This document shows positions 1 to 64,000 of a stretch of 64,000 nucleotides of DNA, piece by piece. The position numbers were made by a program, and so were the translations under genes. The notes beneath the pieces were generated by a model. That model was not told the origin of the DNA. It made no database searches and was given only the letters and a program-made list of their open reading frames with translations. This stretch comes from Hyphomicrobiales bacterium (GTDB lineage Bacteria; Pseudomonadota; Alphaproteobacteria; Rhizobiales; Rhizobiaceae): positions 124,001 to 188,000 of the forward strand of contig UBYX01000033.1 of assembly GCA_900469955.1 (NCBI GenBank), in the 5' to 3' direction. The stretch's first letter is position 1. Each line of letters opens with the position of its first letter.

Positions 1-1
1 A

Positions 2-1687
2 GGCCTGTCGAAGCCCGTCGTCGCTGCCCTGAACGGCGCAGCACTCGGCGGCGGTCTCGAAGTCGCACTCGCCTGCCACTCTCGCGTCGCCGCGCCGGCT
101 GCGCAGGTCGGCCTGCCCGAAGTGAAACTCGGCATCGTACCCGGCGCCGGCGGCACGCAACGCCTGCCGCGGCTGATCGGCATCCCGGCGGCGCTCGACC
201 TGATCACGTCGGGGCGTTCGGTGAAGGCCGAGGAAGCCCTGAAACTCGGGATCGTTGACACGGTGGCCGCGGACCTTGTTGAGGCCGCAATATCCGCCGC
301 TTCGGCATTGGCCGGCAAACCACTCCGCCGCACCGGCGAGTTGGGCATGGCCGCTGCCGATCCGGCCGAAATCGCAAAAACCTCGGCGAAGATCCTCGCC
401 AGGGCACGCGGCCAGAAGGCGCCGGCAGAGGCCGTCCGGCTTGTCACGTCGTCCGATCGTCCCCTTGCCGAAGGCCTGGCGGACGAACGCGCCACCTTCC
501 TCGCACTCCGCGACAGCCGCGAGGCGACCGCCCTTCGCCATGTCTTTTTCGCTGAACGGGAATCCTCCAAGGTCGAAGGTCTGGAAGGGATCGAACCTCG
601 CCCGGTCAGGACGATCGGCATCTGCGGCCTTGGCCTGATGGGCAGCGGCATCGCCGTCTCCGCCCTCGGCGCCGGTTATTCGGTGATCGGCCTCGACCAG
701 ACCGCCAAAGCCGCCGAAAAAGGCCGAGAGCGCATCATCGGCCTTCTGGAACGCAACGTCGCCTCGGGCCGCCTCGACCAGGCCGGTTTCGAAGCACAGA
801 AGGTAAAGCTTTCGGTAACTGCGACCGACGCCGATCTTGCTCCCTGCGATCTCGTCGTCGAAGCCGTGTTCGACGATCTCGCCGTCAAGATCGATCTCTT
901 CCAGCGCCTCGACAGGGTCATCCGCCCGGATGCCGTGCTCGCCACCAATACCAGCTATCTGAACCCGGACGAGATCGCCGCCGCGACCGCCCATCCGCAG
1001 CGGGTGCTCGGCCTGCATTTCTTCTCCCCCGCCCATGTGATGCGGCTCCTGGAGGTCGTTCGCTGCGCCAAAACGGCGCCGGATGTGCTGGCAACGGGGC
1101 TGGCGGTCGCCAAGAAACTGCACAAACTGCCGGTCGTCACCGGCGTCACCGAAGGTTTCATCGGCAACCGCATCTTCTCCGCCTATCGCCGCGAAGCCGA
1201 GTTCCTTTTGGAAGACGGCGCGCTGCCACACGAGATCGACGCCGCGCTGGAAGACTATGGCTTCCCGATGGGCCTCTTTGCAGTCTACGACATGGCCGGT
1301 CTGGAAATTGCCTGGGCGCGTCGCAAGCGGCAGGCCGCCGCCCGCGATCCTTCGGAGCGTTATGTCGAGATTGCCGATACGCTCTGCGAGACCGGGCGCC
1401 TCGGCCAGAAAGCCGGTCGCGGCTGGTACGCTTACCTGGATGGCAAGCGAACGATCGACCCGGATGTCACCGCCATAATCCAGGCCGCAAGAGCGAAAAA
1501 AGGCATCGCACCGCGAGCATTCACGAAAGAAGAGGTCCTTGAGCGCCTGTTGAGCGCGATGGCAGCGGAGGGCAAGGTACTGCTGGCCGAGGGCATTGCG
1601 GCTCGTCCCAGCGATATCGATCTCGTAATGATCAACGGCTACGGCTTTCCTGCTCACAAAGGTGGGCCAATGTTCGTCAACGGCTGA
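2..1687 (+). CDS. 3-hydroxyacyl-CoA dehydrogenase/enoyl-CoA hydratase (FadB/FadJ-type), 5'-partial, short C-terminus
   Basis: This is the multifunctional fatty-acid beta-oxidation protein, which hydrates enoyl-CoA and then oxidises the 3-hydroxyacyl-CoA with NAD. The reading frame is already open at base 2, so the start lies outside the window and 561 residues are visible. The first ~140 residues are the crotonase domain (oxyanion-hole segment GAALGGGLE, then [14 protein letters not shown]). The Rossmann motif GLGLMGSG sits near visible residue 207, followed by the dehydrogenase active-site stretch [10 protein letters not shown] and a C-terminal 3HCDH domain. The protein stops at [10 protein letters not shown], where family members normally continue for roughly 40-50 residues, and neither of the other two forward frames restores the tail. 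The 3' end may therefore be truncated or rearranged. The family call is strong; whether the enzyme works is uncertain. Confidence 0.9.
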
Positions 1688-1851
1688 GCAAACCAAGGCT
1701 GGTTTGATATCTGCCGGAACATCGCCATCTTGCGGAAGGTCGCCGGATCTCGCGTCATGTTCCGTTGTCACTTCGATTTCGATCTGTCACATATTTCAGG
1801 AGCACGATCGCCCGCATGGGCCTGGACGGCCTGCAATTCAGGGACTTTATC

Positions 1852-3243
1852 ATGAGGATATCTCCTTCCCGTCAGGCGACGATCGACAAGGCCATCAGCT
1901 TTGTTGATGACGGCTCCTTTGAAGCCGCGCTTCGCGAGCGTATCGCGATACCCTCGGTAAGTCGTGCTACCGCCAATCGGCCAGATCTTTGGCGCTACGT
2001 CACAAAGGAGATGCAGCCTTTTTTCCAGCGCCTCGGCTTCACCACCAGAATCTACGAAAACGAAGCTGCCCCGGGGCCTTTCCTGCTCGCCGAACGTATA
2101 GAGGATCCGCGCTACACCACGATCCTGCAATACGGCCATGGCGACGTGGTCGCCGGCCTCGAAGGGCAGTGGGACGACGGTCTTTCGCCCTTTGAAATGA
2201 CCGAGAAGAATGGCGCCTGGTATGGCCGCGGCACCGCCGACAACAAGGGCCAACATACGGTAAACCTTGCTGCAATCGAGGCGCTGTTGGCAGTCAGGGG
2301 TTATCTCGGCTTTAACCTGAAATACCTGATCGAAATGGGTGAAGAGTCCGGCTCGCTCGGCCTGGAGGAAATATGCGCCGCGAATGCGGACGAACTGAAG
2401 GCCGATGTCTTCATCGCATCCGACGGTCCCCGCCTCGCGCTCGACCGGCCGACGATCTTCCTCGGCGCCCGAGGCGGCATCTCCTTTCATCTTGAAATTA
2501 ACGCGCGTGAGACCTTCCAACACTCGGGCAACTGGGGCGGTATTATCTCCGATCCGGCTATCGAACTTTGCCACGCGATCGCGGCGCTCGTGGATCGGGC
2601 AGGCCGGATCAAGGTACCCGAGATGACGCCGGGGGCGATTCCTGAAAACGTCCGGGCCGCCTTGAAGGACTGCCACATCGCGCCCGCCACCGGGGATCCG
2701 CCAATCGAACCTTGGTGGGGCGAACCGGGCCTGACGCCTGAGGAAAAGGTCTTTGCCTGGAGTTCCTTCGACGTGATGGAGATGGAATGCGGCAATCTCG
2801 CCCAGCCGCTCAATGCTATTCCACCTAAGGCAAGGGCGCGGGTGCAGCTGCGTTTTCCGGTCGGCGTCGATCCGGATGCGGTCGTCCCGGCTGTCCGCAA
2901 GACGTTGAAGGATGCCGGTCATGATCGGGTCCTGGTCAAAGACCCGACCGATGCAATCTTCCGTGCAAGCCGCCTTGATCCGGGCCATCCATGGGTGAAG
3001 CGGGTCGCAGCGTCCATTGAGAAGACGCTCGGCGCACCACCGGCCATACTTCCCAACCTGGGCGGCTCCCTCCCCAACAACATCTTCTCGGACCTGCTCG
3101 GCCTGCCGACGATCTGGATCCCGCATTCCTATCCGGGTTGCCTGCAACATGCAGCCAATGAGCATCTGCCGATATCAATCGTCAGGAAAGGATTGGCGAT
3201 AATGGCAGGGCTTTACTGGGATATCGGTTCAGACGCCGCCTGA
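1852..3243 (+). CDS. M20 family metallopeptidase (dipeptidase/amidohydrolase-like)
   Basis: A cytoplasmic zinc-dependent peptidase or amidohydrolase of about 463 residues. The metal-site signatures are in family order: YGHGDVV (first Zn histidine), WYGRGTADNKGQ (bridging Asp), EMGEESGS (catalytic and Zn glutamates) and a C-terminal PHSYPGCLQHAANEH containing the last histidine ligand. I chose the ATG at 1852 because the conserved sequence begins shortly after it and an AGGGA lies upstream. The frame is open back to 1765, and an ATG at 1816 is an alternative. The substrate cannot be read from sequence; dipeptides or N-acyl/N-carbamoyl amino acids are typical. It follows the fadB-like gene on the same strand and converges on the IclR-type gene. 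Confidence 0.88.
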   Translation: MRISPSRQATIDKAISFVDDGSFEAALRERIAIPSVSRATANRPDLWRYVTKEMQPFFQRLGFTTRIYENEAAPGPFLLAERIEDPRYTTILQYGHGDVVAGLEGQWDDGLSPFEMTEKNGAWYGRGTADNKGQHTVNLAAIEALLAVRGYLGFNLKYLIEMGEESGSLGLEEICAANADELKADVFIASDGPRLALDRPTIFLGARGGISFHLEINARETFQHSGNWGGIISDPAIELCHAIAALVDRAGRIKVPEMTPGAIPENVRAALKDCHIAPATGDPPIEPWWGEPGLTPEEKVFAWSSFDVMEMECGNLAQPLNAIPPKARARVQLRFPVGVDPDAVVPAVRKTLKDAGHDRVLVKDPTDAIFRASRLDPGHPWVKRVAASIEKTLGAPPAILPNLGGSLPNNIFSDLLGLPTIWIPHSYPGCLQHAANEHLPISIVRKGLAIMAGLYWDIGSDAA

Positions 3244-3319
3244 GGCGATCGGGTGGCGGCGAGGAAAGCACCACGCCGGCCCAACAAGAAAGCGGCGTCG
3301 AAAGCCGACAAGGCTATAT

Positions 3320-4114
3320 CTAGTTTTTTTCCGGTTGGTAGCCGAGCCCGGTGGAGGCAGTAAGCCCTGCCGCGCGCAAGAGGTCTACATATTCGGATTT
3401 CCGGCTTTCATCGAAGCGGAACATCGGAAAGGAAATCGACATCGCCGCCACAGGCTTTCCGAGGTAGTTGAAAATCGGCGCCGCCATGCAGCGCACACCC
3501 GCCTCGCTCTCTTCTACTTCCTCGGCAAAGCCGCGGCCGCGGGCCATCTGGAGCTGGACAAACAATTCCTGCGGATCGGTGATGGTGCGCGGCGCAAGCT
3601 TCGTCAGTTCCATCCTGTTGATCCGCTCCCGGATCTCATCGTCGTCGCGCCACGCAAGAAGCGCCTTTCCAAGAGAGGTGCTGTGCAACGGATTGCGCAG
3701 CCCGAGCGTCGATTTCATCGAGAGACTGTAGGCGGAGTCGTATTTGTGGATGTAAACGACTTTCTGGTCCCGATCATCGAGAATACCGAGATTGACGGAT
3801 TCGCCGGTTGCCCGAGAAAGCTTTCCCATCGCTTGATCCGCGACACGTAGCAGGTCCGTCTGCTCGCTCAGCGAACGTGCCCCCAGGCTGAAGAGTTTCA
3901 GCGTCAGGCCGTATTTCTCCGTTTCCGCATCCTGCTCCACATAGCCGAGTTCCACCATCGTCTGCAGCAGGCGATGTGCCGTGGTTTTTGAGGTCATGGC
4001 CCGTTGGGCGAGATCCGCAAGGCTCACCTTTTTCCCCTCGACCAGGGCTTCCATCACCGCGAAGACCTTGAGGACAGCGGCGACGTTTTCGGTTTTCGAG
4101 TGCAGCTCTGACAT
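3320..4114 (-). CDS. IclR-family transcriptional regulator, KdgR-like
   Basis: A DNA-binding regulator of 264 residues. The N-terminal winged helix (about residues 10-70, with SLADLAQRAMTSKTTAHRLL) is followed by an IclR effector domain with VVYIHKYDS, RNPLHSTSLGKALLAWRD and GVRCMAAPIFNYLGKPVAAM. From memory the whole chain aligns closely with enterobacterial KdgR, the repressor of pectin catabolism that senses 2-keto-3-deoxygluconate. It is transcribed divergently from the GH105 and sugar ABC operon across a short shared promoter region, so it probably controls that operon in response to a uronate-derived metabolite. The ligand assignment is inference. Confidence 0.9.
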   Translation of the reverse strand: MSELHSKTENVAAVLKVFAVMEALVEGKKVSLADLAQRAMTSKTTAHRLLQTMVELGYVEQDAETEKYGLTLKLFSLGARSLSEQTDLLRVADQAMGKLSRATGESVNLGILDDRDQKVVYIHKYDSAYSLSMKSTLGLRNPLHSTSLGKALLAWRDDDEIRERINRMELTKLAPRTITDPQELFVQLQMARGRGFAEEVEESEAGVRCMAAPIFNYLGKPVAAMSISFPMFRFDESRKSEYVDLLRAAGLTASTGLGYQPEKN

Positions 4115-4304
4115 CGTGCTATTCTATTTTTTTCGAAATCTCATTCTGGAATTTAGAAAAACCTGTGTCAAGATATTGAGACATGTCATACAGGCTAAAG
4201 CTGGGAAGCCCACTGCAGCAGAAAAACCCAGTTGAAAAGCCAAGAGGAGTGTGATTTCCTAAAATCCGGAACAACATTCCGAATATTTTATGGAGGCGTC
4301 CGGC
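4115..4304. promoter_or_regulatory. Divergent promoter region between the KdgR-like regulator and the GH105/ABC operon
   Basis: This A/T-rich 190-bp gap must hold promoters for both directions. It contains the palindrome TTTCGAAA at 4131-4138, just upstream of the regulator start, and a GAAATCTCATTCTGGAATTT segment of imperfect dyad symmetry overlapping it. Either could be an operator, but I cannot assign one. The GGAGG at 4293-4297 is a good ribosome-binding site for an ATG at 4305. Confidence 0.45.
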
Positions 4305-5423
4305 ATGCATCCGCTGCTGCGGCAGAAGCAACACCTGATCCAGCGCAGTGATGTGTGCGATCTCATCGATCGGCTGATCGACAACCTTGTCCATATCGAG
4401 GATCGCACCGGTGAATTTCTCCTGCGTCTCGATGACGGCCGGGTTATCGATACCAAAGGCTGGGCGGGTTGGGAGTGGACCCATGGCGTCGCTCTTTTCG
4501 GCCTTCTCAAATATTGGCAGCTGACCGGCAACCAGAAGGTGATGGACATCATCGTCGACTGGTTCGAAGCCCGGCTTGCCGAAGGGACCCCCACAAAGAA
4601 CATCAATACCGTCGCGCCGTTTCTGACGCTTGCCCATCTCTATGAGCTCACGGGGGATCCCCGGTGGCGGCCATACCTGGAAACATGGGCCGAATGGGTG
4701 ATGTACGAGATGCCGCGTACCCGCGAAGGTGGACTGCAGCATATCGTCTATAACAGCGTCAATGATCAGCAGATGTGGGACGACACGCTGATGATGAGCG
4801 TGCTGCCGCTTGCCAAGATCGGCCTTGTGCTCAAACGGCCGGAATTCGTGGAAGAGGCAAAATACCAGTTCCTGGTCCACGCCCAATATCTCTCGGACAC
4901 GCAGAGCGGTCTCTGGTTCCACGGCTGGACGTTTGACGGCAATCACAATTTTGCCCGCGCTCGCTGGGCACGCGGCAATAGCTGGGTCACGATCGCCATT
5001 CCGGAATTCATCGAGCTCCTCGATCTCGCCGAAAACGATCCCCTCCGCCGCCATCTGGTGTCGCTGCTGGGCCGGCAGGCAGCCGCGCTGAAATTGCACC
5101 AGCATCCGTCGGGCCTGTGGCACACGCTGATCGACGATCCGTCGAGTTATCTGGAAGCCTCGGCGACTGCCGGCTTCGCCTATGGCCTGATGAAGGGCGT
5201 GCGCAAACGGTATTTGGGCATCGAGTACCTGGAGACCGCCGAGCAGGCCATGAAAGGCGTGATCGATAACATCAGCCCCGAAGGAGAACTCCGACAGGTA
5301 TCTTTCGGCACGGCGATGGGCAGCGATCTCGACTTTTATCGGCAGATCAAGCTGACATCCATGCCATATGGGCAAGCGATGGCCATGCTCTGCCTGACCG
5401 AACTTTTGCGCAGCTTCATCTAG
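4305..5423 (+). CDS. Glycoside hydrolase family 88/105 (unsaturated rhamnogalacturonyl/glucuronyl hydrolase)
   Basis: A predicted cytoplasmic hydrolase of 372 residues that removes the 4,5-unsaturated uronic acid left at oligosaccharide ends by polysaccharide lyases, like Bacillus YteR. The (alpha/alpha)6 barrel signatures include WEWTHGVALFGLL, MWDDTLMMSVLPLAKIG (with the acidic residues of the YteR-type site), GLWFHGWTF, ARARWARGNSW and SSYLEASATAGFAYGL. There is no signal peptide, consistent with action on imported disaccharides. The ATG at 4305 is preferred over 4290 because GGAGG lies 7-8 bases before it. It is the first gene of an operon running to 13187, which ties the enzyme to the ABC importer behind it. 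Confidence 0.87.
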   Translation: MHPLLRQKQHLIQRSDVCDLIDRLIDNLVHIEDRTGEFLLRLDDGRVIDTKGWAGWEWTHGVALFGLLKYWQLTGNQKVMDIIVDWFEARLAEGTPTKNINTVAPFLTLAHLYELTGDPRWRPYLETWAEWVMYEMPRTREGGLQHIVYNSVNDQQMWDDTLMMSVLPLAKIGLVLKRPEFVEEAKYQFLVHAQYLSDTQSGLWFHGWTFDGNHNFARARWARGNSWVTIAIPEFIELLDLAENDPLRRHLVSLLGRQAAALKLHQHPSGLWHTLIDDPSSYLEASATAGFAYGLMKGVRKRYLGIEYLETAEQAMKGVIDNISPEGELRQVSFGTAMGSDLDFYRQIKLTSMPYGQAMAMLCLTELLRSFI

Positions 5424-5545
5424 CGAACTGCGCCGAGGAAGAATGGAGCATGCCCGGCAGGAGGAGCCGGCACGCAGCAAGCCATGAACAATCGCAACGG
5501 ATCCGGTGCCGACAAGGCGCTTCGGATTAGAAGGAGGAGGACGAA

Positions 5546-6829
5546 ATGACCAGACTCACAAGACGAGCATTGTTGGGTACCATAGGAGCGGCAGCGGCCG
5601 CTTCTACGCTTCCGGCCACGCCAATTTTTGCTGCCGATCGCTCGATCCGGCACTATTGGTGGGGCAATCCGGAGCGTGACAAGCGTACCTTTGCCGTCAT
5701 CGACACATTCCAGAAGAAAAACGCCGGCATCGCGGTCTCCGGCGAAACGATCGGCTGGGGCGACTACTGGACCAAGATGGCGACCCAGACCGCAGGCCGG
5801 AACATGGCCGACCTCGTGCAGATGGACTACCGGTTCCTGTTCGAATACGTCCATCGCGGAGCACTGAAGCCTCTCGACGAATTCGTCGGCAAGAGCCTGA
5901 TGATCGCCGACTTCGACAAGGGCCCCCTTGACGGCGGCAAGGTCGACGGAAAGCTCTATGCCCTCAACATCGGCTCGAACAGCCAGGTCATGGTCCACAA
6001 TACGCGCGCCTTCAAGGAAGCGGGTATCGATGCCGACCTGATCAACTGGACCTGGGACGACTTCGGCAAGGTCTGCGAAAAGATTACCGCCAAGTCCGGC
6101 GGCAAGATGAAGGGATCGGACGATCTGTCCCTGATGATCGAGACCTTCGAATCCTGGGTTCGCCAGAATGGCCGGGAATTTTATGGCCCGGAAGGCAAGG
6201 TTACGGCGACAGCCGAGGACGTTGCCAGCTGGTGGCAGATGTGGGCTGATCTGCGCAAGGCAGGCGTGGTTCGCGACAAGAACAAGACGGTCATTCTCGA
6301 CCCGCCGATTGCCGAGTCGGGCATTGCCGTAGGCGACACTGCCATGTCGCACTATTGGTCCAATCAGATGGTCGGCATCCAGGCTGTCGCAAAGGACAAG
6401 ATCGGCGCCGCCATGGTGCCCCACAAGGCTGGCGGCAAGCCTGGGCAGTTCATCAAGCCCTCGATGTTCCTGTCCCTCAGCCGCGACGCAAAGGACACCG
6501 AAGCCGCAATCGCCTACATGAATGCCTGGGTCAACGATCCCGAGATCAGCGGTATTCTCGGTCTGGAACGCGGCATCCCTTGTTCGCCCAAGGTCCGCGC
6601 AGCGCTGACCCCGAAGCTGACCGAGGTGGAGAAGCTCTCCGTCGACTACTTCACCGCGATTCAGAGCAAGGTAGGCCCGCTGCCGCTGCCCGCTCCCAAG
6701 GGAGCCGGAGAGGTACGAGACGCCTTCATGCGTATCGGCACTGATGTCGTGCTGGGCAAGGCAGAAGTTGCGGAAGCCGCGGGCATGTTCATCGAGGACG
6801 CCCAGACGATCGTCGAGCGCGCCCAGTAA
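5546..6829 (+). CDS. Sugar ABC transporter substrate-binding protein (family 1)
   Basis: The periplasmic solute receptor of a CUT1-type importer, 427 residues. The N-terminus TRRALLGTIGAAAAAS followed by LPATPIFAADRS is a signal peptide with a twin-arginine flavour and a likely AFA-type cleavage near residue 30. The mature chain has the usual family 1 features, including GKLYALNIGSNSQVMVHN and a tryptophan-rich TWDDFGKVCE region. A strong AAGGAGGAGG precedes the ATG. It lies between the GH105 hydrolase and two permeases, so its ligand is probably an unsaturated pectic oligosaccharide; this is inferred from context only. Confidence 0.9.
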   Translation: MTRLTRRALLGTIGAAAAASTLPATPIFAADRSIRHYWWGNPERDKRTFAVIDTFQKKNAGIAVSGETIGWGDYWTKMATQTAGRNMADLVQMDYRFLFEYVHRGALKPLDEFVGKSLMIADFDKGPLDGGKVDGKLYALNIGSNSQVMVHNTRAFKEAGIDADLINWTWDDFGKVCEKITAKSGGKMKGSDDLSLMIETFESWVRQNGREFYGPEGKVTATAEDVASWWQMWADLRKAGVVRDKNKTVILDPPIAESGIAVGDTAMSHYWSNQMVGIQAVAKDKIGAAMVPHKAGGKPGQFIKPSMFLSLSRDAKDTEAAIAYMNAWVNDPEISGILGLERGIPCSPKVRAALTPKLTEVEKLSVDYFTAIQSKVGPLPLPAPKGAGEVRDAFMRIGTDVVLGKAEVAEAAGMFIEDAQTIVERAQ

Positions 6830-6846
6830 GAGGCGCTGGAAATTAA

Positions 6847-6876
6847 AGGCCCCGGTCATTCCTGCCGCCGGGGCCT
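6847..6876 (+). terminator. Stem-loop between binding-protein and permease genes
   Basis: A perfect 9-bp inverted repeat (AGGCCCCGG at 6847-6855, CCGGGGCCT at 6868-6876) with a 12-base loop lies 17 bases after the binding-protein stop, followed by CTCTTTC. Such hairpins commonly protect or attenuate the transcript after an ABC binding-protein gene, giving more receptor than permease. It may only partly terminate, because the operon continues. Confidence 0.6.
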
Positions 6877-6901
6877 CTCTTTCGATAACAAGGTCGTTTC
6901 A

Positions 6902-7795
6902 ATGAAACGTTTTTTTGCCCGCAATGCACCGGCCTATGTGTTTCTTCTTCCATGGTTGATCGGATTTTTCCTGCTCGCTTTGGGGCCGATCCTTGCGTCG
7001 CTTTATCTTTCCTTCACCCGCTATGATATGGTGAGCGCCCCCCGATGGATCGGTTGGGGCAACTACGAATATATGTTCACGCGCGACCGGCGCTTCTGGA
7101 AAGCGCTGGAGGTGACGTTTACCTATGTTGCGCTGGCTGTGCCCGCCCGCCTGATCATGGCGCTCGGTGTCGCCATGTTGCTCGACAAGGGATTGCGGAC
7201 GATCGGCCTTTACCGAGCCATCTTCTACCTTCCGTCCCTGCTGGGCGCGTCCATTGCCATCGCCATACTGTGGCGTCAGCTTTTCGCCGCCGACGGTGTG
7301 GTCAATCAGGTCCTGGCGATGGTGGGCATCCAGGGCGCCTCCTGGATCACCGATCCCGATACCTCGCTTTATACGCTGGTCGTGCTCGCCATGTGGCAGT
7401 TTGGTTCGCCGATGCTGATCTTCCTGGCTGGTCTGCGCGGCATTCCGCGCGATCTCTACGAGGCGGCGGAAATCGATGGCACGCCGCGCTGGCGGCAATT
7501 CACCCGCATCACCTTGCCGCTTCTTGCTCCGGTGATCTTCTTCAATCTGGTGCTGCAGACGATCGATTCCTTCAAGACCTTTTCCAGCGCCTTCATCATC
7601 TCCAACGGCACCGGTGCTCCCGCAGACAGTCTCCTCTTCTATACGGTCTACCTGTTCAACGAGGCCTTCAAGTTCTTCCGAATGGGTTATGCATCGGCGC
7701 TTGCCTGGTTTCTGCTGGTCATCATAGCGACCTTCACCGCGATCGCTTTCTTCACGTCTAAATATTGGGTGCACTATGAAAACGAGCGCGACTGA
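6902..7795 (+). CDS. Sugar ABC transporter permease (MalF/UgpA type)
   Basis: An inner-membrane permease of 297 residues with about six transmembrane segments, the first at residues ~10-32 (YVFLLPWLIGFFLLALGPI). The cytoplasmic EAA loop EAAEIDGTPRWRQFTRITLP near residue 190 docks to the ATPase. It follows the binding protein and overlaps the next permease gene by 20 bases, which indicates translational coupling. With that partner it forms the heterodimeric channel of a CUT1 importer. Confidence 0.92.
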   Translation: MKRFFARNAPAYVFLLPWLIGFFLLALGPILASLYLSFTRYDMVSAPRWIGWGNYEYMFTRDRRFWKALEVTFTYVALAVPARLIMALGVAMLLDKGLRTIGLYRAIFYLPSLLGASIAIAILWRQLFAADGVVNQVLAMVGIQGASWITDPDTSLYTLVVLAMWQFGSPMLIFLAGLRGIPRDLYEAAEIDGTPRWRQFTRITLPLLAPVIFFNLVLQTIDSFKTFSSAFIISNGTGAPADSLLFYTVYLFNEAFKFFRMGYASALAWFLLVIIATFTAIAFFTSKYWVHYENERD

Positions 7796-8693
7796 TCTGG
7801 AACTTGCCATCCAGATGGATGAGGCCGCGCGAGTAGCTCACGAGCTGCGGCTGAAACGTGACAGACGAGAGCGCAACGGCCGGATCCTGAAGCATATGTT
7901 CCTGATCATCGTGTCATGCGTCATGCTCTATCCGCTGTTCTGGCTGCTCGCTTCCTCCTTCAAGCCGGAAAACGAGATTTTCGGCAGCCTGACGCTTTGG
8001 CCTTCTGAATTTCAGTTCGAAAACTATACGAAGGGCTGGTACGCACTGCCGATGTCCTTCACGGTCTTTTACGTGAATTCTGCAATCGTCACGGGCCTGT
8101 CGGTGATCGGCAATCTGGTCTCCTGTTCGTTTGCGGCCTATGCCTTTGCACGGCTGAACTTCACCGGGCGCAGTTTCTTCTTCGCACTGATGATGATGAC
8201 CCTGATGATCCCCTATCATGTGGTTCTCATCCCCCAATATGTACAGTTCCTGAACCTCGGCTGGGTCGATACCTATCTGCCGCTGGTGGTTCCGCGCTTT
8301 CTCGCCTCCGATGCCTTCTTCATCTTCCTGATGGTGCAGTTCTTTCGACAGCTGCCGCGCGAGCTGGACGAAGCAGCGATGATCGACGGCTGTTCGCCCT
8401 TCAAGATCTATTGGGCGATCATACTGCCGCTTTCGCTGCCGGCCATGGGGACCGCCGCGATCTTCTCTCTGATCTGGGTTTGGGAGGATTTCCTCGCTCC
8501 GCTCATCTACCTCAACGACATCAAGAGCTACACCGTGCCGCTGGCGCTTCGCCTATTCCTCGATCAGGAGGGACAGTCAGCCTATGGTCAGATGTTTGCA
8601 ATGTCGGTCCTTTCGCTGGTTCCGGTCGTCATCTTCTTCGTCCTGTTCCAGAAACTCATCGTGCGCGGCATCGCCACCTCCGGAATGAAATAG
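7776..8693 (+). CDS. Sugar ABC transporter permease (MalG/UgpE type)
   Basis: The second channel subunit, 305 residues. It has a hydrophilic, charged N-terminal tail of ~35 residues before the first membrane segment (MFLIIVSCVMLYPLFWLLAS), then LMMMTLMIPYHVVLIPQY and the EAA loop ELDEAAMIDGCSPFKIYW near residue 200. The start lies inside the end of the upstream permease gene. The ATPase gene follows after 12 bases. Confidence 0.92.
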   Translation: MKTSATDLELAIQMDEAARVAHELRLKRDRRERNGRILKHMFLIIVSCVMLYPLFWLLASSFKPENEIFGSLTLWPSEFQFENYTKGWYALPMSFTVFYVNSAIVTGLSVIGNLVSCSFAAYAFARLNFTGRSFFFALMMMTLMIPYHVVLIPQYVQFLNLGWVDTYLPLVVPRFLASDAFFIFLMVQFFRQLPRELDEAAMIDGCSPFKIYWAIILPLSLPAMGTAAIFSLIWVWEDFLAPLIYLNDIKSYTVPLALRLFLDQEGQSAYGQMFAMSVLSLVPVVIFFVLFQKLIVRGIATSGMK

Positions 8694-8705
8694 GGAACAA
8701 GACGC

Positions 8706-9800
8706 ATGGCAGGATTGACGCTTCGAAACGTCGGCAAGCGCTATGGAGCGATGTCCATCATCCAGGGACTGAACCTTGACATCCACGACGGCGAGTTTCT
8801 TGTTCTCGTCGGCCCATCGGGCTGCGGAAAATCGACTCTTCTGCGCATGATCGCGGGCCTCGAAGACATCAGTGAGGGCACGATCTCGATCGGCGGAAAA
8901 GTCGTCAACGACCTGCCCGCCTCCAAGCGCGAGCTCTCCATGGTATTCCAGAGCTACGCTCTCTATCCCCATATGAGCGTGCGCAAGAACCTGGCTTTCG
9001 GCCTGCAGAACTTCAAGGTTTCAGGTGCCGAGGTGGAGCGGCGGGTGGCGGAGGCGGCCCGCATCCTGCAGATCGAGCAGCTTATGGACCGCAAGCCGCG
9101 CCAGCTTTCAGGCGGCCAGAAACAGCGCGTCGCCATCGGCAGGTCGATCGTGCGCGAGCCGCAACTTTTCTTATTCGATGAGCCGCTTTCCAATCTGGAT
9201 GCGGAACTGCGCGTGCAGATGCGGGCGGAACTCGCCTCGCTTTACGCACGCCTCGGCACCACCATGATATATGTGACCCATGATCAGGTGGAAGCGATGA
9301 CCATGGCAAGCCGGATCGTGGTCTTGCGCGGCGGCAAGATCGAGCAGTTCGGCACGCCCCAGGAGCTCTACACTCGGCCGCAAAACCTCTTTGTCGCGGG
9401 CTTCATCGGTTCGCCGAAGATCAACATGCTGCAGGCGAAAGCAAAGCGCGGCGCGGGCGGGACCGTTGTCTCGGTGGCCGGCATGCCTGACTTTGCGATT
9501 GCCGAGCTTCCGACCGACGATCAGGCGCTGACTCTATGCGTGCGGCCTTCGTCTCTGCGGGTGGGCAATGGCGATATCACAGGCGAAGGTACGGTCCGGC
9601 TGGTGGAATATCTGGGCAGCGAGACCCTGCTGCATATCGCCCTGTCTTCAGGCCAGGTGCTGCTGGTCAGCGACAATGGGCGCACGTCCTACCGAATGGG
9701 TGATGCGGTCAAGATCGGATTCGACCTCCCCGACCTCCACTATTTCGATAGCAGGGGTCAACGCATCGAAGTTATCCAGAACGAAAGCCAAGCACAGTGA
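8706..9800 (+). CDS. Sugar ABC transporter ATP-binding protein (UgpC/MsmK type)
   Basis: The cytoplasmic ATPase of the importer, 364 residues. It shows Walker A GPSGCGKST near residue 37, signature LSGGQKQRVAIGRS near 135, Walker B LFLFDEPLSNLD and the H-switch VTHDQVEAMT, then a C-terminal TOBE/OB-fold regulatory region (about 235-355). Length and order match the CUT1 ATPase family. Its stop overlaps the GTG start of the next gene, so the dehydrogenases behind it belong to the same transcript. Confidence 0.94.
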   Translation: MAGLTLRNVGKRYGAMSIIQGLNLDIHDGEFLVLVGPSGCGKSTLLRMIAGLEDISEGTISIGGKVVNDLPASKRELSMVFQSYALYPHMSVRKNLAFGLQNFKVSGAEVERRVAEAARILQIEQLMDRKPRQLSGGQKQRVAIGRSIVREPQLFLFDEPLSNLDAELRVQMRAELASLYARLGTTMIYVTHDQVEAMTMASRIVVLRGGKIEQFGTPQELYTRPQNLFVAGFIGSPKINMLQAKAKRGAGGTVVSVAGMPDFAIAELPTDDQALTLCVRPSSLRVGNGDITGEGTVRLVEYLGSETLLHIALSSGQVLLVSDNGRTSYRMGDAVKIGFDLPDLHYFDSRGQRIEVIQNESQAQ

Positions 9801-11092
9801 AGATCGCCATTGTTGGATGCGGCTCGCGGCATCAGATGTTCCGCAATTCCGTTGTCGAAGATTACGCTGATAAACATGAGATCGTCGCTCTCTGCGACAG
9901 CAACGCGCATCGCCTCGGCGAAGCGGCGCAGGCGGCCTCGAAGCCCGGGACGAACGGTGTCGCCACTTATCTCGCCGCGGATTTCGACCGCCTAATCGTG
10001 GAACAGAGGCCGGATACGGTCGTCGTCGCGACGCCGGATTTCCTGCATGCCGACTACATCGTTCGCGCCTTCGAGGCTGGCTGTGATGTCATCTGCGAAA
10101 AGCCGCTGACGATCGATCTCGGCCGCCTCAAGCAGATCGTCGATGCCCAGGCGCGTACCGGCCGAAAGGTCACCGTGACTTTCAACTATCGCTATTCGCC
10201 GGCACGCACCCAGATCAAGGAACTGATCTCATCGGGAGCGATCGGCACGGTGACGGCGGTCGATTTTCGCTGGCACCTCGACCGGGTTCACGGCGCAGAT
10301 TATTTCCGCCGCTGGCACCGCCAGAAGGAGAATTCCGGCGGGCTGCTGGTCCACAAATCGACCCACCATTTCGATCTTCTCAACTGGTGGCTGGGGACCG
10401 TCCCGACGGAAGTCCTGGCCTCCGGCCGCCGTGTCTTCTATCGGCCCGAAATGGCGGTAGAACTTGGCCTCGCGGGTCGCGGGCCACGCTGCAGCGACTG
10501 TCCCGTCGCCTACAAATGCGATTTTCGCCTCGACCTTGCGGCCGACGAGAACCTGCGCAAACTCTATGTCGAGGCCGAACACGAAGACGGCTATTTTCGT
10601 GATCTCTGTGTGTTCGACGAAGAGATCGGCATCGAGGATACGATGCAGGCGCATATCCGCTACGCCTCGGGCGTCACCGCCAATTACACCCTGACCGCCT
10701 ATTCGCCCTGGGAGGGACTGGAGATCAAGTTCCAGGGCACCAAAGGTGACATTACCCATCGCCATGTCGAGGTCCACGGGGTTTTCGGCGGCAAACGTGT
10801 GCATGCGGACGAAGATGCGATCACGACGGAACTACACCTCGCCGGCGAACCTCCACGCCAGCTCACCGTTCCGAAGGCGACGGGGGATCATGGCGGCGCG
10901 GATCCGGTCATGCTGGGTTATATCTTCGATCCGGAAGGCATGCAGCCCGATCCCTACGGTCGTGCCTCCGACCATGTTGCCGGCGCCTGGTCCATCCTCA
11001 CCGGCATCGCCGCCAATGCGTCCATCGACACGGGCTCGTTGGTCAATATCCAATCCATGCTTCGCGCGCGCGGCATCCACCTGAACAGGTAG
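9797..11092 (+). CDS. Gfo/Idh/MocA family oxidoreductase (first of three)
   Basis: An NAD(P)-dependent sugar dehydrogenase, 431 residues, starting at a GTG that overlaps the ATPase stop. The Rossmann start MKIAIVGCGSRH, the catalytic-lysine motif CEKPL near residue 103, FNYRYSPARTQIKELI and the histidine-bearing KSTHHFDLLNWWLG define the family. A cysteine cluster (C-x2-C-x5-C near residue 233) forms a small insert that I recall in a subset of this family. It probably oxidises or epimerises a uronate or sugar released by the operon's hydrolase. The substrate is not readable. Confidence 0.9.
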   Translation: MKIAIVGCGSRHQMFRNSVVEDYADKHEIVALCDSNAHRLGEAAQAASKPGTNGVATYLAADFDRLIVEQRPDTVVVATPDFLHADYIVRAFEAGCDVICEKPLTIDLGRLKQIVDAQARTGRKVTVTFNYRYSPARTQIKELISSGAIGTVTAVDFRWHLDRVHGADYFRRWHRQKENSGGLLVHKSTHHFDLLNWWLGTVPTEVLASGRRVFYRPEMAVELGLAGRGPRCSDCPVAYKCDFRLDLAADENLRKLYVEAEHEDGYFRDLCVFDEEIGIEDTMQAHIRYASGVTANYTLTAYSPWEGLEIKFQGTKGDITHRHVEVHGVFGGKRVHADEDAITTELHLAGEPPRQLTVPKATGDHGGADPVMLGYIFDPEGMQPDPYGRASDHVAGAWSILTGIAANASIDTGSLVNIQSMLRARGIHLNR

Positions 11093-11097
11093 CTCCC

Positions 11098-12120
11098 ATG
11101 GCTTTTAATCTTCGCATCGGCGTCATCGGCATAGACCATGGGCACATCTACGGCATGATCAATGGTATGCTGGATGCCGGTGCCACGCTCGTTGCCTGGA
11201 CGACGGGTGAGGAGACCCCGGAGGCGGTTCGCAAGAAGTTCCAGGAAACCTATCCGGATCTGCCGGCCCGGCCGATGGAGGGTATCCTCGAAGATGAGAG
11301 CATCGCTCTTGTCCTGTCAGCCGGGATCAACAGCGAACGCGCCGATGTCGCGGTGGCGGCAATGTTACACGGCAAGGACGTTCTGGTCGACAAACCCGGC
11401 TGCACCAGCCTGGAGCAACTGGCAGATATCCAACGCACCGTCGGGGAGACCGGGCGGCGCTGGATCGTATCCTTTTCCGAACGCGTCTCCGTCGAGAGCG
11501 CCACCCTGGCGGATCAGCTAATTGCCGAGGGCCGGATCGGCAAGGTGATCCAAACGGTCGGCCTAGGGCCACATCGGCTCAATGCCCATCTCCGACCGGA
11601 CTGGTTCTGGGACAGAGCGCGCTGCGGCGGAATTCTCGCCGATATCTGCGCCCACCAATTCGACCAGTTCCTGCATTTCACCGGATCGACCGAAGCGAGC
11701 GTCGTTTCTGCCCATGTGACCAATGTCGCAAATCCGGATCGGCCGGCATTTCAGGACTTCGGCGAAGTTCTGCTGCAGGGTAATGGCGGGCGCGGTTATG
11801 CCCGGGTCGACTGGCTGACGCCGGACGGTCTTCCCGTCTGGGGCGATGGCAGGATCACCATTCTGGGAACGGAAGGTTATATCGAGCTACGCAAATACAT
11901 CGATATCGCCGGTCAAGACGGCCAGGACCATGTGTTCGTGGCCGATAGGACGGGCGTGCAGCGGTTCGAAGCCAAAGGTGCCGGAAAACCCTTCTTCGCC
12001 CGACTGGCTGCCGATGTGGAAAGGCGAACCGAAACGGCCATGGCCCAGTTCCATGCGTTCCTCGCCACCCGGCTGGCGCTGCAGGCGCAGCTCACCGCGG
12101 AAGAGAACGCAGCCCTATGA
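11098..12120 (+). CDS. Gfo/Idh/MocA family oxidoreductase (second of three)
   Basis: A dehydrogenase-like protein of 340 residues, clearly divergent from the one before it. The nucleotide-binding start is VIGIDHGHIYGM rather than the usual GxGxxG, the catalytic motif is VDKPGCTSL near residue 98, and GGILADICAHQFDQFL carries the active-site histidine. The odd dinucleotide loop (GIDHGH) is seen in other members with substrate-specific roles. The stop overlaps the next start by four bases (ATGA). It probably acts in sequence with its two neighbours on an imported sugar. Confidence 0.85.
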   Translation: MAFNLRIGVIGIDHGHIYGMINGMLDAGATLVAWTTGEETPEAVRKKFQETYPDLPARPMEGILEDESIALVLSAGINSERADVAVAAMLHGKDVLVDKPGCTSLEQLADIQRTVGETGRRWIVSFSERVSVESATLADQLIAEGRIGKVIQTVGLGPHRLNAHLRPDWFWDRARCGGILADICAHQFDQFLHFTGSTEASVVSAHVTNVANPDRPAFQDFGEVLLQGNGGRGYARVDWLTPDGLPVWGDGRITILGTEGYIELRKYIDIAGQDGQDHVFVADRTGVQRFEAKGAGKPFFARLAADVERRTETAMAQFHAFLATRLALQAQLTAEENAAL

Positions 12121-13187
12121 CGGAACGCATTCGTGTCGCCGTCATAGGCGCGGGCATAGGCAAGGCTCATATCGCCGCCTATGCGCAATTGGCCGATCTC
12201 TTCGACGTCCGTTACGTCTGTGACCTCAATCTTCCTCGGGCAGAGGAGGCGGCGCAGCAGGCTCCGGGCAGTCGGGCTGTTCCCGATATCAACGAGGTCT
12301 TCGCCGACACCTCCGTGGATCTGGTCGACATCTGCCTGCCGCCACAACTGCACGCGCCGATGACGCTCGCCGCCCTCGAAGCAGGAAAGCACGTCATCTG
12401 CGAGAAACCTCTTGCCGGTTCGATCGCCGAGATCCGCCGGATCGCCGAGTTCTCCGCCCGAACGGGGCGGCAGGTCTTCCCCGTATTCCAATATCGCTAC
12501 GGCGCCGGCTATCGAGCCGCGCATGAATTGAAGAAACGAGGGCTTTTGGGCAAGCCTTATGTGGTGGCGCTGGAGACCCATTGGCAACGCGGATCCCAAT
12601 ATTACGCCGAGCGGTGGCGGGGCACCTGGAAAGGCGAACTCGGCGGCGTCCTCCTCAGCCATGCGTGTCATATCCACAATCTGGTGACTCACCTCGTCGG
12701 AGATGTCGCGGAGGTTGCCGCCTTCCTGGACACGCGCGCCAATCCCATCGAGACCGAAGATTGCGCGGCGCTCTCGATGCGCACGACAGGAGGCGCCTTG
12801 GTCACGTCCTCCGTCACCTTGGGCGCGGCTGGAAACAGCTCCAGGCTGAGGATGTGTTTCGAGCATGTCACCGTCACGTCTGGCACAGAACCCTACCAGA
12901 TAGGAGCCGGACCATGGAAGTTCGAAGCCACCGATCCCTCGCGGCAGGCAAAGATCGATGCGGTAATTCAGAAAGTACCGGACGTCCTTCCACGGTTTCC
13001 GGGACTGTTCGCAGAGGTCCATGCACGGGTTACCGGCAAACCGGACGTCTATCTGCCATCGCTTCAGGAAAGCTATCACTCGATCGAGCTCGTCACGGCA
13101 ATATATGCATCCGCCAGAGAAGGCCAGGTCGTACGCCTGCCGCTGTCCTCAGATCACCCTCTGGCTGCGGGCTGGCTGCCGGACTGA
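12117..13187 (+). CDS. Gfo/Idh/MocA family oxidoreductase (third of three)
   Basis: The third dehydrogenase of the operon, 356 residues. It has a classic Rossmann start (AVIGAGIGKAHI), CEKPLAGS near residue 96, VFQYRYGAGYRAAHELK and GGVLLSHACHIHNLVTHL with catalytic histidines. It is the last gene of the plus-strand catabolic operon and converges on the GT39 gene 41 bases later. Three non-identical family members in one operon suggest a multi-step conversion, such as oxidation, modification and re-reduction of a sugar ring. Confidence 0.9.
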   Translation: MTERIRVAVIGAGIGKAHIAAYAQLADLFDVRYVCDLNLPRAEEAAQQAPGSRAVPDINEVFADTSVDLVDICLPPQLHAPMTLAALEAGKHVICEKPLAGSIAEIRRIAEFSARTGRQVFPVFQYRYGAGYRAAHELKKRGLLGKPYVVALETHWQRGSQYYAERWRGTWKGELGGVLLSHACHIHNLVTHLVGDVAEVAAFLDTRANPIETEDCAALSMRTTGGALVTSSVTLGAAGNSSRLRMCFEHVTVTSGTEPYQIGAGPWKFEATDPSRQAKIDAVIQKVPDVLPRFPGLFAEVHARVTGKPDVYLPSLQESYHSIELVTAIYASAREGQVVRLPLSSDHPLAAGWLPD

Positions 13188-13228
13188 GCAAGGTAACGGC
13201 AGGGCCAGCTCAGCACCGTGGACGTCCA

Positions 13229-14731
13229 CTACTGTTTCGAGCCGAATTGGGGGTTGTGACATTTTATGAGGCTGTGCCCCGCCACCGAAAGCGCGTCGCC
13301 TTGCTCGAGCGGGATCGCATCTCCAAGCACGCAGTTCTCCGATTTCGGGTTGAGAATCCAGACGTCCGGTGAAGCGGAGGCGATATCCTGCGCCACATAG
13401 GGATAGACGCGCCGCTCGCCGACCACGGCGTGATCTGCCTTACCGAACAGCCCGAGGCTTGCGGCTCCGAGGCCGTCCAGCTTCTCCCTGAGGCGCAACA
13501 TGCCATCCCGCACGGGGGGCTGAATCTGGAGCGCGCTGACCCTTCCCGTGCCGTTGTCCAGGTAGCGCAGAACGGCCCAGAACTCCGACGGGCCATTGGT
13601 CATGAGAAGGGCGCCCTCGGTCGTTTGGGCCTCCCAGGCTGCGACGATTTCCCGATATCCTCTTTTTTCGAAGGCCATCGTGTAGTTCACGCCACCGTAA
13701 AGCATCAGGAGCACGATGACGGAAACCGCTACGCGATGGGCAGCCGGCCTCACCCTGAATGCAGCATCGGCGTAAAGCCCAAGCGAAATCGCGAGAAATG
13801 GCAGGAAGAGACCAAGTGTCCGATAGATGAAGACGGGCTTCGCTAAAAGCGAGATTGCGAGCAACACCCCAATCGGAATCAGGACCAGGACTGTTCCGAT
13901 CCAGCGGTCTCGGGTTTTGGTCAAAGGCAATAGAACCATCAGCGGCAGAGCGAGCAGCCCCGCGATCGTCGGCCACGGAAACTCCAGCCCAAGCAGAGTG
14001 AGTGTCAAGTGTATGCCGATCGTGGGAAGATCGAATCCGGAAACACCTTCGGTCTGCCGGATGGCTCCGATCGCCAGAGGATAAAGGGCAGCCAGTCCAA
14101 CAACCACATATGTGGCCACGAAGAAACGGAAGTCTCGTACGGGCGCGGCTTTGAAGAGGCGTAAACCCGCATGAAGGAACAGGAAGAATGTGACGAAGAA
14201 GCCGAGGCCATGCGTTAAAGTGACTGCGAGGCCAAGGCATAGCGCCAGGAGCAACTGCCGCAGCACTGCCCGCTTTTCCACAATCATCCGCTGAAGCACA
14301 TACCAAAGCCCGATCTGCAGCAGAGCGAGCATCGGATACATTCGCACGTTTTCCGCAAAGAACAACTGGAGCGGCATCAATGCGAAGATCGCAGCGGCCC
14401 AGAGGCCGACATTCCAGCCATATATCCGCCTGCACGCTTCGAAGAGCGCTATGATTGCTATGATGCTGAACAGTGTCGAATTGAGGATATACCAGCGATC
14501 ACTGTCGGCCAGCGCAGCCCACAGGTGCAATTGAACATAATAAAGGGGCGGATGCGTGTCGAAACGCAAGGCCGCCAGAAGCAGATCGATTATCGGACTT
14601 TCAGCCAGCGCCACCGAAAATATCTCGTCTTCCCATAATGACGCTTCAAGAAGCAGGTTTAAGACCCGCAGCGTTATGCCGGCAAGAACAAGCGCGACGA
14701 GGATGATTGTAACAATACGTCCTCGCGCCAT
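13229..14731 (-). CDS. GT39-like integral membrane glycosyltransferase
   Basis: A polytopic protein of about 500 residues resembling dolichyl-phosphate mannosyltransferase/ArnT enzymes, which use a polyprenyl-phosphate sugar donor on the periplasmic side. The first membrane segment (IVTIILVALVLAGI) is followed by ASLWEDEIFSVALAES, whose acidic pair in the first loop is the GT39 catalytic signature, then DTHPPLYYVQLHLW and many hydrophobic segments. The frame is open to a GTG at 14812; the ATG at 14731 sits just before the first membrane helix and looks better. The DPM1-like GT2 gene lies directly upstream, an obvious supplier of its lipid-linked donor. Confidence 0.82.
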   Translation of the reverse strand: MARGRIVTIILVALVLAGITLRVLNLLLEASLWEDEIFSVALAESPIIDLLLAALRFDTHPPLYYVQLHLWAALADSDRWYILNSTLFSIIAIIALFEACRRIYGWNVGLWAAAIFALMPLQLFFAENVRMYPMLALLQIGLWYVLQRMIVEKRAVLRQLLLALCLGLAVTLTHGLGFFVTFFLFLHAGLRLFKAAPVRDFRFFVATYVVVGLAALYPLAIGAIRQTEGVSGFDLPTIGIHLTLTLLGLEFPWPTIAGLLALPLMVLLPLTKTRDRWIGTVLVLIPIGVLLAISLLAKPVFIYRTLGLFLPFLAISLGLYADAAFRVRPAAHRVAVSVIVLLMLYGGVNYTMAFEKRGYREIVAAWEAQTTEGALLMTNGPSEFWAVLRYLDNGTGRVSALQIQPPVRDGMLRLREKLDGLGAASLGLFGKADHAVVGERRVYPYVAQDIASASPDVWILNPKSENCVLGDAIPLEQGDALSVAGHSLIKCHNPQFGSKQ

Positions 14732-14839
14732 GTCACGGAATGTTGGAGAGACAGAGACCGCGCGCCAGGAGCTTTCGCTCGCTGAAAGCTCGTCAGTTGG
14801 AGGAAAGGTCACCGCGATGCCCTCCGCTAAGTTCGGTTT

Positions 14840-15871
14840 TCATACGGATCTGGTGGACCGGCGGCGGCGCGTGCGCTGGCCTATCGAAACAAGATTGTCT
14901 TGCGGCTGCGGGCTGATTTCCCGCCGGACGATATAGATCGGCCGCTGTTTGATCTCGGCGTAAACGCGGCCGAGATATTGGCCGAGGATGCCGATCCCGA
15001 TCAGCTGAACGCCGCCAAGAAACAGCATGCTCACCAGCAGCGAAGCATAACCCGGCACTTCCACGCCAAAGTAGAGTGTCTTGATGATCGTCAGTAGCCC
15101 GTAGCCGAACGAGAGCGCTGAGATCGACGCTCCGACATAGGTCCAGATCTCAAGAGGCACGCTGGAGAAGGAGGTGATCCCTTCGAGCGCCAGATTCCAC
15201 AGGCGCCAGCCGGAGAACTTCGATTGTCCCGCCACCCGCGGCTCGCGCGCATATTCGACAACAGCCGTCCTGAAGCCCACCCAGGCAAACAGGCCTTTCA
15301 TGAAACGGCGGCGTTCGGGAAGCTGCTTTAGCGCCTCGATCACCTGGCGATCAACCAAGCGGAAATCACCCACGTCGGGCGGTATCTCCTGAGAAGCGAT
15401 CAGATTGTGCAAGCGGTAGAACATCGACGCGGTGCTGCGCTTGAGAAAGCTGTCGCTCGACCGGTCCGAGCGTTTGGCCACCACCACCTCGTACCCCTCG
15501 CGCCATTTGTCCAGCAGCAGCGGGATGACGTTGGGAGGGTCCTGCAGATCAACGTCGATAGGAATGGCGGCATCGCTTTGGCAGGCGTCAAGGCCTGCCG
15601 TCATAGCGGCCTCCTTGCCGAAATTGCGAGACAGATCAATTATCCGGATGCGAGGCTCGGAGCGCTGAGCCTCGATCAGGCGGTCGGCAGTCGCATCCCG
15701 GCTACCGTCGTTGATGAAGATGAACTCGAACTCGATACCTTCTGCCTGCAGGGGATCGAGAGCCGCCTTGGTCGCGTCCAGGAATGGGCCTATCGCCGCC
15801 TCCTCATTGTGGACGGGAATGATCAGGCTGACGACGGACGTCGATCTACCATGAATAGAGTTTAAGGACAT
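14840..15871 (-). CDS. GT2 polyprenyl-phosphate glycosyltransferase (DPM1/GtrB-like)
   Basis: A membrane-anchored GT2 enzyme of 343 residues that transfers a sugar from a nucleotide donor to undecaprenyl phosphate. The catalytic domain shows SLIIPVHNEEAAI, FINDGSRDAT, LSRNFGKEAAMTAGLD and the DVDLQDPP donor/metal motif. Two C-terminal membrane segments lie at roughly residues 232-255 and 268-292 (LLVSMLFLGGVQLIGIGILG), followed by GQYLGRVYAEIKQRP. The ATG at 15871 is preferred; an in-frame start at 15928 would add a charged, unconserved tail. Together with the downstream GT39 it forms a two-step lipid-linked sugar transfer pair. Confidence 0.88.
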   Translation of the reverse strand: MSLNSIHGRSTSVVSLIIPVHNEEAAIGPFLDATKAALDPLQAEGIEFEFIFINDGSRDATADRLIEAQRSEPRIRIIDLSRNFGKEAAMTAGLDACQSDAAIPIDVDLQDPPNVIPLLLDKWREGYEVVVAKRSDRSSDSFLKRSTASMFYRLHNLIASQEIPPDVGDFRLVDRQVIEALKQLPERRRFMKGLFAWVGFRTAVVEYAREPRVAGQSKFSGWRLWNLALEGITSFSSVPLEIWTYVGASISALSFGYGLLTIIKTLYFGVEVPGYASLLVSMLFLGGVQLIGIGILGQYLGRVYAEIKQRPIYIVRREISPQPQDNLVSIGQRTRRRRSTRSV

Positions 15872-16174
15872 CGGAGTTCTCGCGGTTCCAGACCGATATC
15901 CTAGGCTGCGGCGCCGATCCTTGCCCACCTATGCTTTGGAAGGAGGTTTCTTAGCACCTCGACCGCCTCTCCCCCCAAAAGAGGTAGGGATGCGACTGCG
16001 CCTCTTGGACAGGGTGAAGGGGCGCTTCGCTCCAGTATATGCTGCCACGAGCCAACCGTCCTCGGCTCGCTTCTTACAGCAATTCCCGCAAAGTTACCGG
16101 TCGGGCTCGAAAGCCGGATGAAGCCATGCACTCGGACTGGCTGAACCTTGAAACCTTAGGAAAGGCCGAAGCTG
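15872..16174. other. Divergent intergenic region, no gene seen
   Basis: About 300 bases between the GT2 gene (minus) and the SGNH hydrolase gene (plus). It must hold promoters for both, but I see no convincing -35/-10 pair. There are short imperfect dyads (for example GAGGT and ACCTC flanking TTCTTAGC near 15945-15960), nothing strong. An AGGAAAGG precedes the GTG start at 16175. Confidence 0.4.
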
Positions 16175-17293
16175 GTGATTACTTCCAAAAAGCCTCTACT
16201 CGCTGTCGCCTCTGCCCTTGCATGGCTGCTGGCAACCGACGCGCGACCGCAGGACGGCATACCACGGGATCCGCGGGAGTCCGCGCAAATCTTCTTCACT
16301 GGTCACAGCCTCATCGACAACCCGTTGCCGGATTGGGTCGAGCTGATTGCCAAGAGCAAAGGCAACAAGATTGCCTGGGAGCAACAAAACATCCCTGGTG
16401 CCCCTCTGCGACTTCGCACCTGGGGCGGCGAAAACGATAAGCCATGGGCGGGCTACAGCTATGGAAAGAACCGCGACGGCGAAGGTTTAAATGTCGCGGG
16501 CGAATTGCGCCACGCCCGCCACATCAAGACGGGCCGGCCCTATGACACGCTGGTCATTGCCGAGAACCATGGCGTTCTCGGCAATGTCATTTGGGAAAAT
16601 GCGATCGGATATCTACGGCATATCCACGACCGCCTGATGGAAGGCAACCCTGAAGGCAGGACACTCTACGTTCACACATGGCTTGCCGTCGATGAGAACA
16701 AGCTGCCGATCTGGCTGGAACACGAGAAAAATGTATCCGTTGCCTGGCAATGCGTCGCCGAGAAAGTGAGGTTGACCTTACGGTCGGAAAATCGGCCGGC
16801 CAACCTTTCGGTCGTCCCCGGCGGCACCGCCTTGATTGAGCTCGTGGATCAGGCGCTTCACGGAAAGATCCCCGGCATAAAGGGAAATACCAAGGAAGTC
16901 CTCGGTCAGATTTTTCGGGACGATGTGCATTTGACCGATGCGGGCATCTATTTCATGGCCGCTGTCCATTATGCCACCATCTACCGCCAGTCGCCGGAGG
17001 GGGCAAAGGCACCTCCGACAGTTCCGCCTGCCCTGGTGGCTGACCTGCAGCGGATCGCGTGGAAATCGGTGCTGGATTTCCTGCAACAGGAGGAGAGACA
17101 TTCACCCAGCATGGAAGAGTGCCGGCAGGTGATCGTCGAAAAAGCATGCCATACCTATTGGACTCTTGCGCGAGAGCCCGACGAAGTTGGCCGCTGCCGG
17201 AGCTATTTTGCCGAGACCCGCCCCCAAGCTGACGGCAACCCCTTCATCTGGCCGGATCCGAACTGGAAACCTCTTCCAAAGCCTTCGCTTTGA
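16175..17293 (+). CDS. Secreted SGNH/GDSL-like hydrolase
   Basis: A probable periplasmic esterase or acetylhydrolase of 372 residues. The start is a GTG preceded by AGGAAAGG, and the N-terminus KKPLLAVASALAWLLATDARP reads as a signal peptide. The mature chain opens with IFFTGHSLIDN (block I nucleophile region, GHS instead of GDS) and later carries RDDVHLTDAGIYF, the D-x-x-H block V of SGNH hydrolases, near residue 247. The rest is not recognisable, with an extended C-terminal ~100 residues containing four cysteines. In this EPS neighbourhood, removal of O-acyl groups from a polysaccharide is a reasonable guess. Substrate unknown. Confidence 0.68.
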   Translation: MITSKKPLLAVASALAWLLATDARPQDGIPRDPRESAQIFFTGHSLIDNPLPDWVELIAKSKGNKIAWEQQNIPGAPLRLRTWGGENDKPWAGYSYGKNRDGEGLNVAGELRHARHIKTGRPYDTLVIAENHGVLGNVIWENAIGYLRHIHDRLMEGNPEGRTLYVHTWLAVDENKLPIWLEHEKNVSVAWQCVAEKVRLTLRSENRPANLSVVPGGTALIELVDQALHGKIPGIKGNTKEVLGQIFRDDVHLTDAGIYFMAAVHYATIYRQSPEGAKAPPTVPPALVADLQRIAWKSVLDFLQQEERHSPSMEECRQVIVEKACHTYWTLAREPDEVGRCRSYFAETRPQADGNPFIWPDPNWKPLPKPSL

Positions 17294-17313
17294 ATTCGAT
17301 TCCTTAAATAAGA

Positions 17314-17359
17314 TAGAGCGTCCTTTGTACGTCCGGAGGGACGCAAAAAGGACGCTCTA
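17314..17359. repeat. Nested palindromic intergenic element
   Basis: A perfect 13-bp inverted repeat (TAGAGCGTCCTTT at 17314-17326, AAAGGACGCTCTA at 17347-17359) encloses a second hairpin, CGTCC-ggag-GGACG. It lies 20 bases after the SGNH gene, so it may act as a bidirectional terminator. From memory, very similar AGCGTCC/GGACGCT palindromes are scattered through rhizobial intergenic regions as a repeat family; a genome-wide count would settle this. Confidence 0.7.
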
Positions 17360-17475
17360 AGCGGATTGCTGTGCACATTGCCAATCCGGGTAAGCCCGGC
17401 TGATGCCTCGATACTTCAACTGCGAACCCGCCATTCGCAGCCGGAATATCCAAGGATCGGCCTGGTGGCCAGCTC

Positions 17476-18258
17476 CTAGTTTACCTGTCCGTACGGAAAC
17501 ATATCATTGAGTTTATAGGCGACTTCCGTCCGGTTCGTAGCCTTCAACTTCTTCATGATGTTTCGGATATGCACCTTGACTGTGCTTTCGCGCAGGTTGA
17601 GCTCATAGGCGATAATCTTGTTGGCCTTGCCCTTGCGGAGCGCCTCGACCACCGCTTCCTGGCGCGTCGTGAACATCCCGGAAAGCGATCGCTGTTCGCT
17701 TGCCGGCGAGGTATTCACCAAGTGCCGCATGGATAGGATGCTGCTGGCCGGAATGAAGACACCGCCGGCAACAGCCAGGCTGATCGCTTCGACACACACG
17801 CCGATACCGACACAGGATGGGATGAAGCCGCGGATGCCGTATTCCAGCATTTTCACGATCTGTCCGAGATCATCAGAGTCCGAAAGCACGATGATCGGCG
17901 GAGATCTGAACTCTGCCATCAATTTCGATATGTCGTTTGCGAGCACCGGGTCTTCGGCCTTCCGGCTGCCGATGTTGAACAGGACGGCCTGAACCGGAGG
18001 ATAAAGATCCTTTTCTCTCCTCCACTCCTCGACGGAGCCGACTGCGCAGACTTCCATCTGCAGGCCTCGACCGACAAGCGCTTTCGCGAGGCATTCGCGA
18101 TCCAGTGCTCTCCCGTCGATGATGACGAGGGACTCGTTATGACTGACATTGGCCTTGCTTGCGTTCTCTTTCTCCGCAAGCTTCGGCATTTCGCTCATAA
18201 TTCGGAAGGTTTCTGTCACGGCAGGAGAGCGGCCATAGCCGCTTATCGTTGAACTCAT
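17476..18258 (-). CDS. LuxR-family regulator with degenerate receiver domain
   Basis: A NarL/FixJ-type protein of 260 residues. A GerE/LuxR helix-turn-helix occupies about residues 195-255 (TTRQEAVVEALRKGKANKII, then STVKVHIRNIMKKL). The receiver-like domain spans about 43-170, but the phosphoacceptor position is Asn95 (AVLFNIGSR in place of LLD), only one acidic residue (Asp48) remains of the usual pair, and the conserved lysine after GFIP is Ser148. It therefore probably does not use phosphorylation, and may be controlled by ligand, by partner or by level. It lies among glycosyltransferase genes and could regulate the EPS locus. The first ~40 residues are unconserved, so Met21 or Met24 might be the true start. 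Confidence 0.85.
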   Translation of the reverse strand: MSSTISGYGRSPAVTETFRIMSEMPKLAEKENASKANVSHNESLVIIDGRALDRECLAKALVGRGLQMEVCAVGSVEEWRREKDLYPPVQAVLFNIGSRKAEDPVLANDISKLMAEFRSPPIIVLSDSDDLGQIVKMLEYGIRGFIPSCVGIGVCVEAISLAVAGGVFIPASSILSMRHLVNTSPASEQRSLSGMFTTRQEAVVEALRKGKANKIIAYELNLRESTVKVHIRNIMKKLKATNRTEVAYKLNDMFPYGQVN

Positions 18259-18470
18259 GCTACCCCCTCCCCGGGTTAGGACTTGGCCCCCCGGGAACTG
18301 CAGTTACAACTACCCCAAACAGACTGCCATTTTTTTCTTCGACTATTTATTGAGTTCAATATACGACCGAAACGTACTTTAGTCTATCTTCAATTACGAT
18401 TTCCTTTACCAAGAGATCAAAATAAAGTTCCGACTAAGTATTGGTTTTGTTCTATGTTAGGTCCTATGCA

Positions 18471-19919
18471 TCAAAAAATTGGTTTGGAGGAGCGCGCCAC
18501 AACCCATTTGTAGATCTGAAGCATCTCATCCGCCTTTACATCCCAGGTGTATCGCTTTCGTACACGCATCGCGGCGCCGTTACTCAGAAAAGCGACAAGG
18601 TTGGGGTTAGCCTCCAACTTCTCGAACGCAGCCAGGAAGCCAGCCGTCAACGTCTTTCGGTCATTGAAATCTACGGATATTCCCGACTGTTCATCAAGCA
18701 GCTCCGGCGGTCCCCCATAGTTGGCGACGATCGGGACGAGCCCCATCGACATCGCTTCGAGCACAACGCCGCCTCCGAATTCCCGCACGCTCGGCAATGC
18801 CAAAACGTGACATCCAGAAAGCGTCTCGGCCAGATCTTTCTGGTCCACCCAACCGGCAAAACGAACTTTGTTGCCAAGCCCCTTCCGGCGCACGGCGTCC
18901 TCCAATTCGCTTCGCTGGGGGCCGTCGCCGACTATCAGCACATCGATATCCAGGCGTCCGCGATAGGCTGCTACCGCCTCGATCAAAATGTCGGCCCCCT
19001 TATACGGAACCAGCCTGCCGACAAACGCGACAGCCAATCGGTTGCCGGAAAGCTCACGTAATCGGAACGGAAACCGCGCCGGATCGACCGCATTTTCAGG
19101 AATGAGGAAAGCTCGCTTGACGCAGCTTTCTGGGAGTTCGCTGAGCGTGTGGCGGGATCCGGCAATAAGCGCCGCGGCCCGGACCCTGGTCGCCCGATAC
19201 GAAGGCATTAGCCGATAAAGCTTCCTGAATAGCGACAGCCATTCGCGCTCGCGGCTCCGTACCCCTGAAAACCCTTTTGGCCAGGGCAAACCACCATTGA
19301 GAGGTCCTAAAACGAAAGGAATTTTGTGCTTGCTTAGCCGAGTGGCGATTGAGCTCTGACTGGTCGGGCTAAGCGGCGTAATCCTATGAACGAGATCGAA
19401 CTCACCAGCTTTCAACCGACCGCCGAGCAGCCGCCAGACCTCACGTTCGAAGCTGTAGTAAGAGAAGGAGGAAAGCGCCGTGACGACCGTCCAGCCTTTG
19501 TTCTCCCCACCTCTCAGATACGTGCTTAGCCGATGAAGAAGATGAGCCACCCGTTCATTGTCGATGGTCACGAAATCGCGGTCCTGAACGAGACCGGCCC
19601 GGAGGAAGGCGTCGCGATTTCTGATCTGAGTGACGATAAGACCATTCGTCCGTTCCATGATCGACCTGGCGAGATTCCAGCCGACCAAAGGCACGCTCGT
19701 CCATTCCGGGTTGGCGGCCTCCACGATCAGCAGAGGACGAAGCGCATTACCGGATGATGTCGGCACTTTGTCAGGAAAACCGTTTTCAATGTCATCGCAG
19801 GCAAGGCCGCATGTATCCGGTTCCCACGATCCGGTTCGTCCAACCTTGTCCACATGCCCCCCTTCAGCGATCATCCCCAGACTGGCCTTTCGATGAACAG
19901 GGTCAAGCGGCCAGAACAT
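18471..19919 (-). CDS. Glycosyltransferase family 4
   Basis: A cytoplasmic GT-B enzyme of up to 482 residues that transfers a sugar from a nucleotide donor. The C-terminal Rossmann half is clear: AVAFVGRLVPYKGADILIEA, VLIVGDGPQRSELE, VRFAGWVDQKDLAETL and the EX7E motif in REFGGGVVLEAMSMG near residue 395. Conserved sequence begins only around residue 60, so translation may start downstream of 19919 (an in-frame ATG lies at 19874). It is flanked by the LuxR-type regulator and the flippase on the same strand. The sugar is unknown. Confidence 0.87.
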   Translation of the reverse strand: MFWPLDPVHRKASLGMIAEGGHVDKVGRTGSWEPDTCGLACDDIENGFPDKVPTSSGNALRPLLIVEAANPEWTSVPLVGWNLARSIMERTNGLIVTQIRNRDAFLRAGLVQDRDFVTIDNERVAHLLHRLSTYLRGGENKGWTVVTALSSFSYYSFEREVWRLLGGRLKAGEFDLVHRITPLSPTSQSSIATRLSKHKIPFVLGPLNGGLPWPKGFSGVRSREREWLSLFRKLYRLMPSYRATRVRAAALIAGSRHTLSELPESCVKRAFLIPENAVDPARFPFRLRELSGNRLAVAFVGRLVPYKGADILIEAVAAYRGRLDIDVLIVGDGPQRSELEDAVRRKGLGNKVRFAGWVDQKDLAETLSGCHVLALPSVREFGGGVVLEAMSMGLVPIVANYGGPPELLDEQSGISVDFNDRKTLTAGFLAAFEKLEANPNLVAFLSNGAAMRVRKRYTWDVKADEMLQIYKWVVARSSKPIF

Positions 19920-20144
19920 TTTCGTTTCTCAGGCACGACTAGCCAGGAGGTCATATGCTTCATGCAGTTGGGCCCTCGCTTGAACAGGCGGAGATTGTTC
20001 CGATGCAGGTAGGTATGCTTGTATCTGATGGATTTATTGCTTCGGTAGATACTATTTTCCTCTCTCTTCCTCAGCAATATATCGGAATGAGGAGGGAACT
20101 ACGTCTTTGGCGGTACCACCTTTGAGGAAATACTTCCGCCTTCT

Positions 20145-21611
20145 CTAAAACCTGATCCCCATCGCCTCAACCGCCATCACCGCCATGTGTCCCGCCAGAT
20201 ATCCAACAGGCCAGACAATCAGCACGCCGATTTCATAAGCGAGGTTGTTAAGCCGATTGCGCCTGTTGAAATAAAAAACGAAGGGCAGGATCGGCAGGCT
20301 GTGAAGAGCGATGGCCCAAAGAGCACCTTCGAATCCGAACCAGTAATAAGCGGCAGGCAAGCATACGAAGATCGAGATCGCACGGACAAGATTGAGGACG
20401 CTTTGGTTTCTTGGCTCGTTGACGGCCTGATAGACCGCCGACAGCATAAGAAACCGGCCCGCAATCAGACTGAAAGACAGGATTTCGATAATCAGAGCGG
20501 CATCCACGTATCGGTCGTCATACAGGAATTCGATGAGCATCCGTCCGCCGGAATAGACCGCGCCGGCGCTGCCGATAAATACGATATCGAAGGGCAGGCG
20601 CATTTTCAGGAAGACGGCAGGCAAATCTTCCGGTCGTTCCCGGGCAACTTTACTGAGAGCGGGCATAGCCACGCTGGTAAAAAGACGCCCTCCGGCCCCC
20701 TCGAGCATGGCAATGAGATTAAGGGCGAGGATATAGAGCCCTAGCATAGTGGGGCTGGTCCAGCCGGCCAGCAGAATGCGGTCGCCATTGGCAGCTATGA
20801 CCGTCAATATCGACGACAGCAGGATCCAGCGGCCAAAGCGGAGCAGATCGCCGAGGGCTTCCCGTTCCATCCGAAAGCGGTTCGAAGCTCCAGGCAGCCA
20901 GACATGGCTCAGGATGGTCGTCACCATTGAGGAGACGAGGGCCGAGACCACAAAAGACCAGATTGAGCCGGTGTAGAATGCCAGCAATACCGCGGTAGCG
21001 AGGCTTATGATTTGCGCCACGATCTCGATGACTGTCAGTCGTCCGAGATTGAGATGCCGATAGGCCGTGATGATCTTCGTGGATTGCAGGCCCATGATGA
21101 TGGTGCCGAACGATGCGGCGATGATGACGGTCGGAAGTTCAGGCGCGGTGTAGACCGAGCCTTCGGGAAACCAGTCGTATTTCGCTCCGTATCCGACGAT
21201 GATGGCGACCAGGATGCAGGTAAACCAGATCAGGCACCCATGTAGGAACTGGAGCACCCAGGCCGTATCGAGATAGGCTTGCTCGTCTCCCATCCTGCTC
21301 TGGATTGCAGCGGGCCTCAGTCCCAGATCCGACAGCATCGCTATCGAGACCTGCACCATGATGGCGACGCCCATTATTCCGAACATTTCGGGGATCAGCA
21401 GACGGGTGAGGATCAGGCTGCTTGCAATCCTGAGGAATTGCGGAAAGACATACCCTATCACCGTCCATCCGGCGGCACGCATGATGAGATTGCGGAAGCC
21501 GCGCGACCCCGAATCCGATGCCGTCGGATCCGGGTGAGTTCCGGATCCCTGATCATCTCCGGGTCCGGGAGGGTCCGGGTGCCAGTCGCGGGAAGTCACT
21601 GCTTCGGCCAA
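20145..21611 (-). CDS. Oligosaccharide flippase (MOP superfamily, Wzx-like)
   Basis: An integral membrane protein of 488 residues with about 12-14 hydrophobic segments, starting near residue 45 (AAGWTVIGYVFPQFLRIASS) and including LTRLLIPEMFGIMGVAIMV and DLGLRPAAIQSR, typical of the polysaccharide_synt_3 branch. It translocates undecaprenyl-diphosphate-linked repeat units to the periplasm. The gene starts 45 bases after the PKS stop on the same strand, so it may be cotranscribed with the PKS. Its natural role is EPS assembly with the Wzy-like protein at 53-55 kb; export of a PKS/NRPS product is a less likely alternative. Confidence 0.9.
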   Translation of the reverse strand: MAEAVTSRDWHPDPPGPGDDQGSGTHPDPTASDSGSRGFRNLIMRAAGWTVIGYVFPQFLRIASSLILTRLLIPEMFGIMGVAIMVQVSIAMLSDLGLRPAAIQSRMGDEQAYLDTAWVLQFLHGCLIWFTCILVAIIVGYGAKYDWFPEGSVYTAPELPTVIIAASFGTIIMGLQSTKIITAYRHLNLGRLTVIEIVAQIISLATAVLLAFYTGSIWSFVVSALVSSMVTTILSHVWLPGASNRFRMEREALGDLLRFGRWILLSSILTVIAANGDRILLAGWTSPTMLGLYILALNLIAMLEGAGGRLFTSVAMPALSKVARERPEDLPAVFLKMRLPFDIVFIGSAGAVYSGGRMLIEFLYDDRYVDAALIIEILSFSLIAGRFLMLSAVYQAVNEPRNQSVLNLVRAISIFVCLPAAYYWFGFEGALWAIALHSLPILPFVFYFNRRNRLNNLAYEIGVLIVWPVGYLAGHMAVMAVEAMGIRF

Positions 21612-21656
21612 AAAGATCTCCTCGCTCCAGGCACCTTTGGATGCAAAATGGGAGCA

Positions 21657-24600
21657 CTATGCAAGTTCGATGACCCGTTGAGGTTCAGCCCGTTCTCCGT
21701 CGCGAGCACGTGAGGTATCCGTTCTTGCCCCAGAGTTTGCCGCGGCGTCGGCCACGACTGCACGCATCCGCTCCGCGAGTACGCGGACATAAGGATCCAG
21801 GACCATGCTGTCGTGATCGCCCGGCACCTCCGAAACCCTCAGGGTGCCGACATGCTCGCTCCAGCCGTTGTCCGACAGCAGAATGGCACGGTTCTCCCTA
21901 AGGCAACGTCCTCCGCTGAGGCGATAGAAGACAGCTGGCTTGGGACGGAAGAGCGTGACCGCACCCGCATACGGTTTCACCTGATACTGGGAGGCCGCTC
22001 GTCTGAACGCCACCTCGATCTTTTCGTTGTTGAAATGCTCCGTCGCGCCGACCTGACGTTCAGCCTCCTGCTTGGCGAGACTTTCCGCCCGGGAGCGGCG
22101 ACGGTCGCCAAGATATTTCCCGAGATAATTCATCTTGTGGCGCCGGATGTCCTGCAGCTTCATCATTACCCGGTCGCGGAAGGCCAGTTCCGACTGCCTC
22201 GGCTGGGGCGTGTCCAGCATGACCACATGCGCAACCTGTTCTCCCGCCTCCACCAGCTGACGGGCAATTTCATAAGCGGCTATGCCGCCGCCCGAATATC
22301 CGGCGAGCAGGTAGGGCCCATGCGGCTGCACGGTCCTGATCTCGGCGATATAGTCGGTCGCCATCTCCTCGAAAGTGATATGCGGCTCACTATCCCCGTA
22401 AAGCCCGCGCGCCTGAAGGCCATAGACGGGCCGGTCCGCTCCCATGCACATCGCCAGATGGCGGAGGTTCAAGATGTTGCCGAACATGCCCGCGCAGATG
22501 AACAAGGGCGCTGCTTCAGCATTGCGGCCGGGATTCATCAATACCAGATGGAGCGGCTTGGCCATCGGGAGTTCCGTTGCGTTCGTTTCGGTCCGTACCG
22601 TTTCACTTCCTTGCGGTCGCTCGGCAGCAATGCGGGCCGCACATTGGGCAATAGTCGGCGCCTCGAACAACATCGAGATCGGCAAGTCCAGCCCATACTC
22701 TTTCTTGATCATGCGAAAGAGTCGAACTGCGATCAGCGAATGCCCTCCTACATCGAAGAAACTGTCATGAATGCCGATCTTGGCGATGCCGAGAAGCTCA
22801 CGCCAATACCCGGCTAGAGTCTCCTCGATCGGATCACGCGGCGCCACGAATTCGCTGTCGAGGTCAGGTCTTTCGAAATTGTCGCTCGTCGGCGCTGCCG
22901 GCTCGGCGGTCGTAGCAACCCAGTTCTGCAACAATTCGAGATCGATCGAACTGATGATCGGCTGCGGTTCTGACGTCCCCAGCGCACGTAGAAGCGCTGT
23001 GAAACCCTCTGCCGGGAGAATGCCGTTTCTTACCTGCGTTCCGAGCTTCAGCAGAGCTGGGGACGGCGTTGCATGCTTCTTGTGAGGAGCCGCCGGCACC
23101 TCCGCGTTGGATAATCCAAGTGCAACATCGCTCTCCAGCCGGCGCATGACGAACCGCTCGGCTTCGAAGACGAGATTACCTTGGCGATCCGTGATCATCA
23201 GATCGAAAGCGGCGTAACCGTCGCCGAGATCGCTGCTGTCGGAGAGGCGCACATGGCTGATGATCTGAGCCGGAAGCGACCTGTAAAGCACTACTCGTCC
23301 ATAGGCGGCAGGCGCCCAGAGGCTTGCCGCAGAGCTATAACCCTCGGCGAGTTCCAGAGCAAAGCCGGTTGCGATATCCAGCAACGCGGGATGCAGGACC
23401 GTGCCTTTCGCCAGGTCTTCCGCAAACAAGGGATCCAAACGCAATTCGGCAAGGGCTTCGCGCTTTTGGATTGCCACCGATTGAAGGACTGCCCAACGGG
23501 GGCCAAACCGGATGTGGTTCTCCTGCACCGTCCGCAACGTCTCGTTGCCAACGGCCACGCGCCTTTCTCCGAATGAAAGGGCCAAGGCCGGAACATCGAC
23601 GACGCGAGATTCGTGCGCTTCCCGGGGCGTGAACATTGCCTCGGCATGCTTGACGAAAAGGGCCGTCTCACCGCCTCCTGCCGGCCCAGCGGCAACGATC
23701 ACGCGAAAACGCTCTCCGACCGGTTCAAGCCGAACCCGCAGGGTCTTGGCGTCTCCGTCGGCAAACACCAGAGGCTTCAGAAAGACGAGGTCTTCTATAT
23801 CGGCGTGCAATGGCAATCCGTATTCCCGCGCGGCCTGCGTGATCAATTCAATATAGCCTGTTCCGGGCATGACGGCTTGACCTGAAACCAGCCGGTGTTC
23901 GTTCAGCATCCATTCGGTCTGGGGGCCGATCGTAGCCTCAAGCCACGGCGTTCCGGCCTCGTCCTCCGTCCAGCGTTGGAAAAACGGACCGGACGCCAAC
24001 CCGGCAACAGGCCGCACATGGTCTTGATCGACGGCCAGACCCAGAGCGCGGGCGGCGAGCCCAACCTCGTTCCAGACACCCCAATGAAGCGCGACCGTGG
24101 CCCGGTCGGTTCGGCGCGACCGGCTTTGGGCAAACGCATTGAGATAGGCATTTGCAGCTACGTAGTCGACTTGGCCGGCTCGCACGACGTCCGTGCTGGT
24201 GGATGAAAACATCAGGAAGAAGTCGAGTTTCACATTTTCGAAGACCGCATCAAGTACCGTCGTGCCAAGCACTTTTGGCGTCAGTACTCTGTCGATATGA
24301 TCCCGCGTTTTCGTCTGGATCAGGCCGTCATCCACCACGCCGGCTGCATGAAACACGCCGTTGATTTCGCCAAAACGAGCAAGCGACGCTTCGACCGCAT
24401 GTGCCATCTGCTCCGGGTTTCCGACGTCGCCCTGGAGATAAAGCACTTCTGCGCCCTTTTCCTCCATTGTCCGGATCGCCGAGATCGCCCTTCGGATATT
24501 GTCATGACCGTGAGTGCGTTCGTAGAAGTCCCAGTCTTCACGCTGCGGCAAAGCTATCCGCCCCACCAGGGCGAGCCGCGCATGGAACTGGCTCGCAAGC

Positions 24601-27600
24601 TCCCCAGCGAGCGCAAGAGCGACCTCGCTCAAGCCGCCGGAGACAAAATAGACACCATTCCGGCGAAGCATTGTTCCTTCCGCCGCTATCTCTCTTAACG
24701 GCATCCGTTGATGGATTTGGGTCCAGCGACGCCCGTTGCGGTAGGCAACCACCTCGGACCCGGGCTTGGCGTGAAGGTCTTCCCAAAGCTGCTCAACGAG
24801 CGTGGCCTCTTCCCGTGTCTCCTTCCCGGAACCTTTTCCTTTTCGACGGGAAAAGAAGCCCGTCGCGACGTCCTTGCCATCCTGCAGCAGGTCGACATCG
24901 ATCACCTTGACGGTAACCTCGGCCATCTCCTTGGGCATGACGAGGCCAGGGCCGAGGATCGTGGCCTTCTCAGGATAAGGCAACGCTTCATCGGCCACCT
25001 GTTGCATTCCGTTGCTCACGAGCGTGAAGTGAACCGCCGCGGTCCCGCCCGCATCACCCAAAGCTTGGGCGAGATGCAGCAGGCTGTCGAAACCGCATTC
25101 CTGATTGCGGTGGAAGAAGTTCGAACCAGGCCGGAAAGTCTCCTGCTGCGTGAGAAGCCACATGTGAACGATGCGGGTTGGAAGGCTCTTGTCGGCGGTA
25201 AGCCCGGCGATTAGCGCGTCATATCCCGCCCGGCCGAATTCCGGGCAAAGCATGTAGCTTTCTGCGTCATGTCGCACGAAGGCATCGCCCAGCGACACGG
25301 TGATGACGCGGTGGCCTTTCGAGCGGAGCTGCTCCACCAGGCGAAGACCAATCCCTCCCTCATCGAGGAAGAAAAGCCATGATCGGCAATCCTTCTCGTT
25401 GCCAGGCTCGTAATCGGCAAGCGTTCGTTTCCAGGCTGGACGATACCCCCACCGCTCGATATCCGGTTCCTTCGAGAGAATAAGCTCGGCAGCCTGCTGG
25501 CTGTTGGCGGCGACCGCGCGGTCGATGAAGAAACGCCGATGTTGGAACGGATAGGTCGGCAACCGGACGCGGCGCGGGGAGCGTCCCTCCCACATGCGGT
25601 CGATGTCGACGTCGACCCCCACGGCCCAGGCCCTGCCAACGGCTGAGAGAAAATGAAGTCTGTCGTCTGTATTCTCGTCCGGATGCGGCAGGCTGTTGAT
25701 GACCTGGTTCGCCGGGACCGAGCCTTGCGCCTTTGTCAGCGACGACAGGACGCGCCCAGGGCCGACCTCGACATAGATCAGCCCCGAATCGGCGGAAAGC
25801 GTCGCCATTCCGTCCGCAAAATGGACGGTCGAACGAAGGTGACCGACCCAATACATCGGGTCGGTCGCCTCTTCGGCGCTAAGCGGCAAGCCCGTACGAT
25901 TCGATAGGATCGGGATTGTCGGAGCGCGAAGAGCAATACTACGGAGGAGTGCCTCGAAAGGCTTGAGAATGGGATCAACCAGACGGGAATGCGCGGCGAT
26001 GTTGATCGGAACGCGCGTCGCATCGATGCCCTGCCCGGCCAGGATCACCCGGAACCTTTCGAGATCCTCGTTGAGGCCGGAGACGACGCAGAGAGACGGA
26101 GCATTGATCGAGGCCACATCGAGCGATGGGGGCAGCAGTTCTGCGAGCCTTTGCCGATCGATCGGCACGCTCAGCATCCCGCTCGGCCGAATTGTCTCGA
26201 ACAGCTTGCCCCGCAGATGCACGAGATGCACCGCATCCTGGAAGGACATCACGCCCGCCACACATGCCGCGGCATTCTCGCCCATGGAATGACCGATCAG
26301 AGCCTTTGGCTTGACACCCCACTCCATCCACAAACGAGCCAGGCCGATCTCCGCAATCAGGATCGCCGGGAGCTGGAGCGAGGGACGAAGGAAGGCTTCC
26401 GCTGCAACGGGGCTCCCCTCCACCAGCCAGGTTTCCCGGACCTGAGCCGCCACATCGGCAGGCAGGTAGGAAAGACCTTCATCGACGGTCGAGCGAAATT
26501 GGCGATCTTCCTCATAAAGCCGCTTGGCCATGCCCACGTATTGAACGCCACCACCGGGGAAAAGAAATACGGTGCCGGATTGAGCCGGTACATGCTGATG
26601 AACAAAGCCGCGGCTCGCGGCATTCGAAAGCGCCGCAATGGCATCCTCCCGATTGCGGACAGCGAGCACCATGCGATGATCGAAATGTCTGCGACCGTGG
26701 CGCAGGGTGTAACTGACGTCGTCCAGCGAAATATCCGACTTGCTCGATAATGCGGAAGCAAGCCGCTCCGTCATCGCATCAAGCGTCTTGCGCTGGCGGG
26801 CGGAAAGAAACAGCAGCAGCGGATCAACGCCATCGGCCTGCGAGCCTACCGTCTCACTTGCGGGAATGTAGCGCGCGGGAGCCTGCTCGAGAACGGCATG
26901 CGCATTTGTGCCGCCGACCCCGAGCGAATTCACGGCGGCGCGGCGCGGCCCGGATATCGGAGGCCACTTCAACAGCTTGTTGTTGACCCGAAACGGGCTT
27001 CTATCGAATTCGATCGATGGGTTTGGACGCTCGAAACCAAGTGTCGGCGGGATCTCCCCATGTTCGATCGCCAGGACCGCCTTGATGAGGCCGACGACGC
27101 CGGCGGCAGTGTCCAGGTGGCCGATATTCGATTTGACCGACCCGACATGGCAGAAGCCTGTTTTGTCGGTGCTCTGGCGGAATGCCGCGGTCAACGCCTC
27201 GATCTCGATCGGATCTCCCAGGAACGTACCGGTACCGTGGCATTCCACATATTGGATAGTCTCTGCCGCGACGCCGGCCAGCCCATGGGCTTCTAGCACG
27301 GCCTCCGCCTGTCCGCTGACGCTGGGCGCCAGATAGCCCGCCTTGCTGTTGCCGTCATTGTTGACCGCAGTTCCCTTGATAACGCCGTGAATGACATCGC
27401 CGTCGCGCAACGCATCGGAAAGTCGGCGGAGAACCACGACGCCGACGCCACTCCCGAATACGGTTCCGGCTGCACGGTGATCGAACGCACGGCAGTGTCC
27501 ATCCGGCGAGAGAATTTCTCCCTCCTGAAACAGGTAGCCGCGGCGGTGTGGAAACTCGATCGTGACGCCGCCGGCGAGCGCCATGTCACATTCACCGGAG

Positions 27601-28208
27601 ATGAGGCTCTGGCAGGCGTAGTGTGTGGCGACGAGCGACGTTGAGCAGGCTGTCTGCACGTTCACGCTCGGACCGCGCAGATCGAAGGTAAAGGATGCAC
27701 GCGTCGCGAGAAAATCCTTGTCGTTGCCCGTATGACGCAGCAGGAACATGCCTACCTGGTCGATAAGATTGCGATTGCTGCAGACATTGAAGAAGAAATA
27801 GCTACCCATGCCGCAACCGGCAAAAATGCCGACCGGACCGGAGTGGGCATGCGGGGTAGGGGTCCGGCCGGCATCCTCCATGGCCTCCCAGGCACATTCC
27901 AGAAACTGGCGGTGCTGAGGGTCCATGATAGCCGCTTCCTTCGGATTGAGCCCGAAGAATTCTGCGTCGAACATTTCCATGTCGGGAAGCTCGGCGCCGC
28001 GAGGGACATAGTTCGGATGATGAATGCGTCCGGGATCTTCTCCGGAAGCGGCCAGTTCCTCCGGTGAAAACGTGCGGATGGATTCCACTCCATCTCGCAG
28101 ATTCCTCCAGAACTCATCCACGTTTCGGGCGCCGGGCACTCTCAAAGCCATGCCGACAATAGCTATATCGCCAGCTGAAATCTGGTTGGCCCCTTCAAGC
28201 ATCGGCAC
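21657..28208 (-). CDS. Type I polyketide synthase, KS-AT-KR-DH-ACP-TE
   Basis: A single-module PKS of 2183 residues with its own release domain. The ketosynthase (about 12-440) has Cys188 in TACSTSL, His324 in ECHGTGT and His364 in NIGHLD. The acyltransferase (about 540-840) has Ser641 in GHSMGEN. An SDR-type ketoreductase follows (VSGGLSEVALAL near 1180, YVAANAYLN near 1347). A hot-dog dehydratase comes after it (NEHRLVSGQAVMPG near 1435, LHPALLD near 1605). Then come an ACP (GGHSL near 1820) and a thioesterase (GYSGGG near 1970, PGDHDSM near 2115). KR before DH is non-canonical, and the DH histidine box has one extra residue (H-x4-G-x4-P). The AT specificity box reads IAAHS, neither malonyl nor methylmalonyl consensus. 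Translation starts at GTG 28208 or ATG 28202. It is divergent from the NRPS. Confidence 0.93.
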   Translation of the reverse strand: MPMLEGANQISAGDIAIVGMALRVPGARNVDEFWRNLRDGVESIRTFSPEELAASGEDPGRIHHPNYVPRGAELPDMEMFDAEFFGLNPKEAAIMDPQHRQFLECAWEAMEDAGRTPTPHAHSGPVGIFAGCGMGSYFFFNVCSNRNLIDQVGMFLLRHTGNDKDFLATRASFTFDLRGPSVNVQTACSTSLVATHYACQSLISGECDMALAGGVTIEFPHRRGYLFQEGEILSPDGHCRAFDHRAAGTVFGSGVGVVVLRRLSDALRDGDVIHGVIKGTAVNNDGNSKAGYLAPSVSGQAEAVLEAHGLAGVAAETIQYVECHGTGTFLGDPIEIEALTAAFRQSTDKTGFCHVGSVKSNIGHLDTAAGVVGLIKAVLAIEHGEIPPTLGFERPNPSIEFDRSPFRVNNKLLKWPPISGPRRAAVNSLGVGGTNAHAVLEQAPARYIPASETVGSQADGVDPLLLFLSARQRKTLDAMTERLASALSSKSDISLDDVSYTLRHGRRHFDHRMVLAVRNREDAIAALSNAASRGFVHQHVPAQSGTVFLFPGGGVQYVGMAKRLYEEDRQFRSTVDEGLSYLPADVAAQVRETWLVEGSPVAAEAFLRPSLQLPAILIAEIGLARLWMEWGVKPKALIGHSMGENAAACVAGVMSFQDAVHLVHLRGKLFETIRPSGMLSVPIDRQRLAELLPPSLDVASINAPSLCVVSGLNEDLERFRVILAGQGIDATRVPINIAAHSRLVDPILKPFEALLRSIALRAPTIPILSNRTGLPLSAEEATDPMYWVGHLRSTVHFADGMATLSADSGLIYVEVGPGRVLSSLTKAQGSVPANQVINSLPHPDENTDDRLHFLSAVGRAWAVGVDVDIDRMWEGRSPRRVRLPTYPFQHRRFFIDRAVAANSQQAAELILSKEPDIERWGYRPAWKRTLADYEPGNEKDCRSWLFFLDEGGIGLRLVEQLRSKGHRVITVSLGDAFVRHDAESYMLCPEFGRAGYDALIAGLTADKSLPTRIVHMWLLTQQETFRPGSNFFHRNQECGFDSLLHLAQALGDAGGTAAVHFTLVSNGMQQVADEALPYPEKATILGPGLVMPKEMAEVTVKVIDVDLLQDGKDVATGFFSRRKGKGSGKETREEATLVEQLWEDLHAKPGSEVVAYRNGRRWTQIHQRMPLREIAAEGTMLRRNGVYFVSGGLSEVALALAGELASQFHARLALVGRIALPQREDWDFYERTHGHDNIRRAISAIRTMEEKGAEVLYLQGDVGNPEQMAHAVEASLARFGEINGVFHAAGVVDDGLIQTKTRDHIDRVLTPKVLGTTVLDAVFENVKLDFFLMFSSTSTDVVRAGQVDYVAANAYLNAFAQSRSRRTDRATVALHWGVWNEVGLAARALGLAVDQDHVRPVAGLASGPFFQRWTEDEAGTPWLEATIGPQTEWMLNEHRLVSGQAVMPGTGYIELITQAAREYGLPLHADIEDLVFLKPLVFADGDAKTLRVRLEPVGERFRVIVAAGPAGGGETALFVKHAEAMFTPREAHESRVVDVPALALSFGERRVAVGNETLRTVQENHIRFGPRWAVLQSVAIQKREALAELRLDPLFAEDLAKGTVLHPALLDIATGFALELAEGYSSAASLWAPAAYGRVVLYRSLPAQIISHVRLSDSSDLGDGYAAFDLMITDRQGNLVFEAERFVMRRLESDVALGLSNAEVPAAPHKKHATPSPALLKLGTQVRNGILPAEGFTALLRALGTSEPQPIISSIDLELLQNWVATTAEPAAPTSDNFERPDLDSEFVAPRDPIEETLAGYWRELLGIAKIGIHDSFFDVGGHSLIAVRLFRMIKKEYGLDLPISMLFEAPTIAQCAARIAAERPQGSETVRTETNATELPMAKPLHLVLMNPGRNAEAAPLFICAGMFGNILNLRHLAMCMGADRPVYGLQARGLYGDSEPHITFEEMATDYIAEIRTVQPHGPYLLAGYSGGGIAAYEIARQLVEAGEQVAHVVMLDTPQPRQSELAFRDRVMMKLQDIRRHKMNYLGKYLGDRRRSRAESLAKQEAERQVGATEHFNNEKIEVAFRRAASQYQVKPYAGAVTLFRPKPAVFYRLSGGRCLRENRAILLSDNGWSEHVGTLRVSEVPGDHDSMVLDPYVRVLAERMRAVVADAAANSGARTDTSRARDGERAEPQRVIELA

Positions 28209-28503
28209 GCCCCACCCCCGGATGAACGCGGCCCGAAGATGTCATCTGCAATGACCCTTGGGCTATGTTCCACTTCCCTTCAAAAATGTCCGCGAGCGTC
28301 CACTCGCCATCTTCAGTGTGCTGCCAGCGCCGACGCAATCGCAATTACGCCTTTGGAAGCCGGCATCATTCAAAAGGCGGAGATGCTGATGCCACCGGCG
28401 ATTCAAGCTTAGTCGCGATCATCCGGATGGCTGGCCTGGCGCATGTTGAATTTTGTACCGCCCGCCGGTTCTATCGGAGTTCCTTCGACGCAACAGAGCG
28501 GGG
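28209..28503. promoter_or_regulatory. Divergent promoter region between PKS and NRPS genes
   Basis: About 295 bases separate the two megasynthase genes and must carry both promoters. A perfect 10-bp palindrome CATCCGGATG at 28420-28429, about 75 bases before the NRPS start, is a possible operator. I see no Fur-like box by eye. The poly-G/C stretch just upstream of 28208 (GGGGGTGGGGC read on the minus strand) may serve as the PKS ribosome-binding site. Confidence 0.4.
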
Positions 28504-31500
28504 ATGAGCTTCATGGGCGAGTTGACGAGTGTTCTTGTTGGTGACGGGTCCTTGCTCGTCCAATGCGCTGAGATCCTTAAGGCGCGCGGACACAAGATTC
28601 AGACGATCGTCACGTCGAGCGAGCCGGTCAGACGATGGGCCGGCGTGGCTCAGATCCCCGTTGTCAGCCTCCATAGCGACTATGCTTCCAGCCTTGCCGA
28701 TATCTCGTATGACTGGCTTTTCAGCATCGCCAACTTGACCATCATTCCGCAGCCGGTTTGGCAACGCGCCCGCTGCGGGGCCGCTAATTTCCACGATGGC
28801 CTCCTACCGCAGATGGCGGGGCTCAACACGCCCGCATGGGCGATTCTGGAAGGTCACGACCATCACGGCGTGACTTGGCATGCGATCAATGAAGGGATCG
28901 ACGAAGGCGATATCTACGCCCAGCAGGGCTTCGATATTTCTGACGACGACACCGCACTCACCGTGAACACCAAGTGTTTCGAGGCTGGTATCGCAACCTT
29001 TTCTACGATGCTCGATGATATCGAGCAAAATGCCTTGACCCCACGCCGGCAGGATTTCGGCACCCGCGTTTATTATGAGCGCCTGAAGCGCCCGGCCGCC
29101 GCGGCAACTCTCGATTTCTCCCAGCCCGCAAAGACGCTTTCCCGCCTTGTCCGCGGTTTGGATTTCGGAAGCGGATATCTGAATCCACTCGCCACGCCTA
29201 AGGTTCGTCTCGGTGACCAAGTCTTCACCGTCGCACATTTCCGTGTGCTCGAGGGAGAAATGAACGGTGAGCCCGGCCTGGTCATGTCGGTTGGCGCCCA
29301 CGGCGTAACGATAGGAACTGCCGACGCACCCGTCCTGCTGGAAGCATTCCGGAAGGATGCCGCCGGCAAGGTTGCGCTTTCCTCAGTCTTGCGCCCCGGC
29401 GACCGGCTGCCGATCCTCGGCGAACGGGAAATGACCGCATTGTCGGAAACAACCGCAGAGCTCTCCCGACATGAAATCTTCTTCCGGCGATCGCTCGAAA
29501 CCTGCATCGACCTCTCCCTGCCGCAGGTCAAGGCGCCGGAGCAGGCGCCTGATATCCGCTCGAAATCCCTTTCTCTTCCCGCCGAGCTTGCCAGGCGTGA
29601 ACGGACGGCACTTCTCTTGTCCTTCCTGGCGCGCTTTTCAGGGCAGACGGGATTCGACGTCGCTTATACGAACGACGGTCTCGTGAATCTCTCAAAACGC
29701 CACCCCGGCTACTTTGCGTCGTCAGTGCCGCTGCACGTCGATACCGCAGGCCACCAGACAACAGATGATCTGGCGAGCGCGCTTGATCGGAAGTTGACGG
29801 AGATTGGTAAGCGCAATGGTTACTCCAGTGATCTTCCCCACCGTTATCCGGGCATTGCGACGCCGGACCTGACGATCGGCATCGTGGACACGAGCGATCT
29901 AAGCCAGGCCGGAGGGATAGCGGGATGTGCGTTGACCTTCCGGCTAGCGGAGAACGGCACCGACCTTCACTATGACCGGACGCGCATCGACGACCGGCAG
30001 GTAGAGGATCTGGTAAAGGCACTACACGTTCTGGCCGCTGCGTTCAAAACCGGTGCCGTGCTGCAGGATCTGCCTTTGCTGTCGGATGCAGACGCAAACG
30101 TCATCCTGTACGATTGGAACGCGACGGAGCGGGAATACGAAACGACGGCCTGCGTTCACGAACTCATCGAACGTCAGGTTGAGCGCACGCCCGGCGCGGA
30201 AGCTATCGCGTTTCGCGGTAGCACGCTGACCTACCGTGAAATGGACGAGCGAGCGAACCGGATCGCCCAAGCGCTTATTGCCCAGGGTGTGGGACCGGAT
30301 GTCAGCGTCGGTCTTTATCTGCCGCGATCGGTGGATCTCGTTGTCGGCGCCCTGGCCATCATGAAGGCGGGTGGCGCCTATATTCCTCTCGATCCGCATT
30401 TCCCCGCTGATCGGCTGGCATTCATGATCGCGGACAGCGGTGCGAAACTCGTCTTGACCGAGCGAAGCCTGGCGAAGTCGCCAATTCTCGCTGGGGCCAA
30501 CTTCCTTTGCGTCGACGATATTCTCAGAAGCAATGCATCGGTCGAACGTCCGAGGAGCGGAGTGGCCTCGAACAATCTTGCCTATGTCATCTATACGTCC
30601 GGTTCGACCGGCCTGCCAAAAGGCGTGATGATCGAACATCGAAACGTCGTGAACTTCTTCGCCGGCATGGACGAGCGGGTTCCGCGTGAGACCGATCGGC
30701 GGAATGTCTGGCTCGCCGTCACCAGTCTTTCCTTCGATATATCGGTCCTTGAGCTTTTCTGGACACTTGCCCGCGGCTTTAAGGTCGTTATCCACTCGTC
30801 CGAAGTGATCGAGGCCAAAGCTGGAGGCGGCAGAACCGTTCCTGGAAGGACCACCAACCTCGATTTTGGCTTGTTCTACTGGGGGAATGACGGTGGCGCC
30901 GGGCCTGAAAAATACCGGCTGCTCCTCGAGGGGGCGAAATTCGCCGATGCCAACGGTTTTGATTCCGTCTGGACGCCAGAGCGGCATTTCCACGCATTCG
31001 GGGGTCCCTATCCGAACCCTGCGGTAACAGGCGCGGCAGTGGCCGCTGTCACGAAAAACCTCTCGATCCGCGCCGGTAGCTGCGTCCTGCCGCTTCATCA
31101 CCCGGTGCGGGTAGCCGAGGAATGGGCCATCATCGACAATCTCAGCAATGGCCGGGTCGCTCTTGCCTTCGCCTCGGGCTGGATGCCGGAGGATTTCGTC
31201 CTCCGGCCGGAAAACGCGCCGCCGAAGAACAAGGCCAGCCTGGTCCGCGACATCGAAACCGTCCGTAAATTGTGGCGGGGCGACAAGGTGGATTTTGATT
31301 TCGGCGGCGGCACGGTGGCCGTGGTGACCCAGCCTCGGCCCGTTCAAAAGGAGCTTCCCGTCTGGCTGACGACAGCGGGCAACCCTGAAACCTATCGGGA
31401 GGCCGCAAGACTGGGAGCCAACGTGTTGACGCACTTGCTCGGGCAGTCGATCGAGGAACTTGCCGACAAGATACGGATATACAGGGAGACGCTTGTCGAG

Positions 31501-33126
31501 GTTGGCCGTAACCCAAGCGACCACAAGGTCACGCTGATGCTCCATACGCTTCTCGGAAACGAGCGGGAAGAGGTACGGGAATTGGCTCGCGGCCCGATGA
31601 AAGACTATCTACGCAGCGCTGCTGCACTGATCAAACAATACGCATGGGCATTCCCAGCCTTCAAGAAGCCGCAGGGCGTCGCCCAGCCGATGGATATCGA
31701 CCTCCAGTCGCTGGCCCCTGACGAGATGGACGCCATCCTGGAGTTTGCCTTCCTGCGCTATTTCGAAGACAGCGGCCTCTTCGGAACCGTCGAGGACGCG
31801 ATTGAACGATTGGCGGAAGTCAACGCAATCGGCGTCGACGAGATCGCCTGCCTCATCGACTTCGGTCTGCCCGACGATGTCGTGCTGGGACGGCTTCCGC
31901 TGTTGGCTGAAGTGGTGAAAGCGAGCAAAAATCCTGCGAGCGATGATCCGATCGAGAGCTTCGCCGAGGCGATCCGGAAGCATAGGGTTACGCATCTGCA
32001 GTGCACACCGTCGATGGCGCGCATGTTCATGATGGTCGATGAAGACAGGGCGGCGCTCAGCGACGTCCGGCACGTCTTTTTGGGCGGCGAAGCGTTGCAG
32101 GGTTCACTGCTCGCAGCCCTGCGAACGGTCACGGATGCAACCATTGAAAACATGTACGGTCCGACAGAGACGACCATATGGTCGTCGACATATACCGCCG
32201 GGCCTTCGATGGGCGTCGTTCCGATCGGCCGTCCGATTGCCAACACGCAACTTTATGTCCTCGATAGCACATTGAAACCAGTCCCGCCCGGCGATATCGG
32301 CGAGCTCTATATCGGCGGCGACGGGGTTGCGAGAGGGTATCTCAACCGCGAGCAACTGACCAACGAGCGCTTCCTTCAAAATCCCTTTGCGGAAGGCCGG
32401 ATCTACCGGACCGGCGACCTTGCCCGTTTCGACAGATATGGGGTCCTCCACTTCCTCGGGCGAACGGATCATCAGGTCAAGATCCGTGGCCACCGGATAG
32501 AACTCGGAGAGATCGAAGCTCGGATCGCGACATTCGCCGGCATCCGCGAGGCAGTCGTCGTGGCGCGCAAGGACACTCCGGGCGACGTGCGCCTTGTCGC
32601 ATACATCAGAACCGAGGGAACACAAGTCTCTGAACAGGACTTGCGGGCTCATGTTGCCGAAGCCCTGCCGGATGTGATGATTCCCTCGCATTTCGTCATG
32701 ATGGAGACATTCCCGCTGACGCCAAATGCCAAAGTGGACCGCAACAAGCTGCCTCTTCCCACGGAAAAGGTTTCCTCGCCCGCGGTCACATTCATTGAAC
32801 CATCGAACAACCTGCAGCGGGAGATCAGCGAAGTATTCGGCCGGGCACTCGGCATGGAGAAGGTCGGCATATTCGACAACTTCTTCGCCTTGGGAGGCCA
32901 TTCGCTCCTCGCTGTGCAGGTGCACCGGGAGATGAAGGTAAAGTTCGCACCTGACCTGACCATTACCGACCTCTTCCGCTTCCCGACGGTGGCTCTGCTG
33001 GCCGAGCACATCTCCGGCAAGGGAAAAGCGGAGTCGCAGCTGAGCAGGGTTTCGGAACGCGCCGCACTGCGCAGAAGCCTGATCGACCGACGCCTTACTT
33101 TGGTCGGTGCGGACACGAAGGTTTAG
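28504..33126 (+). CDS. NRPS: formyltransferase - half C - A domain with inserted luciferase-like monooxygenase - PCP
   Basis: A multidomain synthetase of about 1540 residues. Residues 1-300 form a complete methionyl-tRNA-formyltransferase-like unit (NFHDGLLP near 95, GIDEGD near 130, C-terminal subdomain around 195-290), which would N-formylate the bound substrate from formyl-tetrahydrofolate. About 310-545 resembles only the second lobe of a condensation domain, with no HHxxxDG. The adenylation domain starts near 550 (YVIYTSGSTGLPKG, then SFDISVLELFW at ~743). It is interrupted at ~785-1130 by an FMN-dependent luciferase-like monooxygenase (DFGLFYWGND, FDSVWTPERHFHAFGGPYPN, CVLPLHHPVRVAEEWA) and resumes to MYGPTETT, YRTGDLAR and NAKVDRNKLP. 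The PCP has GGHSLLA at ~1467. My hand-read specificity code (D-I-L-Q-F-G-M-I-W-K) resembles glycine codes. ATG 28513 has better ribosome-site spacing and is an alternative start. Confidence 0.93.
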   Translation: MSFMGELTSVLVGDGSLLVQCAEILKARGHKIQTIVTSSEPVRRWAGVAQIPVVSLHSDYASSLADISYDWLFSIANLTIIPQPVWQRARCGAANFHDGLLPQMAGLNTPAWAILEGHDHHGVTWHAINEGIDEGDIYAQQGFDISDDDTALTVNTKCFEAGIATFSTMLDDIEQNALTPRRQDFGTRVYYERLKRPAAAATLDFSQPAKTLSRLVRGLDFGSGYLNPLATPKVRLGDQVFTVAHFRVLEGEMNGEPGLVMSVGAHGVTIGTADAPVLLEAFRKDAAGKVALSSVLRPGDRLPILGEREMTALSETTAELSRHEIFFRRSLETCIDLSLPQVKAPEQAPDIRSKSLSLPAELARRERTALLLSFLARFSGQTGFDVAYTNDGLVNLSKRHPGYFASSVPLHVDTAGHQTTDDLASALDRKLTEIGKRNGYSSDLPHRYPGIATPDLTIGIVDTSDLSQAGGIAGCALTFRLAENGTDLHYDRTRIDDRQVEDLVKALHVLAAAFKTGAVLQDLPLLSDADANVILYDWNATEREYETTACVHELIERQVERTPGAEAIAFRGSTLTYREMDERANRIAQALIAQGVGPDVSVGLYLPRSVDLVVGALAIMKAGGAYIPLDPHFPADRLAFMIADSGAKLVLTERSLAKSPILAGANFLCVDDILRSNASVERPRSGVASNNLAYVIYTSGSTGLPKGVMIEHRNVVNFFAGMDERVPRETDRRNVWLAVTSLSFDISVLELFWTLARGFKVVIHSSEVIEAKAGGGRTVPGRTTNLDFGLFYWGNDGGAGPEKYRLLLEGAKFADANGFDSVWTPERHFHAFGGPYPNPAVTGAAVAAVTKNLSIRAGSCVLPLHHPVRVAEEWAIIDNLSNGRVALAFASGWMPEDFVLRPENAPPKNKASLVRDIETVRKLWRGDKVDFDFGGGTVAVVTQPRPVQKELPVWLTTAGNPETYREAARLGANVLTHLLGQSIEELADKIRIYRETLVEVGRNPSDHKVTLMLHTLLGNEREEVRELARGPMKDYLRSAAALIKQYAWAFPAFKKPQGVAQPMDIDLQSLAPDEMDAILEFAFLRYFEDSGLFGTVEDAIERLAEVNAIGVDEIACLIDFGLPDDVVLGRLPLLAEVVKASKNPASDDPIESFAEAIRKHRVTHLQCTPSMARMFMMVDEDRAALSDVRHVFLGGEALQGSLLAALRTVTDATIENMYGPTETTIWSSTYTAGPSMGVVPIGRPIANTQLYVLDSTLKPVPPGDIGELYIGGDGVARGYLNREQLTNERFLQNPFAEGRIYRTGDLARFDRYGVLHFLGRTDHQVKIRGHRIELGEIEARIATFAGIREAVVVARKDTPGDVRLVAYIRTEGTQVSEQDLRAHVAEALPDVMIPSHFVMMETFPLTPNAKVDRNKLPLPTEKVSSPAVTFIEPSNNLQREISEVFGRALGMEKVGIFDNFFALGGHSLLAVQVHREMKVKFAPDLTITDLFRFPTVALLAEHISGKGKAESQLSRVSERAALRRSLIDRRLTLVGADTKV

Positions 33127-33128
33127 CA

Positions 33129-33779
33129 ATGCTGCTCGAGGGCATATTTGATGCTTCCGTTTCGGTGGCGGAATCGACCTTGAGCGAAGACACCACGACG
33201 CTTTATCCGGAGGAGCGGGTAGCAATGGTCGGCGCGTACAAACGCCGGATACGGGAATTTACCGCCGGCCGATCCTGCGCTCGCCAGGCCATGAAGCAAT
33301 TGGGACTGCCCGAAATGGCGATCCCCATAGGGCCGGACCGGGCGCCGATCTGGCCGCTTGGCATCACCGGAAGTATCAGCCACTCGTCTACGCGATGCGC
33401 GGCCGCCGTTGCGCGGCATTCAGATGGTATCCACGCCATCGGCCTGGACGTGGAGGAGGAAACGCCGCTCGATGCGTTTTTTGCAGAAGAGATTTGCACG
33501 GCCCGCGAGCGCGACTGGCTTGATCAGCAACCGTCGGGCAGGCGCGGCGAGCTTCTGAAGGCAATCTTCAGCGCAAAAGAGTGCACCTATAAATGCCAGT
33601 ACCAGCTTACGAGAAGGATGTTCGGGTTTGAGACGGTGCACATCGAGCTAAGCCTCGCGGAAGAGGCCTTTGCGGCATATTTCCACGTCGATGTACCGCC
33701 TTTCCGGCTCTACGATCGCCTGAACGGAAGCATCCGGTTTCGTGACGGACATGTCGTCACGGGCATGATTGTCCGTTAG
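33129..33779 (+). CDS. 4'-phosphopantetheinyl transferase (EntD/Sfp-type)
   Basis: An enzyme of 216 residues that attaches the phosphopantetheine arm from CoA to carrier-protein serines, converting the ACP and PCP to holo form. The family signatures are in order: GSISHS at 81-86, GLDVEE at 105-110 (Mg ligands Asp107 and Glu109) and FSAKE at 147-151 followed by CTYK. Upstream are the family's basic CoA-binding residues (RIREFTAGRSCARQA). The ATG lies two bases after the NRPS stop, so it is almost certainly cotranslated and dedicated to the PKS, the NRPS and possibly the small ACP at 40.7 kb. Confidence 0.93.
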   Translation: MLLEGIFDASVSVAESTLSEDTTTLYPEERVAMVGAYKRRIREFTAGRSCARQAMKQLGLPEMAIPIGPDRAPIWPLGITGSISHSSTRCAAAVARHSDGIHAIGLDVEEETPLDAFFAEEICTARERDWLDQQPSGRRGELLKAIFSAKECTYKCQYQLTRRMFGFETVHIELSLAEEAFAAYFHVDVPPFRLYDRLNGSIRFRDGHVVTGMIVR

Positions 33780-33784
33780 GCACT

Positions 33785-34585
33785 TCAATACGGACCGAGC
33801 CGCTGCCCCCGTCCCGTCACCTCGTTGTAGAAAAGAGACGCCAGCGGCAGAACCGCGTGGACATATCTCCGCCACAACCTCTTTGGATCAGTGACGAGCC
33901 TGTGGAGCCATTCAAGACCGAGATGCTGCATCCACAGCGGCGCCCGCCTTTTTGTCCCGACGAGGAACTCCAGGGAAGCGCCCACACAGAACCCGATGCC
34001 CCTCGCTTCTGGATGACGCGACAATTCATAGGCTATCTTCTCGGCTTGGGGAGAGCCGATCGCGATAAAGACAAACCGTGCTTCGGCGCGAGCGGCGAAA
34101 TCGACGCACGCTCGCAGAGCCTCCTCGTTGGTCCACAGGCCCTGCGGTGGCAGGTGAGCACGGAACCTCACTTTGGGATACCGGAGACGGATATCGCGCA
34201 CGACCGTTTCATCGGACGCTATCAGCGTTATCAGGTCGCCATCTCGAATGACGGAGTTGAAGATGCTTGCGGTGAGATCTGATCCGGTAACGACAGGCAG
34301 TCTCAGGAAAAGTAACCGTGCAAGCCCGGCGATAGGACGGCTGTCACAAACGGAAAGCCACGCCTGCTGATAATAGCCCCTGATTTGCGCATTTCCCTGA
34401 AGCCGAACCACATGATCGACGTTGGGGGTCACCACGTAGCGGAACGCCATTCCGGAGTGGTTGTTGGCCACGAGGTCCAGCACCATTGCAGGCGTCAGGA
34501 GATCGAACGGTGTCCCCAGGAAACTGCGCCTGCCGCCCCGGCCGGGACGCTGCACTTCGTATGGCGGTGCTTCAATAACTGCCAT
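33785..34585 (-). CDS. WecG/TagA/CpsF family glycosyltransferase (GT26)
   Basis: A membrane-associated transferase of 266 residues that adds a sugar (ManNAcA, ManNAc, glucose or similar in known members) to a lipid-linked first sugar. Family motifs include VTPNVDHVVRL near residue 55, VCDSRPIAGLARLL, LPVVTGSDL, FVFIAIGSPQAEKIA near 175 and GASLEFLVGTKRRAPLWMQ near 205. It converges on the phosphopantetheinyl transferase gene with a 5-base gap. It probably catalyses the second step of the EPS repeat unit after the priming transferase encoded at 38 kb. Confidence 0.92.
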   Translation of the reverse strand: MAVIEAPPYEVQRPGRGGRRSFLGTPFDLLTPAMVLDLVANNHSGMAFRYVVTPNVDHVVRLQGNAQIRGYYQQAWLSVCDSRPIAGLARLLFLRLPVVTGSDLTASIFNSVIRDGDLITLIASDETVVRDIRLRYPKVRFRAHLPPQGLWTNEEALRACVDFAARAEARFVFIAIGSPQAEKIAYELSRHPEARGIGFCVGASLEFLVGTKRRAPLWMQHLGLEWLHRLVTDPKRLWRRYVHAVLPLASLFYNEVTGRGQRLGPY

Positions 34586-34866
34586 GACCTATATCTCCCG
34601 AAGCTTATTCAGCGCAAGCCGCCAGCTCACCGGGGGCTAGCCCGTTTGAGCTAAATGGCTGCTTTAATTGAATAAATTCTATTTCTCGAGCTGCCGGAGC
34701 TCAATTGGCCCGATCCGCATCAAATGGGTGTAGGAACGACGGAAGCCTTTTCCGCCAGCCTAAAAAGGATGAGCCCGCCTTCGTTCAAACGTCGTAGTCC
34801 GGACGAACTCGCCCGCCGCGGCTTTCGATTAAGATGATCCCGAAATACCGCGGTCGGGGATAAGCC
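34586..34866. promoter_or_regulatory. Divergent intergenic region
   Basis: About 280 bases between the WecG-like gene (minus) and the GT2 gene (plus), A/T-rich in the middle (34660-34690), where promoters are likely. It contains the palindrome GGGCTAGCCC near 34634-34643 and a dyad GAGCT-gccgg-AGCTC near 34690. No gene is seen. Confidence 0.35.
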
Positions 34867-36069
34867 ATGTCGCATTACCTGTTGAATTCTGCAGCGATCC
34901 TGTTGTCTGTCGTCCTTTTGATCCCGACCGCCGTGCTTGCGGTAGAGTGTGTTGCCGGCAGCTTTCGGTCAGGCCGGAAATTGCAGCATCGGGAGATTCT
35001 AAGGCCGACGGTTGCGATCATCGTCCCTGCTCATAACGAAGAGCTGCAGATTCTTGACGCCGTGCGGAATATCCAAAGCCAGATGCGCAAGGGGGACCGA
35101 TTGATTGTGGTTGCCGACAATTGCAGCGACCTCACCGCTTCCCTTGCGCGCGAAGCTGACGCCGAGGTCGTTGAACGTTTCGACGCTGGCAATCGCGGGA
35201 AGGGATATGCGCTCGATGCCGGCATTCGGCATCTTGCAAAAGCGCCCCCGGACGTCGTTGTTGTCGTTGATGCCGACTGCTGGCTGGAGCCCGGAGCACT
35301 GGATGAACTGGCCTACATGACCGCTGCGACGAACAGGCCTTCGCAGTCCCGCTACCTGATGATCGCGCCGCGCAATGCGCGCATAAATCTTGCAGTCTCC
35401 GAATTCGCTTTTCTGCTCAAGAACCGCATCAGGCTCCTTGGACTTTCAAAGCTCGGCCTTCCAGCGCAGCTGACCGGGTCAGGTATGGCCTTCCCCTGGG
35501 CCGTATTGCAGAACGCGCAGCTTGCGAACGGCAATCTGGTGGAAGACATGAAACTCGGCCTGGACTTGGCCCGTGCGGGCCATGCCCCTCTCTTCTGCGA
35601 TGCGGCCGTCGTCAAGAGCACTTTCCCCTATTCCAGGGATGGTCTGCGCACCCAGGCGTCACGCTGGGACGCCGGACGCTTTGCGCTGACCCGATCGCTG
35701 CTGTCGGCATTGACATCCGCCGGCACCTTCAGGAAGAGAGATTATCTTGCCTTGGTGATTGACGCTCTGGTACCCCCGCTGACCTTGCAGGCGGCACTTC
35801 TTTCCCTGGCGCTTATGGCAAGTGCCGGCCTGGCGGCATCAGGCGCTCTCGATTTTCCGCTTTTGATCTGCATCGTAAATGTTCTGATCTTCAGCATGAC
35901 GTTAATTGCGATCTGGTGGTTTCACGGACGAACCGCGCTGCCGTTGCGCACCGTGATCCAGATTCCCGGATATGTGGCGGGAAAGCTGAAGCTCTATCCT
36001 CAGCATATCCTTGCACCTGTGAATGCCCAATGGGTTAGAACCAATCGAGACCGGCCGACGGGTGTGTGA
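34867..36069 (+). CDS. Processive-type membrane GT2 glycosyltransferase
   Basis: A GT2 enzyme of 400 residues with an N-terminal membrane segment (about 7-28) and two or three C-terminal ones (about 295-355). The catalytic series is complete: IIVPAHNEE, VVADNCSDLTA (first Asp), VVDADCWLEP (metal-binding DxD), NLVEDMKLGLDL (catalytic ED) and QASRWD, the variant of the Q-x-x-R-W motif. This pattern fits an inverting beta-glycosyltransferase using a UDP-sugar at the inner membrane in EPS assembly. It faces away from the WecG-like gene and converges on the GMC oxidoreductase gene. Confidence 0.88.
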   Translation: MSHYLLNSAAILLSVVLLIPTAVLAVECVAGSFRSGRKLQHREILRPTVAIIVPAHNEELQILDAVRNIQSQMRKGDRLIVVADNCSDLTASLAREADAEVVERFDAGNRGKGYALDAGIRHLAKAPPDVVVVVDADCWLEPGALDELAYMTAATNRPSQSRYLMIAPRNARINLAVSEFAFLLKNRIRLLGLSKLGLPAQLTGSGMAFPWAVLQNAQLANGNLVEDMKLGLDLARAGHAPLFCDAAVVKSTFPYSRDGLRTQASRWDAGRFALTRSLLSALTSAGTFRKRDYLALVIDALVPPLTLQAALLSLALMASAGLAASGALDFPLLICIVNVLIFSMTLIAIWWFHGRTALPLRTVIQIPGYVAGKLKLYPQHILAPVNAQWVRTNRDRPTGV

Positions 36070-36099
36070 CGATATCTTCACCTGAGTTGGGAAGCCGCA

Positions 36100-37686
36100 T
36101 CAGCAAGCTGCGACGGAGCTCTTGTCGACGTCCGACTTAGCATTCACCTTCAAAAGTTCATCCGCAATATGCGCCCCGACCCTTAACGCGTTTGCGGCTA
36201 TCGTCAGGCTCGGATTGGCTCCTCCGCTTGTCGGGAAGAAAGACGCGTCAACGACATAGAGATTGGGAAGATCGTGCGTGCGATTGTTGGCGTCGACGAC
36301 CCCATTCGAGGGTTCCGCGCCGAAACGGCAGGTTCCGCAGGCATGGCCATAGTTCAGATTGACTTCCGGGCCGAGGATCATCACCCGGTGGCGCTTGAAT
36401 GCCCGTCGGTAATGACGACGGAATGCCTGAATCCGCTGGCGAAGCTCCTCGTGGATAGTATACTCGAAAAACATGCCGTTCGGCTCCCGGGGATCGGGTT
36501 TCACCCGGTTTTCCGGATAGGGGAAATCCTCCATTATCGACGCGAATATCGTCGCCTTGCCGGATATCAACGCTCCGATCATTGCAGGAATGCGAAGGAA
36601 AGGCTTGAGTGGCTTGAACCAGATCCAGCCATTGCGATCGATCGCAGACTTCATGAAATGGAGAATGTTATTTGCGGTCGCGGTCAGGCCCGTTGATTGG
36701 ATCACACCAAATTTCGTGCCATCATGCTCATAGAAATCGCGAAGAGCGATCGACTTTCCGGGGGCGGAAACGCGGGTCAGGCCCCGCGGCCAGACCGCAA
36801 AAAAATCCGAAACGTGGAACATAAGATTCCGTCCCACGAGGTCGGATGTGTTGGCAACACCGTTTGGCCAAAATTCGCTGGTGGAATTGAGAAGAAGCAA
36901 TGGCGTCGACAGCGCTCCGGCCGCCAAAACGTAAAACTTTGCCGCGATCGTGAAAACTTCACCATTTTTCCGGCAGGACAAAGCCGTGACCGCATCCTCG
37001 TGGGCTTCCACCTTTTCAACACTGCACTGATCCAGGATGGTGACATTGCCTGTCGCGACGGCCGGCTCAATGAAGGCACGACGCGCATCGAACTTGCAGG
37101 ACTTATGGCAAACGGAACCGCCGCAATTGCTGCAGTCTTCAATATAACGACATGCGGTATGGACTCGATAGGGATGCATGCCATTCGACTGGGCCGAATC
37201 GAAGAAATGCTGGTCGCATCTGGTCATTACCGGAGGTTCGACGATATGCGAGGTCGGCTGCAGCGGATCCTGAGTGCCTCGCACCTGTAGAAGGTGCTCC
37301 GCCATCTGATAGTAGGGTTCGAGACTTCTATAGTCCATTGGCCACACCGGCCTGTCGAGATCGTCGGCAATCTGGAAGTCGACGGGCGAAAAGCGTTCCA
37401 ATGCTGCGGAATAGAGAAGCGTCGAACCGCCGAGACCGCATCCAAGTGCGGGAAAAAAGCGGATGGAACGAGCATTGACCGAACCTGTTATCTGATGGGG
37501 CCAGCGTCCGTGCCGCAGACGTCTCGCCTCATCGGACGTGTCCGGATCGTCGTCATCGTCTTGCGAAAACTCCGCAAGGCCTTTTTCGATAAGCAGCACT
37601 CGATGTCCTGCCGATGCCAATGCATAGCCTGCTGCCGCGCCACCCATCCCTGCGCCGACAATGGCAACGTCCCACTCGAACTCCAT
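36100..37686 (-). CDS. GMC family FAD-dependent oxidoreductase
   Basis: A flavoprotein of 528 residues that oxidises an alcohol group. The FAD-binding start DVAIVGAGMGGAAAGYALA is at residues 6-25 and the GMC C-terminal domain ends with NLYVVDASFFPTSGGANPSL. A cysteine-rich stretch near residues 178-200 (C-x5-C-x2-C-x4-C-x3-C, ending KSCKFDARRAF) replaces the usual loop before the substrate domain and is related to cysteine motifs in some sugar-oxidising members. No signal peptide is apparent. Standing between a GT2 and the priming transferase, it may oxidise a sugar precursor or product of the EPS pathway. The substrate is inference. Confidence 0.86.
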   Translation of the reverse strand: MEFEWDVAIVGAGMGGAAAGYALASAGHRVLLIEKGLAEFSQDDDDDPDTSDEARRLRHGRWPHQITGSVNARSIRFFPALGCGLGGSTLLYSAALERFSPVDFQIADDLDRPVWPMDYRSLEPYYQMAEHLLQVRGTQDPLQPTSHIVEPPVMTRCDQHFFDSAQSNGMHPYRVHTACRYIEDCSNCGGSVCHKSCKFDARRAFIEPAVATGNVTILDQCSVEKVEAHEDAVTALSCRKNGEVFTIAAKFYVLAAGALSTPLLLLNSTSEFWPNGVANTSDLVGRNLMFHVSDFFAVWPRGLTRVSAPGKSIALRDFYEHDGTKFGVIQSTGLTATANNILHFMKSAIDRNGWIWFKPLKPFLRIPAMIGALISGKATIFASIMEDFPYPENRVKPDPREPNGMFFEYTIHEELRQRIQAFRRHYRRAFKRHRVMILGPEVNLNYGHACGTCRFGAEPSNGVVDANNRTHDLPNLYVVDASFFPTSGGANPSLTIAANALRVGAHIADELLKVNAKSDVDKSSVAAC

Positions 37687-38010
37687 TACGCCCCCAATAC
37701 TATCAGAGCTGTGGCGGAAGACCGGTCAGCCGCGCGATCCCGTCGGCGGCAAGAACCAGTGCTGCTATTGAATACCCCAGATAGTCCAAGTATACCTAAA
37801 TATATCTCATAATATAAATGATACACATATAAATTGCACAATTCGTTCGCACGGTTGCGCAAGCGAACGATCCCTCACTTCAATATAACTATATACAGTT
37901 TCTCTTGTACAAAAAGTAGATAATAGGGACATCATTCTTAGGAGGTATCCAGGATACGTTGCCCCGCCTCTTTCCTCGGCTATACTTTCTAGTGGTGGGG
38001 GCCCTAAACG
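37687..38010. promoter_or_regulatory. Long A/T-rich promoter region with a dyad, upstream of the priming transferase
   Basis: About 324 bases between divergent genes. The centre (37790-37840) is strongly A/T-rich. An 8-bp inverted repeat TCGTTCGC (37843-37850) and GCGAACGA (37863-37870) encloses ACGG followed by the palindrome TTGCGCAA (37855-37862). It lies about 140 bases before the priming-transferase ATG and could be an operator for an EPS regulator. No protein-coding gene is convincing here. Confidence 0.5.
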
Positions 38011-39450
38011 ATGTTCACGCAAACGGAACCAAGTGTAGGCAGATACGACACGCCGGTTGATCAGCCACGTCAACGGAGTGGTCTCGAATATCGTAGCATC
38101 GCCTATGTCGCTGCGGCGGCGGATTTCCTTTATCTCCTCGGCGCATGCGCTATCGGTTTCACGGGTTATCAATATGTGGCTTTCGGTTCAGCGCCCGATC
38201 CGTCGCTTTTCATTGGGCTCGGGCTCGTCATGTCGACGATCTTCCTGCTGGCGATGCACAGTACCCAAGCCTACAGCCCCGAAAGCATACAGCTCCTCAG
38301 GCCGCAGATCCGGCTGATCTGCATCCTGGTTCCGAGCACATTTGCTTTCCTGCTGACCGTGATCTTTTTCCTGAAAATCGGCGAGACTTACTCTCGCGGT
38401 GCAATGCTCATCACAGCGGTCATCTCACTGGCCGGTCTGATCTCCATGCGTTGTTTCTGGCACTGGTATCTGCCGTCAGCGACTGCTGCAGCCTATTTCA
38501 GGATGAGGCGCGTCCTCCTGGTCTGTCACGAGGATTTCGCTGTCGAGCAATGGCGGCATGAGGCCATGGCGAGCGGTATGAGCCTCGTTCAGACGCTACA
38601 TCTGTCCGGCGACAGCCTGCTCTCGGCCAGCGCCTTGGAACGCCTATGGCAAAGCGAAGCGGATCATCTTGATGAGGTTTTCATCGTTTGGCGCGATCCA
38701 AATGTCGCCAACCTGGAGCTTTATCTCAGCGAGCTCCGCCGCTCGGTATTGCCCGTCAACGTCATCTTCGACGGAGTGGTCGGCCGGCTCACCAACGCTC
38801 CGGCCCGCAAGCTCGGCAGCATGACTGCCTTCCAGACACAACGCCCACCCCTCAGCCTCTATGAACGCGGCACGAAGAGGGCCTTCGATATCGCCTTCTC
38901 CCTCTTCGCCATCGTTTCACTGCTTCCGCTTCTGGTGGCGGTGGCAATCGCGATCAAGCTGGATTCCAAGGGGCCCATCCTCTTCAAACAGGTCCGCAAA
39001 GGATATGGCGGCCGGGCTTTCCGCATTCTCAAGTTCCGCAGCATGACGGTAATGGAAGACACCGGCGACATTCGCCAAGCGACCAGAAATGATCCGCGGG
39101 TAACCCGAATTGGAGCGATCATTCGAGGATCGAGCATTGATGAACTGCCGCAATTCTGGAATGTCCTTCGAGGTGAAATGTCGATCGTCGGTCCGCGCCC
39201 GCATGCGCTGGCCCATGACGCCCTCTATGACTCGCTGATCGCTAAATACGCCTACAGGCGGCATGTCAAACCGGGACTGACGGGATGGGCTCAGATCAAC
39301 AATTGCCGCGGTGAGACGCCGAATATCGAAAAGATGGAAGAGCGTATCTTCCATGATCTCTGGTATATCAACAACTGGTCGTTCTGGCTGGACATGAAGA
39401 TCGTAGTCCGGACGTCGATCCAGATCTGGGATATCGGCAAAGCCTATTGA
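38011..39450 (+). CDS. Polyprenyl glycosylphosphotransferase (EPS priming transferase, WcaJ/PssA-like)
   Basis: The initiating enzyme of EPS repeat-unit synthesis, transferring a hexose-1-phosphate from a UDP-sugar to undecaprenyl phosphate. Of 479 residues, the N-terminal ~280 hold four or five membrane segments and a CoA-binding-like domain. The C-terminal bacterial sugar-transferase domain starts at KRAFDIAFSLFAIVSLLPLL and contains LFKQVRKGYGGRAFRILKFR, SIDELPQFWNVLRGEMSIVG, PRPHALAHD and KPGLTGWAQIN. Length and order match the WcaJ branch rather than short ExoY. It stops six bases before the convergent decarboxylase gene. Confidence 0.94.
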   Translation: MFTQTEPSVGRYDTPVDQPRQRSGLEYRSIAYVAAAADFLYLLGACAIGFTGYQYVAFGSAPDPSLFIGLGLVMSTIFLLAMHSTQAYSPESIQLLRPQIRLICILVPSTFAFLLTVIFFLKIGETYSRGAMLITAVISLAGLISMRCFWHWYLPSATAAAYFRMRRVLLVCHEDFAVEQWRHEAMASGMSLVQTLHLSGDSLLSASALERLWQSEADHLDEVFIVWRDPNVANLELYLSELRRSVLPVNVIFDGVVGRLTNAPARKLGSMTAFQTQRPPLSLYERGTKRAFDIAFSLFAIVSLLPLLVAVAIAIKLDSKGPILFKQVRKGYGGRAFRILKFRSMTVMEDTGDIRQATRNDPRVTRIGAIIRGSSIDELPQFWNVLRGEMSIVGPRPHALAHDALYDSLIAKYAYRRHVKPGLTGWAQINNCRGETPNIEKMEERIFHDLWYINNWSFWLDMKIVVRTSIQIWDIGKAY

Positions 39451-39456
39451 CGGATG

Positions 39457-40710
39457 TCAGAGCGGCGAGCGAGCCGCCAGCGGTAAGGCCGGAATATAGG
39501 TTATGTCGCGCAGACCGTCGGCCTCCACCATAACCTCGCTTGGCGGTGCATGGCTGATGAAATGAATAGGACTGGCTGTCAGTCCGTAGGCGCCGCTGTT
39601 GTGGATGGCGATCAGATCGCCCTCCTCTATCCGAGGCAGCGCCGCACCAATCGCCAGTCGATCTATGGAGGTGCAGAGGGGGCCGACAAGATTGACTTTT
39701 TCCAACTCGCCAGAACCTCCCACCTTATGCATCGCGTAGTTACGGTGCATGACCATTCCGAAATGGCCGGAGGCCGGCAAATGGTTGTTCATCCCGCCGT
39801 CGCAGATGCCGATCCTTACCCCGCGGGACTCCTTGGTTGCGATGACACGCGTCAGGAAATATCCGGCTTCGCCGACGAGGTAGCGTCCAAGCTCGAGCAC
39901 CAGGCGCGTATCGGTAAACTGTGACTGCGAGGTGAATGCCTCGAGATCGGCGGATATGCCGGCAGCGACGGCATCGAGATCAAGCGGCAGATCCCCGTCA
40001 TGATACGGAATACCAAGTCCGGATCCGAAAACAAGCTTCTCGGGAGGCGGGAGGCCAACCTCGTAAGTCTCGCCGAATATCTGGAGAAAGTTTCGATAGT
40101 TTTCGCAGATCGCTTCGGCCTTCAGGCATTGCGTTCCCGAATAGATATGAAGCCCAACGATCCGCAGATTGACCAGTTTCGCGATCCTTGGAATCTCTTC
40201 CGCTGCGACTTCCCAATCGATACCGAAAGCCGAAGGCCGGCCAGCCATTTGGTCGCCGAATCCTTTGGGGACTGACGGCGGCGCTACGCGGATAAGAACC
40301 CGCTGTACCAGGCCAAGATTCCGTGCCACCTCGTCCGCCAGAACGGCTTCACGGAGCGATTCCAAGATCAGTTCGCCCACGCCGCCTTCGATAGCTTCCC
40401 TGATTTCAAAACCGCGCTTCCCCGGCCCGGTAAAGCTGATCCGCTCCGGGAGCCATCCCGCGGCAAGCGCCGTCCTGAACTCGCCGATCGAGGAGACATC
40501 AAGGAACTCGACGTGGCGCCTCATGAAATCAAGCATAGCCGGATTGGGGTTGCTTTTTGCCGCAAAACTCAGCGCAAAACGGCCGCCAAACGTAGCCCGC
40601 AACGCGGCCACCCGATGTTCGACAGCAGATGCGACATAGACATAGGACGGCGTGCCGAACGCCTCGGCCACACTTTGTAGCCAGAAATCAAGCGGCGAAG
40701 AGTAGTTCAT
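39457..40710 (-). CDS. PLP-dependent decarboxylase (DAP/ornithine decarboxylase fold III, exosortase-A-associated type)
   Basis: An alanine-racemase-fold decarboxylase of 417 residues. The PLP lysine is Lys52 in FAAKSNPNP, followed by VEFLDVSSIGEF, the glycine-rich phosphate-binding LVFGSGLGIPY, LELGRYLVGEAGYFLT and CDGGMNNHL. It is close to diaminopimelate decarboxylase but probably acts on another amino acid or an ACP/CoA-linked substrate. It overlaps the ACP gene by one base, and with the AMP ligase forms the trio I recall as exosortase-A-associated (TIGR03098/TIGR03099). No exosortase is present in this window. Confidence 0.85.
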   Translation of the reverse strand: MNYSSPLDFWLQSVAEAFGTPSYVYVASAVEHRVAALRATFGGRFALSFAAKSNPNPAMLDFMRRHVEFLDVSSIGEFRTALAAGWLPERISFTGPGKRGFEIREAIEGGVGELILESLREAVLADEVARNLGLVQRVLIRVAPPSVPKGFGDQMAGRPSAFGIDWEVAAEEIPRIAKLVNLRIVGLHIYSGTQCLKAEAICENYRNFLQIFGETYEVGLPPPEKLVFGSGLGIPYHDGDLPLDLDAVAAGISADLEAFTSQSQFTDTRLVLELGRYLVGEAGYFLTRVIATKESRGVRIGICDGGMNNHLPASGHFGMVMHRNYAMHKVGGSGELEKVNLVGPLCTSIDRLAIGAALPRIEEGDLIAIHNSGAYGLTASPIHFISHAPPSEVMVEADGLRDITYIPALPLAARSPL

Positions 40711-40943
40711 CAGGCGCTGGCTTCGGCAAAGCGCAGAATGCGAGCCGGCGTATCGAAGTTCTCGAGCGTCACGTCTTCGGCACGGATGGAAATTCCGGTT
40801 GATTGCTCGATGAACGCCAGAAGGTTCACCATCGAGACGGAATCGAGCAAGCCGGAGGAAAACAACTCACTTTCCCTGTCGGCGGCATCGATGCTCAGCG
40901 AATCCCGCAAGTATCCGATCAGCGCTCCATAGGTAAGGCTCAT
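40710..40943 (-). CDS. Acyl carrier protein
   Basis: A 77-residue stand-alone carrier protein, short and helical, with the phosphopantetheine serine Ser35 in SSGLLDSVSMVNLL. Acidic helix 2 and the ENFDTPARIL helix-4 region match the family. It overlaps the ligase stop by four bases (ATGA) and the decarboxylase start by one, so all three are translationally coupled. The ligase probably loads an acyl or aminoacyl group on it for transfer or decarboxylation. It may be modified by the phosphopantetheinyl transferase encoded at 33.1 kb. Confidence 0.9.
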   Translation of the reverse strand: MSLTYGALIGYLRDSLSIDAADRESELFSSGLLDSVSMVNLLAFIEQSTGISIRAEDVTLENFDTPARILRFAEASA

Positions 40944-42574
40944 TGAACATTCTCCTCTGTCTGGTTAACGTTGATCTTGGCTTTGGGGGCGCCTGTGGCA
41001 GGAACGCCGCCACAATGCATCCATTCGCGACAAAGCCTTATGACTTCGGGCCGGGCGATTTTTCCGCTGGATGTCCGCGGCATGCTCTCCGGCCAGATAT
41101 GGAACTGGCGCGGAACCATGTAGGAAGGCATGGCCCGCCGGCAGTAGAGAAGCAAAGCATCCTCATCGAAGCTGCCGATCGGAAGGATCGCCACATGTAC
41201 GGCCTGGCCGAGATCGTCGTTCTCCACACCGAAGGCGACCGCCTCGGCGATCGCACCACTGCGGCAGACCAGGTCCTCGATCTCGTCGGGACTGACGCGA
41301 AAGCCGTTCGTCTTGATCATCGCATCATTGCGGCCGATGAACCAGAGATCGCCGTCGGCGTCGACCCGGACAATGTCCCCGCTATAGACAACGGGCTCGT
41401 CGCCGATCAGATGCCACAGCTCCGGGCACGGCCTTATTTTCTGCTCCGTCACCTCCGGCTTACCCCAATAACCAAGGCTCACGAGCGGCCCACGATGAAT
41501 GAGTTCGCCCTGCTCTCCGGGGTGGGCAATACCCTCGCCGTGCTTGATGACATAGATTTCAGCGCCAGGGATAGCTTGGCCGATGGCGCCCATCTTCCGT
41601 TGGAATTTTTCCGGAGAAAGATAGGTGGACCGAAAAGCTTCCGTCAGCCCGTACATCAGATAGACATCCACCTCGGGAAACAGCCGCGGGATTTGCTGCA
41701 GGATGTTGAGTGAGATTTTCCCGCCTGAATTCGTAATCCGGCGCAATGCCGGAAATTCGGTCGGCGTTTCTGCCAGCAGACGCACGATCTGGCTCCACAG
41801 CGGCGGCACGGCAGCCACGCCTGTTACCCGGTGTCTCTGCATCGTCAAGACGATTTCCGCCGCCATCGGCACTGCCTGATGCACCACCGTGCCCCCCATG
41901 AGCATCATCGTCGTAAGCTGGTTCAGGCCATAGTCGAAACTGTAGGGCAGAACGCTGAGCAGACGATCGTCTTCCCTCAGATTCAAATAACGTGCCACGG
42001 ACCGAGCGCCGGTTATGATGTTGCGGTGCGTGAGCATCACGCCCTTGGGCATGCCGGTGGAGCCCGACGTGTAGATGATCATAGCAAGTTCCGTGTCGAG
42101 ACGCGGCACCTCATCACCCGAAAGGCTTTCTGAAAGGTGATCCCATATGTCGAATACGGATTCCGCCGGCAGCTTGCCTTTGACCAGAACACTTTCTACC
42201 GTTTCGGAAAGCCGACGTGATGCCAGCGCTTCGGCCACCCTTGCCTCGACGATCATCAGGCGCGCGCCGCAATCGGCTGCGACATATTCGAGTTGCTCGA
42301 CAGTCCACTGGGTATTCACGTTGACGATGACCGCTCCGACCTTCGCGATCGCAAACATGGCCGTAACCTCGGCGATACTTTTGCGGAGATGCACGATCAC
42401 GCGATCCCCTGGCCGGATATTGCGGCTTTGAAGGTAACCCGCCAGCTGGTCCACCTCGGCGGCAATTGCCGCGTAGCTCGCAGCCCGATGCCCGTCGATG
42501 ATCGCCGGCTTGCCCGGCCGGGCATCGAGGTTGTCCGCCAGGAGCTGATAGAAGTTGGTGGTCAACGCGTTCAT
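40940..42574 (-). CDS. AMP-forming acyl-CoA/acyl-ACP ligase (ANL superfamily)
   Basis: An adenylating enzyme of 544 residues. Motifs in order are MIIYTSGSTGMPKGVMLTHR near residue 170 (P-loop), MYGLTEAFRSTYL near 310, YSGDIVRVDADGDLWFIGR near 400, MIKTNGFRVSPDEIE and the C-terminal catalytic lysine in PRTSSGKIARPEV near 510. It activates a carboxylic acid as an acyl-adenylate and passes it to CoA or, as the neighbouring gene suggests, to the ACP. It matches the exosortase-A-associated ligase branch by context. The substrate is unknown. Confidence 0.9.
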   Translation of the reverse strand: MNALTTNFYQLLADNLDARPGKPAIIDGHRAASYAAIAAEVDQLAGYLQSRNIRPGDRVIVHLRKSIAEVTAMFAIAKVGAVIVNVNTQWTVEQLEYVAADCGARLMIVEARVAEALASRRLSETVESVLVKGKLPAESVFDIWDHLSESLSGDEVPRLDTELAMIIYTSGSTGMPKGVMLTHRNIITGARSVARYLNLREDDRLLSVLPYSFDYGLNQLTTMMLMGGTVVHQAVPMAAEIVLTMQRHRVTGVAAVPPLWSQIVRLLAETPTEFPALRRITNSGGKISLNILQQIPRLFPEVDVYLMYGLTEAFRSTYLSPEKFQRKMGAIGQAIPGAEIYVIKHGEGIAHPGEQGELIHRGPLVSLGYWGKPEVTEQKIRPCPELWHLIGDEPVVYSGDIVRVDADGDLWFIGRNDAMIKTNGFRVSPDEIEDLVCRSGAIAEAVAFGVENDDLGQAVHVAILPIGSFDEDALLLYCRRAMPSYMVPRQFHIWPESMPRTSSGKIARPEVIRLCREWMHCGGVPATGAPKAKINVNQTEENVQ

Positions 42575-42601
42575 GGCAATTCCTCCAACAGGATCGCTTG
42601 G

Positions 42602-43231
42602 TCAGGTTTCTGCATCGCCCGTGTCCGATCCCCGTACGAACGGGCCAAGTCGAGGGTAAATCTTGGCTGGTGAGCCAATGACGATCGAGTCTGAGGGTAT
42701 GTCCGTAGTCACGGCGGTATTGGCACCGATGCGTACTCTGTCGCCGACGCGGATATTGCCGAGAATGGTGGAATTCACGCCGATAAAGACGTCATCACCG
42801 ATCTTCGGCACTCCGGCGATCATGTTCGTACCGATCGTCACATTATGCATGATGCCGCATCGCTTCCCGATGACGACGTCAGGGTGAATGGAAATCGAAC
42901 CCTCTGCGTGGATGATGTGGAACCCGTCTCCCAAGGTGACTTGGGCCGGAAGCCAGACGCGCGTCACGGTCGAGACGACCATGCTGATCGCACCGTAGAT
43001 CTTCTGAGCGACCCGCCGAGTCAGCCAATTGTTGCGGGCATTCGCCCATCGGCCAAACCGATAGACCAGCAGGGTCACGAAACCGGCATTCAGAATTCTG
43101 CCTCCATGCCGGTAGAAGTCTTTTCTCACCTGTTCCCGGAAAGAGACCGGCGCCGGCCGCACATGCGCCGAATCGCTGGAAACAACAGCGGCATTGGACT
43201 GAGGATGCAAGAAACGGAGCCGTGAAATCAT
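42602..43231 (-). CDS. Serine O-acetyltransferase-like hexapeptide (LbH) acyltransferase
   Basis: A left-handed beta-helix acyltransferase of 209 residues, resembling CysE but lacking most of its N-terminal domain. The hexapeptide repeats run from about residue 100 to the end (ISIHPDVVIGKRCGIMHNVT, IGDDVFIGVNSTILGNIRVG, VRIGANTAVTTDIPSDS). The start at 43231 is set by the ATGA overlap with the GT61 stop. The frame is open upstream to 43471, but that stretch is the antisense-like shadow of GT61. It probably O- or N-acetylates a sugar or serine in the EPS pathway. Confidence 0.85.
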   Translation of the reverse strand: MISRLRFLHPQSNAAVVSSDSAHVRPAPVSFREQVRKDFYRHGGRILNAGFVTLLVYRFGRWANARNNWLTRRVAQKIYGAISMVVSTVTRVWLPAQVTLGDGFHIIHAEGSISIHPDVVIGKRCGIMHNVTIGTNMIAGVPKIGDDVFIGVNSTILGNIRVGDRVRIGANTAVTTDIPSDSIVIGSPAKIYPRLGPFVRGSDTGDAET

Positions 43232-44283
43232 CTGAGCACCATATCCAAGGTACGGTCTATATCGTCCCATCCGACACTGAAACTCTCGCAGGTCCCCTCG
43301 CCAACGACAAAGGCGAAGCTTTGGCCCTGACGATCGGTGATGACCTTGAGAACCGAAACGACCCTGTCCGCCGGCTGGATCACGAACAGCGCCGCATCCT
43401 TGGGCATGACGGTGAGTCCATGGACGAGTTGGCTGCCTTCCACACCGGCAACCACTCGCGCTCCAGCACAAACTTGAATAAGATCGTCAACGGACGAGGC
43501 AGTCGGATCGATGATCTGGAAGCCATATTTCGAGGCGAAGCCTTCGGCTATTTCCATCTCGTTCGACAGTATCCGATGGTCGCCCTTGCCGCCTCGCAGG
43601 ATGAAAACGCCCGGATGGTGAGAAAACGGCGGCGCTGATGCCAGAAGCTTTTCGCGGATCTGGATGCCCCGCTTTCTTTTTCCTTCGTTCTGCCCCTTGT
43701 CTCTGAAGAGTATCAGTTCGTCGAAATGGACGTCGCCGACGTAGATCGGCTTCAGATTGAGCTTCCGCGCATACTGCGGCTCGTGGCCCCTGGTAATTGG
43801 CCGGGTGGTTACAGGCGTGCCGTATTCATCCGCCAGCGGATAGGTCAGGCAGTCGTCCAGCAACCAATTGCCGAACCAGCGATTGCCGACCCAGCTCTCG
43901 AAGAGTGCGCCCTTGGTCACGTCCTTGGGAGCTGCGTAGAACGGAAGTCTGCGGCTGCGTGGCTTCAAGCTCTTGGAGGACTTTTGGGCATAGATCACGC
44001 CGTCGATCAGATCGACATTCTTCAGCCGGTATCCGATCGTTGCTTCCTGTGTCGTTTCGTAATTGCCCCTAAAGCCTTTCAGCACCTCGGCGATGGAACC
44101 GAACTGTGTTCCCTTGATCCGGTCGAGATGATGCGGGAGAAACGTTGCCGGGCGAATGAACCGTTTGGTGGCGGGCGCAATCGTCCAGCGATCGGGAGAT
44201 ACCGCCTCTATGTCTGGAAAGGGCATGCCCGCCGCCTTTCTCAGGGAACTCACGATCGGCAGAAGAGCTATCAATCCAACCAT
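43228..44283 (-). CDS. Glycosyltransferase family 61 (DUF563-like)
   Basis: A protein of 351 residues with the GT61 C-terminal signature: FILRGGKGDHRILSNE near residue 240, a conserved IDPTASSVDDLIQVCAGARV stretch and GVEGSQLVHGLTVMPK, which in this family holds the catalytic region. Earlier, GNRWFGNWLLDDCLTYPLAD is also typical. Bacterial members are found in capsule, EPS and LPS loci. Its start follows the GT4 gene after 130 bases, and its stop is fused to the acyltransferase start. The donor sugar is unknown. Confidence 0.82.
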   Translation of the reverse strand: MVGLIALLPIVSSLRKAAGMPFPDIEAVSPDRWTIAPATKRFIRPATFLPHHLDRIKGTQFGSIAEVLKGFRGNYETTQEATIGYRLKNVDLIDGVIYAQKSSKSLKPRSRRLPFYAAPKDVTKGALFESWVGNRWFGNWLLDDCLTYPLADEYGTPVTTRPITRGHEPQYARKLNLKPIYVGDVHFDELILFRDKGQNEGKRKRGIQIREKLLASAPPFSHHPGVFILRGGKGDHRILSNEMEIAEGFASKYGFQIIDPTASSVDDLIQVCAGARVVAGVEGSQLVHGLTVMPKDAALFVIQPADRVVSVLKVITDRQGQSFAFVVGEGTCESFSVGWDDIDRTLDMVLR

Positions 44284-44413
44284 CCTCGCAGTTTTTCATT
44301 CAACGGAGGGCGGACAATTCCCCTCCAAACTCCGCGCCAGAAGAAGATAATTGCATAGAAACCAATGGTTTCGCCGTAGCCTTTGGGCGATCGGACATAC
44401 TCATTTAGGCGTA

Positions 44414-45655
44414 TCAGGAAACGGTCGGCCCAGGATGATCGAGAAGTGAAGAGATTGCCTGGGCGCTGATGCGATGATGAAACTTCGTTGCGATCTTGGC
44501 ACGGGATGCCTCCCTGAGGCGGCGCGAAAGGTCCTCGTCCAGCAGCACGCGTTCGATAGCAGCGGCCATTTCTTCCGGCCGCTGGGGTTGCACCAATATT
44601 GCGTCCAAGCCGTCGTCGATCAACTCGCTGTTGCCGCCGACATCGGTTACGATCACCGGCATCTCCATCGCCATCGCCTCCATGATGGCGACGGAAATGC
44701 CCTCATTGAGGCTTGCCAGAACAAAGATATGCGCTTCCTCCAGACCCTGGCGCACGCGGGTTTCCGGCACCGCTCCAAGCAATTCCACGCAGCCGGTGAG
44801 CTTCTTCCGCCATATCAGCGTTTCCAGCGCCTTGCGGTATCCGTCACCGCCAAGTTCATCCTCACCCGCGATCTGCAGGTGGACATCGAAGCCGCGGTCA
44901 CGCAGCATCTCCACCGTCTGAAGGAGAAGATCATGGCCCTTGACGGGATTGAGCCTGCCGCAGGAGAAGAGGCGGCATGGCTCCCCCTGTTTCCACGGAA
45001 TATATGGCCGGTTCCGGCGAATTTGTTCAAGGTCGACCCCCATGGGGGCAATCGCAATCCGAGCCGGCTTCGCTCCGTTCAGCTTGATTTCGATGTCGTC
45101 GTATAGCCTTTTCGAGATAACGGTCGCAAAGGCTGCGCTTTTCCACTTCTGCCGCTGGTTGACGCCATATCCTTCCAGAGTAGGCCCGTGCAGGGTCAGG
45201 CTGTAGGGGATTCCGGACAGGAGCGAAGCAAGTGCGGCGACATTGGCCGCATCGGCGCAGGAGTGGACATGAATGTGGGTCCATTTCGCCCGCCGGGCAA
45301 GCCGCGCCAGCTTGCCTGCCACGAGGAGAATGGCCAGCATACGCAGCCGACCCAACGGAGACTGGACTTCCGCCGCAGTGATCGCCGCAAGGCTTCTGGC
45401 AATACGTTTCGGTCCGGCTTTCACAATTTCGCACGCCGCTGCGAACGTATCCGTGAATCCAAGCGGGAGAAGATATTCAGTCTTTTCTCGCGCCTCATCA
45501 GCCCAGGCATGCGATGCAATGGCCGCCGGAGGACGCGATGTTGAAACGAATTCGGCCTCTATGCCGAGTTCGGCCAGGGCCCCGTGTTCACGCCAGAGGA
45601 AGATGTGGGTCTGACCCGGGAATTCGGGAATGAAGAAACCTATGCGGCGAAGCAT
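44414..45655 (-). CDS. Glycosyltransferase family 4 (colanic-acid/ExoL-like)
   Basis: A GT-B enzyme of 413 residues and the first gene of the minus-strand operon that ends with the PLP decarboxylase. The N-terminal half starts RIGFFIPEFPGQTHIFLWRE and has WTHIHVHSCADAANVAALAS and PYSLTLHGPTLEGYG. The C-terminal half shows LFSCGRLNPVKGHDLLLQTV, LQIAGEDELGGDGYR and the EX7E segment LNEGISVAIMEAMAMEMPVI near residue 320. It transfers a sugar to a growing EPS unit on the cytoplasmic face. Confidence 0.9.
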   Translation of the reverse strand: MLRRIGFFIPEFPGQTHIFLWREHGALAELGIEAEFVSTSRPPAAIASHAWADEAREKTEYLLPLGFTDTFAAACEIVKAGPKRIARSLAAITAAEVQSPLGRLRMLAILLVAGKLARLARRAKWTHIHVHSCADAANVAALASLLSGIPYSLTLHGPTLEGYGVNQRQKWKSAAFATVISKRLYDDIEIKLNGAKPARIAIAPMGVDLEQIRRNRPYIPWKQGEPCRLFSCGRLNPVKGHDLLLQTVEMLRDRGFDVHLQIAGEDELGGDGYRKALETLIWRKKLTGCVELLGAVPETRVRQGLEEAHIFVLASLNEGISVAIMEAMAMEMPVIVTDVGGNSELIDDGLDAILVQPQRPEEMAAAIERVLLDEDLSRRLREASRAKIATKFHHRISAQAISSLLDHPGPTVS

Positions 45656-46021
45656 AAAGCCTCCGCGGTCTGCGCATCCCTGACTTCTGCGTAAGCCATT
45701 TCTACCCTATCAGATGCCATTTTTGAGGTGCCGGAAGAAGTCGATGACGTTTCCGACATGACGAAACCCCGGCCGTTAAAAAGTTCCCCGGCAAGGTCCG
45801 TAAAAGAATGGTCGTGGCTGTCCTGCCGTTTCACAAGCGTTCCCTTCGGGGGAAGTTCTTCATCCGAAAGGAGGCGGTAGCTCTTGCCTCATCCGTTTGG
45901 GCTAGTACGCGACCCGCGCGCGTACTTCTTTGTGCCTCGTATGCAGGCCTCTCTCGTCACCGTAGTATGATTTCGTCCTATCCCGGCAGGGTGGGATCAC
46001 CGAGCCATTGGGGGTAGATGG
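45656..46021. promoter_or_regulatory. Divergent promoter region of the two EPS operons, with a dyad
   Basis: About 366 bases between the GT4-to-decarboxylase operon (minus) and the export operon (plus). An 8-bp inverted repeat AGTACGCG (45904-45911) and CGCGTACT (45919-45926), with a 7-base spacer, lies about 95 bases before the export gene start. It could be an operator or the 5'-leader hairpin of the ExoF-like transcript. No protein-coding gene is convincing. Confidence 0.5.
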
Positions 46022-47275
46022 ATGCGTGGGACAGCGAGTGTTGCGGCACTTTTGTTTTGCTTGACGTTCGGCGACGCCGAGGCCCAGACAATCTATCGAT
46101 TGCAGCCTGGCGACGTCCTGCAGGTCTGGATCGCTCAGGAGCCAGAACTCGCCCGGGAAGTGGTGATCGCTCCGGATGGCTGGTTGTCTTTTCCTCTCGC
46201 CGGCCACCTCAAAGGCGTCGGCCTTTCGGTTCCAGAACTGGAAGGGCAGTTGTTGGAGCGGCTGAAGCAATACTTCAATGACGCACCCAATCTGACCATT
46301 ATGTTGCGGCCCAACGCACAACACCAGCCGTTGATCTACGTCACCGGAGAGGTCGTAACACCAGGCGAATATCCCTATCGCGCCAATATGACCGTTCTGC
46401 ATGGCGTCAGCGTTGCTGGCGGCCTTTACCGAACAGCGATGCTGGCCGCCGACCAGGACCGGTCGGTGGTTGTACGACGCGAGGTCGAACATTCACAAAA
46501 GCAACTGACGGAGCTCAAGGCTCGCATCACCCGTCTGGAGGTTGAATTGCGGGGAGAGCGATCCCTCGGCACCCCTGAGGTTCTCGCTGCCGATCGTGCC
46601 CTTGCACAGGAACAGTCACTTCTGAATGCCAGGATGGAAGCCCTGGACATGCAGGAAAAAGCCCAACATCAAGGCAATGAGCTCTCGGAGCGAACCGCCG
46701 TTGCACTGCAGGAACAGATCGATACCGTCTCCAAACGGATCGATCTCGGCAGGCGCCGACTCCAGAGTATCACCAATCTTATCGCCAAAGGCGGCGCCGA
46801 AGGCTCCCAGCAGGCAGTCCAGGAAGGCATAATCGCCGAACTCGAAGGCCAGGTCAGCCGGCTGATGTCGGAAATGGCGACGGCCGAGCGCACCCGGATA
46901 GCAGAAGTCGCCCGCTACGACGCCGCCCGCCAGGACCGCCAGACGCAATTGCTCATCGAGCTCAATGCGGCGCGGCGCGAACAAGAGGATACGGCCGCAA
47001 GGCTCGCCGACAGCACAAGCATCATGGGGATCTACGGCGAGAACGCAGCCGCGAATGAAGAAAGACAGAGGCGCGTGATCGGCTACCACATCCTGCGATC
47101 GGTCGATGGCCAGACACAGGAACTGAGAGCCAGTGAAACGACGCCGATCATGCCGGGCGACCTTCTGCGGGTGCTTTACGGCGATCCCGATCACACTGCG
47201 GTCACTCCCGATATCCAGGCGCTGACGGCAGCCACAGGCTCCGCGGCAAATCCTATGACAACGGCCGCCCGATGA
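46022..47275 (+). CDS. Polysaccharide export protein, ExoF/Wza-like (OPX)
   Basis: An outer-membrane or periplasmic polysaccharide export protein of 417 residues. After a signal peptide (about 1-22) without a clear lipobox comes the poly_export domain (YRLQPGDVLQVWIAQEPELA, VIAPDGWLSFPLAGHLKGVG) and an SLBB unit (IYVTGEVVTPGEYPYRANMT). A long alpha-helical, probably coiled-coil insert spans about residues 155-340 before the C-terminal PIMPGDLLRVLY. Both length and insert resemble rhizobial ExoF. It opens the operon with the Wzz-like and kinase-like genes that would form the trans-envelope channel. Confidence 0.9.
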   Translation: MRGTASVAALLFCLTFGDAEAQTIYRLQPGDVLQVWIAQEPELAREVVIAPDGWLSFPLAGHLKGVGLSVPELEGQLLERLKQYFNDAPNLTIMLRPNAQHQPLIYVTGEVVTPGEYPYRANMTVLHGVSVAGGLYRTAMLAADQDRSVVVRREVEHSQKQLTELKARITRLEVELRGERSLGTPEVLAADRALAQEQSLLNARMEALDMQEKAQHQGNELSERTAVALQEQIDTVSKRIDLGRRRLQSITNLIAKGGAEGSQQAVQEGIIAELEGQVSRLMSEMATAERTRIAEVARYDAARQDRQTQLLIELNAARREQEDTAARLADSTSIMGIYGENAAANEERQRRVIGYHILRSVDGQTQELRASETTPIMPGDLLRVLYGDPDHTAVTPDIQALTAATGSAANPMTTAAR

Positions 47276-47330
47276 GGAGGCTTCGTGATGAACAGCGGCA
47301 TATCGGACGCGACGCAGTGAGGCGACGGGC

Positions 47331-48824
47331 ATGATCAACGAGTTAGCACGCAATGTTCTGTACTATATAGAAATCGCATTTGCCAAACCCCTCTATGCGG
47401 TCTTGCCGGGACTGATTGCCGTCCTCGTGGGTGCCTATTTCATCCTGATGACACCGCGGACCTATCATTCCGAGGCGCTGCTGATCATGGAATTCCAACA
47501 GATACCGACGACGCTCGTATCGCCGACGGTATCGAACGATCGGCTGCAATTCATCGAGCAGCGAGTATTGTCTCGCAACAATTTGCTTGCCCTTGGCGAA
47601 AGACATCATCTGTTCGGGGATGTTGCACAGGCGTGGTCGAAGACCCAGCTTGCCGGCACGATCCGCCATCAGGTTACGCTGGATATCCAATTTACCGAAG
47701 GCGCGGATCGCACCGCACGCAACGCCTCGGTCCGGATCGGATTTAAATATGATGACCCGATCATCGCAACGGATGTGGTCTCTGATCTCGTGTCTCAGAT
47801 CATCGAGGAGAACAAGCGGATCCGCGTGGCGCGTGCTGCGGAAACAACGAAGTTCCTTACGCATGAAGTCGACAGCCTTGAGCAGCGATTTCGCGAACGG
47901 GAAGCCGTCTGGGCAAAATATCTTACGGAAAACAACGATTCCCATCCCAGCCGGATACCGGCTCTGCTGATCGAAATGCAGGCGAAGGAACAGGAATTCG
48001 CAACGTTGGACCGAGCCGTGGTGACCGTCAACGAGGAAATCCGCCTTCTGGAGGCCCAGTTGCGCATGGGCGCCGGCGAGACGAGCGAGGCAGCCCGTCT
48101 TCAGTCCCAGCTTGCCGAGCTCGAGACGGATATCGCCGCGAAGTCCGTGATCTATTCTCAATCCCATCCGCAAATCCGCGCGATGAAGCAAAGGATTGAG
48201 GAGGTGAAGGCGCGGGTCGGGCAGACAGCTCAGGCCGGGTCACCGGAGGCTCTGACCACAGAAGAAATAAACGCCCTTCCTCCGGCGCTCATGCTCGTCG
48301 CGGAACGCATTGCGGGAATCAAGCCACGGCAGGAGCAGACGCTCGCCCAGAGAGCCGATCTTGCCGAACGTCTCGGCCGGTTGCGCGCAACCATTTCCCG
48401 CGCACCAGAGGTGGAATCACAAATTGCCGCCTTTGAAGCCGAGAAGATCTCGTTACAGCGGACACTGGACGATATGCAGTCCAAGCTTAATACGGCACGC
48501 CTTGGTGAGCGGCTGGAAGAGGGTGAGGCAGCACAGCAGATCGATCTGGTCGAAGCGCCTGAGATTCCAAATGGTGCCTCCGGACCGAGACGCCTCCATT
48601 TGGCGATGGCGGTCCTCGCGGCAGCATCCGCAGCCTCCGCCGCGGGTATTTATGCCGCGCATCTATTCGACCGGACCATACGGGGCACTTTTGATCTCGC
48701 CAATGCCCTGGCTGGAGAAACACTGGTGGTCATTCCGCGCTGGAACCCAAGACGGCATATCGCCAAAGCCTTCCGCAATGCTGGAGATGCGGGTGTCAGT
48801 CCGACAGCGGGTGGACGATACTAG
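47331..48824 (+). CDS. Chain-length/co-polymerase protein (Wzz/GumC, ExoP N-terminal-like)
   Basis: A polysaccharide co-polymerase of 497 residues that sets polymer length and links the inner-membrane polymerase to the export protein. An N-terminal membrane segment (about 18-38, LYAVLPGLIAVLVGAYFIL) is followed by a periplasmic Wzz-fold region, a coiled coil (about 165-395) with ITRKPRQ-like SHPQIRAMKQRIEEVKAR, and a second membrane segment near 425-447 (AMAVLAAASAASAAGIYAAH). It ends shortly after, so the tyrosine-kinase half of ExoP is missing here and is encoded separately by the next gene. Confidence 0.88.
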   Translation: MINELARNVLYYIEIAFAKPLYAVLPGLIAVLVGAYFILMTPRTYHSEALLIMEFQQIPTTLVSPTVSNDRLQFIEQRVLSRNNLLALGERHHLFGDVAQAWSKTQLAGTIRHQVTLDIQFTEGADRTARNASVRIGFKYDDPIIATDVVSDLVSQIIEENKRIRVARAAETTKFLTHEVDSLEQRFREREAVWAKYLTENNDSHPSRIPALLIEMQAKEQEFATLDRAVVTVNEEIRLLEAQLRMGAGETSEAARLQSQLAELETDIAAKSVIYSQSHPQIRAMKQRIEEVKARVGQTAQAGSPEALTTEEINALPPALMLVAERIAGIKPRQEQTLAQRADLAERLGRLRATISRAPEVESQIAAFEAEKISLQRTLDDMQSKLNTARLGERLEEGEAAQQIDLVEAPEIPNGASGPRRLHLAMAVLAAASAASAAGIYAAHLFDRTIRGTFDLANALAGETLVVIPRWNPRRHIAKAFRNAGDAGVSPTAGGRY

Positions 48825-48878
48825 CGGGCTCGATGCTTAGACTGAACGCAAAAACATTGAGGGACAGGGTAGGAATTC

Positions 48879-49664
48879 ATGGAAATCATCAAGAATATCT
48901 CCCCCCGGCGCCGAGTGGCGAATCAGGTGGATGGCGTTGATCTAACCGAATTCAACACCGCCTTTCCGAATGGCCAAGCTCGTCACGACGAGCGCCCATC
49001 CCTTTTGGACGTCGAGCCGCTATCCCCCACATTCCTCTATTCCAACCGCGTCATTGCTTTCGACAGCGGCAGCTCCATGACCCACGCCTATGATGTCCTG
49101 CGCAACCACCTGCTGAACGATCAGGCGGGGGCCGGCACACGGGTTATTTCGGTCAGCGCTCCTTCGACGGGCTGCGGTACAACTGTGACGGCGGCCAATC
49201 TGGCGATCAGTCTCGCCCGGGTGCCGGGATCAACCGTGCTGCTAGTGGACGCCAACTCTCGAGATCCCGGAGCGGGTCGGATTTTCGGCCTCCCCCAGGA
49301 ACCCTCCTTCTACGATCCGATAAGAGGTTGGCTGACGACGACGGATATCCGAGGCATCCGCGTACATCTTTTGCGCGCTGCCTGGGGATCGGGCAGGATC
49401 CCGCTGCCCGCCGACCTGGAGCGGATGGTGGCGCAGATCGAGGCCGCACGCCAGTTGCTGAAACCGACGGCTATTCTTTTCGATCTGCCTCCGACGCTGA
49501 ATTCAGACGAAGTCATTCCGTTTTTCGACATGTCCGATACCGCTGTCATCGTGCTCGCAGTAGGAAAGTCAAAACTTACGGAACTTGAAATATGTCGCAG
49601 CTATCTGGGTGCTGAAAAACGCACGCAGGTCGTTTTGAACAAGATGAGAAGGCATGGTCTGTAA
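48879..49664 (+). CDS. CpsD/CapB-like tyrosine-kinase homologue lacking Walker A lysine and tyrosine tail
   Basis: A cytoplasmic P-loop protein of 261 residues homologous to the kinase half of ExoP-type proteins. MTHAYDVLRNHLL, VISVSAPSTGCGTT, AANLAISLA, VLLVDANSRDPGAGRIFGL and ILFDLPPTLNSDEVIPF follow BY-kinase order. However, the Walker A position normally filled by lysine is Thr101 (G-C-G-T-T), and the C-terminus (VVLNKMRRHGL) has no tyrosine cluster. It therefore probably cannot phosphorylate itself in the usual way and may act as a structural partner of the Wzz-like protein. The first ~60 residues are unconserved. Its stop overlaps the next gene's start by one base. Confidence 0.83.
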   Translation: MEIIKNISPRRRVANQVDGVDLTEFNTAFPNGQARHDERPSLLDVEPLSPTFLYSNRVIAFDSGSSMTHAYDVLRNHLLNDQAGAGTRVISVSAPSTGCGTTVTAANLAISLARVPGSTVLLVDANSRDPGAGRIFGLPQEPSFYDPIRGWLTTTDIRGIRVHLLRAAWGSGRIPLPADLERMVAQIEAARQLLKPTAILFDLPPTLNSDEVIPFFDMSDTAVIVLAVGKSKLTELEICRSYLGAEKRTQVVLNKMRRHGL

Positions 49665-50653
49665 TGACTTTTGCTAACGCCCAGCAAGCTGATGAAACGC
49701 GATTGAAACTCGCTATCGTTATCGTCAACTACCGCACCGCCGAACTTGCCATAGATTGCTTAGCGTCGCTCCATGCCAGTGACACAACTCCGGCAGGAAC
49801 ACGTATCGTAGTGGTCGACGGAGGTTCGGGCGACCATTCGGCCGACAGCATCTCCTCTGCGATAGAAGAAAACGGCTGGAAGGACTCCCTGTGTCTTCCA
49901 CTGGAAGGAAACGGCGGATTTGCTTTTGGCAACAACCGCGGCATCGAACATGTTTTCGCGCATCTCGGCCGGCCGGAATACGTCTTGCTATTGAACCCCG
50001 ACACACTGGCCCGACCAGGCAGCATCCGCCGGCTTGTGGATTTCATGGACGCCAGACCTGACGTCGGCATCGCGGGCAGCAGGCTTGAGGACCCGGACGG
50101 AACCGCACAGGCATGCGCATTCCGTTTTCCCTCCATCGTCAATGAGTTTGAAAGCGAGGCAAAGCTTGGACCGGTCACTCGCCTGCTGGAGAATTGGCGC
50201 GTTGTACCAAAGTTGCCGGCCAGGCCGTCGCCGATCGATTGGGTCTCCGGCGCTTGCATGATCGTCCGCACCGAGGTGTTCGACCAGATCGGATATCTCG
50301 ATGAGGGATATTTCCTTTACTACGAGGAATTGGATTTCTGCCTCCGGGCCGCGCGCGCCGGGTGGAGCTGTTGGCATGTGCCGCAAAGCCGCGTCATCCA
50401 CCTGGTGGGGCAGTCAACGAACGTGACGCGGCACATTCGTCCCTCCAGACGTCCGACCTATTGGTTTGAATCCCGCCGGCGTTATTTTCTGAAGCATCAT
50501 GGCAGCGTCTATGCGCAGTTCGTCAATCTTGCATGGCTGGCTGGTCATATAGCATTCCGCATTCGCTTTCTCGCTGCAGGCAAACGATCGAATTTGCCAC
50601 CTCATCTGCTGCAGGATTTCATCCGCCACACGACACCTTTCCGTCGAATCTGA
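49664..50653 (+). CDS. GT2 glycosyltransferase (rhamnosyltransferase-like)
   Basis: A GT-A enzyme of 329 residues: LAIVIVNYRTAELAIDCLAS, IVVVDGGSGDHS, the DxD-region LLLNPDTLARPGSI, SGACMIVRTEVFDQIGYLDE and YYEELDFCLRAARAGW with the catalytic acidic pair. This is the WbbL-like branch that often adds rhamnose or a similar sugar to a lipid-linked acceptor. It is the last gene of the export operon and converges on a GT4 gene 15 bases downstream. Confidence 0.9.
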   Translation: MTFANAQQADETRLKLAIVIVNYRTAELAIDCLASLHASDTTPAGTRIVVVDGGSGDHSADSISSAIEENGWKDSLCLPLEGNGGFAFGNNRGIEHVFAHLGRPEYVLLLNPDTLARPGSIRRLVDFMDARPDVGIAGSRLEDPDGTAQACAFRFPSIVNEFESEAKLGPVTRLLENWRVVPKLPARPSPIDWVSGACMIVRTEVFDQIGYLDEGYFLYYEELDFCLRAARAGWSCWHVPQSRVIHLVGQSTNVTRHIRPSRRPTYWFESRRRYFLKHHGSVYAQFVNLAWLAGHIAFRIRFLAAGKRSNLPPHLLQDFIRHTTPFRRI

Positions 50654-50668
50654 CTTAGGAGTAGCTGC

Positions 50669-51883
50669 TCATTCGCCAGCCATCCTGGGCGCTTCGATCA
50701 GCGCTTCCAGCAGTGCTGCCGATTGACGGATGTCATGCCGTTCCAATGTGCGGCGGCGGCCCGCTTCACCCATCTGCAATATTTGGCCGTCGCTTTCGAG
50801 CAGGGCACGCCGCATCGCATCTGCCAGAGCATCGATATCTCCGGCGGGAATGAGCCAGCCGTTATCCGGCCGGACCAGTTCCGGAATGCCGGCGATGTAG
50901 GTAGAAATCACCGGGCGCTTGAGCGCCAGGCTTTCCATCAACACCACCGGCAAGCCTTCTGCAAAGCTTGGTAATACCAAGGCCTTGGCGCGTAGGATCT
51001 CCCTTTTGACCTCATCCTGTGGGATCGTACCGGTAAGCTTGACGGTTTCTCGAAGGCCAAGCCGCTTGATCTCGCGTTCGATCTCGGTCCGCAGCGGCCC
51101 GTCGCCTACAAGGACAAGCTCGAATGTCAGCCCCTGCGTCCTGAGATTGGCAGCAGCCTGCAGAAGCAAAAGATGGCCCTTCTGCTCGGAAAGCCGCGCG
51201 ATGCAGACGAGACGGGGGGCGGCACCATGCTGCTGCGCCACCTCCTCGCTGAGATAGCGCTGGTCTACACCGCAAGGCACGACCTGGATTTTTTTCCAAT
51301 CCCCCAGATCGGCCCACCGCAGCAATTGGCTCCGGCCATAGGAACTCACTGCGACGACAAATGAGGAGGCGCGAATCTTCTCAGACAGTGCCAGGGTTTC
51401 TGGACGGTCGAATTCCTCAGGCCCGTGAACGGTGAAGCTAAATCGAATGCCGCCAATCTCGTGGGCGAGTGCAGCGACTGTCGCCGGATTGGTGCCGAAA
51501 TGCACATGCAGGTGGTCGATCTTTTCCCTGCGGCACCAGTCAGCGAGGACCATCGCCTCCCCGAAATAGATGAAATGCAGGAGAAACCGCCCGCCCGAAG
51601 CCCGTGCGAAGCGTAAAGCGCTTCTGAAAGCTTTGAGCGACGAAGCAGGATGAAGGGCGAGTTCTCGGGCAAGACTTGCCAACATCGCCTTTCCGGAACC
51701 CGCCAGGAGATGCTTGGTCTTTGTAGACTCCAGGATATCATCGCAATCCTTCAACTCGCCACGGAACGGACGCACCGCATATCTTTCGATGTGGTGCCCC
51801 CTCTCCTCCAACGCATTGATTTCGCGTCGTATGAAAGTGTGGCTCGGCGCCGGATATTGATTGGTGAAATACGCTATACGCAT
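50669..51883 (-). CDS. Glycosyltransferase family 4
   Basis: A GT-B enzyme of 404 residues, starting at the ATG at 51883, where conserved sequence begins (MRIAYFTNQYPAPSHTFIRR); the frame is open to 51988, but that stretch is not conserved. Motifs: HLHVHFGTNPATVAALA, FSFTVHGPEEFDRP, LVCIARLSEQKGHLLLLQA, VLVGDGPLRTEIE and EX7E in SFAEGLPVVLMESLALKRPV near residue 315. It is another sugar-adding step of the EPS locus, transcribed alone. The donor is unknown. Confidence 0.9.
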   Translation of the reverse strand: MRIAYFTNQYPAPSHTFIRREINALEERGHHIERYAVRPFRGELKDCDDILESTKTKHLLAGSGKAMLASLARELALHPASSLKAFRSALRFARASGGRFLLHFIYFGEAMVLADWCRREKIDHLHVHFGTNPATVAALAHEIGGIRFSFTVHGPEEFDRPETLALSEKIRASSFVVAVSSYGRSQLLRWADLGDWKKIQVVPCGVDQRYLSEEVAQQHGAAPRLVCIARLSEQKGHLLLLQAAANLRTQGLTFELVLVGDGPLRTEIEREIKRLGLRETVKLTGTIPQDEVKREILRAKALVLPSFAEGLPVVLMESLALKRPVISTYIAGIPELVRPDNGWLIPAGDIDALADAMRRALLESDGQILQMGEAGRRRTLERHDIRQSAALLEALIEAPRMAGE

Positions 51884-52107
51884 TCCACAAGCGCCCCTCT
51901 TTCTGCTTGCTGATCGCCAGCAGCCTCTCGTATTTGTATAGCAAAAACATTGACATAGACTTAGCCCCACAAAGAGCTTAGTGACCACGCTGCGGCTTCC
52001 ACCAAAGGGGTAAATTTACAGCGCCGGTGGTGGCTTTTAAAAATAGGAGACACGTGGACCGAGAGAAACAGGCGAGGCCGCGTCGGCAAGGCCACCGGAG
52101 GCACCGA

Positions 52108-53121
52108 ATGAAACCGGATACTCTAAGCCTCGAAGAGAGTACCGATCTTCGTCACGACGTTGGCATCGTGATTATCGGAAGAAATGAAGGCGAGCGCCTC
52201 ATCAACTGCCTCAGATCTCTAGGCCCGTATCGCAAGCGAGCGGTTTACGTGGACTCAGCGTCCTCGGACGGAAGTGCGCAGGCGGCAGCGCATCTGTGCG
52301 CGAGGGTGGTTCCTCTCGACATGGCGACGCCATTTACTGCGGCACGTGCACGCAATGCCGGTTTCGATGCCCTCATGGAACTATGGCCGCAAACGACCTT
52401 CGTGCAATTCATCGACGGAGACTGCGCGCTCGATTGCGGCTGGATCGACATCGCTGTTGCCTTCCTCTCGGCGCATGAGGATGTTGCGCTTGTTTTCGGT
52501 CGCCGCCGCGAACGTTATCCGGAGCGGACGCTGTTCAACGCAATGTGTGACCGGGAGTGGGACGGGACGCCCGGCGAAGTCGTGGAATGCGGCGGCGATA
52601 TTCTGGCAAGGGCCTCCGTCATGAGAGAACTTGGCGGCTACTCCGGTCGTCTCATCGCCGGAGAAGAGCCCGAGCTTTGCATCCGCCTGCGGGAAAGGGG
52701 CTGGAAGATCTGGCGCCTCCCAAACGAGATGACGCGTCATGATGCGAACATGAGCCGCGTAAGCCAATGGTGGCTGAGGAGTGTTCGTTGCGGGCACGCC
52801 TATGCTCAGGTGTCGTATCTCCACCGGAAATCGCCCTTCCGAATATGGACCCGCAACGTTCGGCGCGCCGTTTTCTGGGCTGGCGTCCTGCCACTTGCAA
52901 CGATCATGGGCACGCTCTTGCATCCGGCCGCCATCGGGCTGCTGCTGGTCTACCCCCTTCAGTCTCTACGCATGGCGCAGCGAATAGCCCCCAACACTTC
53001 AAATCGCTGGTCCTATGCGACCTTCGATGTCCTGGGCAAGTTCGCAGAATTGCAGGGAATAGCTCAGTTCCATATGAATCGCTTGAGCAATCGCCAGCAG
53101 CGGATCATCGAGTACAAATAG
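52108..53121 (+). CDS. GT2 glycosyltransferase
   Basis: A GT-A enzyme of 337 residues. GIVIIGRNEGERLINCL, AVYVDSASSDGSA, QFIDGDCALDCGW (metal-binding DxD), ECGGDILARASVMRELGGY and AGEEPELCIRLRERGW are in order, followed by a hydrophobic segment near 250-295 that may anchor it to the membrane. The ATG at 52108 has GGAGG at 52097-52101, six bases upstream; an in-frame upstream start at 52027 would only add a basic tail. The gene stands alone between minus-strand genes. Confidence 0.88.
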   Translation: MKPDTLSLEESTDLRHDVGIVIIGRNEGERLINCLRSLGPYRKRAVYVDSASSDGSAQAAAHLCARVVPLDMATPFTAARARNAGFDALMELWPQTTFVQFIDGDCALDCGWIDIAVAFLSAHEDVALVFGRRRERYPERTLFNAMCDREWDGTPGEVVECGGDILARASVMRELGGYSGRLIAGEEPELCIRLRERGWKIWRLPNEMTRHDANMSRVSQWWLRSVRCGHAYAQVSYLHRKSPFRIWTRNVRRAVFWAGVLPLATIMGTLLHPAAIGLLLVYPLQSLRMAQRIAPNTSNRWSYATFDVLGKFAELQGIAQFHMNRLSNRQQRIIEYK

Positions 53122-53199
53122 ACGCGATGATGCCAGCGCCAGGGCGTGAACGCCCTTTTGCACTCGGAACAAACGTCTTCTTCCGCACAACCGCAACCG

Positions 53200-54771
53200 T
53201 CAGCGTGGGTCGATCACTCGCATCTTTCCGGGATCGGCGGCTGGCCGGACAAGACTCGGTGCCAAACCGACGCCAATGCTTCTCATCCGGGTTTTAATCT
53301 TCAGCACCGCCTCCCACTCTATCATGGAGCCGCGCGCTATGACCGCAGCCGATAGCCCTGAGAACGCCCAGTAAATATAGGGAATGATCGTGGCGCTGCT
53401 GGTGGTCGCTATGGTGAACAGCATGGCTATCAAGATTGCGAGAATTCCCTGATAGCTCACAAGAGCGGATTTGCTTGCCAGGAAAAGGCCCGCAAGTTTC
53501 GCCGAGAGCAACCCGAAAAACACCACGAACAGCAAGAGGCCGATCAATCCGTGGTGGAGCGCGATCTGCAGATAGGTATTGACCACATCCACGATGCCTT
53601 GCCCCTGTATCATTCTCAACATTTCCGGCTCCGTGAGAAATGTCTCGGATCCGAAGAGCGGGTAACGCTCGATGACGATCAGGGAATTCTCAACGAGCAT
53701 CGCCCGATAGGTCTCGCTACCTCGGTCCGCCGAGCCGATGAACGGAAGCAGGTTGGTGAAGCGGTCTATGAAAGAGGGTCGCAGGAAGGCAAGAATGACC
53801 ACCACCGGAAGCGCTGCCGCGAGCAGCTTGAGCGAAATCCGCAGATTGGTCAGCAGCAGCACGGTGGCGCAAAGTGCAAGGCCAAGCCAGGGGCCACGGG
53901 AGACACTCGACAGGAGCCCGACCACAAGAATACCGAGGGCTACATAACGCCAGAAGTCCCAATGGCGTCGGGTACGCAAGGCGAGCAGACAACCACCTCC
54001 CGTCATGCAGAGAAATCCAAAAGCGATGGATTCAACCGATGTGGTCGCAGCGCGCAGCAGGCCGTCGCGGAAAAGATAGCTTGTGATGAGGACGAAATCC
54101 CACTCGAGGATGACCACATAATAAACCCGCCAGTTTCGCCAGATCTCGAAAAAGCCGATGGCGGCAAGCGGCAGGGCGGCAACCACGAAAGCCAGCAGGA
54201 CACGATTAATATCGAGCGCCGAACGTAGCGACCGGCTGAAAACGAAGTAGGGAAGCAGAATGTCGAGGAAATATCCCGGCACGACACGGAGGATCGAATT
54301 GATATCGTTCAGCCGCAGAGACAGCACGGTAATGAACCCGAAATATGCGATCACCAAGAAATCAGGACCGCGCAGCCCCCGATTTTCCTGCTCTCGCCAG
54401 AGTTTGACGGCGAGCGGAAGGAGGATGAATATCGCCAACAAGCGCGGCGGATCGAGATCGATGATCCTGTTGAAGATGCCGGGTATGCCGACCCCGATCG
54501 GGACGCATGGCGCCACGAACATGAGGATCACATAAAGCAGCAAGGGCTGCTTTGAATTCCGATGGATATATATGCTGATCAGCGCGAGCCCGGCGGCAAA
54601 ATCAAAAAAGCTGCTCGAGATAAAAGTGACGCAAGTGGCGGCGAGCCAGCAATTTCGCCACAACCTGAACTCTGCCTCGTCCAGAAACGGTTCGGCGATC
54701 TTTTTCGCTACGTAGAGCACGGGAACGCTTATGAGCAGGACGTAGACCAGCGCTCGAATATACTCGGGCAT
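53200..54771 (-). CDS. O-antigen ligase/Wzy-like polysaccharide polymerase (ExoQ-like)
   Basis: An integral membrane protein of about 523 residues with roughly 11-12 hydrophobic segments and a large periplasmic loop (about residues 340-440, with YPLFGSETFLTEPEMLRMIQ) near the C-terminus, as in the Wzy_C superfamily. LSSVSRGPWLGLALCATVLL is a typical core segment. It would polymerise flipped repeat units. The ATG at 54771 starts next to the first membrane helix and is preferred to 54861. A single-gene transcript, divergent from the GT4 gene at 55192. Polymerase versus ligase cannot be decided from sequence. Confidence 0.82.
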   Translation of the reverse strand: MPEYIRALVYVLLISVPVLYVAKKIAEPFLDEAEFRLWRNCWLAATCVTFISSSFFDFAAGLALISIYIHRNSKQPLLLYVILMFVAPCVPIGVGIPGIFNRIIDLDPPRLLAIFILLPLAVKLWREQENRGLRGPDFLVIAYFGFITVLSLRLNDINSILRVVPGYFLDILLPYFVFSRSLRSALDINRVLLAFVVAALPLAAIGFFEIWRNWRVYYVVILEWDFVLITSYLFRDGLLRAATTSVESIAFGFLCMTGGGCLLALRTRRHWDFWRYVALGILVVGLLSSVSRGPWLGLALCATVLLLTNLRISLKLLAAALPVVVILAFLRPSFIDRFTNLLPFIGSADRGSETYRAMLVENSLIVIERYPLFGSETFLTEPEMLRMIQGQGIVDVVNTYLQIALHHGLIGLLLFVVFFGLLSAKLAGLFLASKSALVSYQGILAILIAMLFTIATTSSATIIPYIYWAFSGLSAAVIARGSMIEWEAVLKIKTRMRSIGVGLAPSLVRPAADPGKMRVIDPR

Positions 54772-55191
54772 GGCTAGAGCCCGCGTATCAAAAAGATAAC
54801 CGGAACAATAATTCGCCCCTGGCGGATTCGCGGCATGTGAACGCCCCTCGCTGCTGCGCAAGAATTGCGCATTCCCGGTTCAGGCTACACGCGCGGATCA
54901 TCTTCCCCCACCTGTCCAAAAGAATGAGCGCCTAGCACGATAGGTGATTGCCATCCCCCTTCGGATTGCTTGCTCGAAATCGCCAAACAGCGTGGCGCCG
55001 GGCGCTGTGTCTGCAATGAGGGCTGAAGGTAGATAAACATGGGCAAATATCACGGTGACCGCCGTGGCGATCATACGTCAAAGTGATGATCTGCTGCGCA
55101 CTCCATAACGCAGTAAAAATGCAGTATCGTCCTTCGTAATCAATACCTATTTGATCACGTTTACTTAAGAATCGTCACGGCGGCGCCAACA
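54772..55191. promoter_or_regulatory. Divergent intergenic region with TGCGCAA dyad
   Basis: About 420 bases. A perfect dyad TGCGCAA-gaa-TTGCGCA occupies 54855-54871, some 85 bases upstream of the polymerase start. It shares its core with the TTGCGCAA palindrome at 37855-37862 before the priming transferase, so a common regulator is possible. The last 100 bases before 55192 are A/T-rich and probably hold that gene's promoter. No convincing gene is present. Confidence 0.45.
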
Positions 55192-56430
55192 ATGGAAGAC
55201 AACATTTCGGATCTTGTTGTAATACCGGATGATGCAGGCCATCGCCTCAGAACCAGTCTTGGCCTGAAGCCTAGTGAAACACCGCGGATCGCATTTGTCG
55301 CGGGACCTGGGGACGTGGCGGGGACATTCGATCATTGGATGGAAGGACGGTTCGATCCACGCACGCCCGTCGTCGCGTATTCGACCATGTTCTATACGCT
55401 CGTGGAGAAGCTGGAGGCGATGGCGCTCGTCATTGCCGAGCCGGAAAAGCTGCCCTGCCACCGCGATCCACGCTTCCGTTTCGTAAGCGTGCCCCGTTCG
55501 CGGCCGCAGGGTCGTATCGCCTATCGAAAGGCCGGTCTCGCGTTCAGCTGGAAAGTCCTGCGGGAACTCCGCAAGTACGAGCCGCATATCGTGCTGCTGG
55601 GTGTGGACACGCCTTGGCCGTTGATCGGGTCAATCCCGAAAAGCGCGCGCATCATTTTGACCGCCCATACCAATTTCTGGCCGATGGGCCTGAAGCCGGT
55701 TTCCCTCAAGGCGCGGATCAAATACCAGATGGCAAGCGTATTGATGCAGCGAGTGTCGGCGGGTGTCTGCACCTCTGAGGAAACCAGACGGCAGGTCATC
55801 GAAATTCGGCGCGATCTGGTCGGCAGCCTCTACACGGAGGTCCCCCAGGTACTTTCAAAATTTCTAAAGGCTCCCCGCCCGCTGGAGCGGCTGAGGAACA
55901 TTCTGTTTCTGGGGCGCCTGCAGGAAGAGAAGGGCGTCTATGATCTTCTGGCTGCGTTTGAAAAAGCCGCAGCCCGCTATCCCGATTTGACCCTCTCCTT
56001 TGCCGGCAAGGGGGAGGCCGACGATGCGTTGCGACAACGAGTGGCCGCCTCGCCCGTCCGAAACCGGATCAGCATGCTTGGCCAACTGGATGCAAAAGAA
56101 GTGCATCAACAACTGGAGCGGGCAGACCTTCTGGTTTGTCCGACCCGCAGCAATCTTCCCGAAGGCCTGGCCCTGGTTGTGGTGGAAGCAGCCGTCCATG
56201 CCGTTCCGGCGGTGCTCAGCTCAGTGGTGCCGGCAAAAGAACTTGTGCAGGATGCCTGCATCGAATTTCCGGCCGATAATATCGAGGCCCTTGCTTCTGT
56301 TCTTATGATGCTTGCCGAAGATGCCGAAAAGCTGCACGAGTTGCAGGAGAGACTGGCTGTAGACCGCGAGAAATTCTTCGATCGGTCACTATCCTGGGGG
56401 AGCCAGCTCTACAGCGCATTTGTGCTTTAA
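55192..56430 (+). CDS. Glycosyltransferase family 4
   Basis: A GT-B enzyme of 412 residues. The N-terminal half has RIAFVAGPGDVAGTFDHWM and PHIVLLGVDTPWPLIGSIP. The C-terminal half has ILFLGRLQEEKGVYDLLAAF, LTLSFAGKGEADDALRQR, ISMLGQLDAKEVHQQL and the EX7E motif in NLPEGLALVVVEAAVHAVPA near residue 325. It is the last glycosyltransferase of the EPS region and is transcribed alone from the plus strand. The sugar is unknown. Confidence 0.87.
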   Translation: MEDNISDLVVIPDDAGHRLRTSLGLKPSETPRIAFVAGPGDVAGTFDHWMEGRFDPRTPVVAYSTMFYTLVEKLEAMALVIAEPEKLPCHRDPRFRFVSVPRSRPQGRIAYRKAGLAFSWKVLRELRKYEPHIVLLGVDTPWPLIGSIPKSARIILTAHTNFWPMGLKPVSLKARIKYQMASVLMQRVSAGVCTSEETRRQVIEIRRDLVGSLYTEVPQVLSKFLKAPRPLERLRNILFLGRLQEEKGVYDLLAAFEKAAARYPDLTLSFAGKGEADDALRQRVAASPVRNRISMLGQLDAKEVHQQLERADLLVCPTRSNLPEGLALVVVEAAVHAVPAVLSSVVPAKELVQDACIEFPADNIEALASVLMMLAEDAEKLHELQERLAVDREKFFDRSLSWGSQLYSAFVL

Positions 56431-56736
56431 GATTTTGGGCGACGCCTGCCAGCAGCTTCTCTGCATTTTACGCAGTATACCTTGCCAGAACCTATGGCAT
56501 CCTTTTTAGGCTGGGCAATGACGGCCACTCAGCTCTGAATCATGAGGAAATATTTTTGAGGTGTCTGGAATATAAGTCAGAGATGAAAAATTCTATTGGA
56601 AGGCATTTTATTGATTATTATCAATTATAAATCTCCTCCGACTGGACTGTTAGCTCTCGACCGGCCACCTAATCCATTTGATTGAGTTGATATTGGGAGC
56701 GAGTAGGCGAATATTAGCTCTACCAAACAAACTGCT

Positions 56737-56769
56737 GAAGGCTCGAACGGGAAAAACGGTCGGGCCTTC
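56737..56769 (+). terminator. Probable intrinsic terminator
   Basis: GAAGGCTCGAAC (56737-56748) pairs with GGTCGGGCCTTC (56758-56769), with one mismatch and one G-U pair, around a GGGAAAAAC loop and followed by TCCTTTTG. It is oriented to stop plus-strand transcription but lies about 307 bases after the nearest plus-strand stop codon. Confidence 0.6.
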
Positions 56770-56879
56770 TCCTTTTGGGAGAGCCGACATCAAGTTGGCC
56801 TCATGTTGGTATCGCCGGAATTAGCTCTCTCACCCACCTTGAATTCCCGCAAGCGCAGATCACCGCCCTGGCGACCTAT

Positions 56880-56907
56880 TTGCGTCCGCACTTCGATGCG
56901 GACGCAA
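56880..56907 (-). terminator. Stem-loop after the HlyD-type gene
   Basis: A perfect 10-bp stem (TTGCGTCCGC at 56880-56889, GCGGACGCAA at 56898-56907) with an 8-base loop lies about 50 bases past the stop of the secretion operon's last gene on the minus strand. There is no clear T-run, so it may protect the mRNA end rather than be a true intrinsic terminator. Confidence 0.55.
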
Positions 56908-56959
56908 TCTGTATAAGGCGAAGAGCCCGCGATGATTTGCGATCGGGTGACGTCCCAGT

Positions 56960-58300
56960 TCAGCGTTCTGTGAATGCTCTCGACATGCTGTCGGTGATGG
57001 GCTTGACCAGATAGCTGAAGAACGTCCGTACCGCGGTCTGAATCATGATTTCCGCCGGCATCCCGGGTTGCGGGGAAAATCCTTTCACCCGTGAAATTTC
57101 ATCTGCGGAAACCTTGATACGGGCGATATAGACATCCTGTTGGTTCATGGCTGTCTTGCTGTCCTCCATGGCATCGGCCGAAATGTAGAAGACCTCACCG
57201 TTCAGGACCGGTGTAGTACGCTGGTTGAGTGCGGTGAGCCGGACAGTGGCTTTCTGGCCGACCTTCACGCTGTCGATTTCGTTGCGGCGCACTTTCGCTT
57301 CGATGATCAGCGGCACAGCCGCTGGCAGAATCTCCATGATTCCCTTGCCGCTTTCGATAACGCCCCCATTGGTATGATAATAGGTTCGAACAACCGTGCC
57401 CGAAACCGGTGCCAGGATGGTGGTGCGGCGCAGAACATCATCGGCTTCGCGCGATTGTTCCCGTGCCGCGTCACGGTCGCCCTGAATGGATTGCAGACGA
57501 TCGAGCGCATCTTCGCGATAGGCTTCTTCGGCCTGGGCGATCTGCTGTTGCCCCTTCAGCAGCTGGGCGCCGGTTTCTGCGATCTCCGACGTAAGTCGCC
57601 CGATCTGGCCTTCGGCATCGGCGATCGCACGCTGGAGTGCCTTGACCTCCGTTGCCCGGAGGAGGCCCTTTACCAGCAAAGCCCGTTTCGTTTCATGTTC
57701 GTCCTGCAACAGCACGAGCTGCCGCGAGATCGCCTCGCGATGCCGTACATATCCTTCGCTCCGGAACTCCAGAGCCTTCATGTTCTGCCTCAGCAACGAC
57801 AATTCCGTCGCAAGCTTGATGCGCTGGGCCTTGAAGTTGAGCTGCTGCGTCAGCACGATCGAAGAAACGTCGGGATCCTCCTTGAATTGTTCCAGGATAC
57901 CCGCCGTTTCCACGTTCTCCATGCCTTGCGCCTGGGCGGCCAGGCGGGCTGCGGTCGCCTCCAGCCTGATGCGGCGGAGGAAGAGCTCGCGTTTCTTGGA
58001 GAGCGCGGCCGTCTCGTCAAGCAGGACCAGGGGCTGGTTTTCGACCACCTGATCGCCTTCGTTCACCAGCAGCTCCTTGATGATGCCGCCTTCGAAATGC
58101 TGCACAACCTTATTGCGGCCGGTAGCCACGAAACTTCCCTGGGAAATGACGGCAGCGGCCAGCGGCGCCGTCGCGGCCCAGGTTCCGAACCCTCCAAAAG
58201 CCACCGCAGTCAGCACCAATCCCGCCACTGTCTGTTTCCAGACCGAACGAGGGACTTCAGAGTACCACTCCAGATCATGAACCTTTACAACGGCGGACAT
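56960..58300 (-). CDS. HlyD-family type I secretion periplasmic adaptor (PrsE-like)
   Basis: A membrane-fusion protein of 446 residues bridging the ABC exporter and an outer-membrane TolC-type channel. A single membrane segment lies at about 24-46 (TVAGLVLTAVAFGGFGTWAA), followed by a lipoyl/barrel half (VVQHFEGGIIKELLVNEGDQ, the family signature), a coiled-coil hairpin (about 95-285) and the second half (TILAPVSGTVVRTYYHTNGG, ending QPGMPAEIMIQTAVRTFFSY near 420). The start lies 10 bases after the ABC exporter stop. The outer-membrane partner is not in the window. Confidence 0.93.
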   Translation of the reverse strand: MSAVVKVHDLEWYSEVPRSVWKQTVAGLVLTAVAFGGFGTWAATAPLAAAVISQGSFVATGRNKVVQHFEGGIIKELLVNEGDQVVENQPLVLLDETAALSKKRELFLRRIRLEATAARLAAQAQGMENVETAGILEQFKEDPDVSSIVLTQQLNFKAQRIKLATELSLLRQNMKALEFRSEGYVRHREAISRQLVLLQDEHETKRALLVKGLLRATEVKALQRAIADAEGQIGRLTSEIAETGAQLLKGQQQIAQAEEAYREDALDRLQSIQGDRDAAREQSREADDVLRRTTILAPVSGTVVRTYYHTNGGVIESGKGIMEILPAAVPLIIEAKVRRNEIDSVKVGQKATVRLTALNQRTTPVLNGEVFYISADAMEDSKTAMNQQDVYIARIKVSADEISRVKGFSPQPGMPAEIMIQTAVRTFFSYLVKPITDSMSRAFTER

Positions 58301-58310
58301 CTCTTACTCC

Positions 58311-60473
58311 CTACTGTAGCTGATGGCCGAAAGAGCCGGAATTGATGTTGATGCCGCGAGCTTCTATGGCGTTCAGCACATCCATCCGCATGCCGAACAG
58401 CGCGACCGTGCCGTTGACCAGCAGAAGGATCTTGTCGACGTTGTTCAGAAGTGCAGGCCGCTGGGTGATTGTCGTGACGGTGATCCCGTTCTCCTTGGCG
58501 TGCTGGAGCGCCCGCAGCAGTGCCGCATCGCCGGCATTGTCCAGGTTCGAATTCGGCTCATCCAGCACGACGAGGCGCGGATCCCCGAAAAAGGCTCTGG
58601 CAAGGGCAATGCGCTGCTTTTGACCACCCGAGAGCGGAGAGCCGTCGGCGGCCACTACGGTTTCGTAGCCGTGCGGCAAGCTTGCGATCATTTCGTGGAC
58701 ATCGGCAAGCATGGCCGCGCGATAGATCTGTTCGTCATCGACGTCCTGCCGCATCCGCGCAATGTTGGCCTTGATGGTTCCGGGGAACAGCTGGACGTCC
58801 TGCGGCAGGTAGCCGATATTCTCGCCGAACTGTCGTTGATCCCAGTTGCGAAGGTCCATGAGATCCAGCCGGACGCTGCCCGATGTCGGGAGGATCGAAC
58901 CCACCAGCATCTTCCCCAGCGTCGTTTTTCCAGCTCCCGAATTGCCGATGATGGCCAGAGAATCGCCAGGCTGCAGCGAGAAGGCGATGCCGTTGAGCAC
59001 AACCCGTTTGGTGCCCTGAGGAACATAGAGCAGCCTCTCCACATCCAGCCGACCCTCCGGTTTCGGAAGATTCAGCCGATCGAAGTTGAGAGGCGAAGCC
59101 TTCAGCAAGGCGGTGATCCGGCCATAGGCGGATTTCGACTGGCTGTATTGGTTCCATCCTTCGATCGCGCCCTCGATTGGCGCCAGCGCACGCCCGGCAA
59201 TGATGGAGGCCGCGATGACCATGCCCCCGGTGAGCTGGCCCTCGATCGACAGGAATGCTCCCCAACCAAGCATGGCGATCTGGGTCAACAGCCGGCAGGC
59301 TTTGGAAGCGGCGGCGATGGTGATGTTTCGGTCTTGAGCGATGACCTGCGCCCTCAGGGAGGAGGCAGTATCCTTGCCCCACATCTGGACAGTCTCTGGG
59401 ATCATCGCCAGTGCATTGATGATCTGCGAATTCCGGGACATGGATTCCAGGTGAAGATTGGCCTTTACCTGTGCGGTATTGGCCTCCGCAAACGGATCCG
59501 CGGTCATACGCTGGTTGACGATCGTAAAGGCGAGCAACAGGACTGCCGTCAGGATCACGATAGCACCGAGATGCGGGTGGATCAGGAAGACGGCGAGCAC
59601 GAACAGTGGAGCGATCGGCGCATCCAGAAACGAAAGAAGGGTCCGGGACACAAGGAAGGACCGAACCTGCTGGAGGTCGCCGAGCACCTGATATTCCCGG
59701 CCGTTGCTTTGAAGCGAGGCGCGCGCCGCGGCGCTGAGGATCGGAGCGCCAAGCTGCGCGGCCACTTCGACGGCCGTGCGCATGAGGATGAAACGGCGAA
59801 GTGCATCAAAAGCCGTCTGCAGAATGACCGCGCCGACGATTACGATCGTCAGCATGATCAGCGTGTCGAGCGACCGGCTGGTCAGCACACGATCCGATAT
59901 CTGGAACAGGTATATGGGGATTGCCAGCACAAGGACATTGCTCGCGATCGTGAACAGCATCACGATCATGAGGTTGGTCCGGACAGCCTTGATACCTGCA
60001 CGCAGGCTTGCCGAGAAATCGATTGGCGCCAGACGCTTGTGGAAGGTGCCACCACCGCCCGAACCGGCACCGCCGCCGGTGGAAGGTGACTTCGCAAATT
60101 TCCCGCTCTCGGTGCGAACGGGGCCAGTGTCCCCATCGATGGTGATCATTCCCTCCGGCGCTTTGGCTTCGGTGGCTTCCCGCACTGCCGGTTTGGGTGT
60201 GACCTCGATCTTCGGCTCAATGAACTTGTCCGTCGCCGGCAGAGCAACGATGTCCGCTCCTTCGGACTTCTGAGCGCTCCGCGGCAGGTTCTGGAAAGTT
60301 TTTTTGGATTCAAGTCGGGATACCGTTGCCGAGTTGGCGGCGTTATCGGTTGATAGCTTCAGACACTCTTCCACTGCGTGCTCCAACTTGACATAGATAT
60401 CCTCATCATTGAGTTGCGGGTTTTGGTTGTTGGTTGGCTGCGATCGCTCAACCCGTGTCTGGGTATCCGGCAT
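58311..60473 (-). CDS. Type I secretion ABC permease/ATPase (PrsD/PrtD-like) with N-terminal extension
   Basis: The energised exporter of a type I secretion system, 720 residues. The membrane domain (about 165-455) and ATPase (about 480-705) are standard: IGNSGAGKTTLGKMLVG (Walker A) near 520, LSGGQKQRIALARAFFG and LVVLDEPNSNLDNAGDAAL. Unusual is a hydrophilic N-terminal extension of about 160 residues, rich in charged residues and ending in a glycine/serine linker (STGGGAGSGGGG). It does not look like a C39 peptidase and might hold the substrate before export. The gene sits between its putative substrate genes and the adaptor gene. Confidence 0.92.
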   Translation of the reverse strand: MPDTQTRVERSQPTNNQNPQLNDEDIYVKLEHAVEECLKLSTDNAANSATVSRLESKKTFQNLPRSAQKSEGADIVALPATDKFIEPKIEVTPKPAVREATEAKAPEGMITIDGDTGPVRTESGKFAKSPSTGGGAGSGGGGTFHKRLAPIDFSASLRAGIKAVRTNLMIVMLFTIASNVLVLAIPIYLFQISDRVLTSRSLDTLIMLTIVIVGAVILQTAFDALRRFILMRTAVEVAAQLGAPILSAAARASLQSNGREYQVLGDLQQVRSFLVSRTLLSFLDAPIAPLFVLAVFLIHPHLGAIVILTAVLLLAFTIVNQRMTADPFAEANTAQVKANLHLESMSRNSQIINALAMIPETVQMWGKDTASSLRAQVIAQDRNITIAAASKACRLLTQIAMLGWGAFLSIEGQLTGGMVIAASIIAGRALAPIEGAIEGWNQYSQSKSAYGRITALLKASPLNFDRLNLPKPEGRLDVERLLYVPQGTKRVVLNGIAFSLQPGDSLAIIGNSGAGKTTLGKMLVGSILPTSGSVRLDLMDLRNWDQRQFGENIGYLPQDVQLFPGTIKANIARMRQDVDDEQIYRAAMLADVHEMIASLPHGYETVVAADGSPLSGGQKQRIALARAFFGDPRLVVLDEPNSNLDNAGDAALLRALQHAKENGITVTTITQRPALLNNVDKILLLVNGTVALFGMRMDVLNAIEARGININSGSFGHQLQ

Positions 60474-60484
60474 GCTTCCCCCCT

Positions 60485-62539
60485 TTAGCCAAGCACATGT
60501 TGCAATCCGTCGTTCTGATAGTGCCCGTCGTCATGTTCTGCCGGCGTGACCCCCGGTTCTTCAAACTCGCCATCCAGCATGCTGTCGTCCAGAAAGACCA
60601 CCGCCTCATTGACGAGCGTATCGGGATCCCCCGTGAGCAGCTCCGGCTGATGGGAAATCAATTCGGCCTGGAAAAGCGTTTCCTCGGAATATTGCTGCCC
60701 GCCGACATAGGTGTGCCCAAAGGAATCGAAATCGAGAATGGCAGCGTTGTTGATCAACGCATTTGCCCCTGTCGAGACCGTCCATGTGGCATCGGCTTGC
60801 GGATCGAGCGCATTCATGGCGAGCGCGATCTGGTCGCTATCTCCGACGATATTGGTCTGCTTGATGTATTGAATGTTCAGAAAATCGCCGCTGATATAAA
60901 GCACACGCAGTCCGTTGAGCCCTGCAAAGGCCGGATCGGTCAACACGCCCTTCGATAAATCGCTGCCTCCGCCGGCCATATCGTTGGCGGCATCGAGATA
61001 GGCGGAAGGCAGTTCCCCGAAGCGGTCTGCGCCACCGATATTGTAGATATGCGCCTGGTTCCACAGCAGGTTTCCCGAACTGCCAATGCTACCCTGGCCG
61101 GTCGTCTCGAAACCTGACACTGCCCCGACGACGTCGTTGTCGAACAGCACATTGGTCTGGTGGATGATATTGGCGTCATAGAGCGATCCTCCGATAATGA
61201 TGAGGTCGAAGGAGAAACCGAGCTCGAAGATCGAGGTCTGGTTTACGCTCGTATTGTCGCCCGCGATCACGCTCGTCGTGACGCCTGACGAGGACAAAAC
61301 CCCGACATCGTTGTCGGTCATAAACACGTACTGTTCGAGCCAATTGGTGATCAAAAGATCGCCTTGGATCTCGGTAACCACCCAGGCGCTTGGAAATCCG
61401 TCTGCGACGGCCTGATCGTCCGCGTTTTCCTCCAGCGGATCCGTGCGCTCGAACGTCGCCACGTTGAAAAGCTCGTTCGGGCTATCTTCGCTGTTCCACC
61501 CGCCGATTGCAGACGTAATGGAGTCCGTATCCCAGATCGCATTCGTCTGAACGATCGCATTGATTTCCACATGGTCGCCGACCACGGCCGTCACGGTTGC
61601 TCCGGTCCAGAGGTTCTTCACCACAGCCTGGTTGACGACGGTGTTGTCCCCGGCCACGAGTTCGACCGAATTGTCGATGGTGATCGTGCCGTCTTCGGAA
61701 ATCACCACGTTGGGCAGCGGTCCGTCATCTTCACCGGCATCACCACCTGCGGCGTTGTCCTCATCACTGTCCTCGCCGGTGGGGTTCTCCGCATCCTCCT
61801 CATCCTCAAAGGAAAAGTAGTCTTCGAGCTTTGGCGCATCCTCGACGAGCTCGCCGTTGACATAAACGCCCTCGATGACGGTCGACTGTTCGACGAATGT
61901 TTCCATCGGACCGCCGGACACGACGACCAGGGATTTCAGTTGGTCTGCTACGTTGTTGATGACGTCGATGAGTTCCGCGGTGGAGCCGGGCATTTCCGGA
62001 TGGCCGATCGGTGCAGAGGAAAGTACATCGTCAGCCGCTTTCAGCAGAGCGGTGTCATCGATTGGATCGGGATTGAATACAACGTGGCTTCCACCGACAT
62101 TGAAACTGTCGTCGTCGGACAATGAGGCTGCCTGAAGGATATAGTTTACGACCGATCCTGGAGGCTCGATCGGCGGCATGGCGAAAGTCTGTCCTAGCCG
62201 CGCGCCCGGAAGAACATCCTGCGGCTGTTCAGGCGGAAAATATTCCGAATCGTCCCTCACCACCGGAATCGGGGGGTGATGTTGCCATGAAACAAAGGAA
62301 GGGTGCTCTAAGGGCCTGACATAAGCCGGCGCCTTGTAGGGGACATCCGGGTCGAAGCCCAGAAACTCATACGGCGCGTCGAAACTTGATGTAATAAAGG
62401 GGTCAGTATAAAGGTGATCTTTTTGCATATAGTAAGTGAAATCCGGATAGGCATCCCGCTGTCGCGCTTCTTCGACCGTCGTGTGGAATAGGCCGATGAA
62501 ATGCGCAATTTCCTCGGTGATCTTGTCCATGGTTGTCAT
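60485..62539 (-). CDS. Large acidic repeat protein, putative type I secretion substrate
   Basis: A protein of 684 residues that I do not recognise. There is no signal peptide. The first ~160 residues are proline- and aromatic-rich (YEFLGFDPDVPYKAPAYVRP). An acidic stretch lies near 240-275 (DEEDAEN, GEDSDEDN). From ~280 to ~610 there is a repeat pattern of the type G-D-x-x-x-[VI]-N-x-[AI]-[VI]-x-Q-T-N-x-[IVL]-x-D-x-D, for example EINAIVQTNAIWDTDS, DANIIHQTNVLFDNDV and LNIQYIKQTNIVGDSDQ. Regular Asn/Gln ladders and Asp pairs suggest a beta-solenoid, perhaps calcium-binding. Its place directly before the ABC exporter makes it a likely exported or secretion-coupled protein. Confidence 0.75.
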   Translation of the reverse strand: MTTMDKITEEIAHFIGLFHTTVEEARQRDAYPDFTYYMQKDHLYTDPFITSSFDAPYEFLGFDPDVPYKAPAYVRPLEHPSFVSWQHHPPIPVVRDDSEYFPPEQPQDVLPGARLGQTFAMPPIEPPGSVVNYILQAASLSDDDSFNVGGSHVVFNPDPIDDTALLKAADDVLSSAPIGHPEMPGSTAELIDVINNVADQLKSLVVVSGGPMETFVEQSTVIEGVYVNGELVEDAPKLEDYFSFEDEEDAENPTGEDSDEDNAAGGDAGEDDGPLPNVVISEDGTITIDNSVELVAGDNTVVNQAVVKNLWTGATVTAVVGDHVEINAIVQTNAIWDTDSITSAIGGWNSEDSPNELFNVATFERTDPLEENADDQAVADGFPSAWVVTEIQGDLLITNWLEQYVFMTDNDVGVLSSSGVTTSVIAGDNTSVNQTSIFELGFSFDLIIIGGSLYDANIIHQTNVLFDNDVVGAVSGFETTGQGSIGSSGNLLWNQAHIYNIGGADRFGELPSAYLDAANDMAGGGSDLSKGVLTDPAFAGLNGLRVLYISGDFLNIQYIKQTNIVGDSDQIALAMNALDPQADATWTVSTGANALINNAAILDFDSFGHTYVGGQQYSEETLFQAELISHQPELLTGDPDTLVNEAVVFLDDSMLDGEFEEPGVTPAEHDDGHYQNDGLQHVLG

Positions 62540-62582
62540 GACACGGATCCCTTTACTGCCTGCCGATCATTTCAGAATGAGT

Positions 62583-62607
62583 GGACTGCGCAGAGACTGC
62601 GCAGTCC
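62583..62607 (-). terminator. Perfect hairpin between the glycine-rich and repeat-protein genes
   Basis: GGACTGCGCAG (62583-62593) and CTGCGCAGTCC (62597-62607) form an 11-bp perfect stem with a 3-base loop, 38 bases after the glycine-rich gene's stop on the minus strand. There is no T-run. It may cap the upstream mRNA so that the glycine-rich protein is made in excess over the export machinery. Confidence 0.6.
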
Positions 62608-62644
62608 GTTGATACGTCTCTGACTGGCGAGATATCAGGCTCCG

Positions 62645-63988
62645 TTAAGCGGAGGTGTCGTCGTCGCCGATCGACGTGCTGGTGAGGTCTCCCCCAACGA
62701 TCGTCATATCGACTGCGTTCTGCTGCAGGTTGGCGCCCATAACGATTTCCTGGTTGAAGGCTGTCGTTTCGACGAATGCGTCGGCCGAAGCACTGCTCGT
62801 GCCGGTAACGTATCCGTCGTCACCGTTGTTGGAGCCCCAGGTACCGCCGGCACCGCCTGCCCCACCGTAGCCGGTGGTTGCAATGCCGCCCATGCCCCCG
62901 GCAGCACCAGCGCCGCCGATAGCCCAGCCGCCCATCGCATCACCGCCGGTGCCGTCGGCCCATGCACCGCTGAGTGCATCGCCGCCTGCGCCGCCTGTAG
63001 CCCAAGCGTCGCCGCCAGTAGCATCGCCGCTCGTGGCATCGCCGCTCGTTGCGTCGCCGCCCGTGCCTGCACCGCCTGCGCCGCCAGCACCGCCAGTGCC
63101 GCTACCTGCACCAGCACCAAAGCCAGCGCCAATGCCTGCTCCGAGAGCATCACCACCTGCGCCACCTGCGCCTGCAGCGCCACCGGCTCCGCCACCACCA
63201 CCGGCTCCACCGGCCGGATCGCCGCCGTCACCGGCGTTGTTGGCACCGCCTCCGCCACCGGCTCCACCGGCACCGCCGTCACCGTCGGAGAAGATCGGAT
63301 TGATTAGGCCAATGCTGCCAATCGTGTTGGTCGCAGCACCGCCATCAGCACCGTTAGCGTTGCCAGCGTCGGAAGCATCGCCGCCGTTGGCATTGCCGGC
63401 GTCGCCGCCGTTTCCGCCGTCGCCGCCTTCGCTGTCGCCGCCGTCGTCGCCGTCACCGGCAAAAGCAAGGCCAGCTCCGAGACCAAGGCCGAGACCAAGG
63501 CCGAGACCGAGACCGTCACCACCGCGGCCACCGTCGCCGCCCGTGCCGTCGCCACCGTTGGCTTCACCGCTATCGGCATCGCCACTATCACCGTCGCCGC
63601 CGTCGGCGTCTCCGCCGTCGCCTTCACCACCGACTGCCGCACTGGCCGCAAGACCACCCGCGCCAATACCGCCGAGCGCAAAGCCGCCCAATGCTGCGCC
63701 GCCGTTTCCGCCGTCGCCACCATCGGCATCGGCTTCACCGCCGCCACCACCACCGCCACCGCCGGCACCGATGCCTTCGGATGCGATTGCGAAGCCGCCG
63801 TCGGGATTAGCGTCGAGAGTGAAGTCACCGCTGTTGTTGACCTCGGCGTTTTCAAGGTGGTCGTTGTCCTGGATATTGGCAACTTGCGAAATGACGTTGC
63901 CAACGTCGTTTCCGGCACCCGTAAGGGCGTCGTTCATGACATCGTCGATCCGGATGTTGAACATCCCGTCGATCTGGCTGTTCTGCAT
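62645..63988 (-). CDS. Extremely glycine-rich low-complexity protein, putative secreted matrix/adhesin component (possibly 5'-partial)
   Basis: A protein of 447 visible residues dominated by Gly, Ala and Asp. A normal-complexity head (about 1-65: MQNSQIDGMFNIRIDDVMND, then VISQVANIQDNDHLEN) is followed by ~320 residues of GGDGG/GGAGGAGG-type sequence. This includes a run of nine glycines near 76 and a GL-repeat (GLGLGLGLGLGLG) near 160. A normal-complexity tail follows (TAFNQEIVMGANLQQNAVDM, then TIVGGDLTSTSIGDDDTSA) that echoes the N/Q repeats of the next protein. Classical RTX nonapeptides are not evident. The frame is still open from 63988 to the window edge, so the true start may lie outside. 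It is probably the main substrate of the secretion system encoded downstream. Confidence 0.8.
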   Translation of the reverse strand: MQNSQIDGMFNIRIDDVMNDALTGAGNDVGNVISQVANIQDNDHLENAEVNNSGDFTLDANPDGGFAIASEGIGAGGGGGGGGGEADADGGDGGNGGAALGGFALGGIGAGGLAASAAVGGEGDGGDADGGDGDSGDADSGEANGGDGTGGDGGRGGDGLGLGLGLGLGLGAGLAFAGDGDDGGDSEGGDGGNGGDAGNANGGDASDAGNANGADGGAATNTIGSIGLINPIFSDGDGGAGGAGGGGGANNAGDGGDPAGGAGGGGGAGGAAGAGGAGGDALGAGIGAGFGAGAGSGTGGAGGAGGAGTGGDATSGDATSGDATGGDAWATGGAGGDALSGAWADGTGGDAMGGWAIGGAGAAGGMGGIATTGYGGAGGAGGTWGSNNGDDGYVTGTSSASADAFVETTAFNQEIVMGANLQQNAVDMTIVGGDLTSTSIGDDDTSA

Positions 63989-64000
63989 ATCGACATCGGC

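Follow-up and report, generated by a model that had tools for sequence, protein, structure and literature searches.

What does a nonribosomal peptide synthetase (NRPS) build when its adenylation (A) domain is interrupted by a monooxygenase (MOX) and preceded by a formyltransferase (FT), and where does the product go? The question is raised by a gene at 28504..33126 (+) of the window, by which we mean the whole 64,000-nt stretch analysed, coordinates being counted from its first letter. A sequence-only reading had described the gene, likened its insertion to that of MtaG/MelG modules, the MOX-bearing glycine modules of myxothiazol and melithiazol, and suggested a possible metal-chelating product.

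Domain organisation of the interrupted synthetase

The reading frame (28453..33126, +) is open throughout, with a TTG start at 28453 and an ATG at 28504, the upstream TTG being also a possible start. The NRPS has the architecture FT-C'-A(MOX)-PCP, where C' is the C-terminal half of a condensation domain and PCP a peptidyl carrier protein; this architecture is real, and a chance or frame artefact was ruled out, its conservation being far beyond chance. The features of the gene and its downstream neighbour are:

28504..33126, +, NRPS FT-C'-A(MOX)-PCP, 1540 aa (Pfam and NCBIfam domains, homologous loci)
28522..29403, +, FT domain (PF00551/PF02911; N95, H97 and D133 conserved)
29491..30108, +, C', without HHxxxDG (hhalign 96.2%, template 258-451)
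30136..30813, +, N-terminal part of the A domain, ending just past A4 (PF00501; Foldseek to 1amu)
30865..31914, +, inserted luciferase-like MOX, predicted FMN type (TIGR04020, 471 bits; PDB 6ket, PuwE)
31936..32751, +, remainder of the A domain, A5 onward (PF00501/PF13193; the code DILSFGMIWK spans both A parts)
32821..33012, +, PCP (PF00550; Ser1467)
33129..33779, +, 4'-phosphopantetheinyl transferase (PF17837, PF01648)

A Pfam search of the 1540 aa from 28504 agreed with the FT, A and PCP domains claimed beforehand, locating PF00551 at residues 58-164 (E 2.5e-16), PF02911 at 201-286 (21.8 bits, threshold 21.1), PF00501 as two parts flanking PF00296 (796-1113, E 2.9e-48), PF13193 at 1336-1410 and PF00550 at 1440-1503. 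No thioesterase (TE) was detected by Pfam in the NRPS protein, the TE being on the partner polyketide synthase (PKS) described below. By sequence, Pfam and NCBIfam, the insert lies downstream of FDISVLELF (which starts at residue 744) and upstream of YGPTETT, hence between A4 and A5, as had been proposed, and as is described for the myxothiazol and melithiazol modules (PMC10204066, PMC11342130).

The luciferase fold and TIGR04020 membership of the insert were also borne out. The NCBIfam model matched residues 788-1137 over positions 1-340 of 341 with 471 bits (cut-off 244.45), and scored 475.5 bits in a search of the window's own genome. The best solved relative was PDB 6ket (PuwE; 362 bits, TMt 0.90 in the fold match), whose title names a flavin-utilizing monooxygenase, and 95 of 355 MOX positions were at least 97% conserved. 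The domain is thus predicted to be an FMN-type oxygenase, with both FMN binding and oxygenation predicted. Structure alignments comprised the window together with 29 (A1) and 28 (A2) of the 80 loci. The predicted model of A plus MOX had good local confidence (mean pLDDT 82.8) and a pTM of 0.53, for which reason the placement of MOX relative to A was left unused.

For the FT domain, the best PDB matches were FMT and ArnA, and LgrA chains matched the FT by sequence and the A domain by fold. In an alignment of the window with the best 80 of 122 relatives, N95, H97 and D133 were kept in 78, 79 and 78 of 81 rows, departures including gaps and L077, a Chloroflexota locus with no Pfam FT match. With this catalytic set intact in the window, as anticipated, the fold predicts that the domain formylates the PCP-bound amine.

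Between FT and A, Pfam gave no match at E 0.01, a scan for HHxxxDG was empty, and a single-sequence PDB search returned nothing up to E 1. Profile-profile comparison (hhalign) with condensation domains of three FT-less relatives, by contrast, gave a 96.2% probability (E 2.5e-9), the alignment covering the C-terminal half alone (template columns 258-451; template HHxxxDG at 139-145), in keeping with the proposed second lobe without the motif. A fold search with the FT-C' model returned formyltransferase-type folds, so that C' was barely probed by fold. Modules of the MtaG/MelG type have a complete condensation domain with HHxxxDG, whereas the window NRPS has the half domain only. The FT-C' head is not special to the MOX-bearing family: at E 1e-12 it was found in 139 plasmid records, and many of the matches listed are rhizobial or Mycetohabitans NRPSs without monooxygenase annotation.

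Conservation and predicted substrate

The genome collection yielded 122 confirmed relatives, of which the best 80 were kept (42-96% identity, many of them metagenome-assembled); they span Alphaproteobacteria, Myxococcota, Chloroflexota and Planctomycetota. In 71 of these 80 the match begins no later than residue 10 and ends no earlier than residue 1494, the other nine being truncated or, as in L077, different at the N-terminus. Ser1467 of the PCP is present in 76 of the 81 aligned rows, with gaps in five. Median identity was highest for MOX (76%), followed by A (60-62%) and FT (45%), and lowest for C' (29%). Counting the window's genome, FT-C' was found at E 1e-40 in 14 of 199 genomes of the family sample and 10 of 385 of the class sample. 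Six of the 14 FT-positive family genomes, plus the window's own separately, were searched with TIGR04020 at E 1e-60; four of the six matched, and G045 and G086 had no match. The FT-C'-A modules of these two genomes (L131 in G045, L132 in G086) both run off a contig end, and the FT of L132 lacks the aspartate.

Code positions in the A domain were set by motif, in GrsA numbering, and not from a substrate-bound structure. The window code is DILSFGMIWK, and DILSxGMIWK (x being F, M, L, Y or H) is found in 75 of the 81 rows, the other six comprising three gapped at the last code position and three with one change. Four glycine-activating domains with MOX have the code DILQLGMIWK in common (PMC12283262). 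The window code departs from it at positions 278 and 299, which leaves 8 of 10 equal, and the 15 DILSLGMIWK rows of the 81-row alignment agree with it at 9 of 10. Glycine is therefore strongly predicted as the substrate. FT-less relatives, each with a nested MOX, have the codes DILSMGMIWK (Nostoc L093), DILSLGMIWK (Anaerolineae L077), DILSLGMVWK (Deinococcus L092) and DMVSLGMVWK (Streptomyces L091). The codes of the two modules without MOX, L131 and L132, are unrelated to the glycine type, one being readable at 8 of 10 positions where the contig end cuts it, which is consistent with the glycine code accompanying MOX.

Among the FT-less relatives, L077, L091 and L093 contain a complete condensation domain with HHxxxDG. 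In L077 the order is A-MT-PCP-C-A(MOX)-PCP, preceding a homologous PKS, and in a MOX tree of 46 rows L077 groups with the FT-bearing Chloroflexota loci L061 and L071 (support 100/98; internal order weak, 81/19). From this layout and placement, FT on the one hand and an upstream module plus condensation domain on the other appear to swap places ahead of the same oxidising module, and the formyl group may thus be read as a substitute N-acyl group.

A polyketide synthase partner in an exopolysaccharide locus

The partner PKS, the polysaccharide surroundings and the wide conservation were absent from the sequence-only reading. The surroundings comprise:

21657..28208, -, partner PKS, KS-AT-KR-DH-ACP-TE (Pfam; divergent from the NRPS)
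16175..17293, +, companion protein (homologues at NRPS loci)
20145..21611, -, Wzx-type flippase (PF13440/PF01943)
33785..34585, -, WecG/TagA/CpsF glycosyltransferase (PF03808)
34867..36069, +, GT2 glycosyltransferase, EpsU-like (below the EpsU model's cut-off)
38011..39450, +, initiating undecaprenyl-phosphate sugar transferase (PF02397, TIGR03025)
46022..47275, +, Wza-type polysaccharide export protein (PF02563)
50669..51988, -, GT4 glycosyltransferase, EpsE-like (below the EpsE model's cut-off)
53200..54861, -, Wzy-type polymerase/O-antigen ligase (PF04932)

Of the 58 loci that reach 20 kb, 53 have a PKS match of at least 800 bits next to the NRPS; such a match was missing from the flank covered in L022, L024, L050, L064 and L076, of which L064 has a PKS fragment at the locus edge. 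Matches above 1000 bits were found in 62 loci, and 55 of these 62 PKS reading frames (2000-3200 aa) were aligned with the window. Across the 199 family genomes, the PKS was detected at E 1e-150 in 11 of 14 FT-positive versus 8 of 185 FT-negative genomes, and all eight matches above 2500 bits lay in FT-positive genomes. In a second subtype (L089, L133, L134), the protein that follows FT-C'-A(MOX)-PCP is a PKS-NRPS about 3100 aa long. On the Chloroflexi contig of L071 (4145-9667), the NRPS-PKS pair lies downstream of an ABC uptake system and a class III aminotransferase.

Active-site motifs of KS, AT and TE are present in the window PKS; its DH retains the His and Asp, with the first motif one residue longer. 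In this PKS and those of its nearest relatives the nucleotide-binding motif of KR is degenerate (GGLSEVA in the window, with GGLS instead of GGLG), and S occupies this glycine position in 16 of 56 aligned PKSs, which makes reduction by the PKS doubtful and the reduction state uncertain. A search of the window's genome (completeness 100) for the condensation family PF00668 gave nothing at E 0.001; a peptide bond is therefore unlikely, and a peptide product was rejected, although a strongly diverged condensation domain may be present. The genome has further PP-binding proteins, including a 2506-aa multidomain synthase on another contig. Together with the PKS domain set, the lack of a PF00668 match suggests as the simplest product one glycine plus one malonyl unit, although the PKS may iterate beyond one extension.

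The window holds a Wzx/Wzy set (flippase, polymerase, export protein, initiating transferase, a WecG-type and several GT2/GT4 glycosyltransferases), and the NRPS-PKS pair sits within this exopolysaccharide locus. With 17 window genes as queries (the polysaccharide genes plus the companion protein), we compared 20 control windows with the 45 distant loci, meaning those of 20 kb or more that do not belong to the close Neorhizobium/Rhizobium group. At least two homologues were found in 40 of the 45 and in none of the controls, and at least one in 42 of 45 versus 1 of 20, the controls being 20-kb windows from two FT-positive genomes and somewhat shorter than the loci. The Chloroflexota loci L061, L071 and L077 had no homologue of the 17 genes, and L042 and L069 had one each. 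Annotated records of Shinella, Aminobacter, Ruegeria and two Paracoccus likewise place the NRPS-PKS among polysaccharide genes, the two synthase genes of Ruegeria and Paracoccus being separated by a GT2 gene, and a Deinococcus plasmid carries together an A(MOX) NRPS without Pfam FT, a PKS and polysaccharide genes. An Aliiroseovarius stretch with FT-MOX and PKS-NRPS has no annotated glycosyltransferase or flippase; two family genomes have a similar subtype.

Homologues of the companion protein occur at 22 of the 58 NRPS loci that reach 20 kb, and at none of the 20 controls. It had no match in Pfam, NCBIfam or PDB. Its GHSLIDN and DVHLTDAG stretches resemble those of SGNH hydrolases, making it a candidate acyl-transfer or esterase protein. 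The locus also contains a second carrier-protein unit (39457-42574, -). An acyl carrier protein of 77 aa is encoded there at 40710-40943, together with an acyl-CoA ligase and a PLP decarboxylase that score below the thresholds of their models (TIGR03098, 533 bits for a threshold of 592; TIGR03099, 361 bits for 478); both models carry names of exosortase-associated loci.

Proposed pathway and alternatives

Initiation by FT-A-PCP modules is described for LgrA (linear gramicidin), the anabaenopeptilides and kolossin A (PMC8949500). The window NRPS resembles LgrA-type modules in its N-terminal FT with the N/H/D set followed by A and PCP, and differs from them in the half condensation domain between FT and A, the nested MOX, the glycine code and the PKS partner. 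With the myxothiazol and melithiazol modules it shares the A4-A5 insertion, a glycine-type A domain and a flavin MOX, which there hydroxylates the glycine Cα (PMC10204066, PMC11342130); it is unlike them in having FT and half a condensation domain, an initiation position, a PKS downstream and no TE. Module 4 of SolF (solanimycin) also combines a glycine A domain with a flavin monooxygenase, but the insertion is at A8-A9 and the module is an elongation module of an antifungal; no FT is mentioned, the word 'formyl' being absent from the main text (PMC10204066). The PuwE monooxygenase differs again: accompanied by an aminotransferase, it occupies the stretch from a PKS to an NRPS module, outside any A domain (PMC4219810).

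On these grounds we propose, with about as much confidence as doubt, that the one-module initiation NRPS builds an oxidised N-formylglycyl starter for the partner PKS, which yields an acyl unit for the exopolysaccharide. Judging by its code, the A domain would activate glycine and load it on the PCP. The FT, from its fold and N/H/D set, would then formylate the amine with formyl-tetrahydrofolate, the formyl group replacing the peptidyl group delivered in the relatives by their complete condensation domain. By family precedent, the nested FMN-type MOX would hydroxylate the glycine Cα, giving N-formyl-α-hydroxyglycyl-S-PCP. The KS-AT-KR-DH-ACP-TE PKS would add one malonyl unit, might reduce and dehydrate it, and its TE would free a C4 formamido acyl unit, which would pass to the Wzx/Wzy exopolysaccharide, in the simplest case as an acyl substituent. 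The residue both N-formylated and oxidised that the sequence-only reading envisaged is thereby a likely product.

The product might instead be a diffusible signal or antibiotic that is never attached, its polysaccharide neighbours reflecting shared regulation or matrix-associated secretion. Release by a TE would suit this reading, as would the three Chloroflexota loci without query homologues, the Aliiroseovarius stretch, and the fact that no attachment enzyme was found; the glycosyltransferase gene that separates the two synthase genes in Ruegeria and Paracoccus and the retention of at least two query homologues in 40 of 45 distant loci argue against it, and we regard it as possible though doubtful.

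A second alternative, which we consider rather unlikely, concerns the C-N bond. In myxothiazol and melithiazol the peptidyl chain is joined to the glycine, the carbinolamide breaks after Cα hydroxylation, the glyoxylyl group stays on the carrier, and cleavage and a TE end the chain (PMC10204066, PMC11342130). By analogy, with MOX likewise at A4-A5 (PMC10204066), the bond may be lost at the window module: formamide would leave, the formyl group being a mere activating leaving group, and the PKS would turn the remaining glyoxylyl-S-PCP into a reactive C4 semialdehyde acyl unit. Those modules, however, terminate in a TE, whereas here a PKS comes next, and formyl-tetrahydrofolate spent on a leaving group would presumably be costly. 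Retention is favoured by L077, whose aminoacyl module with full condensation domain ahead of the MOX module and homologous PKS would serve no purpose were the bond broken every time; solanimycin B, moreover, retains α-hydroxyglycine with the chain extended (PMC10204066).

The formyl-hydroxamate advanced beforehand, in which MOX would oxidise the amine to give metal-chelating N-formyl-N-hydroxyglycine, has in its favour the FT and flavin monooxygenase in one module, probably acting on the same residue, but is very unlikely given the glycine-type code, the Cα target reported for MOX in glycine A domains, the polysaccharide context of the NRPS loci, and a Pfam scan of 43 window ORFs (part of the total) with no TonB-dependent receptor family. 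A siderophore cluster was rejected on the same scan and the exopolysaccharide surroundings.

Returning to attachment as an acyl substituent, a bolder extension, which we think unlikely, is that widespread matrix polysaccharides bear a C4 substituent made by this two-protein line: 4-formamido-4-hydroxy-crotonyl, or 4-oxo-crotonyl after formamide loss. If so, the group could, as a masked or free aldehyde, cross-link the matrix, and an assembly line would have polymer decoration as its product, with formyl substituting for the peptidyl chain needed by the glycine-oxidising domain.

Each part of this system is known. What appears new is how the parts are combined, how widely the combination is conserved, its pairing with a PKS and its place among polysaccharide genes, and the literature searched, as far as its excerpts extend, describes neither an FT plus MOX module nor an exopolysaccharide-linked PKS-NRPS of such kind. 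If the proposal is right, assembly-line chemistry serves to decorate a secreted polysaccharide of a soil bacterium, and one-module NRPSs usually filed under cryptic secondary metabolism fall within biofilm and matrix biology. The NRPS also offers a compact system for studying how an A4-A5 monooxygenase acts on glycine without a preceding peptide, and how FT and condensation domains substitute for each other. Annotated plasmid records name such NRPSs 'MupA/Atu3671 family FMN-dependent luciferase-like monooxygenase'. At one locus, in Paracoccus marcusii CP157 (L118, 7995-12586), the annotation divides the fusion into two overlapping genes, FT in one and the remaining domains in the other, a split either natural or from sequencing.
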